Assembly: GCA_026027325.1 (NCBI GenBank)
Contig: JAMSLZ010000013.1
Coordinates: 268,501 to 332,500 of the forward strand
Length of the DNA: 64,000 bases
Origin: Actinomucor elegans
Lineage: Eukaryota > Mucoromycota > Mucoromycetes > Mucorales > Mucoraceae
Reading direction: 5' to 3'
Part shown: piece by piece, positions 1 to 64,000 of the stretch
Numbering within the stretch: position 1 is the first letter of the stretch
Layout of the letters: every line of letters starts with the position of its first letter
Made by a program: the position numbers and the translations under genes
Notes under the pieces: model-generated
The model's database searches: none
Told to the model about the DNA's origin: nothing
Seen by the model: only the letters and a program-made list of their open reading frames with translations

Positions 1-1505
1 ATCTTCTCGGACAAGGTATCGCTCAACACGTATTCAATATGCTGACAGTCGACATGGGTAAAGAGTACAATGCAGCAAGAAAAACTCGATATAAGCCCAA
101 TGAAGATGAATTGAGTGATGCCCGATTGAAGTCTGCTGATGAATGGCCGTATACTTTCTATATTCCAAAATTATCGCTCATCAAAATTGGTAAACTTGTT
201 GAAGCTTCTAGAGCCACTGTACCGACATCCTTTTCATCCAAATGGGAAGATCCAATTATCAAGAGTGGTGGCAAACGTGCTGTTGACTGGATTGATATTT
301 TCTTATATATGATTCCCACCTTGTTCGTTCCTGAATTGATTCAAGAATCCGCTAAGAAACCATTGATTCATCTGACAAAAGCTGTCGCATTGGCTCTTAA
401 ATGGGAACTTTCTATTGAAGACCTTATTCTGATGGAAAGGTAAATATATTTTTTTTGTACTCATAAATCTAGTTTACTTACATACTTTCCAAAGATATAT
501 CAAAGAATGGCAAGAATTTTTGTTGGCAGAAATCAAGGCAAAGCGTATTCATTCCGGTGTATTCAAGCCTGTTCAACACTACCTTTCGCATATAGTCTAT
601 ATGATCAAACAACAAGGTGTGTTGAGAGCATATTCCGCCCGATCAATGGAAAGAAGCATCGGAAAATACAAAAAGCTCATCAAGTCAAAGGTTGATGCTG
701 GCGCAAACGCTGGTAATATCTTGGAAAGACTCATAACGCGTAATCATATAAACAGCCAGACTTGGGATGTTCATACTGAGCTTGACCTGATCACTCCTCG
801 AAAATACAGCGAATCCACTTTCAGGAATAACCCTTCTGGTGATGCTAGTGATCCACAATTATGGGCTCCCTTTAGTAATATTTCAGTGGATACTCTTCCC
901 TTTGGTGTCTCCACTCAAACTTTTTTGAAGGCGCTATTGCATTACTATCGCCGTACTGAAGCAAATGGTGTAAATATTGCTGAAATTGATTCGTTGAATA
1001 GTATTTCCATCGCTGGTCGTGCCTGGGCATATGGCAATGTATATACGTCTACCATGTATAAAAGCCATATAAATGAATATCGTCGAGGAAACAATTACGT
1101 GATGATCACTGCCAGCTACTTGAAGTAAGTAATTAGCTCAAGAACAAAAACCTCTTTGATTAACCAACCTTTGTTAATAGTCGAAATAATTCCATTCGTG
1201 AAAGCTGGTTCATTGGTTCTATCGTTTTCTTTTTCGAGCATTCATTCAATGGTAGACCACAGTATTTGGCTTTGGTTGATTTAGCGAAAAAGAATGCAAC
1301 TACCAAATATGACAAGACTATTGCTTTGGTTGAGCTGCACAGTAGCGGTGCACACAGTTACGCTGTCTGTCGGTTTGAAGATATTGTTGCCAGTGTAGGT
1401 CTTGTGCGTTCAAGTGAATCTAATGAGAAAGAGTTCAAGATCATCTCTCATCATATATTTAAACAAGATCTAGAGCAAAATGCTGGCATATTAAGTCGTT
1501 TGTAA
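1..1505 (+). CDS. Tnp2-type (CACTA) transposase, 3' part
   Basis: The gene runs off the left edge; only the C-terminal part is present. Exons are <1-439, 495-1124 and 1181-1505. Introns of 55 and 56 nt have GT-AG ends, and both joins keep the reading frame. The segment around residues 130-200 (VFKPVQHYLSH, AYSARSMERSIGKYKKLI) resembles the DUF4218-like tail of Tnp2/CACTA transposases. No DDE-bearing N-terminal part is visible, so catalytic status cannot be judged. No stop or frameshift is seen in what remains. It is a different subfamily from the full-length Tnp2 gene at 57546-60544. The family call rests on recognised phrases rather than an alignment. Confidence 0.65.
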
Positions 1506-3116
1506 ATAGCATGAAGACAAGAGCAAAAAGCGTTTTATTTTGAAATAAAATTGTTCTCTGAATTGATTATGTATTTAAACCACCGAAAATAATATAAAGC
1601 TTCCCTCCAAAAGGACTTCATCATAATATAGCAAAAGTAAAATAGGTATTTACACTTTCTGTAGTAGATATAAACTATAGATAATTTAACTCGTTTTTAT
1701 ATATCATGTTATTAATTCGAGAGAAAGGTATTAGCAATCTTGCAACAGAATGTAAAAACATTTCTTAATCAAAAATTTAACCCATTTCCCTGATGTTTAA
1801 GAAATTATTTCATAATATCAGAAATATAGAACCAGGATAACCCAAGTTATACAGTTCTATATTCATCATTCAATAATGTTAATTGACTATTTAGTTGCTC
1901 CAGTTAATCTTTAAAACCAAATGTAAAATATGATTAATGCTCTTGTTTATCTTTATAGTAAAATTAGTTTATTATCAAGCAATGCGGATTAATTTTCCAA
2001 CAGACAGCAAAAATGTTCATCGATTGTAGTTTTCTAGCACCTAAAAAAACGTGCATGTTTTTGAAGCTTTCGATCGTCATTAAGAATTCTATCATAATCA
2101 TCAATTACTCGAAAGTCCAAAAACGAACGCGTTTTTTTGTAGTTTGAGAAGTGGATATATGATTTTGACAATAAATCATCTAGTTAAATAACCGCCTAGC
2201 AATAATGACTAAGATTACTGGCAATTAATAATCGCTACTTGACCTATTTTTTTTTTACACAATAATTTATCTCTTTTTTTACGCAATATATTTCTTTTTT
2301 TTACGCAATGTATTTCTTTTTTTTTAACGCAATGTATTTTCTTTTTTTCTTTCTTTCTTTCTTTATTCTATAATTTTACTAAACATAAAATTGAGTAAAT
2401 TAGACACTTAATGGCAGCTCATTCTTAATGTCATTCAGCATTTTAAATACACAGCTATTAGCCAAAGGCTAAATCACGGCAATGAAAGTGCTCAGCTTAT
2501 TAAATGGAACTAGCGATTCGTTCTTGTTTCCAAAAGAGTAATTTACAAGAGAATTTTTTGCAACCTGACCTGTATAAGAGACTTTTCAACGAATAATAAA
2601 CGCATTTGAAAGACAATTGTTCAACATTATTTTTGACAAACGTTGAAATTAAACGTTTCTAGGAATTTACATAAAAGATCGTTGAAACGAAAAGCAGAGT
2701 TCATTTTAGTAAATAAAATAAACGAGGATTATGTTGTTGCGTACAAGCATCAGAATTTCATGTACTCATTTATAAGAAGTTTGCAAGATTTGGCTTTCAT
2801 CGGCAAAAGACAAGAATACATAAAAATTGTTTGCAAATAAAATGGAGTTCAGGCTTTTCTTTCTTATTGTCAATTTATGTTATAATATTGACTAAACCCA
2901 TAACATTATTGTCTGCTTTCCACTAATATTAGGAGTAACCACTAATAAATGAGCAAAGCACTGTTAATTGCGCAGCCATAGAAAATAATTGCTCTAATTT
3001 CATTGGTTCGCAGATTATTATTAGTAGGTAAATCTATAGTATTAGTAGGTAAATGATAATAAAATCGTCGTTTTACCACATAATATTATGGGTAGCACAC
3101 AATATTTTCGCCATAG
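1506..3116. other. AT-rich intergenic stretch
   Basis: No convincing gene is seen. A 65-codon ORF at 2643-2840 has only a TTG start and no recognised domain, so it is probably chance. The stretch contains the T-rich tandem array at 2245-2365. Confidence 0.6.
2245..2365. repeat. T-rich tandem repeat
   Basis: About four degenerate units of roughly 23 bp, each a long T run followed by ACGCAATGTATTT, end in a TTTC microsatellite. It is a simple low-complexity repeat. Confidence 0.75.
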
Positions 3117-3815
3117 TGTGAAATAAAGAAAAAGAAGCCATTCATCAGCCATAGAAATCGCCTAAAGCGATACAACTGGGCCAAAAAGTATCAGCATTGG
3201 ACTGTAGACGATTGGAAACGTGTAGTTTGGTCAGATGAAACGAAGATAAACGTTTGGGGTTCCGATGGATGCAAGTACTACTGGTCTAGGCCCGGTGACC
3301 CATTAAAACCCCATCATATAGACGTTACAGTTAAGCATGGGAATGGCAGCCTTATGATGTGGGGCTGCATGACCTACTGGGGGCCCGGATATGCTTGCCA
3401 AATTTACGATGGAGCAATGAATGCCGAAGATTACCAAGGTATATTGGGCACAACACTTCGAGAGAGCCTCGATTACTATGGTTTGAAATGGGAGGATATC
3501 TACTTTCAACAAGATAATGACCCAAAACATACGGCTAATTCCACAAAAAAGTGGTTCTCTGAACATAATGTCAACTGGATTGACGATTGGCCACCTCAAA
3601 GCCCTGATATGAATCCAATTGAACACCTGTGGCATCACCTTAAGCTTAAACTAAGCGCATACGACACGAAGCCAACCGGTGTACATGATCTATGGAAACG
3701 GTGTGACGAAGAATGGAATACATTTACTGAGGAGGAATGTAGGAGGTACATTGAAAGCATGCCAGCTCGAATTAAAGCTGTTTTGGATGCGAAAGGTGGA
3801 CCAACTAGATATTAG
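3117..3815 (+). pseudogene. Tc1-like transposase, 5'-truncated (Tc1-1)
   Basis: An open frame covers the catalytic part of a Tc1/mariner transposase: VVWSDETKINVW (first D), YFQQDNDPKHTA (second D) and SPDMNPIEHLWHHLK (E). Thirty-five residues separate the second D and the E, so the signature is DD35E, one more than classic Tc1. The N-terminal helix-turn-helix half is missing upstream, where an in-frame stop sits at 3114. The protein ends in KAVLDAKGGPTRY. The surviving part has no internal stop or shift. Confidence 0.85.
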
Positions 3816-4032
3816 TTTAATAGAGAAAAAATTGTTCACGTGTAGTACCTTATTTGTTTAGTACATTACACAACAACCAATAAAGTAATCGATGCATATT
3901 TTTTATCATAGTTGCATATTCAATCAAAGTTTCTTATGGATATTTTTACATAATTATATGTCGAGTAGTTCTTGAGTTTTGGAATGATTTATCCGAAATC
4001 ATTAAACACGTGAACAGTTTTTTCACCCACTG
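3816..4032 (+). repeat. Right terminal region of Tc1-1
   Basis: The outer end (about 4004-4032) carries CACGTGAACAGTTTTTTC and ends CCCACTG next to a TA. An inverted copy of that motif lies just after the stop codon, at about 3823-3842. The end therefore contains two facing copies of one motif roughly 190 bp apart. Two other Tc1 families in this window show the same layout. Confidence 0.7.
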
Positions 4033-4156
4033 TAAATAGGTTTAGTTTAGACATAGTTATAGGATCTTCATCTTTATATTCATCTTTGTTAATAAAGCAC
4101 AGTCTCAAAAAGTACTCTTTTTAGTCTTCTTTATTATTCACTGTGCAAACACAACA
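4033..4156 (+). repeat. LTR fragment (family 4)
   Basis: This matches, in reverse orientation, the solo LTR at 26112-26420. It starts at the LTR's TATA-like box, where Tc1-1 ends at a TA, and stops at the LTR terminus ACACAACA. It includes AATAAAGC, a likely polyadenylation signal. Tc1-1 therefore appears to have landed in the LTR, and the LTR in turn abuts the left terminal repeat of Tc1-2. The other half of this LTR is absent. Confidence 0.75.
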
Positions 4157-5720
4157 GGCTGCAAAAATATAAAAATAATATTATTTGAAAGCCCAATAAA
4201 ATCACTATAATTGGTTGAAATCTCAGATCATATGACTTTCCTAATATAGAGTATTAATTGTTTAAAAAAAGGAACATCATGCGGACAGTATTGTGAGTCA
4301 ATTTTTAGATGCGAAATTCAACCCATAAGTTGAACATGATGGAAATTGACTCAAAAACAAAGTTATCTTTCATCGCGCATACTCTCATTAATTCATTAAA
4401 TCACAATCTTATTATACATTCTTAATTTATTTCATAAGTGATGAGACCCATATCTGAAGACACACGACAAAATATCATTGGCGATCTCCAAGCAGGCTAT
4501 TCCATTCGCCAGGTTGCCTATCGCACCAATGTTGGGCGCACGACAGTCAATAAAGTCGCCGCGGAACACTTACCTAATCGAAAGAAGCCAAAAGGAGGTA
4601 AACCTTTAAAGCTTAAAGAAGCGGATAAAAGATATTGCGTGCGACAGATTACAAGAGGAGGCCAGGGAAACGCAATAAGTGTTCAAAAACAATTGTCATT
4701 TGACTTTGGTTTATCTGTTTCACCGCAGACCGTGCGTAGGGCACTCAAGGCCGAAGGCTTAGGATCTATGGAAAAGGAAACGAAGCCAAACCTCAATGCC
4801 AAAAACATACGTGAGCGATTAGCTTGGGCAAAAAAGTATGCGGACTATACGATAGCCGATTGGAGAAGGGTTATTTGGTCTGATGAGACTAAGATAAACC
4901 GCTTCTGCTCTGATGGTCGTACTTGGGTTTGGATTCGAGACAATGAGCCACTACAAGATCGCCACATTAAAGCAAACAAAAAAGCATGGTGGAGGAAGCA
5001 TCATGATTTGGAGTTGCATATCTTGCATTGGAGTTGGATGGATGTGTAAGATCGATTCCATAATGGACAAGGAGCTTTATGGGACGATTCTGCGTGACGA
5101 ACTGAGGAAAACGGTAAAGTTGGTCTGCCAATAAACAGGATTAAGAACCAATCAGATCATCTTTCAACAGGATAACGACCCAAAACATACTTCTGGTACG
5201 GTCAAAGACTACCTCAAAAAACAAAAATTCGTAGTAATGGACTGGCCATCTCAATCTCCTGATCTTAATCCAATCGAGCATATGTGGGCCTTAGTCAAAA
5301 GACGACTAAATGACTATGATACTCCGCCTTCTAGCATGCAAGAGCTTTTTGAACGTGTTACAGACGTATGGTACTACAAAATTACCAAAGAAGAATGTTT
5401 GAATGTTATTGATAGTATGCCTTTACGCTGTGAAGCTGTCATCAAAGCGAAAGGCCGCTGGACCGATTATTAAAGCAGATTTATCAATAAACAAATTTTG
5501 TGAACCCCTGCTCACAATACTGTCCGCATGATGTTCCTTTTTTTAAACAATTAGTACTCTATATTAGGAAAGTCATATGATCTGAGATTTCAACCAATTG
5601 TAGTGATTTTATTGGGCTTTCAAATGATATTATTCTTATATTTTTGCAGCCATTATCGAGTGAGTAATGATAATGTGAAGCTAAAATTGCAAAACATGCG
5701 GACAGTATTGTAAGTCACTG
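4157..5720 (+). mobile_element. Tc1-like element Tc1-2 with long inverted repeats
   Basis: Inverted repeats of about 140 bp (4157-4296 and 5511-5651) flank a transposase pseudogene. The right outer end continues to CATGCGGACAGTATTG...GTCACTG at 5695-5720 beside TA. An inverted copy of that motif lies at the inner edge of each repeat. The left outer end (about 70 bp) is replaced by the LTR fragment ending at 4156, so the element is not complete. Confidence 0.85.
4438..5473 (+). pseudogene. Tc1-like transposase (Tc1-2), frameshifted
   Basis: The start at 4438 gives MMRPISEDTRQNIIGD, a helix-turn-helix DNA-binding domain. The catalytic domain follows with VIWSDETKINRF, IIFQQDNDPKHTS and PDLNPIEHMWALVK. 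The second D and E are 34 residues apart (DD34E). One extra base in the A run at about 4976-4982 shifts the frame, and an in-frame TAA lies at 5132-5134. A 42-nt segment 5114-5155 with GTAAAG...CAG ends would remove that stop in frame but would leave the region shorter than relatives, so a nonsense mutation is more likely. It is inactive as read. Confidence 0.85.
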
Positions 5721-7694
5721 TATATATATCTTTTGCATTCTTGGCTAGTTATTTTAAGCAGTAATCTAAACCTTTAAAAGAATTAGTAAGTGGTTAAACA
5801 ATCCCTCTTAATATATACATGCAACATTTCATAGTGAATTTCACTACTTTATTCATATAGTTACTTAGCATTTATCTATCTTACCTCGAAATATTAACGA
5901 GGAGTTATGTATATAGCAACTTTACAAGTAAAACAACCATACTTACACTACAGAACAAACATCCAAAGTTTTATACAAAATTCAATTGTATTGAAAAAAT
6001 TATACAAAAAATTGTACAACTTTTTCTTGTATAATTTTCTTGAAAATATATACAATTTTTTTAATCTAAGATAACCAATAGAATATGCTGAAAAAATTAT
6101 ATATATAAAAAAAATAATAAATGAAACCCCTTAATGTATATATTTTTTCATTAACTAAGTGGTATCAAATTGCGTTATGTATAGCTCTTCATTCAGAGTA
6201 CTAATCCTACAGCGAATCAAAAAGAATAAAAATATTTTGAACCCCTCTTAAATATACAAGTTTTAAGGGTTAAGTGGCACTGAGGATTAAAGCGGTGATT
6301 TACGCAAGACGTTACTAATTTCCTTACATAATCAATTATGGTATTGTTGATATCTCGACAACCAATATAGCATACTGGACGAAAAAAAAAGTATTTTATA
6401 ATAAAAAAAAGGCTACTATTCATTTATTGATTAAAATAGTCATTATTTCAACAAAAAAAATAAAACCTGTAGAACTACTAATTCTACAACTGTAGAACTC
6501 CTAGTTCTACAACCTGTAAAAGTACTGTAAAATCAGATAAAATTTGCAGTGAAATATATTAGTAACCACTGAGAGTTGACTAATATTGGCTTTTACAAGA
6601 AAATGATATTGTGGCTATGTTCTTTTATGTTTACCTTGAATAGAGAGAGTAAACAATATATATATAATTGCGTAATAGAAGACTGTAAAGACTATTATTA
6701 TATATATCGAACAGATCCAGAAAGGGCTTTAGGTGTGTTCGCTTTAAAAGACAATAAAGCAAGTAAAAGAAAAAGTGATAAAGTAAGGGAAGAAAGACCC
6801 AAAAATTGAATTATCGTTTATTGACAGGCACGATTGATCTATCTTATATAGACATCAATCTGCCTTCTACTTCTACTACATAACTTAACATTCTACAAGT
6901 ACAACCGGATAAACCATCAGCAACTTCAATAACTGGCTTCTAATCACAACATATACAATCACCAATCTAAAGACCATTAGATTGTGAATACTGAAGCATC
7001 AGAAACATAACCAGCGTAAAACATTCATCTTCTGCAGCAGAGCACCGAGTAACTATCCAGAGTCAATGCATTTGATCTGCGATCACTCGAGAACAATAAG
7101 AATCTAGGTGTAACACTAGATCAAATGTCAAATTCGAGGGACCGAGACATTGAATGGATCTACGATAATATATACAAAAGGGGAAAAAGGAAAAGACGGG
7201 AAAAATGGAAAAAGGACATCGAATAAAAGAAAAGGGAAAATAAAGATTCACAATGTGAATGAAATGAGTGAAATGAGTGAAATGTACAAAAGAAAAACTG
7301 AATGAAGGGAATATAATACTAAAAGTAAAGGGAATAACAAATATAATAAGAAAATATATATAAAAAGGAAAATGTGTCAGAAAAATACAATGGTTTGAGA
7401 CCAGGCCAAGAGAGATAGTAACTTGAAACCTTGCTTATTCCAGAGAGATCTTGAGTTTACAGCCAAAGGAGCGGACGCAATTTCATTGGCTGAGAGCGGA
7501 GATAACGAACGTCCTTCATTGGCTGAAAACTAAAATGCAAAAATCTCGGGCTAGAGATATGCTAGAGACTTCAAACAAAAATGGAGCAATTCCTTGTAAT
7601 TTTCTTCAATATGTATCAAATTCTTGACTATACTTGTTACTTGGCATTTCGAAATTGTGAATGAAAAAGCGGTAATAACCAAATGCAACATGCA
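5721..7694. other. AT-rich repeat-derived spacer
   Basis: No gene is supported. Short local repeats of TACAA/TTGTA type lie at about 5980-6060, and a GTAGAACT-type duplication lies at about 6468-6515. An ORF at 6576-6809 (77 codons) has no recognised domain. A purine-rich tract runs about 7165-7240. This is probably decayed transposon DNA. Confidence 0.5.
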
Positions 7695-7720
7695 ACAATG
7701 TCGAGCCCATAGACTCCACA

Positions 7721-7846
7721 ATGGAAGAAGTACCAATAGAAGTCGAGCTGAGATTAAAGAAGGAAGCAAAACGAAAAAGGAAGTTCAAGCCCAATACCAA
7801 TACAACTCGCAAGAAGACTAAGGTACACTTGACTTACCTTATATGA
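7721..7846 (+). CDS. Short basic ORF in repeat, copy A
   Basis: The 41-residue product begins MEEVPIEVELRLKKEAKRKR and is lysine/arginine rich. The second copy at 8492-8617 keeps the same length, with only a few substitutions and no shift. The function is unknown; it may be the relic of a gag or pol tail. Confidence 0.3.
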   Translation: MEEVPIEVELRLKKEAKRKRKFKPNTNTTRKKTKVHLTYLI

Positions 7847-7870
7847 ACTCAAGCCCGCTGCCAAGATGGT

Positions 7871-8099
7871 TGTTAGAAAATCATACTACTATAGAAATAT
7901 TCCTTTATAAATATCCAAAGCGCATATCCATATATAATTATCCATCCGTCTTAGAATAATATAAATACCATTATAATTTCATTGAATAAAGCTTATCTTC
8001 AGTTTGTATCTTAAAAATACTTATATTGTATCTTTTATAATACTTCTTTAATATACTTCTTGATCACGTGTAGAATAGTCACAGAGAACTGATTCTACA
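7871..8099 (+). repeat. 229-bp LTR-like repeat, copy A
   Basis: It begins TGTTAGAAAATC and ends GATTCTACA. It is nearly identical to 8642-8870. It contains AT-rich promoter-like sequence and GAATAAAGC. Confidence 0.7.
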
Positions 8100-8242
8100 G
8101 ACATCCATTGCAAGATACAGAACTGACAACAATGTCGTAGCGAAAAGAAGGTTCAAGCCAAACCCTCAACCAAGAAGGTCACGTGCTACCTAGCAGGTTC
8201 AAGAAGGTTCCAGAAAGTGATCTTGCTAGAAGGTTTCATATA

Positions 8243-8454
8243 TGAGTATTAATAATCATACTATCCAGAACCTTCCACTACACTTTCCACAACCTTCCAT
8301 GTTCTACTTAGAATATTCTCTTTTAGTATTAGAAAAAGTATAAATATAACTTATGTTCATAAAGTAATAAAGCACTTAACTTCTACTCCTAATTGAATAG
8401 TTAATACTATATCTTTTAGTTATTACTGCAAGTATACGATTAGTTATTATAACA
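8243..8454 (+). repeat. Possible solo LTR between the tandem units
   Basis: The segment has a TATA-like box (AGTATAAATATAAC), an AATAAAGC signal and TG...CA-compatible ends. No target duplication was found and there is no second copy in the window, so this is a weak call. Confidence 0.3.
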
Positions 8455-8491
8455 TCAAGACGACAACAATGTCGAACCCATTGACTCCACA

Positions 8492-8617
8492 ATGGAAGAG
8501 CTACCAATAGAAGTCGAGCTGAGATTAAAGAAGGAAGCAAGACGAAAAAGGAAGTTCAAGCCCAATACCAGTACAACACGCAAGAAGACTAAGGTACACT
8601 TAACTTGCCTTATATGA
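8492..8617 (+). CDS. Short basic ORF in repeat, copy B
   Basis: The product begins MEELPIEVELRLKKEARRKR and is 41 residues. It is the second copy of the ORF at 7721-7846 and sits directly before the LTR-like repeat at 8642. Confidence 0.3.
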   Translation: MEELPIEVELRLKKEARRKRKFKPNTSTTRKKTKVHLTCLI

Positions 8618-8641
8618 ACTCAAGCCCGCTGCCAAGATGAT

Positions 8642-8870
8642 TGTTAGAAAATCATACTACTATAGAAATATTCCTTTATAAATATCCAAAGCGCATATCC
8701 ATATATAATTATCCATCCGTCTTAGAATAATATAAATACCATTATAATTTTATTGAATAAAGCTTATCTTCAGTTTGTATCTTAAAAATACTTATATTGT
8801 ATCTTTTATAATACTTCTTTAATATACTTCTTGATCACGTGTAGAATAGTCACAGAGAACTGATTCTACA
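8642..8870 (+). repeat. 229-bp LTR-like repeat, copy B
   Basis: It has the same length and ends as copy A at 7871-8099. The gypsy-1 solo LTR starts 34 bp further right. Confidence 0.7.
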
Positions 8871-8904
8871 GACATCCATTACAAGATACAGAACTGACAA
8901 CAAA

Positions 8905-9659
8905 TGTAATGCCGTTTAGCGAATATAAGGGTTTTTGATCGGTTTGACCAAATGTGTGCGATAACAAGAATAATATGAATGTGATCAGAGAATTATAACA
9001 GCCTATTAAGCCCAAGAACCAAAAGGCAAAGTTAATATTCTTGATCAAATCCATAGTAATATCGGAATTTGTAACCTACGTTTGATTTCACGTAAAAGAT
9101 CTTCCTTTCTCCAAGAATCAACCACTGAGTAGACTTTCTCCAAAAAATAAAATAAGATAAAACTGATGATGATGTTTATTGAATAAACCTTTTGGGATAT
9201 ATATATGATTTAAAATTTAAGACAAAACTATGTTTCCAAAACAACATATTGACCATAAGCTTGAGAATTTCGATCTTTAGAATTTGACCGACCGAGATTC
9301 CTCCAAAAAAATGTCCAGATATGTCAAGATAAATAAAAGAGTTAATAAATGAAAATATCTAACAAAAACTAAATGATCTAAGAAATAAAATAAAACAATA
9401 TAAAATATAAAATAAAGAAACCAAAGTATTCAGAAAGAGTCGATATAAAGCAAGGTTGAAAGTATAACAGATGAGACCAAAGTAGTAAAAACAGCTATTT
9501 CGAAATCAGTAGCCAATGATATCAGAGATATAGAAAGCTCGTCCGCAACCAATAACCACTAGAAGAAATTTGTACCTCCGTTATCCAATAAAGTTACTAA
9601 CTGGGATTGAAAAAAGAAGCTATTTTCACCAGCCGATATCGCTACTACATCACGTTTCA
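8905..9659 (-). repeat. Solo LTR of gypsy-1
   Basis: This 755-bp copy is nearly identical to the two LTRs of the gypsy-1 element (10075-10826 and 18776-19528) and in the same orientation, with no internal region attached. The flanks read CAAA and CAAT, an imperfect 4-bp duplication. Unlike the other two right-hand ends of this family in the window, no tRNA gene follows it. Confidence 0.85.
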
Positions 9660-10074
9660 CAATGATACGTTTACGGTACTAAAGTGTGAATTCTTGATTT
9701 GAGTTGCTTTACGGTTCTTCTGATACAATTCACCCGAGATTAATATGAATTTATATCGAATATTGATGTATATAAATGTATATTTGTTCTATTAAGTTAA
9801 TGATACACGATTATCTTTTCAAATCCTTCCAAGTATCAATTCCAAACTCGTCAAAACGTCTTATTCAATTTATAATCAAAAGAAAAGCTTGTTTATTTAT
9901 AAGTTAAATTATAATGATATTTAAATTATCAGAGAGTAGAGTGTGTAACTCAGTTATTTCGTAGTGTAAGTAAAATATTAAGGTCGGACCTTAAGGGCCT
10001 AATATAGTAGGTGGTGTGCGTCTAGGGTTCTTTTAGTTTAGAGTGGGGATTATACACCACGCTACGTATCAACA
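9660..10074. other. Spacer between two gypsy-1 LTR copies
   Basis: No gene is seen. A short palindrome AAGGTCGGACCTT lies near 9979-9991. No tRNA-like fold was recognised. Confidence 0.5.
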
Positions 10075-10826
10075 TGTAATGCCGTTTAGCGAATATAAGG
10101 GTTTTTGATCGGTTTGATCAAATGTGTGCGATAACAAGAATAATATGAATGTGATCAGAGAATTATAACAGCCTATTAAGCCCAAGAACCAAAAGGCAAA
10201 GTTAATATTCTTGATCAAATCCATAGTAATATCGGAATTTGTAACCTACGTTTGATTTCACGTAAAAGATCTTCCTTTCTCCAAGAATCAACCACTGAGT
10301 AGACTTTCTCCAAAAAATAAAAATAAAAAACTGATGATGATGTTTATTGAATAAACCTTTTGGGATATATATATGATTTAAAATTTAAGACAAAACTATG
10401 TTTCCAAAACAACATATTGACCATAAGCTTGAGAATTTCGATCTTTAGAATTTGACCGACCGAGATTCCTCCAAAAAAATGTCCAGATATGTCAAGATAA
10501 ATAAAAGAGTTAATAAATGAAAATATCTAACAAAAACTAAATGAACTAAGAAATAAAATAAAACAATATAAAATATAAAATAAAGAAACCAAAGTATTCA
10601 GAAAGAGTCGATATAAAGCAAGGTTGAAAGTATAACAGATGAGACCAAAGTAGTAAAAACAGCTATTCGAAATCAGTAGCCAATGATATCAGAGATATAG
10701 AAAGCTCGTCCGCAACCAATAACCACTAGAAGAAATTTGTACCTCCGTTATCCAATAAAGTTACTAACTGGGATTGAAAAAAGAAGCTATTTTCACCAGC
10801 CGATATCGCTACTACACCACGTTTCA
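10075..10826 (-). repeat. 3' LTR of gypsy-1
   Basis: The 752-bp LTR matches 18776-19528 apart from a handful of differences, including an A-run length change. It lies downstream of the integrase ORF in element orientation. Confidence 0.92.
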
Positions 10827-10883
10827 TACCCCCTCGACCAGGCTAGAAAATACGTTTCTTTTGCTTTCGTCGTCGTTCTAAGT

Positions 10884-12332
10884 TCAGTCTTGATTTTGGC
10901 GATCCAACCAACTTTGAAACTTGTTCATTGCTCTAGTCACCATAACATCGGGCACCATACGATTACTCGTTCTAAACGGAAGTAGAATATCACCATGAAC
11001 AGCGTGTTCTAGTCTTCGTGAATTTGGTCCGACCAAATGATAAGTATTTGTCCTTTCGTTATGTTTTACAACCGTTAGAGGCCCAATATACTTGTCAGCG
11101 AACTTGTTGTTCGGATAATGGTCTTTCATCAAAACTAACTCGTTCACCTTGAAAGATTTTCTTGTCACGACTGTCTTGTCATATATCGCCTTTCTTTTCT
11201 TCTTCTTTTCTTCAGAACTGATCCGTGCTTCTTCTCTAACTTGCACCAACCAATCTTCGATCGCCTTCGCACGACTTCCTATCTCATCTTGTAATTCACC
11301 CAGAACGTAGTCATACCTAGGCGGTACCCATGTACTTGGTGTTCGCATATCATACCCGTATAATAGCATGCTCGGGGTGTAACCGGTAGCTTCGTTCGTC
11401 ATCGTTCTTATCGCCATCAACGCAGCACCGATATAACAATCCCATGGCTTCTTACTTTCCTCGTCTCGCATTATCTTTGCCATCGTTTGCACTAACGTCT
11501 GATTTAACCTTTCCACCTGTCCATTTGCTTGAGGTCTACGACTAGTAGTCATTCGATGCTTGCACTCTAATTTGCTGAGAAACGATTGTAGATATTCCGC
11601 CATATAATTACTTCCACGATCCGTAATCAAAAAATTTGGTACACCAAAGTTAGCCACGATATGATCCATTAGAAACCTTTCGGTCCTTTCGGCAGTGATA
11701 TCGGGAACAGCAATAGCAATTGGCCATTTAGTCAAGTAATCAACAGCGACCATCATGTATTTGTTTCCATCAGGCGTTTCTTCGAGTGGTCCAACACAAT
11801 CAGTACCAACTAAGTAAAAGGGTCTTGAAGGAGTAGGAATAGGTTGACCAGGAGTTACACGTAAGTGAGGAGTTTTTTGGCGAGCTTGGCAGGTTAAGCA
11901 GGTAGGCACTAGCTGTCTTACTTTTTCGTAGAGATTCTTACCAACATACTGGGATTGCACTTTCTTCCAAGTGTTATTTATCCCAAAGTGGCCCTCGCGG
12001 TGAACCCTTAGAACAGCAGCTTCAATTGTCCCTTCATGCAGTAGCTCTCTTGCGAGATATTCTTTGCCGTCGACTTGCGCCTTTATATAAATTTTACCTC
12101 TTTGCGCAATATACTTCTTGGATTTCTTCCTCAACATAGACTTGATCGACTCAGTAGCACCGATAGGATACGTTTTGCGGGTAATATAGTTGAATAGCGC
12201 GATATAATTTGGATAATCCATCTTCACACGAATAGTTTCTTGAGCACGAAAATTTAAAAGATTTGAATAAAAAAGAGGTCTTCTCGATCCAGGTAAGTTG
12301 TTGTATTGTAATGTGTCTTGCACCAGATCCAA
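10884..12332 (-). CDS. gypsy-1 integrase ORF
   Basis: The 482-residue ORF carries an HHCC zinc-binding domain (HREGH and CLTC, about residues 110-150). The DDE core follows: VGTDCVGPL, FLITDRGSN and ANGQVERLNQT, with 35 residues between the last D and E. A C-terminal chromo/SH3-like segment contains KYIGPLTVV. Unusually, integrase is a separate ORF: the RT-RNase H frame stops at 12710 and a 377-nt gap intervenes. The true start is uncertain, since the first 40 residues are not conserved family sequence. It appears intact. Confidence 0.88.
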   Translation of the reverse strand: MDLVQDTLQYNNLPGSRRPLFYSNLLNFRAQETIRVKMDYPNYIALFNYITRKTYPIGATESIKSMLRKKSKKYIAQRGKIYIKAQVDGKEYLARELLHEGTIEAAVLRVHREGHFGINNTWKKVQSQYVGKNLYEKVRQLVPTCLTCQARQKTPHLRVTPGQPIPTPSRPFYLVGTDCVGPLEETPDGNKYMMVAVDYLTKWPIAIAVPDITAERTERFLMDHIVANFGVPNFLITDRGSNYMAEYLQSFLSKLECKHRMTTSRRPQANGQVERLNQTLVQTMAKIMRDEESKKPWDCYIGAALMAIRTMTNEATGYTPSMLLYGYDMRTPSTWVPPRYDYVLGELQDEIGSRAKAIEDWLVQVREEARISSEEKKKKRKAIYDKTVVTRKSFKVNELVLMKDHYPNNKFADKYIGPLTVVKHNERTNTYHLVGPNSRRLEHAVHGDILLPFRTSNRMVPDVMVTRAMNKFQSWLDRQNQD

Positions 12333-12709
12333 AAGTAGACACCAAACGGATATAAATAAAATTTCTTGTAATTGTTATCGCCTACGATAAATCTTGATCG
12401 ACTTGAGTATTCTTGGTCTAACGGTAGTGTTCTTGAGCGCTTGTAAAGATCGATATTCCTAGTAATTCCTTTAATCCATGAGTTTTTCCAACATTGCGAC
12501 GTAGCTATTGGTCCTTTTTGCTTTCGCGGGGAAGGACAAAGTTTGTCATGAAACAAAAACCCACTTTATTTGATATATCAATTTGATATTTTTATACAAC
12601 GATAGTTAAAAATGCATTTCCTTTGGTATTTCTAAACTATTTCTAAACTATTTCTAAACAATATAAATTTTCGAACTATTTAACTACTTCCTAGACAAAA
12701 CTAGAATTT
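12333..12709 (-). other. Gap between RNase H and integrase ORFs
   Basis: This segment holds direct repeats of TTTCTAAACTA (about 12632-12662, with a related copy near 12708). No conserved ORF is recognised. It may hold a splice or internal initiation signal for integrase, or be decayed coding sequence. Confidence 0.4.
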
Positions 12710-15310
12710 CTAAACTAAACGACTCAAACTATCACTTGGCATGTTGTCACCCTTGATCCACTGTATCTTGTAATCGTGAGCCATCAGAGCGGCAGACCAT
12801 CGCATCACCTTAGGGCTTGGCTTAGGGTTTTCAAAAATATACTTCAAAGATGAATGATCCGTTCGCAATATCCACTTCCTTCCCTCTAAATAATGCCTGA
12901 AGTAATTTACACCCCATACAACTGCAAAAGCCTCGACATGACTTGCTGAATAATTAGTCTCAGCACCCCGCAACGTTCTTGAACCATAACCGATAACTGT
13001 TTCTTCATCACTGGATCCATCCGGGCTTTGCGATAAGATTATGCCGAGACCAGCAGAACTACCATCGGTTGTCAGGATTTGGATCTGTGAGCGGTCGGGA
13101 TAAGCCATCAACGGCTCCGTACAAAGCATTTGCTTCAGCGCCGCAAAGGCTTCTTCTTGCTCTTGTCCCCAATTGAACACGACACCCTTTCTCAACAATC
13201 TCGATAACGGTAAACATACCCTGGCTGCATCCTTCAACGCTCTTCTATAAAAATTTGCAGTGGCCAAAAAAGACTTGACACCAGCAACATCCTTGGGTCT
13301 TGGCATATCCAAAAGCTTCTGTACATTACGCTTCGTTGGCCTTATACCTTCAGCATCGATAACATGACCTAAGAATTCGACCGATGTTTTGGCAAACTCA
13401 CATTTCGACCATTTTAGCTTCAAATTGTAATTTTCTAAAATGTTAAAGAGCAACTTCAGATGATCCAAATGAGCTTCCAATGTGGGGCTATACACGCAGA
13501 TATCATCGATAAAAATCTGGAAACAAACTCCAAGATAATCTCCCAGTATTTTAGCCATTTCTTGAGAATAACGCATAGGTCCTCCTTGAACTCCAAACGG
13601 CATTCTTGTACTTTCAAACGTTCCATACTTAGTAATGATTCCAGTATACTTAATGCTGTTTTCTGCCATCTTGATCTGAGTAAAACCACTTGCTGCATCC
13701 ACCACTGAGAAATACCTAGCGCCGTGGAAACCGTCCAATAAATCATGTATGTTTGGTATGGGCCAATCTTCTCTTACGGTTCTTTGATTTAATTGGCGCA
13801 TATCATATACCAAACGTAGTTCCTTAGTTTTTGGCTTTCGAACAAAGAAAATCGGAGAACACCATTCCCCACGACTAGGTCTCAAGACACCCAGATCCAC
13901 CAAGTTCTTCAATTCTTTTCTTAAATATTCGTCCTCTTCCCAAGTAAGCCTGTAAGGCCTCGTCCTAACCGGCGTTACTCCTGGCTTTAGTACGATATCG
14001 TGCTCAGCGCCTTTCAAACATCCCAGACCACCCCATTCGGCAAACTGTAACTTTCGTTCACGCAGAAACACGATCAGAGGATCGGGTAATCCAATTAATT
14101 TGCTCTCAAAAGGGTCTGCAAGTTCTTCCATCGTACCATCTTCATCGCCACTAGACTCCAAAGCTTCATCAAGGTAAGTCTTCAAATCATTTGGTGTAAT
14201 TGACGCATCCAAATTAACAGTACCACATGCAGGAATTTGCTTAAAATCCTGGGTTTCAACTGAAAATACTTCGGCAGCATTGAACAACTTATCGAGATCG
14301 CCACCAAAAACGGATACACAAAAGATCTCTTGACTTGAACTAGAGCTTGTTTCTCTTGTACTTCTCCCTTGCACCGTTATCGAGCTTCCACCATTCTTAA
14401 TTGGTATTTCTATCAGACCTTCTCTTGCATGTACTTTAATATCGTATTGTTTGAGCCATGTCATTCCCAACAATACCACCGGATCGGGCTTCTTGATCGC
14501 CTTAGAGTCATCCTTGATAACAAAATGCTCTGCTCGTAGTTTTCCACCAACTCTGATTGGAACAGCAGCAGTTACTTGACAGATGTTGAATCGTTGCCCT
14601 TTCTTAGTAGTGTCCAATGTAGTAATCGGTATTTGATCCGCACTTGCAACAAGATTAAACCTTTCTGCAACTGACTTACTCATAACGCTCACAGCAGCCC
14701 CTGTATCGATCACCATCTTCACGGGTTGATCGTGAATGGTACCGATTATCTTCAACGGAGACGACGCTTCTAAAACCGCCTTATGATAAGGGTATTCATA
14801 AATCGTGTCATCGTCACTGTCATCGCCATACACGTTCACCTCCTCAGAAATGCCACTAGTACTATCTTCGTCACCATAATCGCTAGGCGAATCGTATTCA
14901 TTTTCGTTAGTAGACGATATAGAACCCCCAGAAACCAAATTGATAGCCACTGGATTTGCAGCATTCTTTCCTTTACTGGGTTTTCGAGCATCCAAGAAAC
15001 GTATACCATCCTTCAATTGCTTTCGGGCATTTTTATCATTTACGATCCAATCTTTAAATGATATTGGCGCAGCAACCATGTCTAGTTTCTCCCATGTATT
15101 TAACTCTCGTTTATCGATCTTTAACCTTTTGGGTGGTGCACGCAATTTCTTCCTTGGTATATCCACCAATGGTCTACTACTACCTGCAACAGCGGCAACA
15201 CTAGAAGCTTCTACCATACCAGAAATATCCATAGGCGTTGCTAACGAAACTCCAACACCAGTGTTTGCTTTCTTGTTGGGTCCATGAGCTACACCAACCG
15301 TAGATTCCAA
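12710..15310 (-). CDS. gypsy-1 pol: protease, RT, RNase H
   Basis: The 866-residue ORF has an acidic N-terminal linker, an aspartic protease motif MVIDTGAAVS at about residue 200 and RT with VYDMRQLNQRTV and IFIDDICVYS. RNase H follows (TTDGSSAGLG, ILRTDHSSLKYI) and the frame ends PSDSLSRLV. The open frame continues upstream to the Harbinger insertion at 15364 and resumes beyond it at 17463-17582, so the original pol began at 17582. No damage other than the insertion is seen. Confidence 0.92.
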   Translation of the reverse strand: MESTVGVAHGPNKKANTGVGVSLATPMDISGMVEASSVAAVAGSSRPLVDIPRKKLRAPPKRLKIDKRELNTWEKLDMVAAPISFKDWIVNDKNARKQLKDGIRFLDARKPSKGKNAANPVAINLVSGGSISSTNENEYDSPSDYGDEDSTSGISEEVNVYGDDSDDDTIYEYPYHKAVLEASSPLKIIGTIHDQPVKMVIDTGAAVSVMSKSVAERFNLVASADQIPITTLDTTKKGQRFNICQVTAAVPIRVGGKLRAEHFVIKDDSKAIKKPDPVVLLGMTWLKQYDIKVHAREGLIEIPIKNGGSSITVQGRSTRETSSSSSQEIFCVSVFGGDLDKLFNAAEVFSVETQDFKQIPACGTVNLDASITPNDLKTYLDEALESSGDEDGTMEELADPFESKLIGLPDPLIVFLRERKLQFAEWGGLGCLKGAEHDIVLKPGVTPVRTRPYRLTWEEDEYLRKELKNLVDLGVLRPSRGEWCSPIFFVRKPKTKELRLVYDMRQLNQRTVREDWPIPNIHDLLDGFHGARYFSVVDAASGFTQIKMAENSIKYTGIITKYGTFESTRMPFGVQGGPMRYSQEMAKILGDYLGVCFQIFIDDICVYSPTLEAHLDHLKLLFNILENYNLKLKWSKCEFAKTSVEFLGHVIDAEGIRPTKRNVQKLLDMPRPKDVAGVKSFLATANFYRRALKDAARVCLPLSRLLRKGVVFNWGQEQEEAFAALKQMLCTEPLMAYPDRSQIQILTTDGSSAGLGIILSQSPDGSSDEETVIGYGSRTLRGAETNYSASHVEAFAVVWGVNYFRHYLEGRKWILRTDHSSLKYIFENPKPSPKVMRWSAALMAHDYKIQWIKGDNMPSDSLSRLV

Positions 15311-15364
15311 CGAATTTGCGTCACGATGATTTCTCTTTGCTACAGTGAAAACTTCTACGCCTAC

Positions 15365-15584
15365 GAGTTACGTTTATATATAAATAATTTTTTTATTAAT
15401 ATCATTATTCTTATTTATTTTAAATAAATTATATTTTTTGGGATTAACGATTTTGTTGAGATTTTAAAACATATTAAAAAAAAACGTTATGATTCATTTT
15501 ATTCTTTATCAACAATTTATTATATTTTTCTGTTACTTTATATCTTGTGTTGTGTTTAATTTTTGTATAGCTAAAACGTATCTC
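15365..15584. repeat. 220-bp terminal direct repeat, left copy
   Basis: It appears identical to 17243-17462. The unit itself starts and ends with short inverted repeats (GAGTTACGTTT / GAGATACGTTT), so each copy looks like a small transposon in its own right. Confidence 0.85.
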
Positions 15585-15650
15585 TAATAATAATTGAAGA
15601 AGAATGAAGTAAAAGTCAGGACTTTAATATTAGATAAATAATGATAGTTA

Positions 15651-17107
15651 TTACATGCTTATATCCATATCTACTTCTAAATCTTTATTATATTCATTTA
15701 ATATAGTTTTATCATCAAAATCATACTCTTTTACCCATGAATTATATAATTTTTTATATCCTTTCCATTTTACAAAATACTCCTTTACACCATTTTTATC
15801 TAATCTATGTGATATTATATATTGAACTTCATAATGCTTTTCTTTATCTATAATATCTTGAGTTAAAGAATTTTTTTCTTCAATAGATATATTTTTACAA
15901 GTTATAATAGAATTTAATAAATCATGTTGATAATCTTTCATTAAATTTATATCTGCCATTTTGTATTCCAACTTTATTAAATCTTCTTTTATATTATTAT
16001 TACTAGGATAATCAAAACTATCTTTTAACCATAAAGAATGTTTATATAATGGATTTAATCCACTTAATTCTGCAAACTTTTTAATATTTAATAATGCACA
16101 AGCTAATTTTAATTGTATATTATATGTTTCTAATTTAGTCACTCTAACATTATTTTTAGCATCGAATCTTTTAAATACTTTTCCTAAACTTGCAAAATAG
16201 GTTTCTATTCTAGATCTAAATCCTCCAATATAATTATTAAAATTTGTCTCTTCATCTGTTAAATCTATTTTTTTCTGCTTTTCAATAGGAAATGTAAAAT
16301 TGTTAATTTTTATATCCAAGTTTCTCAAAGAATACTTTTCAATAGTCTCATTTAGTGTATTTTATATAAACCGTCAAAACATATATTATCATATAAAGTA
16401 AAAAATTTATTAAATTGTACATTGTTTATAAGCATTTTGTCATCATTATTATTTTTACATGGTAAACTATCTGATATAAATACTGCTATATCATTAATAT
16501 CTATTACAAATTGTGTATTCAATCCTGGTTTTTTTAACTTCCAAGAATATAAATCTTTTCTATCAAAATCTACATTTTCATATATTATTTTATTATGGTG
16601 ACCATCCATTAATAAAGTTACATGTTTCATCATTTCTGGATTATTTATATATGAATTCAATAACCTAATTCTTTTATTTGTGCAGTAGTTATATAATATG
16701 TTATTAACCCAATTATTCAATTCATCATACTTTTTGATATATAAATATTTGTAAATTCTGAAAAAATTAGAATGAGGTAAATAAGTCTCCATTTGATTAA
16801 TAGATATCCCATTTAATAAATGTTCTAGTATTATCAAAGCTTTATCAATGTTTCTATATGGCCCTGGTAAATCAAAGTTATTACAAAAATCTGTTAAAAA
16901 TAAAAATGTTGGAATAATCCCAATCTTATCCTCTATATTTTTTTTAACTTTCTCTATATGTTTAATCTCTTGTAATTCTGTTCTGTGGTATTTTTTTTCT
17001 ATAGGTCTATATTCGTTTTCTAAAAATTTCCATTTTGATTTAATCAAGGTTTCATATTCTATCTGTAATTTATTTTGTAATAATATTTTTTCATCTCCAT
17101 TTATCAT
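15651..17107 (-). pseudogene. DDE_Tnp_4-like transposase with chromodomain
   Basis: Two frames form one gene. The upstream part (17107-16352) carries LLMDGHHNKII, AVFISDSLP and YDNICFDGLY. The downstream part (16328-15651) begins in TTG context and carries FRSRIETYFASLGKVF, the likely third acidic residue. It ends in a chromodomain, YEVQYIISHRL and YFVKWKGYKKLYNSW. A one-base indel near 16345 joins them. Harbinger-type transposases fused to a chromodomain are known to me from fungi such as Rhizophagus (recalled, not checked). Only the single frameshift disables it. The N-terminus is uncertain, as the frame is closed by a stop just upstream of 17107. Confidence 0.75.
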
Positions 17108-17242
17108 ATCACAAAATATCTTTCTTGGATCTTTTTTTTATATATCAAAAATTCAATTTTTTTCTTTAAATAATCATCTGAGTTTCAAATTATAGCAGAT
17201 AAAATTGTCTGCAACGCCATTGTGTGTAATAATAATTTCTTA

Positions 17243-17462
17243 GAGTTACGTTTATATATAAATAATTTTTTTATTAATATCATTATTCTTATTTATTTTA
17301 AATAAATTATATTTTTTGGGATTAACGATTTTGTTGAGATTTTAAAACATATTAAAAAAAAACGTTATGATTCATTTTATTCTTTATCAACAATTTATTA
17401 TATTTTTCTGTTACTTTATATCTTGTGTTGTGTTTAATTTTTGTATAGCTAAAACGTATCTC
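17243..17462. repeat. 220-bp terminal direct repeat, right copy
   Basis: It has the same sequence and orientation as 15365-15584. It is directly followed by the TAC target duplication and the interrupted gypsy-1 pol frame. Confidence 0.85.
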
Positions 17463-17582
17463 TACAGCATTATTACTCGCACCTTGTTCTTCCCTTGCTG
17501 TTGTCTCCACGTAATAACTTTCAGATCCTTCACTACTACCACGGTTCACTTGTCCATTTGATAGGACACCAGAGGTGGACAT
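17463..17582 (-). CDS. gypsy-1 pol, 5' segment
   Basis: This short frame starts at ATG 17582, only 2 nt after the gag stop (TAG GA ATG). It runs into the Harbinger insertion and continues in frame at 15364. The spacing suggests termination-reinitiation, or a frameshift, for pol expression. Confidence 0.7.
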
Positions 17583-17584
17583 TC

Positions 17585-18652
17585 CTACTGGCGTCCCAGG
17601 CCTTTTCCCTGGCTTGATTGGGATGGGCCTTGAACTAGCGCAGAACCATTATTAGGATTGACACCGTGATTGTATTGAGGTTCTTGAGGCTGTTGATTTC
17701 CCTGTTGAGGTCGTGAACAATATCTAGCTATGTGTCCCATCTGTCCGCACGCGTAGCATTTAGGTTCACCACCATGATACCGTTGTTCATTCACCCGAAA
17801 GGATGGGTAACGAGTAACATTTGCACTACCAGAATCAGATCCACTATTGAAATGGGTATTCACCGAAAGACGTAGGTCTCTAACACCCTCACAAAGTTCC
17901 TTCATGATCGTGGACAACGATCCCAAAGAAGCCACCGAGTCATCATCCCTTGTAACTACTTGGTTGTTTCGCATAGTACTGGTTTCAACATTGTTTGCTC
18001 TAAGTGGATCACCATTTAGATTCTCGCGTACTTCAGGAATAACTCGGACGTAACGATTTGCAATTTGCGATCCACCATACTTCTTCATGCTAGACTCAAC
18101 CCTCTTAGCCGATGCTGTAATGGCATCCCAATCGGACGAGCTATGCCCAAGTTCGGTAACTCTTTGAGCAATAACAGGTTTTAAAGCTCTCAAAAAGTAC
18201 CTTACTCTAACAGCAGCAGAATTAACACCGAGGACGCCGAATAATTCCACACAACGAAACTTCAACGCATCGACCGACTGTCCTTCACCTTGCTTCAATC
18301 TCTCCAATTCTTCCCACCAAGCATCCACCTGATCATCGCTAGCAAACTGCTTGGTAAACTCGCGTACAAAATCATTGTACGTATGTACATTCTCCTCGAC
18401 GGATTCCCACCATAACCCTGCTGGTCCTACCAGGTATGATGTAGCCACCATAAGAATCTCATCATCAGAGAATTCAAAACCCTTCTTCAATCTTTCGATC
18501 GTTTTCAACCACGCCTTAGGTAAAATACCTTGATCCTCACCACTAAAGCACACTGGCTTTGGCAAAAACTTCTCCATTTTGGCGGTATTATTAGATACCA
18601 CATTCTCCAATACTGGTCTTAACGCAGCAGACGATGCTCGGGATTCAGACAT
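17585..18652 (-). CDS. gypsy-1 gag
   Basis: Taking ATG 18652 (MSESRASSAAL) as start gives about 355 residues. A retrotransposon gag domain contains GPAGLWWESVEENV and VREFTKQFASDDQ, and a zinc knuckle CYACGQMGHIARYC lies near the C-terminus, followed by a Q/N-rich tail. The same frame stays open 91 codons further up, through the leader and into the 5' LTR, to an ATG at 18925. That extension has two hydrophobic stretches and is probably not gag. The stop lies 2 nt before the pol ATG. Confidence 0.88.
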   Translation of the reverse strand: MSESRASSAALRPVLENVVSNNTAKMEKFLPKPVCFSGEDQGILPKAWLKTIERLKKGFEFSDDEILMVATSYLVGPAGLWWESVEENVHTYNDFVREFTKQFASDDQVDAWWEELERLKQGEGQSVDALKFRCVELFGVLGVNSAAVRVRYFLRALKPVIAQRVTELGHSSSDWDAITASAKRVESSMKKYGGSQIANRYVRVIPEVRENLNGDPLRANNVETSTMRNNQVVTRDDDSVASLGSLSTIMKELCEGVRDLRLSVNTHFNSGSDSGSANVTRYPSFRVNEQRYHGGEPKCYACGQMGHIARYCSRPQQGNQQPQEPQYNHGVNPNNGSALVQGPSQSSQGKGLGRQ

Positions 18653-18775
18653 AGTTTCGATAAATAACTTAACTTGATTTCTAGGTAAAACACACACCAA
18701 AAAGAGACAAAAGAACGCAAGGTATAGCAAATTTCCAATATTAACGGTAGTTGTATCACGGATTCCTCTCCAAAA

Positions 18776-19528
18776 TGTAATGCCGTTTAGCGAATATAAG
18801 GGTTTTTGATCGGTTTGATCAAATGTGTGCGATAACAAGAATAATATGAATGTGATCAGAGAATTATAACAGCCTATTAAGCCCAAGAACCAAAAGGCAA
18901 AGTTAATATTCTTGATCAAATCCATAGTAATATCGGAATTTGTAACCTACGTTTGATTTCACGTAAAAGATCTTCCTTTCTCCAAGAATCAACCACTGAG
19001 TAGACTTTCTCCAAAAAATAAAAATAAAAAAACTGATGATGATGTTTATTGAATAAACCTTTTGGGATATATATATGATTTAAAATTTAAGACAAAACTA
19101 TGTTTCCAAAACAACATATTGACCATAAGCTTGAGAATTTCGATCTTTAGAATTTGACCGACCGAGATTCCTCCAAAAAAATGTCCAGATATGTCAAGAT
19201 AAATAAAAGAGTTAATAAATGAAAATATCTAACAAAAACTAAATGAACTAAGAAATAAAATAAAACAATATAAAATATAAAATAAAGAAACCAAAGTATT
19301 CAGAAAGAGTCGATATAAAGCAAGGTTGAAAGTATAACAGATGAGACCAAAGTAGTAAAAACAGCTATTCGAAATCAGTAGCCAATGATATCAGAGATAT
19401 AGAAAGCTCGTCCGCAACCAATAACCACTAGAAGAAATTTGTACCTCCGTTATCCAATAAAGTTACTAACTGGGATTGAAAAAAGAAGCTATTTTCACCA
19501 GCCGATATCACTACTACACCACGTTTCA
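18776..19528 (-). repeat. 5' LTR of gypsy-1
   Basis: The 753-bp LTR is near-identical to 10075-10826. Reading inward on minus, it is followed after 3 nt by TGGAGAGGAATCCG, a candidate primer-binding site whose tRNA I could not identify. The outer edge lies 11 nt upstream of tRNA-Asp. Confidence 0.92.
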
Positions 19529-19539
19529 AACAAAAAAGT

Positions 19540-19611
19540 TCTTCGGTAGTATAGTGGTGAGTATCCCCGCCTGTCACGCGGGAGACCGGGGTTCAATTCC
19601 CCGCCGGAGAG
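19540..19611 (+). tRNA. tRNA-Asp (GTC)
   Basis: The cloverleaf folds: acceptor TCTTCGG pairs with CCGGAGA, the anticodon stem is CCCGC/GCGGG with loop CTGTCAC (anticodon GTC), the T-arm is CGGGG-TTCAATT-CCCCG and the discriminator is G. There is no intron. It is flanked 11 nt upstream by gypsy-1 and 43 nt downstream by an old gypsy-2 LTR. Confidence 0.95.
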
Positions 19612-19654
19612 AATTGTTTTTGCTAGCCATCGAACTGTAATTTCTTTAGGCTGC

Positions 19655-19687
19655 TGTCGTGTGCAGAGCTATATATTTTTAAAGTAG
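19655..19687 (+). repeat. Old gypsy-2 LTR, left fragment
   Basis: This is a diverged start of the gypsy-2 LTR (TGTCGTGTGCAGAG...). It is interrupted by the full gypsy-2 element at 19688 and continues at 24938-24977 (AGATTGAAATAAG...). It starts 43 nt after the tRNA-Asp gene. Confidence 0.75.
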
Positions 19688-22600
19688 TGTCGTGTGCCGA
19701 GATATATGTTTTATAGTCGATTCCAATAAACGTGTACAATAGATTATATATGAGATAAAAGATGCTCTTTATTATTCTAAGATGCAATTGATATTTATAC
19801 TAATTAAAAAGGTTACACATCAAGACCGTGTGTACCTGACACTACCTTCCTCCCAAAAAAAAAGGTATAAAGGCAAAAAAAAAAAAATTTGTTATTTTGC
19901 TCTAGCAACACGAGGAATATACCAAGATTTTTTAGGTTTAGCACCATCATACTGAACAGGATGAAGACGATCAGTGTGAACCCAAGAATTGTACAGTTTT
20001 CCTTCAATTTCTTGAATCTGATAAATGTTGTAATCTAAATTTCTCTTCAACACCACATATGGACCCATCCAATTGAACTCTAAACCTTTCTTTGATTCAT
20101 TTCTAAGCATTACATAATCGCCAATCGCAAAAGTTTGAGCCTTGTTGTTCTTAACAGCAGCATCCCAACGTTCTTTATCCTTCTTGGCTTGTAGGATCAT
20201 TTGTTCTTTGGCTTCAAATCTTTTCTCACGAAGATCACGAATCCGAGCCAGGACATCTTCAGTAACTAACTCTGGATCTTCTTCAGTCAACGGATCCATA
20301 TAGGGACGACGAGAATCACCAGGAAGAACCGGCTCTTGACCATAAACCAAATAGAAGGGGCTATACCCCGTAGTAGCATGTTTCCTTATACGACATGAAA
20401 ACAGTGATGAATCCACATATTCATCCCAAGAATGAACACGACCTTTCACATATTTTATCAACATATGTTTAAATGTCTGATTTAATCTTTCACACTTAGA
20501 ATTGGATCTTGGATGAAAAGCTGACGTAAACATATGTTTGGACCTGATCTTGCGCATATACTGTTTCAATATCTTGCTGAGCAGATTGGCTCCACGATCA
20601 CTCACAATTTCCACAGGGCAACCAAACTTCATTACAATTTCTTCATACAGAAATTTGACGATTTCATCAGCAGTAGCAGACTTGAGAGCGCGAGCAATAG
20701 GCCAATTGGTGGCATAATCCACAGCCATAATAATCCAACGATTGCCATTCACAGTAGTAGGCAATTCACCAATGAAGTCAATATGCCAACGGGCAAAAGG
20801 AACAGGCACCTCTAAAGGCTTCATAGGAGCATGATGTACTTTCTTGTCATTACGAGAATGCAGCTGACATTCAGGACAAGTTTTGAGCCAATAGTTGATA
20901 TCTTTACGCATAGACGGCCACCAAACACGTTGCTTCATTAGATGATATACCGTAAGTTGACCAGAATGACCAAAGCCCCGATGAAAATCTTCAATGAGAT
21001 CAGCACGACGGGAGAAAGTAATAAATTTTAACCTAGACGCTTCTTTACTATTAACAGGATTAGGATTTAGACGCCAGACTACATTATCTATCACTTCGAA
21101 ATTTGATTCCTCCTTCTCCAGTTGAAGGCGCCACTTGTCCGGCCAGTCTTCCTTCTTCTTCTTGAAAAATATAGGCCAATCTTGACACGGATCAGTTAAC
21201 AAAGAAGTATCAGATGGCTGCAGGACCTTATTCAAAATAGTAGTAGATATTTCATATAGAAATTCAGGCTCCATCGACAACACATCCGGCTCACAGTTGG
21301 GACCATCACGACGACTTAACAGATCAGGAATAACATTATCAACACCTTTCTTATAGATTAAGGTGGGCTGATACATTTCAAGATCTTGCATCCATCGAAC
21401 TAAACGAGGAGAAACCTTATTGGACGAGTTGTAGTATTGTAATGGACGATGATCTGTATATACTTCATACACCGATCCTTCAACAAAACAACGCCAAGTT
21501 TTACACGCAAATAGGATAGCCAGCAGTTCCCGTTCTTGAGTAGGATAATTCCTTTCAGCACTCGATAGTTTTTTTGAAATAAATGCTACAGGCTTCCAAT
21601 CATTATTATTATTAGGGTCTTGTTGCAACAACACAGCCCCAATAGCATAATCACTTGCATCACATTCAATACGAAAAGGTTTTTTCATGTCAGGCATAAG
21701 TAACACAGGAGAGGAAGAAATCAAAGCCTTGATAGTGTCAAAAGCCTTTTGACAAGCATCCGACCACATAACTTTTCGATTTTTTGGACCTACACCTTTG
21801 GTTAAATCCGTAATAACCGCCGCAGTATCTGCAAAATTAGGCATATATGTAGAGTAGTATTGACAAAGACCCATAAATTTACGAACATCTTGAACTGTTT
21901 GTGGTACAGGCCACGACAAAATAGCATCCACTTTTTGTTTAGAAGGTTTGGTGCCTTGACCAGCAACAATATCATGACCTAAAAAGGTAATTTCTTTACG
22001 GTTGAACTTGCATTTGGTTCTTGAGACCACCAGACCAGCTTCCTCCAACTTCTTGAACACCATATGCAAATGTTTCTTGTGTAGTTCAATATCATTACCC
22101 TTGGTATAAATGAGACAATCATCAATGTAGCAAATTACAAAATCATCGATGTAATCCTTGAGTACATCATTCATCAAAAACATCCACCTGGATCCAGAAT
22201 TCTTCAAACCCATCGCCATTACAGACCATGAAAATTGACCATATCTAGTATTTATAGCACTTTTGAGAGAATCAGATGGTGACAATCTTTGCTGCCAAAA
22301 ACTACTAGTCAGGTCGATGGAACTCATATAGGTAACACCATGTAATTGTTCTAAACATTCATCAATCCTAGGTAAAGGAACACGCTGTGCAATAGTTTTA
22401 GCATTTAAGGCACGATAGTCACATACCATTCTTAAAGAGCCGTTAGGTTTCTTGACAAACAATACTGGACTACCCCATTCAGATACACAAGGTTCAATAA
22501 AACCTTTACTCAATAATTCATCCAATTGCTTTCTTAATTCTTTCAATTCCAATGGAGACATACGATAAGGAGCTCTGGAAATAGGTTTGGTACCGGGTTC

Positions 22601-24937
22601 CAATTCAATCATATCACCATCAGTTCTACGTAAAGGAGGTAAAGTATCAAGAGAACCTTTGAAAACTCCAGGATACGCTTGAGCAAATTCATTACACCAT
22701 TCTTCATTCTCCTTTTCTTGATCAGACAACACTACAGAATTGACATTGTTCAAATCCAGCAGGCTATGTATCTCCTTCGCTGAGACCAGAAAACACTCCT
22801 CCACTTGTTGCTTCTTCAATAATTTTTCAAATTGCCGTGCAGTAATAACAAAATTACAGTCCTCAACATCATCCTTATGTTCCAAAGTATTCGTAATCAC
22901 ATTATTATGAACATTCACTACATTCTTTGTTATTAATTTTTCTTGGATAGGCTTGATTATCGTAACATCACCCTCCGAAAGTTGAATTGACCAAGAACTA
23001 CAGAACCAATCAGGAGTGGGTTGTACTTGACGCAACCAAGAATTACCCAAAATTAAATCAAATTTTGTATCAAATACATAAGCTTCCATATCATCCTGAT
23101 AATCACCTAGTTGTAATGTAAAAGTAGCAATTGACGATATTTTCGATTGTTGACCATTAGCAGTTTCCACCGCTTGCCCATTTACATTTCTCAGCTGTGA
23201 AACAGAAGACAGCAATTTTGGATTAATGTAATTAGCAGATGCACCTGAATCAATCAACACCGAACACTCAGAACCATTCACCAAAGCACGATACAAAGGA
23301 AGTTTGGTATCAATTTCACCCGCATTTAATACAAACTGAACGTCCTTTTGGATCATACCATCATCAATCAATAGAGGCTCCACATAAGACTTGGAAGTGG
23401 GCAAGACACAATACAAATAAGAGGAAGAATCAATCTTTTTATTTTCAGTATCATCAGCTCCATAATAAATATCTTCATGATCATCTGCTTCAATATAGTT
23501 CAATTGTGAGCGCTTCTCAGATGGACAATCTCTTTGGTAATGTCCAAATCCTTCACAATTGTAGCATCGGATTTCTATACGTGAAGAATTATTAAAACCC
23601 CCACCTCTAGCACCCCGATGCTGATGGCCACCACGACCTCCACGACTACCACGACCATGAAAACCACCACGAGGAGAACCACCACGAGGAGAGCCACCAC
23701 GACTATGAAAACCACCACGGCCACGAAAGCTGCCCCCAGAGCTGAACGACTTCATCATGTTGAACAATTCTCTACGTTCGGCAACTGATAAATCCATAGG
23801 ATCATCCACCTGGTATTCCGATACCGCAGATGAACTACGAAAAACAGGAACAGCATTCAAACGATTGCCCTCATAAGTATGTGCCGCCCGAATGGCGTCA
23901 GACAACACTGGCTCCTCCATAAAGATGCTATCTTTGATGTATATACGAGCATTAGGGTCTTTCAAACCCGCCAAAAACTTGTCAACCGCTTCTTCATCAG
24001 TCATCTTTGGAATGCTGAGTTTAATAGTCATAAACTCTTGCACATATTGTGCGATAGTAGATGATTGTCGAAGGTTGCGTATCTTGTCTCTTGCAACCGA
24101 GATCGAGTTCTCTGGCTTGAAGTATGCTCGTAACTCCGTTTTAAAATGTAGCCAATCTTCAGGAGCATTATTCAATAAACGTAAATTATGATACCAGACC
24201 TTAGCCGCACCCGATAATAAGGTCACACCTAATTTAGCTGTCTTTGTAGATGTAAACTCCTTGAGTGCTGAATAATCATCAATGGACTGGATCCATGATT
24301 CAATGATATGGGGATCCCTGGATCCATCATACTTTCTAGGTTTTTCAATAAACTCGAGTTCATCATCTTTGTTTGATTTAGAAAGGATAACTTCTTTCAA
24401 TATTTCAGCGATCTTCAAAATATCACTATTATCTGTCGTTGAGACCCCTTCTTGTGTAGACATGTTGTTAATAATATTTGTTCCAAAAAACTTCGTTGCA
24501 AATTTGTGAGCTACTGTTTTCCAATGTTCTTCTCTTTGTATAGTTGATTTTAATCTTTCTTCTTCAGTAAACTGACCAGTTGATGTCTTTCTTAATTTGC
24601 TGTTATAATAATCAATGTCGTCTTGATATTTGAGTAGCTTTACTGTCCTTTCTTCTATTTCAAATTGGTTCTTTAATTTCTTGAGTTCTTCTTCAGATAA
24701 GTATTCCATTCACTCAATAATATATATATATAAAAATATATTTTAACTATAATAAACGATCAATTGGTTCTGATGCTACCAAATGTCGTGTGCCGAGATA
24801 TATGTTTTATAGTCGATTCCAATAAACGTGTACAATAGATTATATATGAGATAAAAGATGCTCTTTATTATTCTAAGATGCAATTGATATTTATACTAAT
24901 TAAAAAGGTTACACATCAAGACCGTGTGTACCTGACA
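19688..24937 (-). mobile_element. Ty3/gypsy retrotransposon gypsy-2, intact
   Basis: Two 154-bp LTRs (19688-19841 and 24784-24937) look identical base for base. A 4-bp duplication GTAG flanks them. Inside are one uninterrupted gag-pol ORF, a primer-binding-site candidate TGGTAGCATCAGAACC just inside the 5' LTR (24767-24782 on minus) and a purine tract with GGGAGGAAGG beside the 3' LTR. It is inserted in an older copy of its own LTR, downstream of tRNA-Asp. All parts needed for mobility seem present. Confidence 0.95.
19892..24709 (-). CDS. gypsy-2 gag-pol polyprotein
   Basis: The 1605-residue single ORF has these parts in order: gag domain (about 110-260), an RGG-rich segment (about 330-375), zinc knuckle CYNCEGFGHYQRDC (about 380), and aspartic protease VLIDSGASANY (about 480). 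RT follows with MVCDYRALNAKT and CYIDDCLIYT (about 860), then RNase H (RIECDASDYAIG, VYTDHRPLQYY). Integrase has HRGFGH, CPEC, HIDFIGELP, IVSDRGANL and SKCERLNQTFK, with a 35-residue D-E spacing. A C-terminal domain ends the protein. Gag and pol share one frame, so no frameshift is needed. The RGG stretch may bind RNA. Confidence 0.95.
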   Translation of the reverse strand: MEYLSEEELKKLKNQFEIEERTVKLLKYQDDIDYYNSKLRKTSTGQFTEEERLKSTIQREEHWKTVAHKFATKFFGTNIINNMSTQEGVSTTDNSDILKIAEILKEVILSKSNKDDELEFIEKPRKYDGSRDPHIIESWIQSIDDYSALKEFTSTKTAKLGVTLLSGAAKVWYHNLRLLNNAPEDWLHFKTELRAYFKPENSISVARDKIRNLRQSSTIAQYVQEFMTIKLSIPKMTDEEAVDKFLAGLKDPNARIYIKDSIFMEEPVLSDAIRAAHTYEGNRLNAVPVFRSSSAVSEYQVDDPMDLSVAERRELFNMMKSFSSGGSFRGRGGFHSRGGSPRGGSPRGGFHGRGSRGGRGGHQHRGARGGGFNNSSRIEIRCYNCEGFGHYQRDCPSEKRSQLNYIEADDHEDIYYGADDTENKKIDSSSYLYCVLPTSKSYVEPLLIDDGMIQKDVQFVLNAGEIDTKLPLYRALVNGSECSVLIDSGASANYINPKLLSSVSQLRNVNGQAVETANGQQSKISSIATFTLQLGDYQDDMEAYVFDTKFDLILGNSWLRQVQPTPDWFCSSWSIQLSEGDVTIIKPIQEKLITKNVVNVHNNVITNTLEHKDDVEDCNFVITARQFEKLLKKQQVEECFLVSAKEIHSLLDLNNVNSVVLSDQEKENEEWCNEFAQAYPGVFKGSLDTLPPLRRTDGDMIELEPGTKPISRAPYRMSPLELKELRKQLDELLSKGFIEPCVSEWGSPVLFVKKPNGSLRMVCDYRALNAKTIAQRVPLPRIDECLEQLHGVTYMSSIDLTSSFWQQRLSPSDSLKSAINTRYGQFSWSVMAMGLKNSGSRWMFLMNDVLKDYIDDFVICYIDDCLIYTKGNDIELHKKHLHMVFKKLEEAGLVVSRTKCKFNRKEITFLGHDIVAGQGTKPSKQKVDAILSWPVPQTVQDVRKFMGLCQYYSTYMPNFADTAAVITDLTKGVGPKNRKVMWSDACQKAFDTIKALISSSPVLLMPDMKKPFRIECDASDYAIGAVLLQQDPNNNNDWKPVAFISKKLSSAERNYPTQERELLAILFACKTWRCFVEGSVYEVYTDHRPLQYYNSSNKVSPRLVRWMQDLEMYQPTLIYKKGVDNVIPDLLSRRDGPNCEPDVLSMEPEFLYEISTTILNKVLQPSDTSLLTDPCQDWPIFFKKKKEDWPDKWRLQLEKEESNFEVIDNVVWRLNPNPVNSKEASRLKFITFSRRADLIEDFHRGFGHSGQLTVYHLMKQRVWWPSMRKDINYWLKTCPECQLHSRNDKKVHHAPMKPLEVPVPFARWHIDFIGELPTTVNGNRWIIMAVDYATNWPIARALKSATADEIVKFLYEEIVMKFGCPVEIVSDRGANLLSKILKQYMRKIRSKHMFTSAFHPRSNSKCERLNQTFKHMLIKYVKGRVHSWDEYVDSSLFSCRIRKHATTGYSPFYLVYGQEPVLPGDSRRPYMDPLTEEDPELVTEDVLARIRDLREKRFEAKEQMILQAKKDKERWDAAVKNNKAQTFAIGDYVMLRNESKKGLEFNWMGPYVVLKRNLDYNIYQIQEIEGKLYNSWVHTDRLHPVQYDGAKPKKSWYIPRVARAK

Positions 24938-25599
24938 GTAGATTGAAATAAGTTTATACAAAAGATTATATACAGTTTTTTTTTTTGTTTTTTTTTTGTA
25001 TTAAATGTAATTTATTGATCTTAAAGTGGTATTACAAAGCTAAATTACAAATTACTAATCTAATGTTGTGCTAGTAGACTCATCAGGAGTTCTACTATCT
25101 AAGAACGTGGTGATATAACAAGGCTGTTATCTGTCTTGAAGGAATTGAGGACCCAAGCTGAGGACCAAGTATCATCATGAATAAGACATCGCCAATGTGC
25201 AGCCCATAGGGTACAGAAGATCGAACCCAAAATGGAAAGCACATCCACATCAAGCGGCTTGCAATCTAGACTACATAGAGTAATGATACAGAATTAAATT
25301 ATAATAATATTATAACCTAATTTATATACTTTTAATTTTTAATATAACTATAGAAATAACCTATTGTTTTAAATACCTTAATATATTATATACTGTATAA
25401 AACATTTTATATATCGTTTTATTTTTAATTAATATTATTTTTGTAAATAATTATAAATTTATAAATAGCATTAATTATATTTTAATAATTTTATATGTAT
25501 GAGTGAAATTTTTATTTTCAAAACAAATTTCATAATTTTTTTTCTTTAAAAAATCAATTAAAAAAGCACGTAGTAAGTTATTTTTGTAACTTACAACTA
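24938..25599. other. Flank of gypsy-2 and AT-rich spacer
   Basis: The first 40 bp continue the old gypsy-2 LTR split by the element. The remainder is AT-rich, with poly-T at about 24977-24999 and no supported gene. Confidence 0.5.
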
Positions 25600-25604
25600 C
25601 AATA

Positions 25605-25820
25605 TGAGATGTTTCCTGAGATGTTCGTAATTAGTTAGGTACGTGTTTAATTAACGAGACAGAAAACAAGAGAGAGATTTATTCTACCACTGCCAGCCTT
25701 CTGTTATTAATAGGCTGGGTGGTGGTTACATATAGTAAATATAACTAGTCACGATTACACAAGTTAACTATTCAGGCCACTTCTATTACTATTCTATGTA
25801 AAGTAGTTATGTCCACTACA
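25605..25820 (+). repeat. Solo LTR (family 3), copy 1
   Basis: The 216-bp repeat starts TGAGATGTTTCC and ends CACTACA. It is flanked by a perfect 5-bp duplication CAATA (25600-25604 and 25821-25825). A second copy with a different duplication is at 30099-30315. This is the signature of a solo LTR. Confidence 0.85.
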
Positions 25821-25825
25821 CAATA

Positions 25826-26875
25826 TACTAATAAACGTGACTCATAGAGTGACCAGTGCAGCCCAGATGTACGCGTCACAGGGAAAGTCTTCATCCAAGG
25901 AGAGGAAAACAAAAGCTTGACGCCAGTAGTCGGATTTTTGCGGGCAACCGACAGCAAAATGGTACAAGTCTTCATTGGCACGCCGCAGAGAACATAGAAA
26001 GGAGAAGGAAATTGCTGAGGAGACCAGCGATTCACCCGAGAGCGGTCACCAATCTTGTCATGGAGCAGCCTCCACCAGGGAGTGAAAGCCTTGGCTACCA
26101 TTGGAAGAGACTGTTGTGTTTGCACAGTGAAATAATAAAGAAGACTAAAAAGAGTACTTTTTGAGACTGTGCTTTATTAACAAAGATGAATATAAAGATG
26201 AAGATCCTATAACTATGTCTAAACTAAACCTATTTATACTAATCGTCTATCTAAGTGTGGTGAAGAGGATTTAAGAAGATGTTATGTTATAGGTCTATGT
26301 TCTAGATATATATCCATCTGAGACATGAATCTTAAACATATCAACTCATAAGTGCTTCCGTAAAGATGAGATTGATAATGAATAAGTTATTATTCATACA
26401 ATAGTCTCTATTCTATAACAGAGACCAAAACAAACGCCAAAAGAAAGGGCGCAAAAGCAAGTGAGAAGCCACAGCCAAAGGAGGACCAGGGCGAGCGGAA
26501 ACAACAGAGTGATCAGCGTGCCAGAAGCGACGCAAGACACCAAGAGAGAGTTTGGCAACAGATACCACCGAAGAGGGACCAGAAGGAACAGTCCAATGAC
26601 GGGTCGATGGCATCCAGGAAGAAGCACCAGTGCGAGAAACAGGACCAAAAAGAGGACTTAAACCATAATAGACCGACTTGACATGGCTGGAACTTGGCAG
26701 AGCCTTATTGGAGAACAGGGTACCAGAGTGAATATTCTTGTCCAGTGGAATATGTCAGACATGAGATACTTGGGAGCAACAGACGAAGGTGTTGTAAACA
26801 TGACTTGTTCAGTGTCCGTCACCAATCAGGTCAATGTTCGACAATGCTTATACTCAGCTTGTGCTTTGACAGCTT
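25826..26875 (-). pseudogene. LINE ORF2 C-terminal fragment
   Basis: Minus-strand reading gives AFTPWWRLLHDKIGDRSRV and FPSPFYVLCGVP, then after a frameshift EDLYHFAVGCPQKSDYWRQ. This is the zinc-binding domain (C-x2-C...H-x4-C) found after reverse transcriptase in many LINEs. Further upstream is FFWRLFWSL and other degenerate coding. A 309-bp solo LTR splits the fragment at 26112-26420. No RT core is present; it is a 5'-truncated, frameshifted relic. Confidence 0.75.
26112..26420 (-). repeat. Solo LTR (family 4) inside the LINE
   Basis: The 309-bp repeat has TG...CA ends and a perfect 5-bp duplication GAGAC on both sides (26107-26111 and 26421-26425). Removing it with one GAGAC restores the LINE reading frame across the junction. 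On minus it carries TATAAATAGG and AATAAAGC as promoter and polyadenylation signals. A partial copy is at 4033-4156. Confidence 0.88.
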
Positions 26876-27153
26876 TGTAACGTCGGTTAAGAGATATATA
26901 TGGAAATCAATGCTTAGTGCAACTAACCTTCATAAACTATTTATCACCGAATATAAAGTCGTACTAGAATTGATTACTATAAATCCTTGTTAACTCCATG
27001 AGTGCAGTCTTTGACTAACTCAATCGTCTATAATATCAAGTTAAATCCGAACTTCAATTTTGTATAAATAGCTCATCATTTTAATGCTTTAATAAATCAA
27101 TTCGTTTTATCAGTCTAGTTATTCTTACAGTCTTTATTATATTCGATATAACA
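26876..27153 (+). repeat. Possible solo LTR
   Basis: The segment TGTAACGTCGG...GATATAACA has a TATA-like TATAAATAGC and AATAAATC in LTR order. The flanks do not match as a duplication: LINE sequence lies left and Tc1 sequence right. This is a tentative call. Confidence 0.35.
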
Positions 27154-27881
27154 GAAGACCTGATGATAAGCTCCAGTTCCATCATTTGGATCTTACTGTT
27201 AAGCATGGTGGTGGAAGCTTAATGATGTGGGGATGCATCACTTACGATGGTCCTGGATATGCCTGCCAGATATTTGATGGCACTATGAAGAAGGAGGACT
27301 ACATCCATATCCTAGAGACAACTTTAAAGGACGCCATGGAGTGGTGTGGATATGACCCAAAGAAGTCTACTTCCAACAAAACAAGGACCCAAAGCATACT
27401 GCCAAGGCTACAAAGCATCAATGGTTCAAGGACAGTGGTTTTAACCTTGATTGGACATATGAGAATCAATTCATCCATTTTAAAAATTATTAAAAAAAAA
27501 TATAAAAAAAATTGGAAAAATAATTAATTTTGTAAATTTATTTTAACTTTCTAATGTTTTTTTAAATTTTAAATATTGAAACTAATGCTTTTATAATTTT
27601 ATTTTCTACATATTTAGTAATTTTAATAGTTTTTAAATTGTTTCTCTATAGTTGGCCACCCCAAAGCCCTAATTTAAACCCTCAATCGAGCATGTTTTGC
27701 ATCACCTAAAGCTCAAACTTAGCGCTTGTCCGGATAGGGCCAAAGGAGTCCATGATTTGTGGGAATGAGTTGAAAAAGAATGGGATACTTTTACAAAAGA
27801 GGATTGCCGAAAGTATATTGATAGTATGCCAAAAAGAATCGAAGCAGTTATTAAAGCAAAAGGTGGATATACTAAGTACTA
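27154..27881 (+). pseudogene. Tc1-like transposase relic (Tc1-3)
   Basis: Recognisable pieces are TVKHGGGSLMMWGC, YDGPGYACQIFDG and, after an AT-rich insertion of about 170 bp (27480-27650), WPPQSPNLNP and KAKGGYTKY. Several shifts and stops are present and the N-terminal half is missing. It is closest to Tc1-1 in this window. Confidence 0.8.
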
Positions 27882-28112
27882 GCTATGAGATTAGCATCGA
27901 CCCTGAAAAATGGTTCGGGTGCATACTATTTTTTTAATCTCAATTTAAATAAATCTCCGCTAATATAGGGCTATCATATTCCGACATATAATTGATATTG
28001 GCTTCAGCTTTCTAACAAAGTTAGTTTTACATTGATAAGATTAGTAGTTCTTGTTTTATTCCAGATTATATAAAATTTTGGAAAACACCCGAACCATTTT
28101 TCCACCCACTGT
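27882..28112 (+). repeat. Right terminal region of Tc1-3
   Basis: The inner motif CTGAAAAATGGTTCGGGTG (about 27902) and its inverted outer copy ending CATTTTTCCACCCACTG (28112, beside TA) lie about 210 bp apart. This is the same two-motif layout as Tc1-1 and Tc1-2. Confidence 0.7.
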
Positions 28113-28141
28113 AGATAGTCTTATATTTACTACACCATATA

Positions 28142-28323
28142 ATGCCTTATCAAATCTCTCATAACAAGCGCGACAGCATCAAATCACTGGTACTAAAACA
28201 AGAGCCAACCAGTATTATTGCGCAACGTGTAGGGGTTTCAAAATGGACAGTAAACCGAATGAAAAACGAAATAGACCCAGAATACGTTCGACCTACCGGT
28301 GGTGGCCGTAGAATAGTGCCTCT
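28142..28323 (+). pseudogene. Tc1-like transposase N-terminal fragment
   Basis: The frame starts MPYQISHNKRDSIKSLVL and contains a helix-turn-helix (IIAQRVGVSKWTVNRM) plus RPTGGGRR, typical of the Tc1 paired-like DNA-binding domain. It is cut at 28323 by the inverted-repeat segment. The catalytic half is absent. Confidence 0.7.
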
Positions 28324-28889
28324 GTCGTATACACGCTTATATTCACAGGCTATACATACGACATGTCTCAATTAAAGCTATCTAACTGCGTAATTGATTG
28401 ACCCGTCAAACAGGTTTCACCAATCAAGCAATCACGCATAATCAATTAAGCTTCTAGATCGATTCATCATCACTTGTCATTAACATTACTCATCAGTAAT
28501 AATACAAGAACCAATACAAGAACAGTACGTTTACTTGTATAAACTAATTCTACCGTAACTTGCAAGTAATCGGCTAAACATGAATTATTGTTTCATTCAT
28601 TCATTCTCAGCAGTACCTGTCAATCGGTTAAACATAAGACCTTTAACTAATATAAATACACCTTCATTTTATGATCGAAATAAAGAGCAATCAATAACTA
28701 TCTTATTACCAATCAGTAATCTGATTACATATACAAGTCTTATTAATATTATTACGTGAATCTTTGGTCTTTAGCTACTTCGGATTCAACAGGTGAAACC
28801 TATTTGACGGGTCAATCAGTTACGCAGTTAGATAGCTTTAATTGAGACATGTCGTATGTATAGCCTGTGAATATAAGCGTGTATACGAC
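28324..28889. repeat. Segment bounded by ~100-bp inverted repeats
   Basis: Arms 28324-28425 and about 28796-28889 are inverted copies (GTCGTATACACGC at the outer edge). The 370-bp centre has TATAAATACACC and AATAAAGAGC, like an LTR. One side abuts a Tc1 fragment, the other a DIRS fragment. No target duplication was found. Confidence 0.6.
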
Positions 28890-29430
28890 ACATGCGTTTA
28901 TCAGGTATTGACACTACTAAATACAAGGCTCGTTCAATTCGGGCAGCTTCTGGGACTAAAGCCGTAGCAAATGGTCACTCCATCTAAGCGGTTAAAGAAC
29001 ATGCTAACTGGAGCCTCAACACAAATACTTTTGAAAAATTTTATTACAAACCAATTGCACAAACATCAAACAGCACTGCCATAGCCAATTCAATTTTTTT
29101 ACCGGAAAATACTATCACACATTAGGAGACGAAGTGGAGCCAACTGAGATTGATTTAGGAACGACAAACAATCAAAATGTTGGCGAAACGAAGCCGAATA
29201 ATGTGATAGATGCCCACCCTTGGCACCGTCGCATATTTGGCTCATGATCTTGTTTTATATTTATCACATTTGATACTTCCTCCCAGAAAAATTGAATATT
29301 ATTATGCTTAGCTAGAAAGATATAAGGAGGAAAGAAAAAAAAATTATTATTATTTATTAAAGGAAAATAAAGCGTGGCTCAGAGAGCATCTATCACATTA
29401 TTCGACTTCGTTTCGCCAACATTTGATTTT
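28890..29430 (+). mobile_element. DIRS element 1, 3'-end fragment
   Basis: It contains the C-terminal end of the tyrosine recombinase, the internal complementary region (about 29128-29215) and the right inverted terminal repeat (about 29260-29428, with AATAAAGCGTGGCTCAGAG). The terminal repeat's outer end is complementary to the internal region, as expected for DIRS. Everything upstream is missing. Confidence 0.8.
28896..29247 (+). pseudogene. DIRS tyrosine recombinase, C-terminal relic
   Basis: The readable motifs are ARSIRAASGTKAV (degenerate H-x-x-R box), VKEHANWSLNTNTFEKFYYKP (second H and the catalytic Y) and HPWHRRIFG at the end. A TAA interrupts after NGHSI and there is at least one shift. 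Confidence 0.8.
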
Positions 29431-30098
29431 TTTAATTTTAATGATGCAACTAATGTAACCGCTGCAGACGATTTTCTGCAAACTTTTAAAATTTTAACAT
29501 TAAATGTGCGAAAAAATGATTTTTAATGTAACCGCTGCAGATGCTCTTACAAACAACTTAAGCTAGAAAACATATAAATGCAGAGTCAAACTTATAACTA
29601 GAGCATTATCTTATTATCAATAAACTAGAAACCTTCTTGATTTATCAAAGATATGCTCTATGACGGTTTTGGGAGGTAACTAACATACAATCTTTAAAAT
29701 GAGCATGTATATAGACGATACTATGCGGTATCAAGGGATAAAATACTACACATATTTAAGATCTCAGCTCATCTAATCTGGCATTCAATAATAATACAAT
29801 ATTTAATAGATCTCCAGCTGCGCAATATAAAGGCATTGGTCTTTTCTTTTGCGTCAATAAATAAACAGCACTTTCAGGGTGGTCGAATTGTTATAATCCC
29901 TTTTTGTAGTAGAAATCATTTTATATTCCATATAACTCTCACTCTAGTTATATATTTCATAGCTTACAAACATTACTGTAGGTGCGATCCATAATATAAA
30001 TGTGGTATGGTTTAGCCCTTGGTATTGGTCAGCTCTTTTGCTCATTTGCCCATCCAAAAAGTAAAAATTCATTACATTTGATTTAGATGTTTTGCTAT
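29431..30098. other. Spacer with small duplication
   Basis: A direct duplication of TAATGTAACCGCTGCAGA lies at about 29452 and 29524. No gene is seen. Confidence 0.5.
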
Positions 30099-30315
30099 TG
30101 AGATGTTTCCTGAGATGTTCGTAACTAGTTGGGTACGTGTTTAATTAACGAGACAGAAAACAAGAGAGAGATTTATTCTACCACTGCCAGCCTTCTGTTA
30201 TTAATAGGCTGGGTAGTGGTTACATAGAGTAAATATAACTAGTCACGATTACACAAGTTAACTATTCAGGTACACTTCTATTACTATTCTATGTAAAGTA
30301 GTTATGTCCATTACA
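30099..30315 (+). repeat. Solo LTR (family 3), copy 2
   Basis: This 217-bp copy of 25605-25820 is flanked by a perfect duplication GCTAT (30094-30098 and 30316-30320). Confidence 0.85.
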
Positions 30316-30747
30316 GCTATTAGAAAGTTATAAATAAAAAGACACATACAAAAGTTTAATTGGAAATAAAAGCGTAATTCGAAGAGCAAATGCCACGTCT
30401 TTTCGTCTTCGCTCCAGCAACATTTATATTACAATACTACAAATTAGTAGCTTAGATAGAGATATTAGTATAGAATATGTAGCACAAGTAGAGCAAAATC
30501 TGCTGATTGTATTCGAACTTCAGTCGATTTTAACTGAATGGTTCAAGTAAACGTCTTGAAGGGCTTTATAAATATTTCGGTTACTAGTTTTGCTTGATTT
30601 TCTACAGCAAGTGCACTAATTATATTGGTCTAAAATTAAAGCTCTCCACAGATCTGTATAATAAGGCCAAATAATGCGGTCCATATTTGTATATATTGCC
30701 ACATCTTTTTTATTATAGAAAAGTATACATACATGTTAATAATGAGG
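30316..30747. other. Downstream flank of DCP2 with DIRS relic
   Basis: About 30352-30425 resembles a diverged DIRS terminal repeat (AATAAAAGCG...CTCCAGCAACATTTA). No gene is supported between it and the DCP2 stop. Confidence 0.4.
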
Positions 30748-32393
30748 TTATTTTTGATACTTGGGCATGTATTGCTGAGACTGCTCTGACGCTGTTTGTT
30801 CAAACTTCAACTGCTTGCGTAAAAACTCATCCAAAGGAACTTGCACCGATTGAGCCTGTGACTGAAGCTGCGCGCTTTCCGCCATCATGCCGCCACCCTG
30901 TAAGGCATTTAATAGCGAGTTTCTACGCATATTATCACTTAAAGGCATTTGCTGCTGTTGATATTGTTGTTGTTGTTGTTGTTGCTGCTGCTGCTGTTGC
31001 TTGAGCAGCTCTTCAACTAAAGAAGCACGATGGGCACTGGAAATATTCGTTGCTGTATCCTCAAGTTCATTCTCTTTTGATAAAGGTGGCGATTGACTTT
31101 GTTGGAGTCCTTGTTGAAGTATTTGTAATAAATCAGGTCCTTGTTGTTGCTGTTGCTGTTGTTGCTGTGAAGCAAGTATGTGCTGCAACATATTACTGCT
31201 ACTTGGAGGCTGGTTTTCTGGTTGATGCTGAGATACAGCAGGAGAAGCAGTAGCAATTGGAATATCAACAGGTACTTCTGTTGATGATGAGTGTGAATTC
31301 ACACCCAACAGCGATTTAAGCGCGTTAGATGACTCAACTGGCTTTTTACTGTTCTTTTTAGGCGAAGGTATATGTGGGGAAGTTGCAGTGATAGCATTAC
31401 TATTCTTCTTGTTATCTTTTCTTATCATCTTTTTACGCTGATTTACAAACTGCTTCAATTTACTACCAAGAACCATCAGTAGCTTGTCTTTTGCTATCAC
31501 AAATATACATTACCTTATAAAAGGGACTACCATATAGAATCTATAAGGGCCAGACTTAACATAAGTAAAGCTGCCATTAGGTTTGGGTTCAGTTGCCTTA
31601 TATGTAGGCAAATCATCCAGCTTAACCCAAGATATTTGCTATACAAAATGCATTATTACACCTATTGCAAGATACTATAGTTACTTACACTAATTTCTTT
31701 TCTAGTTCTTGGGTTAAACTGTGTATCTTCGGATACACCTTGGACGATATATAAACGAATACGTTGTTCCCGCATAGTGAGCTCAATATAATCTGATTTT
31801 TTCAATAAAGGCCCAATATCATAGCCTGTTTCCTCAAGCACCTATAAGAAAACTATCAGCATATCATACTTGCCATTTTGTTTTGTTTTTCACGTACCTC
31901 TCTAATAGCACAACAGTCATATTCTTCCTCTTGATTGATCTTTCCTTTTGGGAAGCCCCAACCTGATTTACTACTCCATCCTTTAACCAAGAGACATTTA
32001 TCGAGATTAGAATTCAAGATGATGGCGCCACATACTGGTATACGAAAGCGATACTGCATAAAGTCGGCATAAGCGCGTTCATGTTCATGAGCCCATTGAT
32101 GAAGCAAAGGACAATGCTTAAAAATCCTTGCTGAGAAATTCTTTAATTGAAAAGAGGGTAGTTCCGGCTTTAATTCTCTAATGAAATCTTCGTAAAACCA
32201 ATGTGCCTGTTCTACTTGAAAGCAAATACGTTCTACTGAGGCTAATTCTGCCTCCGGTACGTTGATAATAAAACGACTAATACTTTTCATAAGCTGCAAG
32301 CTCAATAACTAGAAAGAGTAAAGAAAATTACCTTGATAAGTCATCCAATATCTCTTCAAACGTAGCATTGACGAAAACTGCACTTGATTGCAT
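30748..32393 (-). CDS. DCP2: mRNA-decapping enzyme subunit 2
   Basis: Hydrolyses the 5' cap of mRNA in the cytoplasm, normally with Dcp1. Five exons were inferred from splice signals and frame: 32393-32332, 32276-31898, 31841-31689, 31638-31514 and 31462-30748. Introns are 51-56 nt and the product is 477 residues. The N-terminal Dcp2 domain (SSRFIINVPEAELASVERIC) precedes the Nudix box, GWGFPKGKINQEEEYD...REVLEETG, which is split by an intron. A box-B-like helix follows. The long C-terminal tail carries two polyglutamine tracts and HLM-like hydrophobic patches (NALKSLLG, NMLQHILA). The ATG was chosen because it gives a normal fungal N-terminus. Confidence 0.93.
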
Positions 32394-33401
32394 AATAGTA
32401 CTAGAAATTACTGAGAAGAGAGAAGAAAGGATATTGGCAAAAAAAAAAACCACGTTGTCGACCACCTTATACCCTTATACTGTTAAGATATGTTTGAACT
32501 AACATCCTTTTTATTGGTCATCGGTGATAGAAAATGCTTAATGATGATGGTGGTGGTGGAGGTAGTGGTGATGGTGATGGTGACAGGAAAGAGCTCATTC
32601 AGAATACGAAAAAAAAGGCCTATGGTTTAAGGATTAATACAGGTTTGACGCAGAAATTAGTTTGAATAAAGTATATGTAAAATCGAATGGCGTTAATATT
32701 ATTTGATATTTTATTTAGGTTATCAAACTATTATTGATAAAAAAAAGGTGGCTTTTGAATGCCTTAAGAATACAACCATAATTCAAGAAGCATGTTATAT
32801 TATCTACCTTGAATAATGATAAAATCTAAAAAAGATATCTTCACATATTCTTAAATATATTAAGTATATGGCATTAATTAGTCATGTCTTGAAAAGTTTG
32901 ATTTATTATTCCACAAAGATTGATGCTTTGAAAATTTGGGTTTAAGGGAATACTCATACTAATTTTTCGAACAATTTTCAGCGGCGATTAGTATATTTTC
33001 AGATCGAACTAAGGGTTCTTAAGAACTGTTACGCTGTGGAGACACTATGTGTATATTTACTTTAGCAATTGGCTACAAACTACATAAAATACACTAGATC
33101 TATAGATCGCTCAACTGATCTTGGTTTAATGACAATACATTAAATTCGTAGTTCACGTTCCGAATGGACTATTGCATCTTTTATAAATTTCATTTCTCTA
33201 AGCTATTGGAATTTAAAATATTTTATGTGCTACGAGCAGGATTCAGAAAATAGAAGCCCGAGGTTATGCCTTGCAAATATCTGTGAAATTTTGAAACTCG
33301 AGCGCATTAAACAGATTGTTTAGTTTGTGACTTTTTTCATCAATCCAATTAGTTGGAATTTGACAGCGAGAACCCATGTTCTTCCGATATACTGCATAAC
33401 C
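32394..33401. promoter_or_regulatory. Divergent intergenic region DCP2/MRF1
   Basis: About 1 kb separates two divergently transcribed host genes and should hold both promoters. A GGT/GAT-rich simple repeat lies at about 32539-32583. No specific binding site could be assigned. Confidence 0.5.
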
Positions 33402-34663
33402 ATGTTGTTTAAAAGGGTATTTCATCAAATATCAAGATATTCGACCAAATGTAAACGGACGTGTTCCTCTCCATTATAGCCTTTAACCTTTTAATTGAAA
33501 TAGCTAGTCCTGTCGTTCTCCATTCCAGCAAAATCACTCCTCCATTGGAATCGAAACTTTTAACACTTTCACAACGCCACGATGATCTTTTGACTCGATT
33601 GAATAGTAATACGTTAACACCTAGTGATCTTACACAAGCCTCTAAAGAATTGTCACAGCTTACAGCTCCCAAAACATTATTTGACGATTGGCTCAAACAT
33701 CGTAATGATCTTGGGGAGCTTCAACAAATGCTCTCGGTCAATAGTGACGATGAAGATATGGTTGCTATGGCCAAAGAAGAGTTCACAGACATTATGACCC
33801 AGATCCATGACTTGGAACGTCAATTAATCACAGAGTTAGCACCCAAAGACGCAGCTGATGACGCGAGTGCTATTTTGGAAATACGATCTGGGGCTGGTGG
33901 TGATGAAGCTTCGATTTTCTCAGCTGATATGGCACGTATGTACGAGCGCTTTGCACAATTACAACGATGGAAATGGGAAGTGTTGTCTCAGTCAGATGAG
34001 CAAGGAGGAAAAGGGTTCAAGGTATTATATAATACAACTCACTGTGCAAAGCAAACCAACGAAACATGATAGGATTTAACAGTAAATATTGGCGGTAAAA
34101 ATGTATTTGGCGTATTAAAATACGAATCTGGTGTACATCGTGTTCAACGTGTGCCTGCTACGGAAGCTCAAGGCCGTATCCATACATCCACTGTCACTGT
34201 CGCCATTTTACCTCAACCTACCGAAGTTGATATCCAAATTAAAGAATCTGATTTAAAAATTGACGTATATCGTGCTTCTGGCGCAGGCGGTCAGCATGTT
34301 AATACTACTGATAGTGCTGTCCGTATGACTCATATCCCTACTGGCTTAGTAGTAGCTATGCAAGATGAACGATCCCAACACAAGAACAAAGTGAAAGCCT
34401 TAAAGGTGTTGCGTGCCAAGGTGTACGAACAAGAACGACTTAAGGCTCAAATGGAAAGACGCGATTCAAGAAATAAGCAGATTGGTAGTGGTGACCGATC
34501 AGAAAAAATTCGTACTTATAACTATCCTCAAAACCGAGTGACAGATCATCGAATCAATTTAACGCTGTATGAATTAGAACAAATTATTTCCGGTGAAGCC
34601 TTGATGCATGTCATTGAGCCTTTGCAAGAACACTATCTAGCTGAATCTTTATTAGAAGAATAG
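33402..34663 (+). CDS. MRF1: Mitochondrial peptide chain release factor 1
   Basis: Recognises stop codons on mitochondrial ribosomes and triggers peptide release. Exons are 33402-33450, 33504-34021 and 34073-34663 with introns of 53 and 51 nt; the product is 385 residues. Exon 1 supplies a basic, serine-containing N-terminus ([16 protein letters not shown]) that looks like a mitochondrial presequence. The codon-recognition PAT motif is in [14 protein letters not shown], and the peptidyl-hydrolysis GGQ motif is in [17 protein letters not shown]. Length and domain order match bacterial-type RF1. No defects are seen. Confidence 0.93.
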
Positions 34664-37046
34664 AATAAACTATAGAATGTATAAAGAAAAGTTGTGATAT
34701 GACAAGTTTAGTGAGAGTTTCTAGATTTGTTTGAGTTAGGTTGCGCGGAATTCTAGTAGAATTGAGGCATAATAACAACATACAAATGGATAATAAGCCA
34801 TGTATCTCATAATAACAGAGCAATCCATGTTGTAAGATTTCCTGCGTGTATATGAGCATTTTTATTGCTCGAAAGCCCTAGAGGACATTAAGTCGATTTT
34901 GAAACACTACAAAAAAAAAAAAAAAAAAAGTCTCAAAACTAGTTCAGTGCAGTATAAATCATGTTTCAAGTATCTAAGTTCGAGAAACGTTGTTTGATAG
35001 CCCCTCCCCCCATATTGAATCGGTATATCGTCAGTTACTTTTAAGTTTTGTAAAGAAGATGAATATTAATAGTAATATATACATATACTATCTACCAGCA
35101 AATGAACGCAGCTTCGATTAATATGCAAGGTTAGCTTAGTTGATATCTAATAAAGCGGATTATCTTACTGATTCATGCGCTCTCGTATTTATTGCTCTGT
35201 GATATTGGTAAACTAACGCATACAACTATATGTCACTCATTTCCCTGTTCTTGATCACTATCGACTGGTATAAATATATAGCTGGATTTTTCTTTGATGG
35301 CTTTAATAGAGGATATATAGTATCCTACTGCAAATTTACCGTAGTTTTACGTTTGAACCAAGTGGATGCTTGCTAGGATTACCGTGGTCTAAATAGTACT
35401 ATATCTAACTATTGGAAATTGACATTAGAACACATGTATTGACAAACTAGCTTTAGCTGATCTTTAGATCATTCTACAGCAAATCTAACTCATTTATCTG
35501 CACAAATATACAAATAGTTAAGTATTCCGTATCATTCTACTGTGACACCTAAATGAGGTACATAATTACAGTAACAATTAAAAAAGATCTTCAAGGATAT
35601 TCTTGGTATGGTCTATTTATTAGCACACCAGTACTTATATGAATGGTTCTTACGAATATCTTTTAAGATTCTGTACAGACAAGACACGTATGTGTTTCGA
35701 ATTAAAAATACTTGATACATTATTGAGTAGTGATAATACAATTTATAGATTTCTTGCCCATTATACTACAACAATAATAATTATTGGATGTAGAATGTGG
35801 TAGCCGTAAGAATAATAACCAAGTAAAGTTGAAAATAGTTAAATAGATTGCATAGAAATTATAAAGGATACATATTAGTTGCATCCTGAAGTTTATTATT
35901 TTGAAATAAATTATTCCATGAGGATGGCTTTGAAGAAACTTACCATCACGTCCTTTTTTACAACGATTCTCTATACACTTGACCATTCTCAGTTTTTAAG
36001 ATCACATTTGATCAGTAGTACGCGCCAATACGTAGTGTTCTACTAGAATCTTAATTTAGCTCAAATGTCGTATGCATACAGTAAATTTTATTCATTTCAT
36101 CATATGGACTAGTAGATCGATTGGTCCACACATTTCTCGACTGATCTCAGCCTCATCCCATATCTATTTTATTAACTGCGTTGTATTTGTTTTATTTAAA
36201 CTTGATCTGCAGATTTGCTAATTGATCTCAGCTTAACAATATCATTTCTGATTAATAATTTATTTCAGAATGAGTTTCTGAATCTGCTACTTAGTCATTA
36301 AAAAAGTAAATATTGATACTATAGTCCTAATATATATATATAGAAGGTAAACAGAGAGTTCATTCAAGTATGATTTAAATGAACTAGTAAATGGAGCTAT
36401 TGCCTTAGAAATTTCTCGATGATTACAATAAAAAAAAATACTTGATGCATTACAGTCTTAAACCGCAATGACTTTGGATATGATTATTAATAAATCGATA
36501 TTTTAACAGATATATTGACATGGTTATTATACTATACAGCTCAATATTCAATCCCCTACAAACTTCATTAAATGACTGAGCGTTGAATCGTACTTTATTA
36601 TTCAAAAAGTCAAATAAGCCAATTAAGATTGTATACAGTATGGGAGCTGAAAAAAATCATCAAAATTTATTGAAGAAACGTTGTGGTCTTCGTTTTCCAA
36701 CTCGATTTTATGCAAATGATAGTTTTTGCGGACTGACACCTTTCTTTTTTTTTTAATGTAAGAACAGTTTTTTTTAGATCATGTATCTAGCCTCAATGAG
36801 GAGGAAAACAGCAGTTAGTAATAATAGAAAACGTTGGATATCCGACAGCCAATCAAGTATATCAACATTAATTTTATAGATTTAACCTTACAAAAAAGCG
36901 CCTTCTGAATCTTAGAGGGCGAGCGAGTAGTGTGCCGGCGGCATTGAGATGATATTAGTATTCGCATGTGAAACCTACTCTCGATAAATAATCACCTTTT
37001 TTCACAAACAACAAAACTGTCTAATACACAATCACTTAAACATCGA
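34664..37046. other. Intergenic region before SEC59
   Basis: About 2.4 kb of AT-rich DNA with a poly-A run at about 34911-34929. ORFs here are short and carry no recognisable domain. No RNA gene or transposon was recognised. Confidence 0.5.
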
Positions 37047-37432
37047 GTGGATTCCAACGATCCCTCACCTTCTTTCAAGCTACAGCAGGATGCTGACGAA
37101 GGATTTGCTTCTTCTTCGTCCGTTGACGAAGATACCTTATTCCAACTGATTCGCCGAAAACGACATCAGCAGCAGTTTATTGTTGACACAAGTCGAAAGC
37201 TTCTCGAGGAAAAAATCAAAATGGCACCCTTGGAATCTATATTATGGATCATTTCATTTTTTTGGGTTTTTTTTCAAGTCTTTAAGACCACTGCGCTAAC
37301 GTTCGACCGACAAATTATAGCAGGTACAGTGAAAAGAACAAGGTAGACTGATGATTAGACTGATGATGAATATATAGGTTGGATTGGAAGTATTTGGGTT
37401 GGTATTTTAATAGTGAGGATGGCTGGAAAAGA

Positions 37433-37467
<35 letters not shown>

Positions 37468-39591
37468 TGCAGCAGGCGCAACAGCCAATGATGAATACCT
37501 CGTCTACCAGTTCGGATGATGATCATCATCACTATGATGGAGATAAAACAAGAAAGTCTTCTTCGACAAAGATATTAAATGAATATCGTATTATTCAAAA
37601 AGAGCCTACAGAATCACCCGTGAATCGAATTTTTGGAGCGAGTAAAACATCCTTCAGGTAAATGCTATATCAACAGAAGAAGAAAAAGTACTGACGTGGC
37701 TATAAATCAAAGAGCTAACGCAGATGATGGATTATTATGTGGTGTATTACTCTTACCTATGGTGGCTGCATCTAAGCTCGTAGATGCTTCAGCAAGAAAT
37801 CTAGATCATTTCCATATAGGTATTTTCGAATTTAATGCTTTTGATGTATTCTAACTGTTTCACTATGTAGCTTACTTGCAAGTTCGTCTTGAACTTGTGC
37901 TATTCATGAGTGTCCTTCTTCTTATTCTAGTCTTTATCAATGAATACCTACATCCGCTCAAACGAGTAATACGTAAACGCGGTTTATTCGTTAGCAGTAT
38001 CTGTGTTGCGGCCTTGTGTACCATGTTACTGACGCAACTCACCCCTCTAGCGCCTACTTTATCAGCAACGCCTATATCCATGACTGTCCTTTCTGTCACG
38101 ATGTTTCAATGGTTCTTGTATATATGTGTGGTTACTTTGAAAAAATGCTTTACGTTGGGAGAAATGTGTGTGATCTCGCAAGCAGCCGCTGTTGTTGTGC
38201 ATGGTGCATCTGAATATATTTGTCAAGCAGTAAGTGTTATGAAAAACGAAGGAGCAAGCATTGGTTTAACTCTTGATAGTATTTTCCAGATCAGACACCA
38301 CGTTATTTACATTATATACACGTTTCTTCAAGTATGGTCCTAATCCATGCTTTGATAGTAGGTATGGTCTTTATTGGTGTGGTTACTTATCCAGTATTAC
38401 GTCAATCCCGTCGCTGGGCACAACAGCCGTACTGGAGACAGCCACCATCTGGATGGATTAATAAGCGCATAGCAGTGGCATTTGTGTTTTATATCATGAC
38501 AATTGTCATTGTGTTCTGGGTGATTATGCCCATATGTCAATCGATTACAGGCGAGAATCCTTTCATGTGGTTCGTAGTAATGCATGATACCTGAAGGATG
38601 AAAAACTGATTTTTTTTTTTTTTTTTTTTTTTTTGTAAATAGGACATTGGATTTCTTGTACATGTCGCCTTCTCGTATGTTTTTATGCTTGTACTGGTCA
38701 TTGACAGTGATTACCACCGTAGTGATTTGGGTATTGGTATTAGATTTCAATCCTCAACAGCAGCAGTCGGCTATGAGAGAAGGAAAAGTGTTAACAAGCT
38801 CTCTGAATAAAAAGAGAAAGCTATTTCATGCTTTAGCGGTAATTATGTTTGTGCCTGGCGTCTTATTTGAGGTAGGTTTTGGAGTAAGTGTTTCTTGTTC
38901 TAGAGACTGATTCTTTATAGCTTTCATTTCTTCAATTGGCTTTTGGTGTAGCACTCTCTGGATTCATTTACTTGGAATACCTTAGATACTTTGCTGTTTG
39001 GCCTTGGGGAAAATCTCTGCATGTGTTCTTAACAGAGTTTATTGACAATCGAGACCTAGGCCCTGTTATTCTCAGTCATATCTATCTTCTATTGGGGTGT
39101 GCAAGTCCTGTCTGGCTAGGAAGGTAAACTATCTATGAAAAAGATGAAGTAGCTAATTGATATTTTTGTATACAGTACTAATGTATTGGCGAGCCTAAGT
39201 GGTATTTTATCTTTGGGGTTTGGCGATGCAGCTGCTTCGATTATTGGTAAAAGATATGGCCAATATCAATGGCCTGGCACAAAAAAAACAATAGAAGGAA
39301 CGTGCGCTTTTATCTTTGCTGTATTTGTTAGTTCGTGTGTAATTGTATATAGTGCTGCCTTGTTGGGCATTGACGATGCTACAAGGCTTGTGGCTTCAAT
39401 TGGAAGAAGCGAATGGCTGAATTATTCCTTGATCATTACTTTAACCGGTAAGAAGGCTTTTGTTATGATTTGTTTAATTATCTCATATCATTACATTAGG
39501 TCTACTGGAAGCCTTTTCTACACAAAATGATAATATTATTATACCACTTTATATGTATGCGCTTGTGGTTTTAGGCCATCATACCTTGTAA
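37047..39591 (+). CDS. SEC59: Dolichol kinase
   Basis: Phosphorylates dolichol in the ER membrane using CTP, supplying the lipid carrier for glycosylation. Nine exons were inferred: 37047-37323, 37378-37657, 37713-37819, 37871-38229, 38280-38569, 38643-38871, 38921-39123, 39176-39447 and 39500-39591. All joins keep frame and most introns are 49-55 nt; intron 5 (73 nt) holds a long T run and has a weaker GTTCGT donor. There are many membrane segments. The CTP-binding/catalytic tail has GFGDAAASIIGKRYG and WPGTKKTIEGT. A CAG repeat encodes polyglutamine near residue 130, unusual for the family. The start is uncertain: the frame is open upstream without ATG, 37047 is GTG, and the first in-frame ATG is 37221. 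Confidence 0.9.
37436..37472 (+). repeat. CAG microsatellite in SEC59 exon 2
   Basis: About a dozen CAG codons, followed by a GTG/GCG-interrupted run, encode a polyglutamine stretch in the N-terminal part of the dolichol kinase. Confidence 0.85.
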
Positions 39592-39617
39592 ATTAATCAA
39601 TAAGCTCTTTTATTATC

Positions 39618-41513
39618 TTATATTTTAACCAATTGTCTTTTTGACCAATCTTGCAATTCCTTTTTGCTCATATAATCATCTTCGGGAGTCTGATCTTCCG
39701 ATAAAGTGACTATCAGCCGATTATTCAACTTGAGATATGCCACACGTTTTTCAAAGACTGAATCCACCATTCTCAGTGTATTAGTTGGAGCCATATCCAA
39801 TAAAACCCTTTGCACATTGTATGGATCACGACTATCTGGAATCATCATCCTAAGCACCTCATATAGCGACCGACGATGAACAGGACTGGTAACCAGATTC
39901 AACACCAGTTGACCGATAAAGCATAATCCTACTGCTGTTAACATAATAACTTGTACTGCAGTACCAATAAAAATACCCACAGTGTAGGAAGTGTATTTTG
40001 CTGTGACCAAGAACCCACTAACCGTCATGGTGCTGCCTAATTGCCAGATGTTAAAAGCTATACCATTAAGTTCAGTAAGTGAAGGTTGAGAAAGTTTGTT
40101 GGCAGCGCATTCACTTATCCATTGCTGCAGTGGCACGGAAAAATCTGGTGGCGGATAGCATTGGTCTTTACTACGCATCTCAAAGATAGGAACGATAGGC
40201 ACATAGGTACGTTCATCAGTCAAATTGGGGGGCGGAGGAAAGAAAGGAAACGGCGTAGATGTGAACTGTTCATTAGTATTGGCTCCTGCTGCAACGTCTT
40301 CATAGTTTAAGATGAACGAATATGGGTTGGAATCATGGTATACGTTCCATAATTGTGTGAAAGAGTGTAAACACCAGTAATAGGATCGGTTTGGGATAAG
40401 GATGCACGAGGATGTGGTGAGACGGTAATCGGCATCAATGGTAGTTTGTAGGGCTACAAATGAGCTACTAGCATCTACGGCATTATTATCTACTTGGCGT
40501 TGCATGCTGGCCGCGGTAGTTGAATCAACGCCGATGAGCTGACAGAAGAAACAACTGGTAGAATTAGAGGACGAGATACTACCAGCATGTGCATTCACAG
40601 ATTGCCAAAGGACAGTGGATAAATTAGCTGTGCGATGTATTGCGGTCCATCGTTCAGCACGGTCGATGGTACCGTTCGTATCCAGAGTCTCTCCTCTGCG
40701 GCGGCCTTGGCGCAGCAAATCGGCAAGATCAGGCGTATTCAAAGGATGCAATTGGTCTCCTGCTAACATGCTATATTCGTCTTGATCGCTCGCGCTATTA
40801 TTAGAAAGGTATAGGGCGCTGAAACTGATGTTTGTGGACCACTGCTGACTTAACTCAGTGAGGTATTGATTAATAAACAAGTCCTTGGCTATAAACATAT
40901 ATTGTTGAGGTGTAGTTGCAGTGGAAAATACATCGTTGATGGATATCAATAAACTAGAGTTGCTATCACTATTAATATGCTGGAAAGCGACAGGTTCAAT
41001 CGTTTTATTATCCCAAACAATCGAAGCAATTTCCTCATTCTTTGCATCACGACAACCATTGGGAATATAACCGCAGAGAAACTTGTTAGTGGCTTCTAGC
41101 GAATAAGCGGGCTGTGACAACCTTGGTACATTGATATCTGTCAAAGTGGGTATAAACACATTGCTGATACGAGATAATGTCGTGTTCGTAGGTCCAGGAG
41201 TTGTAATTACTGTAATTGGACTCAGTTTTGATAACAGTGTAGGCAGTACGTTCAAAACTAATGCAGCAAACATGCAGAGCATAGCGATAAAATTTGTTGA
41301 TTTAACTCCTCGTTTGCCTGTTGGACCATAAGGATCAAATATTGAAGTGATCTTGGACACAATATCGGGCTGTTCATACCAGAATTTCGCACTGGAACCG
41401 CCTGGTAGTTTGCTGAATAAGATCAGTGCGATCACACCAAGGACGGAGTCGTACAGAATGCGAGTAACTGTAAACATAGCCGTTGCTACCGCTTCTGATA
41501 CTAATATCGGCAT
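39618..41513 (-). CDS. Unrecognised fungal membrane protein
   Basis: The intact single-exon ORF encodes 631 residues. Hydrophobic segments lie at about residues 15-35, 75-97 and 515-550. The large region between the second and third segments has many N-x-S/T sites (for example NTTLS, NKTIE, NSSLL, NNSAS, NSTSC) and several cysteines, as expected of an extracellular or lumenal domain. The tail (KKELQDWSKRQLVKI) is charged and probably cytosolic. I recognise no family. The stop codon lies only 26 bp from the convergent SEC59 stop, so the 3' UTRs probably overlap. Confidence 0.85.
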   Translation of the reverse strand: MPILVSEAVATAMFTVTRILYDSVLGVIALILFSKLPGGSSAKFWYEQPDIVSKITSIFDPYGPTGKRGVKSTNFIAMLCMFAALVLNVLPTLLSKLSPITVITTPGPTNTTLSRISNVFIPTLTDINVPRLSQPAYSLEATNKFLCGYIPNGCRDAKNEEIASIVWDNKTIEPVAFQHINSDSNSSLLISINDVFSTATTPQQYMFIAKDLFINQYLTELSQQWSTNISFSALYLSNNSASDQDEYSMLAGDQLHPLNTPDLADLLRQGRRRGETLDTNGTIDRAERWTAIHRTANLSTVLWQSVNAHAGSISSSNSTSCFFCQLIGVDSTTAASMQRQVDNNAVDASSSFVALQTTIDADYRLTTSSCILIPNRSYYWCLHSFTQLWNVYHDSNPYSFILNYEDVAAGANTNEQFTSTPFPFFPPPPNLTDERTYVPIVPIFEMRSKDQCYPPPDFSVPLQQWISECAANKLSQPSLTELNGIAFNIWQLGSTMTVSGFLVTAKYTSYTVGIFIGTAVQVIMLTAVGLCFIGQLVLNLVTSPVHRRSLYEVLRMMIPDSRDPYNVQRVLLDMAPTNTLRMVDSVFEKRVAYLKLNNRLIVTLSEDQTPEDDYMSKKELQDWSKRQLVKI

Positions 41514-44500
41514 CTGTTATATTGAGAGAGGAAAAAATAATATATAATACTAAGAAAAAGCGCCTCTTTTTCTAATACTTTATCTTTGAGAAAGATAAAG
41601 GAAAATATCTAAGCCCTTTTCTATGCTGTGGCCCAGTTGTTTCCTAAAATTAACCCACTCAGCCAAAATTCGAGGGAAATAGGTTTCTTGTTTCACAAAC
41701 TGATTGAAATGAAGCGGGGGCATGACAAGCGTAGTCTTTCAAAGTTTCAAAATGAAAACGAATCATGCTCAATTGTCAAGATCTACTCTTTAACAAAGAT
41801 TACTAAATGTAGTCAATCGTTTTGATTGCGGAGCATTTATCACATTTGACACTAGAGATCATTAGATTCAATTTTTACAAATTGTATGCATTCACTATTA
41901 ACTCCCAAACAAATATTATATGACCATTATACTCTAATTAAAAAAAAACGATTAATAGATCTGATAAATCTTTGAAGTGCTGATTATTATACAGATTTGA
42001 TTTAAAACTATACGATCAAGAATTCTATTGATTACTATATTTAGTTTTCAGTTATTAGCTGGTCTTATACACACTATTTCGCTAAGCTCGCTCGCTCGTT
42101 GTCATCCTTGGAGGGATATATGTGGACACTAGATAAGAAGGTGGTTTGCATTCCCCCATGTTTTTGTTTACCAGAGCGAAGCGATGAAGCCGATGATTGA
42201 GAATTAATTCCGAATTTCAGCGTATGTATTAAAATTAGATTCTATGGCGCTAACTGTATAGTTTTCCTGCGATCAAGATTCATGGTTTATGCTATGGAGC
42301 ATGTATAGTTGACGATAGGAAACACTGTTGCGCCCCACTTTTTCCTGGCCTATTAATTCTGAATTAACATCGAATTTTAATTTAGAATGTAATATTTTTA
42401 TAACTATCTAAATTTTATTAAGTGCCATTACATTTCGTCGATTTTAATGCCGCCACAATCTCCATGCAAAATCCATTGAGATTAAATGCATCAATAGAAA
42501 ATATTATACCTCAAGCAGTTTCTGTAGCATATACATTTATATGATGTCCAAGTTAAAATAAAACTTGTATCATACCTAATGGCTTTCATGGAAATTATGC
42601 AATATGGCTCCTTTGGGGATTATCTGATTCACCATTACTTGTGCCAGACATAGAGTCTGAATTGTATTGATGGATAATGGTATATGTTAAATTAATGGAG
42701 AATAAGAAATAAGACTTGTTTCCTTTATTATAAGATGGGGATATGTCATGTTAAAAGTAATAGTTTCCTTTTTACATTCACCAATTCAATCGGTGTATCA
42801 AGCGTAGAATAAGTACTTGACATGTATTTAATTATTGTATTAATTTTGCTTCGATACACCTATTATTACTATTGATAGAGTTCTTTAAAGTGGGCTTGCT
42901 TTTTGGGAGATTAAAACTGGTCTTTTGGCTCAATAATAAAAGGGTTGTAGAATATATCTATATATATTGAAAAAGGAAAAACTCTAGATTTTGATAGTAC
43001 TTATCTTAGAGATTATTTAGGTACATATTATATTGCTTAACTCTGCTCCTAAGTGAAGTTAGTAGCAATTTAAACATGTGGAGTTAATGCCTCAAGAACT
43101 TTTTTTTTTTACAGTTTGCGCTGACAAATCTACAGGAGTGGTATTCATGCACAATGCATTTATCATCATACAGAAGCGGAGCATAGATATGAAAACCAAC
43201 TCTCATAATTTCTAAACCTTATACGTTCTACCAAAGCGTTTTTGATCACTTCACATTTAGCTTTCATCTTTTTGAGAAAAAAACTAGCCGTTAAAAATTT
43301 AAAACCACGAAGAATGTTAACTTCACTTAGGTTACCCAAATCTTGTAGCAAACAAAGATATCAACCTTTGCAATGTCGAACGCGAAAGGAAACGTTTTTC
43401 ACCCGTATGTCTTCATGTTATCATAAAAATTAGCCATATTGTCGCACTTATAGCTGAAAGCGTCAATTAGATCACCTAGAAATGTATCATATAGCTCTTG
43501 CTCATTGAAGTTAGAGGTTAACTGAAATGTACTAGTTTCTTAACATATGTTTTGCAAACGGTCATGATTGATAATAAAGTAAACCTTGCCATACATTCAA
43601 AAAACTCTAAGTTTACGAAATTACTAGTAGCACTTCGGGTATAACCGTTGATATTCAGGACCCCCCGCGTTCTCGGTATACTCGAGAGGAGATAAATAAA
43701 GGAATGATCAACTGAAGAAATTATGAGCTTTTTGGACAACTTGACCTTAGCCTTTCTTCTAAAGTAAACAGTTTCTAAGAGTAAATCTATAATGATTTAT
43801 TGCCTCATCAATTCTCCAATCGTCCTAGTTTTTAAAAAATTAAATCAAGCTCCTCCTCTTCCTTGGTATCATTAGGAAAATCCTCATTTTTAGTTATACT
43901 ACTAACGGCAGTGGGGGTGGAACAGTAATAATAGTTTGAGTTTTGTGGCGTTCATACTCTAAAAAAAATATTCGGCAAAGTGCATAAAAAGATGAGAATC
44001 ACCTCAGGGACAATGTTGAAAGTGGCGTTCCTATTACCATGATATGTTTTGCGTTCAGTGATCTTTCTATGGACCATGGATTAAGGGCTACTGCAAATAT
44101 CAAACACTCCTCTTAACAGTTTTAGGTCTTTGTGTCTTTTATAAAGCGTGAAGAAACTGAAATACAAGCATTTGCATCGAAATTCTTATTCATATCTAGA
44201 GTTTTAAAACTACTTTTTAAATGATGCTATATTTAAAACGTATATGTGTATGTAAAATAGCATGAAGAAGCGGAAACAAAAAAATATGAAATAGTATAAC
44301 TACTATCAACTTCTGTTATGAGAACTTTCAGAGAGCAGAAATAAGTAAGGTTCAAGGCTATTTACTGAAATATAAGCAGAGCATCTGGTCCAGTTTGAAT
44401 AGTACTTGATGAATGAAACTCAATGAATTCCAACAGAATTTTCCACAGTAGGACGAATTTTTTTTTTTTTGAAAGTAGCTGCATTATCTATTAAATATCC

Positions 44501-44619
44501 ACCAGCCAGTAAAAATAGAATTACTCTTTAAGCAGAATTGAATCCAGCAGTCACTAAGTGTTTATCTGCAAACGCGTTCTTAATGTCACTTCCACTTGTA
44601 TCTTTTCAGTTTATTCAAC
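41514..44619. other. Intergenic region
   Basis: About 3.1 kb between divergent genes. Many short ORFs, all without recognisable domains. It contains T runs near 43100 and 44460, and a short CGCTCG-rich patch near 42084. No RNA gene was recognised. Confidence 0.5.
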
Positions 44620-46898
44620 ATGGCAGAAAGTGGCAGCATCTATTCTGCTATTTATTCAGGTGTACCCGTATTCGAAATGCTTATCAACGGCGTTGCAGTC
44701 ATGCGCAGAAGAACCGATTCTTACATGAATGCGACTCAAATTTTAAAAGTAGCCAATATTGAGAAAGGGAAGCGTACTAAGATTCTTGAAAAAGAAGTAT
44801 TAACCGGCGAGCATGAAAAAGTCCAAGGCGGTTATGGAAAATATCAAGGCACTTGGTAATAATAAATGAGTTATTTTGTATTACCTTTAATTTACACTTT
44901 GCTTCTTAGGATTCCCTGTGATAGAAGCAAAGAATTAGCTGAACGTTATGGTGTACGCGACCTATTAGCTCCTATATTCAACTTTCAATTAGACAGCATG
45001 GGAGTGCAAAATGGTGATGAAGCTTTTCTGACCAAAGAACAAGCTATTGTCGCGAACAAGAAGAAACTCAGCGATCTCACCAAAGATCGTAAGCAGTATC
45101 CTCATTATCCTTTGGGAGACGATTCTTTATCTGCACGCAAAAAGCACAATACAAATGAAGAAAGTATGGCTCTCTCCAATAGCGGCATGTCTTCTCAACC
45201 TTACCAATCACCTTCATTTCCGCCTTTACCAAACCAAAGCACTTCGTCCTCTTCCTCCACAGCCATTAATACAGAAGACAATATCAACAGTACTGAGCGC
45301 CATCGCAGTGTACTCATGTCCATCTTTTTATCTGATAAACCAGATCAAATTCCAGAACTCTTGAAAAACAACCATAGTAGTATCAATCTCGACATGGTCA
45401 TTGATGAACAAGGTAATACAGCGCTACATTGGGCTACGGCTTTGGCACGTAGCAAAACCGTCGAGTTTTTAGTTGGTCACGGCGCGAACATTGCGTGCAT
45501 TAATTATTCAGGCGAAACACCCTTAATGCGTGGTGTCATGGTGACAAATAACTATGATAACCAAAGCTTTGTCACAGTTTTTGGGCTGCTCAAGGAATCA
45601 TTAACATTACTGGATAATAAGAAACGTTCTGTGTTGCATCACTGCGCGTTGACAGCTGGTATTCAAGGACGTACAAATGCAGCTATTCATTATATGCAAG
45701 TGTTGATGAAAGAAGAGGAAACCAGAGGACTCTTAGATACGCAGGATTCATTGGGTGATACTGCACTAACAATTGCAATTCGATTAGATTGCCAGGCTTT
45801 AGTAGACATCCTGAAAGAAGCGGGGGCCAAAGAAGATACACAGAATCATATTGGATTACAGGTGGCTGATTACCAACAAAGCGAGGTAAGAAAAACGGAA
45901 AGTGATGTCATAATGAAATTGACTAGCTTTTTGATAGGATTCCCCCATGGATGAAGCTTCTGTCTCACAAAGAACCTGCGTATATGTCAAAAGGCCTTAC
46001 GCGCCAAGTCAAAGAGGAAAAGAGATCATAGCTAGTAAGTCATTTACGAAAAAAAAAAACGCCAGAAAGTAACTCGATGACTTCTGAAGCTGTTCAGAAG
46101 ATAGTTGATGCATTAGATAATGAATACGGCTCACAACTTACTACCAAAGAAAATGAACTGCTTGCACTTCAAGCCGACCTGGATACTGTTACGCATCAAC
46201 TGGAACGCACTCGCAGAAGTCTTGAGCAGCGTCAATCCCAATCACAAAAGCTCTCTGAAGCTCAACAACGAACACACAACATTGAACAAGCCCTTCAGAA
46301 TGGCTGGGATCAGCTTCAGAGTCTTATGCAGCGCGCTAATAAACCCTTACCACATCCACAAGACATTGATCAATTTGATACTGACCAAGACATTGATGCG
46401 CTTTTCGACGCACCACCGTTACATTACACGCAAGATGCGACAGAGGAAGAAAAGAAACATGAACTGGAAAACTATATCAAAAATGTACAGGCTAAGGTTA
46501 AAGCCTATCGTGCGAATGATGAAGTACTGGTTTGCGAAATTGAGAGGCTACAGAAAAAATTTACGGACAAGGAATTGCAGTGCAAACGGTTAATTGCAGC
46601 TTGCTGTAATTTACCTATGGATAAGATTGATGATTTAGTCGAACCGTTGACGCTTGCAATTGAAAGCGACCCTCCAGATTTGGATTTAGCGCGTGTAATT
46701 GGATTTATGGACAAGATACGAAGACAAGGGGCATTTGCGGTTGCTGCATCAAGTACTGAAAACAGTTCAACAGTAACAGCAGCGATGCCTGCAAGCCATC
46801 ATCAGTATCAATATGCAAATACATCATCCTTAAGATCTCCTCAACCGGAATCAACTGCAAACAATAATGATACAGTTGAGACTAGTTCTATCCAATAA
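44620..46898 (+). CDS. MBP1: APSES-ankyrin cell-cycle transcription factor (MBF/SBF type)
   Basis: Likely DNA-binding subunit of an MBF/SBF-like G1/S regulator. Exons are 44620-44855, 44910-45885, 45938-46034 and 46090-46898 (705 residues). Intron 3 could instead end at 46065, but 46089 gives a normal 55-nt length. The APSES/KilA-N domain spans residues 1-100 ([47 protein letters not shown]). Ankyrin repeats lie in the middle ([40 protein letters not shown]). A coiled coil ([18 protein letters not shown]) precedes the C-terminus, where partners such as Swi6 bind. It could be Swi4-like rather than Mbp1-like. Confidence 0.9.
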
Positions 46899-47243
46899 TA
46901 AGTCAAGTGACGCTATAAAGTCATCTTGATTATTTCCAAGGAACTTGTATATACATATCTCTACAAACAATAAACAAATGATATCTAAGCATATTTTTTC
47001 TGTTGCATGAAAATGAAAAGGCACACAAGTTAGTTTAAGCACCTTACCTTTAACTCATCTCACAGAAAAGAGCTTTGGTCAAGTAAATTTCATGCCTTAC
47101 AATGTTAAATAGCTATTGCCACTAAACATAGGCCTTTGATTAAAAGAGTTTTAAGCTCAACGGTTAAAATTATAAGCTAAAACGAAGGTTGTAAATTTAT
47201 CAAATGTATGAAAGGCAACGAAAGTAACAAATACATTCAAACT
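46899..47243. other. Short spacer before DIRS element 2
   Basis: Downstream flank of the MBP1-like gene. No gene was recognised. Confidence 0.5.
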
Positions 47244-47454
47244 AAATACCAATGTTGCCGAAACGAAGACGAAAGATATGATACATGCTCTCTGAGCCAC
47301 GCTTTATTTTCCTTTTTTATGATAAATTTGTTTCCCTTTCTTCCCTATATCTTTCAAGCTAAGCATAATAATTCAATTTTTTTTTTTTTTTTGGGAGTGA
47401 TATAAAGAATGAATATAAAATATAATGATAAAGTATAAAGTATAAAATAAGTGT

Positions 47455-48660
47455 TTAACGAAAAATTCGTTTATACCAAGGGTGGGTATGTATCACATCT
47501 TTTGTCTTCGTTTCGGCAACATTGGTATTGCTTGTCGTTCCTAACCCAATCCCAGTTGCCTCCACTTCGACTTCCGATGTGATACGTTTTTCCGAAGAAA
47601 AAATTGGATGACAAATAGCAGTACTTGTTGATAGCTGTGAAGACGGCTTGTAGTAATATTTTTCAAAAGTATTAGAATTTAAGCTCCAATTGGCATGCTT
47701 CTTAACATCTTGGATAGAATAGCCTAGTTCAACTGCTTTCGTACTTGCTGCTGCTCTGATGAAATGTGCTTTGTAAAGATTGGTGTCAACTCCAGCCTTA
47801 TTCATTTTTTCTTGGATCCAGTTTGCCACTGTTTTTTCTGAAACAGAGGAGGACGTAGTTGTAGTATATCATTCAGATATGTCAGGAACAAAGTATGGTC
47901 TTCTGGTAAACCAGATCTAAATTGAGTAGTTTTTTGCATAAAAGCTGTTAAAGTTGAAACTGGACATAATTCATAATTGTGATATTGACCAATTATTACG
48001 CTTTTGATTTGCGATTCCTTTGGTTCCCGAACATATAGCCGAACGCTTGTTACTGAATTTTCTTCATCGCCTACAATATTTACATCTTGGTGTTGCAATC
48101 TCCCGATGTCTGACCTTGGTCGCCACATTGTTGCTATACAAAGAAGGAGAATAGTTTTCTTTTGCAGTTCATCCAGTGATAGGTTTTCTGTCGGTGACAG
48201 ATTGTTGCTGATATGGTTGATTAAAATATTAATGTCCCAAGTTGTAAGTTGTGATTGTGTGGGAGCCTTCACTTCTGACTTCCTTTTGACTACAAAAAAT
48301 TCAATGATCAATGGATTTTCCGCAATTGGTGTTTTGTCATTATGTATAATATTGAAAACTGATGCAATTGAGGCACGCAATGTATTCAAATGAGTGGCAC
48401 TATATACTTGATTATCCATCAAAAACTGAAGAACATTATTAGGATTGTAAACTAAAGGGTCTTGTATAGGATTAGCGTTCTTGCATCAACTCTCGTAGTG
48501 CCTCCATCCATTATCATATATACGCGCTGTTGATTTCCTGATCTTCTTATTAAGGAAATTGATTGAAGTTGCCTCTAGACCGGTTTGTTGCCTGCTGTTG
48601 TTGATAATAGCTAAGCGGCTAGATACCACTTGTTGTTTAATTTCCATATTATCGGTGGTT
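47455..48660 (-). pseudogene. DIRS element 2 tyrosine recombinase
   Basis: The motifs are MWRPRSDIGRLQHQDV (first R), YKAHFIRAAASTKAV (H-x-x-R) and VKKHANWSLNSNTFEKYYYKP (H and catalytic Y). The C-terminus is HPWYKRIFR. A TGA in place of a probable W codon at 48486-48488 and a one-base shift near 47815 disable it. Its 3' part includes the internal complementary region (about 47485-47575). Confidence 0.88.
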
Positions 48661-49176
48661 GTAGATGCCTCATTCGTAATATCATGGGATACCAGAACTG
48701 ACTTGTCCAAAATGGTGTCACTAGCACCACTCTCGATAATTTCTGCTGTTGGATCTTTTTTAAGACAGTTGGTATCAATTTCCATGGAGGATAAAGGCAC
48801 ATCCCCTTTTTTAGCCAAGTTTGTTTCATAGCATCCACGGCTTGAGCTTGAGGATCCGGTGATATCGTCCAATACAGCGGTAGTTGATGATTGTGTCTGG
48901 CAGCAAAAGCGTCTACCTTCATTTTCCCCCAGGTGTTGCTGATCAATTGGAATATTTTCCTCGGAATCGTTGACTCGTATAGCGGTTTTTTCATTCGACT
49001 CAATCTGTCGGCTTGTGTGTTCAATATGCCCGGAATGTGTTGATAAAACACGTTCATTTGATGCTTGTTGCAGATTTCTTGGATCTTGATTGCCAGGTCT
49101 TGTAAAGTTATTGACGTTGTACCTCCTGACTTTGTTGTATATTTTAGGGCAGTTTTGCTGTCTGAAAAAAAATTTG
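48611..49176 (-). pseudogene. DIRS element 2 RNase H-side pol segment
   Basis: From the insertion point, the frame gives FFSDSKTALKYTTKSGGTTS, LQDLAIKIQEICNKHQMNV and YQHIPGILNTQADRLSRM, then a DIRS-specific tail (WYPMILRMRHLQP). It matches the intact stretch of DIRS element 3 closely. It is cut at 49176/49182 by element 3. Confidence 0.85.
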
Positions 49177-49333
49177 ATTGTTTGTCGTGCCTAACACAAT
49201 CCTCGTTGCCTTCGCTTCGGACTTCGAAGTGGTACAAGCTCTCTGAGCCACGCTTTATTTTCAGATATTATAAACCAAATTTTACTTTCCCTTTCCCCTT
49301 AGATCTTTCTAAGCCGCGCATCGTGGAATAACT

Positions 49334-50214
49334 ATGTCTGATCAACCCATATTTCATAATGAAGCAGGAATTATCAACGCAGAACCAGTATTTACCCAAG
49401 AGCAAGTCGAAAAAATCATTGCTGAGGTCACCAAACGCGTTCGAGAAACACAAGTTGAGGAGGCATATCGACGACAAGAAGGAAGCGATCTTCCAGAAGA
49501 GATCTCAGAGGAGCTGGGGGACTACTCCTCTTCAGAATTACAGCGAGCACTCCAAAGATTTAAACGTTCCATCCATAAATACAACTATAGCGAGTGAGTT
49601 TTACTCCTGAAGCAACAAACCCAAATTTCACAAACCAACTTAAGGAAACAAAAGTCGATACTGCACAACTCGTCAACACCATCTACCGCCTTACAGAAAA
49701 TACACGAGTACAGGCGAAAGCAGCAACAGAATTGTATGAACACCTCAAATACATCTCAGACCGCGGCCTCCAACAAGAAGATTTACCACTCTTTCAGGAT
49801 TCCATCGAGCAAGCCAGACGACTGGCAGTCTACGGATTTGGCACTGCAAAACAGCAAGAAAAAGAAGCCCGTGACATCACCATTAAGGCCCTTAAACTCC
49901 CACAGAGCCTTAAACACTTGGAGCCTATTTCAGTGGGAGAAAAGAGATACGCCTTTGACGAAAAATTTGTGGAACAGTACTATGAAGAATCGTACAAACA
50001 AAAACTCACAAATAATGCAGCAAGAACCAATCGGAACCTTGACAACAACTTTAGAGGTGTTGGAAGAGGAAACTATGGATTTAGATCCGGCCATTTTTTA
50101 TCCCAGAGGGGCAGAGGAAGAGGACAATGGAATCAACGTGGACAAAGCAGCGGCAATTCCAACTACCACTCACAGAACCAACCTTCTGCTCCCAACGACA
50201 ACACTCATCATTAA
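49334..50214 (+). pseudogene. DIRS element 3 gag-like ORF
   Basis: The first frame 49334-49597 (MSDQPIFHNEAG...) is followed by an overlapping frame to 50214 (FTPEATNPNF..., LKYISDRGLQQEDLPLF). The tail is rich in G/R/Q (RGRGRGQWNQRGQ), as in nucleic-acid-binding gag proteins. A -1 shift at 49594-49597 separates the parts. Whether it is programmed or a mutation is not clear from one copy. Confidence 0.7.
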
Positions 50215-52259
50215 AGACAGAAATAATTCGTCCTCTCTCGACACCGGTTCTAACATCGCTTCAACAGCTGACACAAATCACACATCCCACTCAACAGGGG
50301 ATTATCACTCATCCGGAAAACAACTCCAATTATTCGATCCCTCAGGACGGCATTTTACCAGGCGGTCGTCTTCACCACTTCCTTGCGTCTTGGAAACAAA
50401 CAACATCACATTCATGGCCAATTTCAGTGATCGAAATGGGTTACCAACTACAATTCATGAAGACTCCATCACCATGGAGAACAAAACCATTGAAGAGAAC
50501 ACCCGAAGACCGACAAGCGGACGAATTTGCCATCCAACAGTTCTTGAAAGCGGGGATCATTCGCATTTCAGAGTCCCAAAACAAAGATTACCTGTCGAAC
50601 TTTTTTACAATCCAAGAACCTACCAAACGTCGCCCAATTTTGGACTGTACAACTCTGAATCAATTTTTACAAGTACAACACTTCAAGATGGAGGGCATTC
50701 CAGCCTTGAGAGAGATAATCGAGCCAAACGATTATATTTGCAAGGTGGACTTGAAAGATGCGTATGTGGTAATATCAATCCATCAGGTGACTCACAAAAA
50801 TATTTGACATTCATGAACAATGGCACCGTCTACCAGTATACGTCCCTGGCTTTTGGCCTCAGTATTGCTCCGAGAATCTTTTCAAAGATCATGCGTTATG
50901 CTCTAGAACCGTTGAGAGCAAAAGCACTGGGTTTCTTGATCAACGAAAAAAAGAGTGTGCTATTACCATCAAAAAGTCAGGAGTTTCTCGGTTTTCTATT
51001 CAACACCAAGACTATGAAAATTTCTTTGCCTCAACCAAAAATCAACAAACTTCTTCGACGAATCCATCAAGCAGAAAAGCCTATATTACGATCATGCCGA
51101 TGGATAGCAAGTCTATTGGGGAAAATGACAGCAGTAATACCAGCAATCGGGGAGGCCCTACTCCATATCCGACATCTCCAACGAGACTTAGCGAAAAGCC
51201 TACATCTACGGAAAAACAACTGGGACAAACCTTGCAATTTATCCCATTGGTCACAACAAGAAATGCAGTGGTGGAAACAGTTTCTGATTCAGAAGAATGG
51301 ACTTCCAATCCAGCAATTACCACTAGCGACACCAGAGATATCCATCTTTGTAGATGCTTCCGACTCAGGTTGGGGGATATATTCAACGCTGATCAACACA
51401 TCGGGATTCTGGAGTCATGCCGAAAAAGAAGTTTCCATCAATGTGAGGGAGCTCAAGACGATATATTATGCAATACTGTTACACACAAGAAAGTTAAATC
51501 TGCCCAAACAAATCCTAATATACAGCGACAATATGACAGCTCTGAAGTATGTTACCAAGGCAGGAGGGACAGCCTCATTCCATTTACAAGATCTGGCAGT
51601 GAAAATACAGGAGATATGCAACTAATATCAGTTACAGATCCAGTACAAACACATTCCAGGCCGAGAGAAGAATATTCAAGCAGATTCTCTCAGTCGCAAG
51701 AACAGACCAATCTACGAAGCATCAATCCCAAAAAGAACGTTTCAAACCATACAACGAACATGGGGAAGACTGAAAATAGATGCGTTTGCAGCATCACACA
51801 ACCATCAACTTCAGCAATACTGGAGCTACCAGGACGATCCTTTTGCGGAGCGTGTAGATGCCTTCCAACAAATCTGGAAACAGAAGGGTCTTTACATGTT
51901 TCCACCATGGAGACTGATACCCAAAGTATTACGGAAGATGAAGGAAGACAAATTGAAAGAAGTAGTTTTGGTGACACCACTATGGAAGAGCCAATTCTGG
52001 TATCCAATGATATTACAAATGAAACACTTAGCAACACCAATTGATGTGGTCGATGAAGACCCCAAAATGGACCTTAGTCGCATGGAGATTATCGACAACA
52101 AGAGGACATCCGTTGGTATGAATAAAGAAACAATCGAGCATTTGAACAAAGCAATACGTTCCAGTACACAAATAAGGCTTATAATACTTCCTGGCGCAAA
52201 TATGCAAAATGGTGTAATGAAAGAAACCTCAATCCAGAAACTTACAATATTCAACAAGT
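50215..52259 (+). pseudogene. DIRS element 3 reverse transcriptase-RNase H
   Basis: The RT begins ILPGGRLHHFLASW, with KRRPILDCTTLNQFLQ and ICKVDLKDAYVVISI. The frame shifts at the A run near 50797 and continues YQYTSLAFGLSIAPRIFSK. The segment that should hold the catalytic Y-x-D-D is missing: EPLRAK is followed directly by ALGFLINEKKSVLL, implying an in-frame deletion of about 40-50 residues. RNase H follows (IFVDASDSGWGIYS, ILIYSDNMTALKY). A TAA at 51623-51625 interrupts, then the same frame runs on to 52259. The RT is dead. Confidence 0.85.
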
Positions 52260-53255
52260 AGTGGCTTTTTTGGTAGACAACCGGGAGATGAAATATTCCA
52301 CATTAAATGGTTACCGGTCAGCTATTGCTTCAGTCCTGTCCATCATTCATCCTAACAACAAACCGGTTGCGGATACAAGGGAAATGGTAGATTTTTTTAA
52401 GGCTAAGCGACGTTCTGAAATACGTATCAAGACACATACACAACTCGAAACATGGGATATAAATATATTAATTCAATACATCAAATCTACTCTGTCACCA
52501 AGTGAGGATCTCAACTTGTATGATTTACAACAAAAAGTTATGCTTTTGTTATGTATCCATACTATGTGGTGTCCAAGGAGTGATATCGGAAGAATACAAC
52601 ACAGAGATATTTACACGTTATCAAGCATCAAGTTTCTAATGAAATTGAAGGCATTACAATTCAAGTGCGTGAACCGAAAGAATCTCAACAGAAACATGTA
52701 AAATTGGGTTTTTTACAGGATGAGGAACAGAAAGACGTGTGTGTGGTCACCGCCCTACTCCTTTTTTTACAGAAGACGTCGTCTATAAGGGGATACCTTC
52801 CCGGAGATCATACACTACTACTAAAAAAGGCCTTGAACCAAACAGATACAACGAAGATTACTAGCATACAACCTGCAACGGTTCCGGCTTGGTTGTCAAA
52901 TCATTTGAAGAACGCCGGGGTAGATGCTAGTTATAAACCGCATTCAATTCGTTCGGCATCAAGCACAAAAGCAGTAATGCAAGGCATGGATATTAGGAAA
53001 GTGAAAGAACATGCTGCAAACTGGAGCTTAACCTCAGACACATTCGAAAAGTTTTATTACAAACCATCTATGCAAATCCATAACAGTACCAAGGTGCAAA
53101 ATTCAATTTTTTCTACGGAGAAGAGTACCACTTCGAAGTCCGAAGCGAAGGCAACGAGGATTGTGTTAGGCACGACAAACAATACTGATGTTGCCGAAGA
53201 GAAGGACGAAGAAGTGGTACAAACCCAACCCTGGCATCGAAGATTCTTTAACTAA
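52141..53255 (+). pseudogene. DIRS element 3 tyrosine recombinase
   Basis: The frame from about 52141 (YNTSWRKYAKWCNERN) has CPRSDIGRIQHRDI (first R). A shift near 52625 moves to the frame ending 53255, with YKPHSIRSASSTKAV (H-x-x-R), VKEHAANWSLTSDTFEKFYYKP (H, Y) and the C-terminus QPWHRRFFN. All catalytic residues are visible, so one indel is the only obvious defect. The internal complementary region lies inside its last 45 codons. Confidence 0.85.
53125..53220 (+). repeat. Internal complementary region of DIRS element 3
   Basis: Bases 53125-53183 are complementary to the left end 49177-49235, and bases 53178-53220 to the right end 53724-53766. They overlap over AACAAT (ATTGTT on the other strand), so the region is a template for the joined ends of a circle. 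It is also coding for the recombinase C-terminus. Confidence 0.9.
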
Positions 53256-54180
53256 TAGTTTTTACATATATGTTATTGTGGTGAAATAGCCACATAATTG
53301 AAGTACAGACAGACTAGAGGCCTGTGCGCCCTAGCTGTAGCACATACATACTAAAGCATCATTGATTACCTTATACAGCGATACAGTCCTTAAACAGAGA
53401 TACGTCCTTCTTATACTTTTTATATGAACACAAGTAAATAACCTTCAGTCACAATTCAACGAGTATAAATACAAGCTAGAAAAACTAGTTAGAAAGAATT
53501 AATCACATTTAAGTTGAATAAACTATAACCAAGTTATAATCGACTTACTACCTGCTTTTATATTTTAATTTTACCGCAGTTATCACATTTCTATAATCCC
53601 TCCCAAAAAAAAAAAAAAAAAAAAAAGATGAATTCATTATAGCTAGCTTGAAAGATCTAAGGGGAAAGGGAAAGTAAAATTTGGTTTATAATATCTGAAA
53701 ATAAAGCGTGGCTCAGAGAGCTTGTACCACTTCTTCGTCCTTCTCTTCGGCAACATCAGTATTGTTGAGTCTTCGAATTTTTGGGCATGGTATTGCAATG
53801 CTATCAATATCTCATCTTCAACTCTCGAACGTTTATTGAATGTTTCATTTCTTCTTCGTTCCAAAATCCTGATATTTCCATCATTCGTGAACTGATCCCC
53901 CAGCCTGAACCCGATGCATCTACATAAGTATAGATTTTTGGAGTCATCATGATCTTTTGTATCGGTAACCCGTTTTTCATCTCGATGAATTGTTCCTATC
54001 ATGTTAGCTCGTCCAAGCTGGCTGTTGTCAATCGGCATTTCGCTTTCCAATTGTAGTGAGATGTTGTTAGGGATTTTGGCAGATCCCTCTGTAGGTACCG
54101 AATATGTAATAAGGCTTCCCCTATTGCTGGTAACTGTTATATCCGGTGCAAAAGACGAAGAATATAATTTAAAATACAAT

Positions 54181-54651
54181 AATAAAAGAATAGACAGTAA
54201 ATGGAGTCAGCTATCCTGATAGTAAAAGTTATTCTCATGTTTATTCACAATTCAAAATCAAGTCTTCTTTATATACATTTCATCAGAGCTTAATAGTGTA
54301 GCATTCAATCTATCAATCAGCACGCATGGCCGTACAACGGAGTCCAATCCCAGCAGCCACTAATAAGCCTTTCAACCACGCATTGTTGTAACTGTATAAC
54401 CCACGCGTTATTCGATATTCAGGTCTTATTTTAAGATACACTCGATACTACTCGATAGTATGATGCCGCGTGTTTCTTGTAATGATTATTGGCTAATAGT
54501 TCTAAGGATGATACATCGCTTGTATTTATGCAGGCCTCGTTAATCTGATTGGGTTATCAGATAGAGTCCGTGTATGACATAAATGAACAGTTGATTCCTT
54601 ACTAAATTATGTCGATGCAAGATAGTAGATGGAATACAACAAGTACTAATA
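54181..54651. other. Unassigned spacer
   Basis: No gene is seen. On minus, TATAAAGAAGACTTG and GAATAAACATG resemble LTR signals, but no boundaries could be set. Confidence 0.35.
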
Positions 54652-54812
54652 AACTTATGTTCGTTAAGAACAAAGCGTATATCATCTGAAAGCCCTTCAT
54701 TTCTTCTACAACTTTCTCTAAGTAACGTGTTTGTTTCATAGAGTTATAAGTTAGTTATGTACGATGAAATATTCAAAATTGGAAAATATTGAAACCCTTT
54801 GCCGCATACACC
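54652..54812 (-). repeat. Tc1-4 family end fragment
   Basis: This is an inverted copy of the left end of the Tc1 element at 55879-56037, including AAAGGGTTTCAAT near the terminus. No transposase is attached. Confidence 0.75.
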
Positions 54813-54862
54813 TCGGTGCACGACAATATCCCGACTATATACACCTCAATTTGAGGTAAAAA

Positions 54863-54933
54863 TGCTGGTAGCAGGAATCGAACCTGCGTCGACGCGGCCA
54901 CAACACGATGTACTGCCACTATACTATACCAGC
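54863..54933 (-). tRNA. tRNA-His (GTG)
   Basis: On minus the acceptor GCTGGTA pairs with TACCAGC and the discriminator is A. The anticodon loop is TTGTGGC (GTG). The T-arm is GCAGG-TTCGATT-CCTGC. The outermost anticodon-stem pair is a T-T mismatch; the rest fits eukaryotic tRNA-His. Confidence 0.9.
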
Positions 54934-54990
54934 GAGATAATTTTGTGAAGAGGGAGATTAGTTATATCAAACTCTCGCAGTATACTAGCA

Positions 54991-55080
54991 CACTGCAAAT
55001 AAAACCTCCTTTTACGGCCGTAACAGCATGGTAATAGTCCGACTATTACGGCCGTAACACTCCAACTATTACCACATAAA
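54991..55080 (+). repeat. Left terminus and subterminal repeats of CACTA element
   Basis: CACTGCAA start, then copies of a palindromic ACGGCCGTAA motif alternating with ACTATTACC. Such repeats are usual binding sites of CACTA accessory proteins. Confidence 0.65.
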
Positions 55081-55878
55081 GGCCAATACTAGGATGTTTT
55101 CACTTTTTATGATATAATCGTAATGAGCATGATTTTTTATTGTGGTTACACCATTTTTTTTTAAGTTTGTATCTATAATGGTTGTGGAGATATTGAAGAA
55201 AATATATATTTTCATATTTATGTTTCTTTAAAGTCCAACTTAAAACATCGACTTATAAGCGGACTGTACAAATGGGGTTGGTGTAAGGTCTAACCTTGAT
55301 TTTAAATTATAATAAATGAGTTTGTATCACCCTGCTATTATCCATTAAAGCTATATTCTATGGTTAAAGAGTAGTTATGAGGATAATATGTACACATGAA
55401 AATTGGTTGCATTTTTTGAGAATTGTATCTTATATAAAATATGCGAATTGTGGTTGAATTAATAAAAAAAATGACAAAAAACGCCTTATAAAAGAATAAC
55501 TTCGTCTAACAACTAAAGTTCTGCATGCTATATATATGTTTAGATGCACAATTAAATTTTCTATAACTTTTGTTAAGCAATTATTTGTGTCTTTGCAATA
55601 TTTTACTTGTAAGAATCGCTTAAATAACTTCATTTAACGAATTTTTGTTGAAGTTTTGTTGAAGTTTTGAAACCCCCAAAAAATGATTCTTTCTTCTAAT
55701 TATTGAAACAACAATAGCCAATAAAAGCATAATATTATTTTTATCCCGCCCTGCTCCTTGATTACTGATTGAAAGTAACTGATATTAATTATTGTTCGTA
55801 CTACCTGCCGTGATTTACAAGAAAAGGCGGGTCAATTTTCGAAAAAGCGTTTTTCTCTATATTACAAACGTTTATATA

Positions 55879-57538
55879 CTGTATGCGAAAAAAGGGTTTC
55901 AATGTTTTCCAATTTTGAATATTTCATCATATAAGCAGCTTATAACTCTATAAAACAAACATGTTACTTAGAGAAAGTTGTTGAAGAAATGAAGGGCTTT
56001 CAGATGATATATGCTTTGTTCTTAACAAACAAAAGTTTATTAGTACTTATATAAGTATAAAGTTAAAAAGTAAAAAATTAAGCTTGCTAAAAAGTACGGA
56101 AAAAAAATTAATAATTTGTTTGTTGACCTTTACTTTTTATAACAGTTTCAATTCTACCAGGCATGCTATCAATCTATTTCAGGCAGTCCTCCTTAGTAAA
56201 TTTATACCACTCTATATTGATCCTCTTTTCTAGTTCTTCTACAGTATGAGGTTTAGTTGGGTACTGTCCCAAACGGTTTTTCAATTGGTGCCACATATGT
56301 TCAATTGGGTTCAAATCCGGGCTTTGCAGTGGCCAGTTATAAATTTGGTCCACATTGAACTTGTTTTTGGGAAACAACTTTTTAGCAATAGTTGATCTAT
56401 GAGGAGTGGCCTTGTCTCGTTGAAAACAAACATGTTTTGAATCCAAGTCATAATAGTCTAAGGTATCTTTAAGTGATGACTGAAGTATTTCAACGTACAA
56501 AGATGAATTTATCGAGCATTCAATGATTGTAGTACCATAACCAGGGCCTTTCGCTGTTATACAAGTTCAAAACATGACACTACCCCCTTCCTACTGAATT
56601 TGGAGATCTAAATAGTGAGGGCGAACAACATCATTTAGCTGAGACCAATAGTACTTAATACCGTCTGAAGCCCAAATGTTAACCTTTGTTTTGTCTGAAA
56701 ATATCCACTTACGCCAGTCGTCCTTGGCTAACACCCTATGTTGTTTAGCCCACGCAAGTCGCTTTTTTCTATTGCTTTCGGAGATGAAATCAGACTCTTG
56801 CTTTCTTTTTGCTTTGAAGCCCATAGAATGAAGCATTAACTAAATGTTCCTGATTGTCATATTAATTCCAACTGAAATAAGATAAGCCTTTATATCTTGT
56901 GGTGATTTGAATTGACCAGCTTTCATCTTATTTCGAATCTATTTCTTTGTTGTATTGCTTATTGAACATGGCCTTCCAGTGATAGCAGGCTTCGTAGTAG
57001 GAAAAAACTTTGCTTTATATCTACTAATAGTGGCTAGAGAAATATTTGGTAGTTGTTTCTGGATTCTTGAGTATGGAGTGTTTGTTGACAACAGTGACTT
57101 GAGAGTGTCTTGCTTATCTTTAGTAATAGAACGAATCATGATGTTAATTTTTTTATAAAAAAAAAAGTGATGAAAATATTCAATTTGGACAGGACGAGCC
57201 AGCTTCTTTTATTCTTTATTTTAATTTTCCTATTCATAAAGAACGTCCCATTGTTTTGGAACATGTTTTAAATTTCTTCGATAGCTCAATTTAAAATAAT
57301 TTTATGCGACGCTAAGTAATGACGAATTTTGAAAAATCAAAAAATCAAAATTTCTCAAATTCGCCTTAGCTCCGTAGTGTTAAATAGAGTTCGCAATAAA
57401 GGAAAACCTATAGGAAAAAAGGCCAAAGTTTTAGCCCTCTATTGATACTAACATCAACCGCATAGTTTTATTTTAGACAGCTGTGTAAAGAGAAAAAGGT
57501 TAATTTATAAAACATTGAAACCCTTTTTTCGCATACAG
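55879..57538 (-). mobile_element. Tc1-like element Tc1-4
   Basis: Perfect 30-bp inverted termini (CTGTATGCGAAAAAAGGG...) are flanked by TA on both sides (55877-55878 and 57539-57540). It carries one transposase pseudogene on minus. It lies just 7 bp before the ATG of the Tnp2 gene at 57546, so it replaces or displaces that gene's immediate 5' leader. Confidence 0.92.
56108..57139 (-). pseudogene. Tc1-4 transposase with in-frame stops
   Basis: The frame stays continuous over 343 codons with no indel, yet holds five stop codons (four TAG, one TGA). The N-terminal helix-turn-helix starts MIRSITKDKQDTLKSLL. The catalytic region has WIFSDKTKVNIW, CFQRDKATPH and SPDLNPIEHMW. The first motif reads SDKT where SDET is usual. 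The second D and E are 37 residues apart (DD37E). Confidence 0.85.
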
Positions 57539-57545
57539 TACTTCA

Positions 57546-60544
57546 ATGGTAAAGAAAGTTGTGTGCAGATGCACTGAATGTACTAAAACTACGCGTGGTT
57601 TCGGAATGGTTGTTCCTTTAACTAAATTACGCCATTCAAGAAAAGATAGAATGCGATCAATTTCGAATAGTAAGATATATTTCTTTTCTTGCTTATTCAT
57701 AGTTTCGAACTTACAAATTGTCTTTATAGTCATTGTAGAAGAAGCAATTACCACCAATGAAACGGAATCACTAGAAAATGAAGAACAACTTGTTAGTGAT
57801 AACGATGATGATATTACTGAAGAAATTCAAGACGTCAACTTTGAAGTTGACAATGTTGAAAATTTTGATTACTGCCAGGGCGAGACTCTGATTGATGGTA
57901 TGTTTCTTAAAAATGATTTTTGTACAAATCAATTGACTGATTCAACGTTGTGTTATATCTGACAGAAAATGAAGACGTTGAAATACAAGAAACAGTAGTA
58001 GATATCACTGAAGAACTTGTTTTACCATACTTCTTGATGGTATTTCTCGTATTGTTTCAAAACAACGGCATATCAATTGCAACAGCAGAATTGCTCCTCA
58101 AGCTTTTCAACGCTGTATTCATCCTTGTAAGCTTGCCTTACCGCTTCCCTTCCAAGCTTGCTACCGTTAGAAATATTGTTGAAGCTGATTTCGTCACCAA
58201 AGGTATTTGTTTTTGAAAAATATACTCTTGATTTATATATAAGTACTAAGCTTTTTTAATATGTTGTATTATAGGTGTAAGGACATACGTAGTATGCGAT
58301 AGATGCAACTGTATTTACGATTATGACGCTGTTATCGTTCACCGTACTATTAAACGTTGCGAAAATATGATCATCACTGCGTACAAACCAACAAAATGCC
58401 ATAACCAGTTGACAGTTCTTTCATCTGGTGGCAATTTACAACCAAAAAAAGAATACATTTACAACTCGGTAAAACTTACTCTTGAGCGCTTTTTCTCTCG
58501 TCCTCATTTTACATCTGCAATTGAAAACTGGAGAAGTCGAACAACAATTAAAGACAGTTTGTTTGATGTATTTGACGGCAATTACTGGAGCAACTTCAAG
58601 AAGGATGGTCTCCCTTTTGTTCTTCAACCTGGATCACTCATGCTTTCACTTAATGTCGATTGGTTTTCACCCACCAAGACGATGAATTATTCTGTTGGAG
58701 CCATTTACCTTATTGTAAATAACCTCCCTCGAGCAGAAAGGTTTCGCAGAGAGAATCTGATTCTTGTTGGGATCATGCCTGGGCCAAAGGAACCTGAGTT
58801 GGATTCAATTAATCATTTTTTAAAACCAATGGTTGATGAATTACTTGTGTTGTTTGAAGGTATGATTTTGAGTGATGGTAGGTCTGTTCGTGCAGCATTG
58901 ATGTCGGTAAACTGTGACCTTCCGGCCGTAAAGAAGGTTTGTGGTTTTACTGCCTTCAATTCGTTCATTCCTTGTCATAAATGCTCGGATCGTTATCTTG
59001 GTCAGTCTGGTCGTCCACAAGCTCGCGATTTATCAAACCTCGATGATCTTACTTGGAATCGAAGAGACGGGCAATCAAACAGGCAGCAAGCATTGAAATG
59101 GAAGGAAGCATTAACAACTGGTGATAGAAAGCGCTTAGAACAAATGTACGGTACACGGTATAGCGAGCTCCATCGTTTGGAGTATTTTGATCTGATCAGA
59201 TGCACAACAGTGGATGCTTTGCATAACCTGTACTTAGGCACAGCAAAGCGGATGATGGATTGGTGGAAAAAGACTGTCAATCCAGTTACTCGTCAAGTTT
59301 ACTTATCTGACGCAGACTTTCGTGTAATGGCAGCAAGAGCCAAGAATATTGCAGTGCCCCCGCAGTTTACACCGATTGCTCACAAAATTGCTTCTGGGTT
59401 CGTTGGAATGAAAGGCGATGAATGGCGAAGTTGGGTTTTCGTGTATTCTGGTTTACTTTTAAAAGGTAAGATCACTGGTGATGCATTGACTAGTTGGATG
59501 AAATTTGTGAAAGCAAATCAAATTCTAGGTGGGCCCTCCATCACAAATGCACAAATTGACGAAGCTCATAAGTTTTTGAAAGAATTTGGTCAGAAATGTT
59601 CGGTTATCTACGGTGCCAACATTATCTCACCTAATTTCCATTTACACCTGCACCTAAAGGAAACGATACGTGACTTTGGTCCTATCTATTCGACCTGGTT
59701 GTATGGCATGGAAAGAGCTAATGGTGATATCAAAGATGTCAATACCAATTTCAAGCAAGGATTAGAAGCGACCTTCATGAAGAAATACTTGCAGCATGTT
59801 CATGCCCAAGATTATATCAAAGGCTTTTCTGCTCGAATATTTAACAACCCAATCATGATGAATGTTCTCTCTTCTCTTTTGCCTGGTATTGCTGATTCTT
59901 TGGATAATGATGAAGATAGTCTTGGAACTGATTTGAGTAGTAATACTCAACGCTTTGATTTGGCTACTTTTATTAGTCATTCAACTGATGACGCACGTCT
60001 TGTCACAGGTTCTGAACCTCTTCCTCCGTCTTTCTTTTCTCACAAGCATTTCGATCGAAGTGTAGTGATGAACAGCATGCATCATCAGGGCCTTCTTGAC
60101 TTTTACAAGGACGTCTATTACCGATTAAACTACGATGTCGTTCAATACCGTCTTCCTCATCATCGAATTAGATCAACTCTTATAGCAAGTATGAAAATCA
60201 AAAAGTTCACTGAAATTAATCTGCTAGGCCAGCAAATTCGCTCCGTTTCTTCAAGAACCAAACGAGGAATATACATTGAAGCCTTAGTCAATGGTGAATT
60301 TCGTGTTGGAAGAGTAGCCTACTTCTTTAGTCATGTTGTTGAAATGCCAGTGTATCAAAGATCACAAACTCAAGACGTGACTCATGTATTTGCTTTTGTA
60401 GAATGGTTCAAGAAATCGCCTTATTATTTCGAATCATTTAACGCCCACTCTGCTTTCGTTTGGCAATCAGCTTTTGAAACCATCGATAAGCATTCCATCT
60501 TGCCAGTGCATCGTATTCATACCTGCGTTGCTACTGAGCCTTGA
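57546..60544 (+). CDS. Tnp2-type (CACTA) transposase, full length
   Basis: Exons are 57546-57669, 57730-57897, 57966-58202 and 58275-60544 (932 residues). Intron 1 is 60 nt with no stop, so its retention would keep frame. Possible zinc ligands occur at CRCTEC near the start and CDRC near residue 180. The Transposase_21/Tnp2 core has VFDGNYWSNFK, LSLNVDWFSPTKTMNYSVGAIY, IMPGPKEPELDSINHFLKP and KVCGFTAFNSF; the C-terminal part has FHLHLHLKETIRDFGPIYS. No defect is seen. Together with the CACTG termini it could be an active autonomous element. The ATG sits 7 bp from the Tc1-4 insertion, so its natural promoter may be cut off. Confidence 0.85.
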
Positions 60545-60674
60545 CGTAGAAAACTCAATGATATCCGTCTCTCTCCCAAGAAAGATTGTGAACACCTTTT
60601 AGGCTTTTGTATCAATTATATATATATTATTATATCCTTTTTCCTATTTTTTTATGCTATATTGCTAATCTTTA

Positions 60675-62066
60675 TTACTGTTGTGATTCAGTGAAAGAGG
60701 GAAGAAAAGAAGAAATATCAAACTGGTTACGAGAAGCAGCAGTTGATGGGCCAGGAGATCCACCTCGAGAAGCACCAGTTGGTGAGCCACTAGATATGCT
60801 ACGAAAAACAGAAGACTCAAAAGTCATACGAGCCTCAGGATCCCATCCCCAAGCAGGAAAGGAGGCGTACTTCATCGCTTGATCGTTGAATGGAATATCC
60901 TGCTCCATGGTAACACGAGGAAGATGATTACCTCTCTTTCTCTTCGTTTTTTTGCAGCGAGGATTAATCCAGAGGTCATCTAACTTATCGAAAGCATTAT
61001 TCAACTAATGAATGCGATGGAAAAAGAGGTATCACCGGTTACTAAGGAGTCAATGAAAATAAGGAAAAGCACGCATATACTTACTTTTGCGCTTCTGTAC
61101 TGAGGTCGTTTACGAATCAGCACTTGTTGGCCTTCCATGTCTACATCGCTTTCCTCTTCAGACATCATTCCAGCAACCAAAAAGACTGGGAACTGTTTAC
61201 CATATTCTTTTTCGAAATGCTCTTTGTTCTGAGAGTACATATCTACTCTATGGCCCAATTTCTATACCAACAAAAGATGAATAACCTCAACATTACTATC
61301 ACTGCTACTTTACCAATTGAGTACGGGAATTGCACCTGTTTCTTTTGGCATAGGCTTCGCTAACGGAATCAATAACAACTTCATCGTCTTCTCCCAGATC
61401 CTTAGCTTTTTTATGCAACCTCGACATATACCAAAAGCGGTCAGTGATAATCTGTTTCATTGCCCTGGCTGAAATATGGTGTGTTTGGCGATTGTTCTCA
61501 CCATAGGTTCTCATTTTTGTTCGAACATCTTTGTTCGGAGGATAGGATAATGATACCTTAAAATCATACTTTTGCGACAAAGTTCCGTAGTAAGAGGTAA
61601 GCAAATCCTAGTATCATTAAAATGTTATTTAAAAACTTATTAACCTGCTTTTTTTTTCAACATATAACTTTACGCGAAAGAGACGACGGTTTTCAGCTGA
61701 GTCTTCTTCCTCATCTCCTACGGTTGAAGAAGAAGCTGCTTCACCGCGACTGCCAGTACGGGGGCCACCCGTGCGTACGCTCTGGAACGCAGGTTGGGAT
61801 TCGAGGCTTCCGCCTTCCTCGTAATCGTACAGCGCCAACGATCTTTCGTGGGCAGCTGTATCCTGCTCCAAGCGAGAAACTTGGCGGGATAGCCCCTCAA
61901 CAGTGTTGGTGAGCTGGCGGACGGTGCTCAGAAGAGTTTCGTACTCTTCTCTTGCTATGACAACGGTTTCTGTCATAGGAGTTGACATTAACTCGTTGCT
62001 TGGCGGGATAATAGGAGCGCCTACGCGATTGCTGTTGCTGGTTGATTGCTGGTTGTAATGAGACAT
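60675..62066 (-). CDS. Second gene of the CACTA-like element, unrecognised
   Basis: Exons, read on minus: 62066-61674, 61607-61314, 61261-61085 and 61004-60675 (397 residues). Introns are 66, 52 and 80 nt and all joins keep frame. The N-terminal part has a predicted coiled coil (YETLLSTVRQLTNTVEGLS through QVSRLEQDT), then an acidic linker and a basic stretch (KKTKRKRGNHLP) near the C-terminus. It faces the Tnp2 gene with 130 bp between stop codons. I infer, not observe, that it is the element's DNA-binding accessory protein (TnpA-like). Confidence 0.65.
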
Positions 62067-63300
62067 GCTAAAATGTTTTTTAATAGTGATTTAAAAAAGG
62101 AATGCCTTAAAGAGCTTTTATTATACTTTTGTGCTGTGCCTGAATTATGCATGTTATTAATCCAATTACTGGTGAGTCTATCTCTACTTAATAGTTACTA
62201 TTTTTTGATACGTCATCTTTGAGGCTTTTATTTTAATAAAATTTTTTCGCTCTTCTCGTGTTTTCTTTTCATTGTAATCCTTACTTTTTTTTTAATTCAA
62301 ATATATGTACAAATAGCTTTAATCAGTCATTCCCATCAAGGTAAAAATTCCTATTAAATCATAGCTTGAAGCATACTTAATCCTCTTTTCTCTCATTAGC
62401 AAACTCACAGCTCATTATTTTTTACATGAGCTTTTTTTTTTTTATTTTAATGGTAAGAGAAAAAGTTGTAATTACTTCATAAACTGATCGGTTTTTTAGA
62501 TTCTTCGTTAATCTTAGCTTAACATATCATCTGATTGGTATTAATATGCTCGATATATTCCAAATGGTGATTCCGTCTTCTAATGCACTTGCTATATTTT
62601 GTATGTATTAAAGCTTTCTTCTTCAACTTTGTTCTTATATATTCTTCCATTTAGCTGTTAGATTGGTTTGATTGAGTTGCTGCTTCCAGCTGCTATGTTA
62701 ACTCGAATTATTTTGGTCATAATCTTTATGGTATGTATGAATTTCGTTCACGTTTAATTAACCTGTGCTGATTTCTTTCATTTACCACTCATTTTTAGGC
62801 CGTTTTGATACTTGAACATATGGTAAGCACTTAATCTTCTATCCGCTCAAAAGCTTGTTTTACTTACATCCATTTTCATTTGTTTTAGTACTATTCTGCT
62901 GAATGCCCCTACGCAACAATACTTGGTATGTTTAACTTCTGACTGGAATTATAAACACGTTATTCACCTCTCTTTTTGATGTTTAGATTTTGCTAATTAA
63001 ATTATCCTCTTGGTTGAAGTGGCTTTTCTTTTGGATCGTTTCTTAATATAATGCCTTTTCGGTTGTGCTTTCTTTACTCTGATTGCTTCTCTAAAAAATG
63101 GCGCGTTTTACTACGACAATACTGGTTTGCTGAAGTTAGTTATTTATGGCTATTATATCTGGTACTCTTTCTGGTGGATTATTATTTAGCAATGAATATA
63201 CAATATTTTTATTCAATAAAAATGTGTATAAACCAAAATTATAGTAAAAGATGTAAAATGTGTATAATTATAAAATATCAATTATTATTGGTTCAATTTA
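62067..63300 (+). other. Region of consecutive short exon-like blocks
   Basis: Several AG|block|GT units occur in a row: ends near 62171 (ACTG|GTGAGT), blocks at about 62318-62341, 62400-62452, 62500-62537, 62655-62730, 62800-62822 and 62890-62925. Acceptors are pyrimidine-rich. Joined, they give only a short reading frame with stops, so a spliced noncoding transcript or a decayed gene is possible. Confidence 0.35.
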
Positions 63301-63309
63301 ATGTAAAAG

Positions 63310-63608
63310 GACCGTAATATATGTAAAAAGACGGTAAAAGGAGGACTGTTTTACGGTCATTTTCATGGAAATAGTTGAACTTTTACGGCCTTTTACCAAT
63401 GGAACAGACGAACTTTTACCATACTTTTACCATACTTTTACCAACAGTACTAGTTGAACTTGTCCGGCCGTAAAAGGATGGTAACAGGCGAACACATACC
63501 GCGGTAATAGTTGAACTGTTACGGCCGGAATATTTTGGTAAAAGTACGGTAATATTACATAATAATACCAATATATTACGGTCGTAAAAGTAGGTATTAG
63601 TTGCAGTG
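63310..63608 (-). repeat. Right terminus and subterminal repeats of CACTA element
   Basis: A dense array of GTAAAAG/ACGGCCGTAA/AGTTGAAC motifs in both orientations ends in the inverted CACTGCAACTAA terminus at 63608. Confidence 0.7.
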
Positions 63609-63611
63609 TTA

Positions 63612-63656
63612 AGAAGCTATTTTCACCAGCCGATATCATTACTACACCACGTTTCA
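63612..63656 (-). repeat. gypsy-1 LTR end fragment
   Basis: It matches the last 45 bp of the gypsy-1 LTR as seen at 19484-19528, ending CACGTTTCA. It stops 11 nt before tRNA-Trp and is cut on its left by the CACTA terminus. Confidence 0.85.
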
Positions 63657-63667
63657 AAACGTAGTTC

Positions 63668-63740
63668 GGGGGGTTGGCTCAATTGGTAGAGCGTCAGATT
63701 CCAAATCTGAAGGTCAAGAGTTCGATTCTCTTACTCCTCA
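63668..63740 (+). tRNA. tRNA-Trp (CCA)
   Basis: Acceptor GGGGGGT pairs with ACTCCTC (two G-U pairs). The D-stem is GCTC/GAGC, the anticodon stem TCAGA/TCTGA with loop TTCCAAA (anticodon CCA), and the T-arm AAGAG-TTCGATT-CTCTT. The discriminator is A. There is no intron. Confidence 0.95.
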
Positions 63741-63783
63741 TTTTCTTTTTACAACATTTCATTCACGATGGTGTTTGTAGCTG

Positions 63784-63839
63784 TGTTGTGTGCCGTGATT
63801 TATGTTTTATAGCTGATTCCATTTACTGTCTATTCTTTT
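63784..63839 (+). repeat. Old gypsy-2 LTR fragment
   Basis: Diverged start of the gypsy-2 LTR (TGTTGTGTGCCGTGATTTATG), beginning 43 nt after tRNA-Trp. It is interrupted by the younger solo LTR at 63840. Confidence 0.75.
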
Positions 63840-63993
63840 TGTCAGGTACACACGGTCTTGATGTGTAACCTTTTTAATTAGTATAAATATCAATTGCATC
63901 TTAGAATAATAAAGAGCATCTTTTATCTCATATATAATCTATTGTACACGTTTATTGGAATCGACTATAAAACATATATCTCGGCACACGACA
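63840..63993 (+). repeat. Solo LTR of gypsy-2
   Basis: A 154-bp copy in inverted orientation to 19688-19841, with TG...CA ends and a 4-bp TTTT on both sides. No primer-binding site follows, so this is a solo LTR rather than the end of a full element. Confidence 0.85.
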
Positions 63994-64000
63994 TTTTATT

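Follow-up and report, generated by a model that had tools for sequence, protein, structure and literature searches.

Retroelements on both sides of tRNA-Asp and tRNA-Trp

The window (the whole 64-kb stretch of DNA that was analysed) contains a tRNA-Asp(GTC) gene on the plus strand at 19540–19611 (19539–19612 in ARAGORN, one base off at each end as judged by hand from acceptor pairing) and a tRNA-Trp(CCA) gene on the same strand at 63668–63740 (ARAGORN). Upstream of tRNA-Asp, and separated from it by an 11-nt spacer (19529–19539), lies gypsy-1, a full-length Ty3/gypsy element on the minus strand (10075–19528; LTRs 10075–10826 and 18776–19528; target site duplication (TSD) AACA). Because its ORFs are on the minus strand, its 5' LTR faces the tRNA. 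Protease, RT, RNase H and integrase domains follow in this order between the LTRs, spread over separate ORFs, and the top structural match of the integrase was that of Ty3 (7q5b, E 2e-15). On the other side, 43 nt after the tRNA (19612–19654), begins the first part of an old gypsy-2 LTR (19655–19687, minus strand), whose remainder, on the far side of a nested element, runs from 24942 to about 24980. The nested element is a full-length Ty3/gypsy copy of gypsy-2 on the minus strand (19688–24937; LTRs 19688–19841 and 24784–24937, identical over 154 nt; TSD GTAG) with a single ORF (19892–24709) and the same domain order. Its integrase matched the Ty3 structure 7q5b at E 5e-21 and foamy virus integrase slightly better (2e-22); no chromodomain was detected at the integrase C-terminus at E ≤ 0.001.

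At tRNA-Trp, the remaining gypsy-1 LTR sequence consists of the final 46 nt (63611–63656), 11 nt from the gene and adjoining a transposon end with the CACTG-type terminus TTGCAGTG (63601–63608, 59 nt before the gene by coordinates). Downstream, part of an old gypsy-2-like LTR (63784–63839, minus strand) starts 43 nt after the gene and is followed by a newer solo gypsy-2 LTR in the opposite orientation (63840–63993, plus strand; TSD TTTT). The old gypsy-2 LTR is thus interrupted by a newer gypsy-2 insertion at both loci, a full element at tRNA-Asp and a solo LTR at tRNA-Trp. The original prediction had drawn attention to the recurrence of both spacings, which are exact: 11 nt upstream (LTR ends 19528 and 63656) and 43 nt downstream at each gene. 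The possibility that the two loci are a segmental duplication was ruled out, since their spacers are unalike and their tRNAs differ.

Several LTR families share the upstream spot

The LTRs before tRNA-Asp form a stack. Moving away from gypsy-1 and the gene, the next layers are a solo LTR of family x (TGATACG..CGTATCA, 9663–10071; TSD ACAA when the nested gypsy-1 is skipped), a solo gypsy-1 LTR (8905–9659; TSD CAAA when LTR x, nested in turn, is skipped) and solo LTRs of families d4 (8470–8899), y (8133–8465) and again d4 (7699–8128), each with the TSD ACAA. These are followed by the LTR-like unit V (TGATATTG..ACATGCA, 6604–7694), which stops 4 nt before the d4 LTR and lacks a clean TSD, and by the end of a CACTG-ended transposon (family B, 6388–6551) adjoining the last 46 nt (6552–6597) of a Z'-type LTR-like terminus. 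The nesting order in this stack is established, with target duplications. Each new LTR copy would insert into the gap that separates the preceding LTR from the tRNA, which would therefore produce an ordered stack with the oldest LTR farthest from the gene.

In a search of the window's own genome (36.5 Mb), the gypsy-1 terminus was present in 15 of 19 matches. Eight of these termini lay 8–11 nt upstream of a tRNA gene, in a single orientation, antisense to the tRNA; one lay about 9 nt from the 5' part of a tRNA-Ala, in five cases another LTR began 3–5 nt further on, and one terminus led into the interior of its own element. In these eight genes gypsy-1 occupies a narrow, Ty3-like upstream window at the expected Pol III start, and all eight carry gypsy-2 downstream. 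When 12 upstream LTR ends from several families were searched against tRNA flanks, the gap to the tRNA was 8–13 nt in 33 of 34 pooled matches, a count that is circular for eight of the ends (W, Z, V, Q, R, P, N and M), which had originally been taken from tRNA upstream regions. What counts for these eight is therefore that they turn up again beside another, different tRNA or within a stack; ends R, M and N had one tRNA match each, their second places being judged by eye. As the query was the tRNA-proximal end alone, the orientation count is biased for ends other than that of gypsy-1. A reversed d4 LTR 11 nt from a tRNA (C14_74884) and a reversed V end at 73 nt were each seen once. Genome-wide, the 11-nt spacing is thus a near-fixed rule with a range of 8–13 nt, and the single upstream family of the original prediction, gypsy-1, does sit there but shares the spot with several other LTR families, with which it forms ordered stacks that end at the tRNA.

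gypsy-2 lies downstream of tRNA genes

Two sets of nuclear tRNA genes were used. The smaller one, 56 genes taken from the top of the Rfam list with no criterion other than score, is a non-random sample that includes near-duplicate gene pairs; it was obtained from 63 Rfam tRNAs, three of them duplicate rows without sequence from the mitochondrial-like C19 (58.8 kb), by omitting C19. The larger set comprises 84 genes (91 tRNAs minus seven on C19). None of the four C19 tRNAs scanned carried these elements. A search for 5S rRNA, intended as a further check on Pol III genes, gave one match, below the cut-off.

Gypsy-2-like LTRs were found within 300 nt downstream of 29 of the 56 genes and within 500 nt upstream of none (Fisher p = 2.6e-11), which excludes chance as the cause of this sidedness; in the larger set, too, gypsy-2 was upstream of 0 of 84. 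The two families lie on opposite sides of tRNA genes wherever the genome was examined, as had been predicted, and the enrichment at tRNA genes is strong. A fixed downstream distance of 43 nt had to be abandoned: the 53 innermost gaps range from 15 to 160 nt (median 69), and the double occurrence of 43 nt in the window is a coincidence. Among 32 gypsy-2 insertion groups, assembled by hand from the matches of a search that scored 40 of 127 candidates, 30 lay on the 3' side of a tRNA gene, at a distance of 15–160 nt; in the fetched flanks of the other two (C1:99540 and C8:97977) no tRNA was present. Insertions occur in either orientation, and 4-nt TSDs flank all eight full-length copies (paired by eye) and 19 of 34 other complete LTRs. 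As a control, none of 40 listed places of a Tc1-like TIR came as close as 200 nt to any of the 63 Rfam tRNAs, compared with 7 of the 40 best gypsy-2 places. A gypsy-2 LTR also lies 10 nt beyond the end of the Rfam match at one of three U6 genes, and none was found behind the other two. An external B box, considered as the downstream guide, was not seen: the strict pattern GWTCRANNC had no match in the 250 nt downstream of the 84 tRNA genes.

A CACTG-ended DNA transposon occupies a third position

The sequence TGCAGTG occurs 13 times within 500 nt upstream of the 84 nuclear tRNA genes. In 12 cases, at 12 of the 84 genes, the CACTG-ended transposon to which it belongs ends 55–59 nt from the gene; the 13th is at 74 nt from a tRNA-Gln, where extra bases separate TGCAGTG from the gypsy-1 remnant. 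Five further tRNAs, predicted from transposon ends, were located at 55–57 nt. In the window, one such end (family A, 54991–55160) is 57 nt upstream of a tRNA-His(GTG) gene (54863–54933, minus strand, ARAGORN) by coordinates. The terminal repeats (CACTGCAA / TTGCAGTG ends) fit CACTA/EnSpm, and two far-side flanks match intact sites. As an exception to the near-constant distance, one CACTG end was estimated by eye to be some 285 nt away from where LTR y ends. A 3-bp target duplication would fit the copies checked: the d4 pieces on the two sides of C3:84916-89041 share 3 positions, and the overlapping flanks at V and Z' agree with it. An ORF with the Pfam domain Transposase_21 (tnp2, CACTA/EnSpm type; 58367–60544, plus strand) sits between two CACTG-type ends whose flanks share no TSD, and its position makes it a candidate member of this family.

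Identical 46-nt gypsy-1 remnants are present at Trp, Gln, Leu-C25 and Asp-C11. A shared LTR subfamily was rejected as their source in favour of the CACTG-ended transposon, which cuts several unrelated LTR ends at a near-equal distance; its landing 55–59 nt upstream would account for the shortening of the gypsy-1 LTR to 46 nt at tRNA-Trp.

tRNA genes as probable landing platforms

We consider it very probable that the elements use tRNA genes (and one U6 gene at the least) as landing platforms, each kind recognizing a different part of the Pol III transcription complex assembled there. Pol III factors would then act as the tether. For gypsy-1 and several other LTR families, integration would take place 8–13 nt ahead of the mature tRNA, close to where Pol III is expected to start, and would involve a 4-nt staggered cut, most likely made by a TFIIIB-tethered integrase as in Ty3. 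gypsy-2 would integrate beyond the terminator, 15–160 nt downstream and in either orientation, probably through a different contact, TFIIIC or terminating Pol III. The CACTA-like transposon would land 55–59 nt upstream and thereby cut LTRs at a point some 46 nt from the end nearest the tRNA. Guidance of both families by Pol III, as first proposed, thus stands as the best inference and is supported by the gypsy-2 LTR behind U6, without the fixed 43-nt spacing; the two-position picture was right about its upstream and downstream zones but incomplete, the DNA transposon adding a third at -55 to -59.

Selection instead of targeting, with wide insertion and survival only in tolerant tRNA flanks, seems improbable. 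Present-day copies are indeed survivors filtered by selection, and tRNA flanks are probably tolerant, but broad spacing and copies on either side would be expected, whereas upstream LTR ends keep to 8–13 nt (33/34), CACTG gaps to 55–59 nt (12/13), gypsy-2 is upstream of 0/84 genes and its recent, near-identical copies obey the same rule. That integrases read a short A-rich motif beside tRNA genes, and not a protein complex, would fit the duplicated bases in the Asp stack, which are always ACAA, CAAA or AACA. Such recognition is nevertheless highly improbable, given that the bases at the insertion point vary among tRNA genes while the distance is nearly constant, that gypsy-2 duplications are highly variable and that the CACTG element cuts several unrelated LTR ends at near-equal distances. 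It is least probable of all that tRNA genes spread together with their flanking LTRs, one event being copied many times: a few pairs do have similar flanks (C1_976880/C1_982048, C21_1780350/C21_1780873 and C24_1186938/C24_1189193), but the main families are found next to tRNA genes of different kinds, with spacers that differ as well, and gypsy-2 copies have their own TSDs.

Comparison with known systems and significance

Upstream Ty3-like targeting is already known in fungi. Like gypsy-1, Ty3 of Saccharomyces cerevisiae and Ty3-like yeast elements belong to the Ty3/gypsy group and lie only a few bases in front of tRNA genes: Tca8 (beta LTR) is placed 6–30 bp before the coding sequence, Tyl3/Ylt1/Tyl6 some 5 bp before the start (PMC5911963), and Tj1 inserts 5–11 bp upstream with a TSD of 5 bp (PMC4600332), compared with 4 nt here. 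gypsy-1 has one orientation, antisense to the tRNA, whereas Tj1 has that of the gene and both are possible for Ty3. Unlike in these yeasts, one site here holds stacks of several families, and the opposite side is taken by a second family. In Rhizopus oryzae, Ty3/gypsy LTR elements likewise often co-localize with tRNA genes; the text available to us does not mention on which side, at what spacing or in which orientation they lie, nor any stacking or a zone for DNA transposons (PMC2699053).

Downstream, the closest likeness is to Skipper-2, a Ty3/gypsy LTR element found 7–133, 26–97 and 54–136 bp downstream of tRNA genes in three dictyostelid species (PMC5006619). Skipper-2 is described as a chromovirus with a diverged chromodomain, whereas gypsy-2 has none at E ≤ 0.001, for which reason it was not assigned to Skipper-2, and its host is a fungus. 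The zones of DGLT-A and TRE5/TRE3 in Dictyostelium (about 15 bp upstream, 40–54 bp upstream and 40–150 bp downstream; PMC5006619, PMC5911963) also resemble those reported here, but the zone near -57 is here that of a DNA transposon and not of an L1-type element, and no external B box was matched downstream. Dada DNA transposons target small RNA genes including tRNA genes (PMC3706591, PMC8869645); they reportedly insert inside the genes, whereas the CACTG-ended element lies outside at a nearly fixed distance. Our literature search found no CACTA transposon at a fixed spacing from tRNA genes.

According to the text seen of a 2018 review, downstream retrotransposon insertion is restricted to dictyostelid genomes (PMC5911963); gypsy-2 is a clear case in a fungus. 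Downstream targeting would therefore have more than one origin and would be possible without a chromodomain. If a DNA transposon stays at a nearly constant distance from Pol III genes, it would follow that such transposases, too, can be tethered. The stacks, in preserving arrival order, provide a relative clock for element families that is independent of sequence divergence. It appears fairly likely that the Pol III complex acts in this fungus as a ruler for different kinds of transposon, which places the CACTA-like DNA transposon at -55 to -59, several LTR families in ordered, datable stacks at -8 to -13, and a chromodomain-less Ty3/gypsy family at +15 to +160 and behind U6; if so, this would be the first case of a fungal LTR element directed downstream of Pol III genes, and also of a CACTA transposon at a fixed distance from them.

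Results

gypsy-1 and gypsy-2 at two tRNA genes of the window

At both tRNA-Asp (19540-19611, from a tRNA prediction with one base trimmed per end by acceptor pairing) and tRNA-Trp (63668-63740, as predicted), the LTR of gypsy-1 ends 11 nt upstream and a gypsy-2-type LTR starts 43 nt downstream of the gene, as stated in the original prediction; the spacers at the two loci show no sequence relation. The two elements, gypsy-1 (10075-19528) and gypsy-2 (19688-24937), are of the Ty3/gypsy type by their protease, reverse transcriptase, RNase H and integrase domains, and are flanked by 4-nt target site duplications (TSDs; AACA and GTAG, respectively). A domain search detected no chromodomain in either at E ≤ 0.001. 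Both integrases matched the Ty3 structure 7q5b, with foamy virus integrase scoring slightly above it for gypsy-2. gypsy-1 itself is interrupted by an insertion (15365-17464) that has direct repeats of 222 nt and contains an ORF of 251 aa with no match in Pfam.

gypsy-2 lies downstream of tRNA genes at variable distances

A genome search with the gypsy-2 LTR gave at least 54 matches, the gypsy-2 counts being lower bounds since 40 of 127 candidates were scored. Sorted by hand using the genome map, the matches formed 32 insertion groups, 30 of which had a tRNA gene 15-160 nt away with the LTR on its downstream side; two (C1:99540 and C8:97977) showed no tRNA gene in the fetched flank and no Rfam Pol III gene. 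To avoid selection by neighbouring LTRs, tRNA genes were also taken from Rfam scoring: 63 genes, minus seven on the mitochondrial-like contig C19 (three of them duplicates with unfetched sequence), left 56, of which 29 had a gypsy-2-like LTR within 300 nt downstream and none within 500 nt upstream (Fisher p = 2.6e-11). With 28 further genes found via LTR loci (84 nuclear tRNA genes), the counts were 56 downstream and 0 upstream. The innermost gaps with a true terminus (n = 53) ranged from 15 to 160 nt (median 69), and the two LTR orientations were split 27 to 26. The side is thus fixed and the distance variable; the proposed 43-nt rule does not hold, and that tRNA-Asp and tRNA-Trp share this value is a coincidence. 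A T-run starts 0-6 nt past the end of 82 of the 84 genes, which places the gypsy-2 insertions on the far side of the terminator. A gypsy-2 LTR (94% identity over 109 nt) was also present at one of three U6 genes, starting 10 nt past the end of the Rfam match.

For comparison, 7 of the best 40 gypsy-2 places had one of the 63 Rfam tRNA genes within 200 nt, against none of the 40 places listed for a Tc1-like terminal repeat of the window. The latter belongs to a Tc1/mariner-type transposon (3354-5651; HTH_Tnp_Tc3_2 and DDE_3 domains, 141-nt inverted repeats), and the 40 genome places among the matches listed have 90-100% identity. None of the elements was found at the four tRNA genes scanned on C19.

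gypsy-1 and other LTR families lie upstream, in stacks

Fifteen of 19 gypsy-1 matches contained the LTR end and four lacked it. Eight of the 15 ends lay 8-11 nt from a tRNA gene, all in the same orientation, the element running antisense to the tRNA, and a ninth had the 5' part of a tRNA-Ala at about 9 nt. Beyond five ends a further LTR began within 3-5 nt (three matching families d4, V (68%) or x, two identified by eye), and one end led into the element's own interior. gypsy-2 was present downstream of each of the eight tRNA genes flanked by a gypsy-1 end, versus 29 of 56 in the Rfam sample.

At tRNA-Asp, gypsy-1 is the innermost layer of a stack. Outwards follow solo LTRs of x (9663-10071) and gypsy-1 (8905-9659), both with TSDs read across the later insert, then d4 (8470-8899), y (8133-8465), an outer d4 (7699-8128), V (6604-7694) and, outermost, a Z'-type terminus and the end of a CACTG-ended transposon. 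The gaps between adjacent layers measure 3-5 nt, or 6 before V; starting with the outer d4 and moving towards the gene, these bases come from the same A-rich target every time. The order is most simply explained if every copy landed between its predecessor and the tRNA gene, in which case age decreases towards the gene. LTR-4nt-LTR junctions also occurred elsewhere in the genome. The order CACTG end, Z', V is common to tRNA-Asp (6388-7694) and a tRNA-Leu on contig C25 (L013); since the spacers differ, these are perhaps independent insertions, made as the families became active in the same order.

Known or recurring LTR-like ends lay 8-13 nt upstream of 33 of the 84 nuclear tRNA genes, a count from tRNA-proximal ends alone that does not give the proportion of reversed LTRs. 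Both ends were defined for the gypsy-1 LTR, d4, y and x only; one d4 LTR lay reversed at 11 nt and one V end at 73 nt.

A CACTG-ended transposon 55-59 nt upstream

At tRNA-Trp, -Gln, -Leu (C25) and -Asp (C11), the gypsy-1 LTR is reduced to its final 46-49 nt, adjoined or shortly preceded by the transposon terminus TGCAGTG. This motif occurred 13 times in the 500 nt upstream of the 84 genes, 12 times at 55-59 nt; the thirteenth, at tRNA-Gln, lies at 74 nt, separated from the LTR remnant by additional bases. Among 20 stretches fetched starting from transposon or LTR remnants, an intact tRNA gene followed 55-57 nt past the transposon end in five (L115, L116, L123, L128, L129), and by eye a tRNA 5' part at that position in two (L124, L127) and 45-50 nt of LTR-like end, then other sequence, in four (L117, L118, L119, L133). 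Four more resemble the far side of an insertion. In L122 and L126 the flanking sequence corresponds to the intact V and Z' sites at 54-56 nt from the tRNA, and L125 and L131 offer nothing beyond a nearby CACGTG. In L120 and L121 two transposon ends face each other, and L134 has a d4 remnant followed by a second d4 LTR; L132 is truncated and L130 does not fit the pattern. The CACTG ends and a Transposase_21 ORF (58367-60544) between two of them suggest a CACTA-type element with this ORF as its putative mover.

CACGTG occurred 32 times in the 300 nt upstream of the 84 genes, with 29 of the start positions between -80 and -51, and a single time in the 300 nt downstream; it is likely a conserved upstream tRNA promoter element. 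By eye, the LTR-like ends W and P bring their own CACGTG at that same distance. The 5' parts of tRNA-Ala (L036, L124, L139) and tRNA-Val (L127, L141) end within the A-box/D-arm region, where an AT-rich repeat takes over that is nearly identical across the Ala loci and a different one at the Val loci; tRNA-headed SINEs are one possible explanation, a further element with insertion sites within tRNA genes another.

Discussion

According to two papers, upstream targeting of tRNA genes by fungal Ty3/gypsy elements is established (PMC5911963, PMC4600332), and a third describes frequent co-localisation of the two in Rhizopus oryzae (PMC2699053). Downstream targeting is confined to dictyostelid genomes according to a review (PMC5911963), and we found no matching report for LTR elements in fungi in the open-licence PMC literature. 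The best open-licence matches likewise held no matching report that places CACTA or any other DNA transposons in front of tRNA genes, of nested stacks, or for Mucor, Mucoromycota or Rhizopus.

The position and 4-nt cut of the upstream LTR families agree with tethering of the integrase at TFIIIB, the arrangement described for Ty3 (PMC5911963); this partner is inferred, like those below. The CACTG element, at -57, lies near the 40-54 bp upstream given for TRE5 in the same source. TRE3 of Dictyostelium is described there as able to use an external B box; a search with the strict pattern GWTCRANNC saw none in the 250 nt downstream of the 84 genes. For the downstream window of gypsy-2, TFIIIC or terminating Pol III could be the contact.
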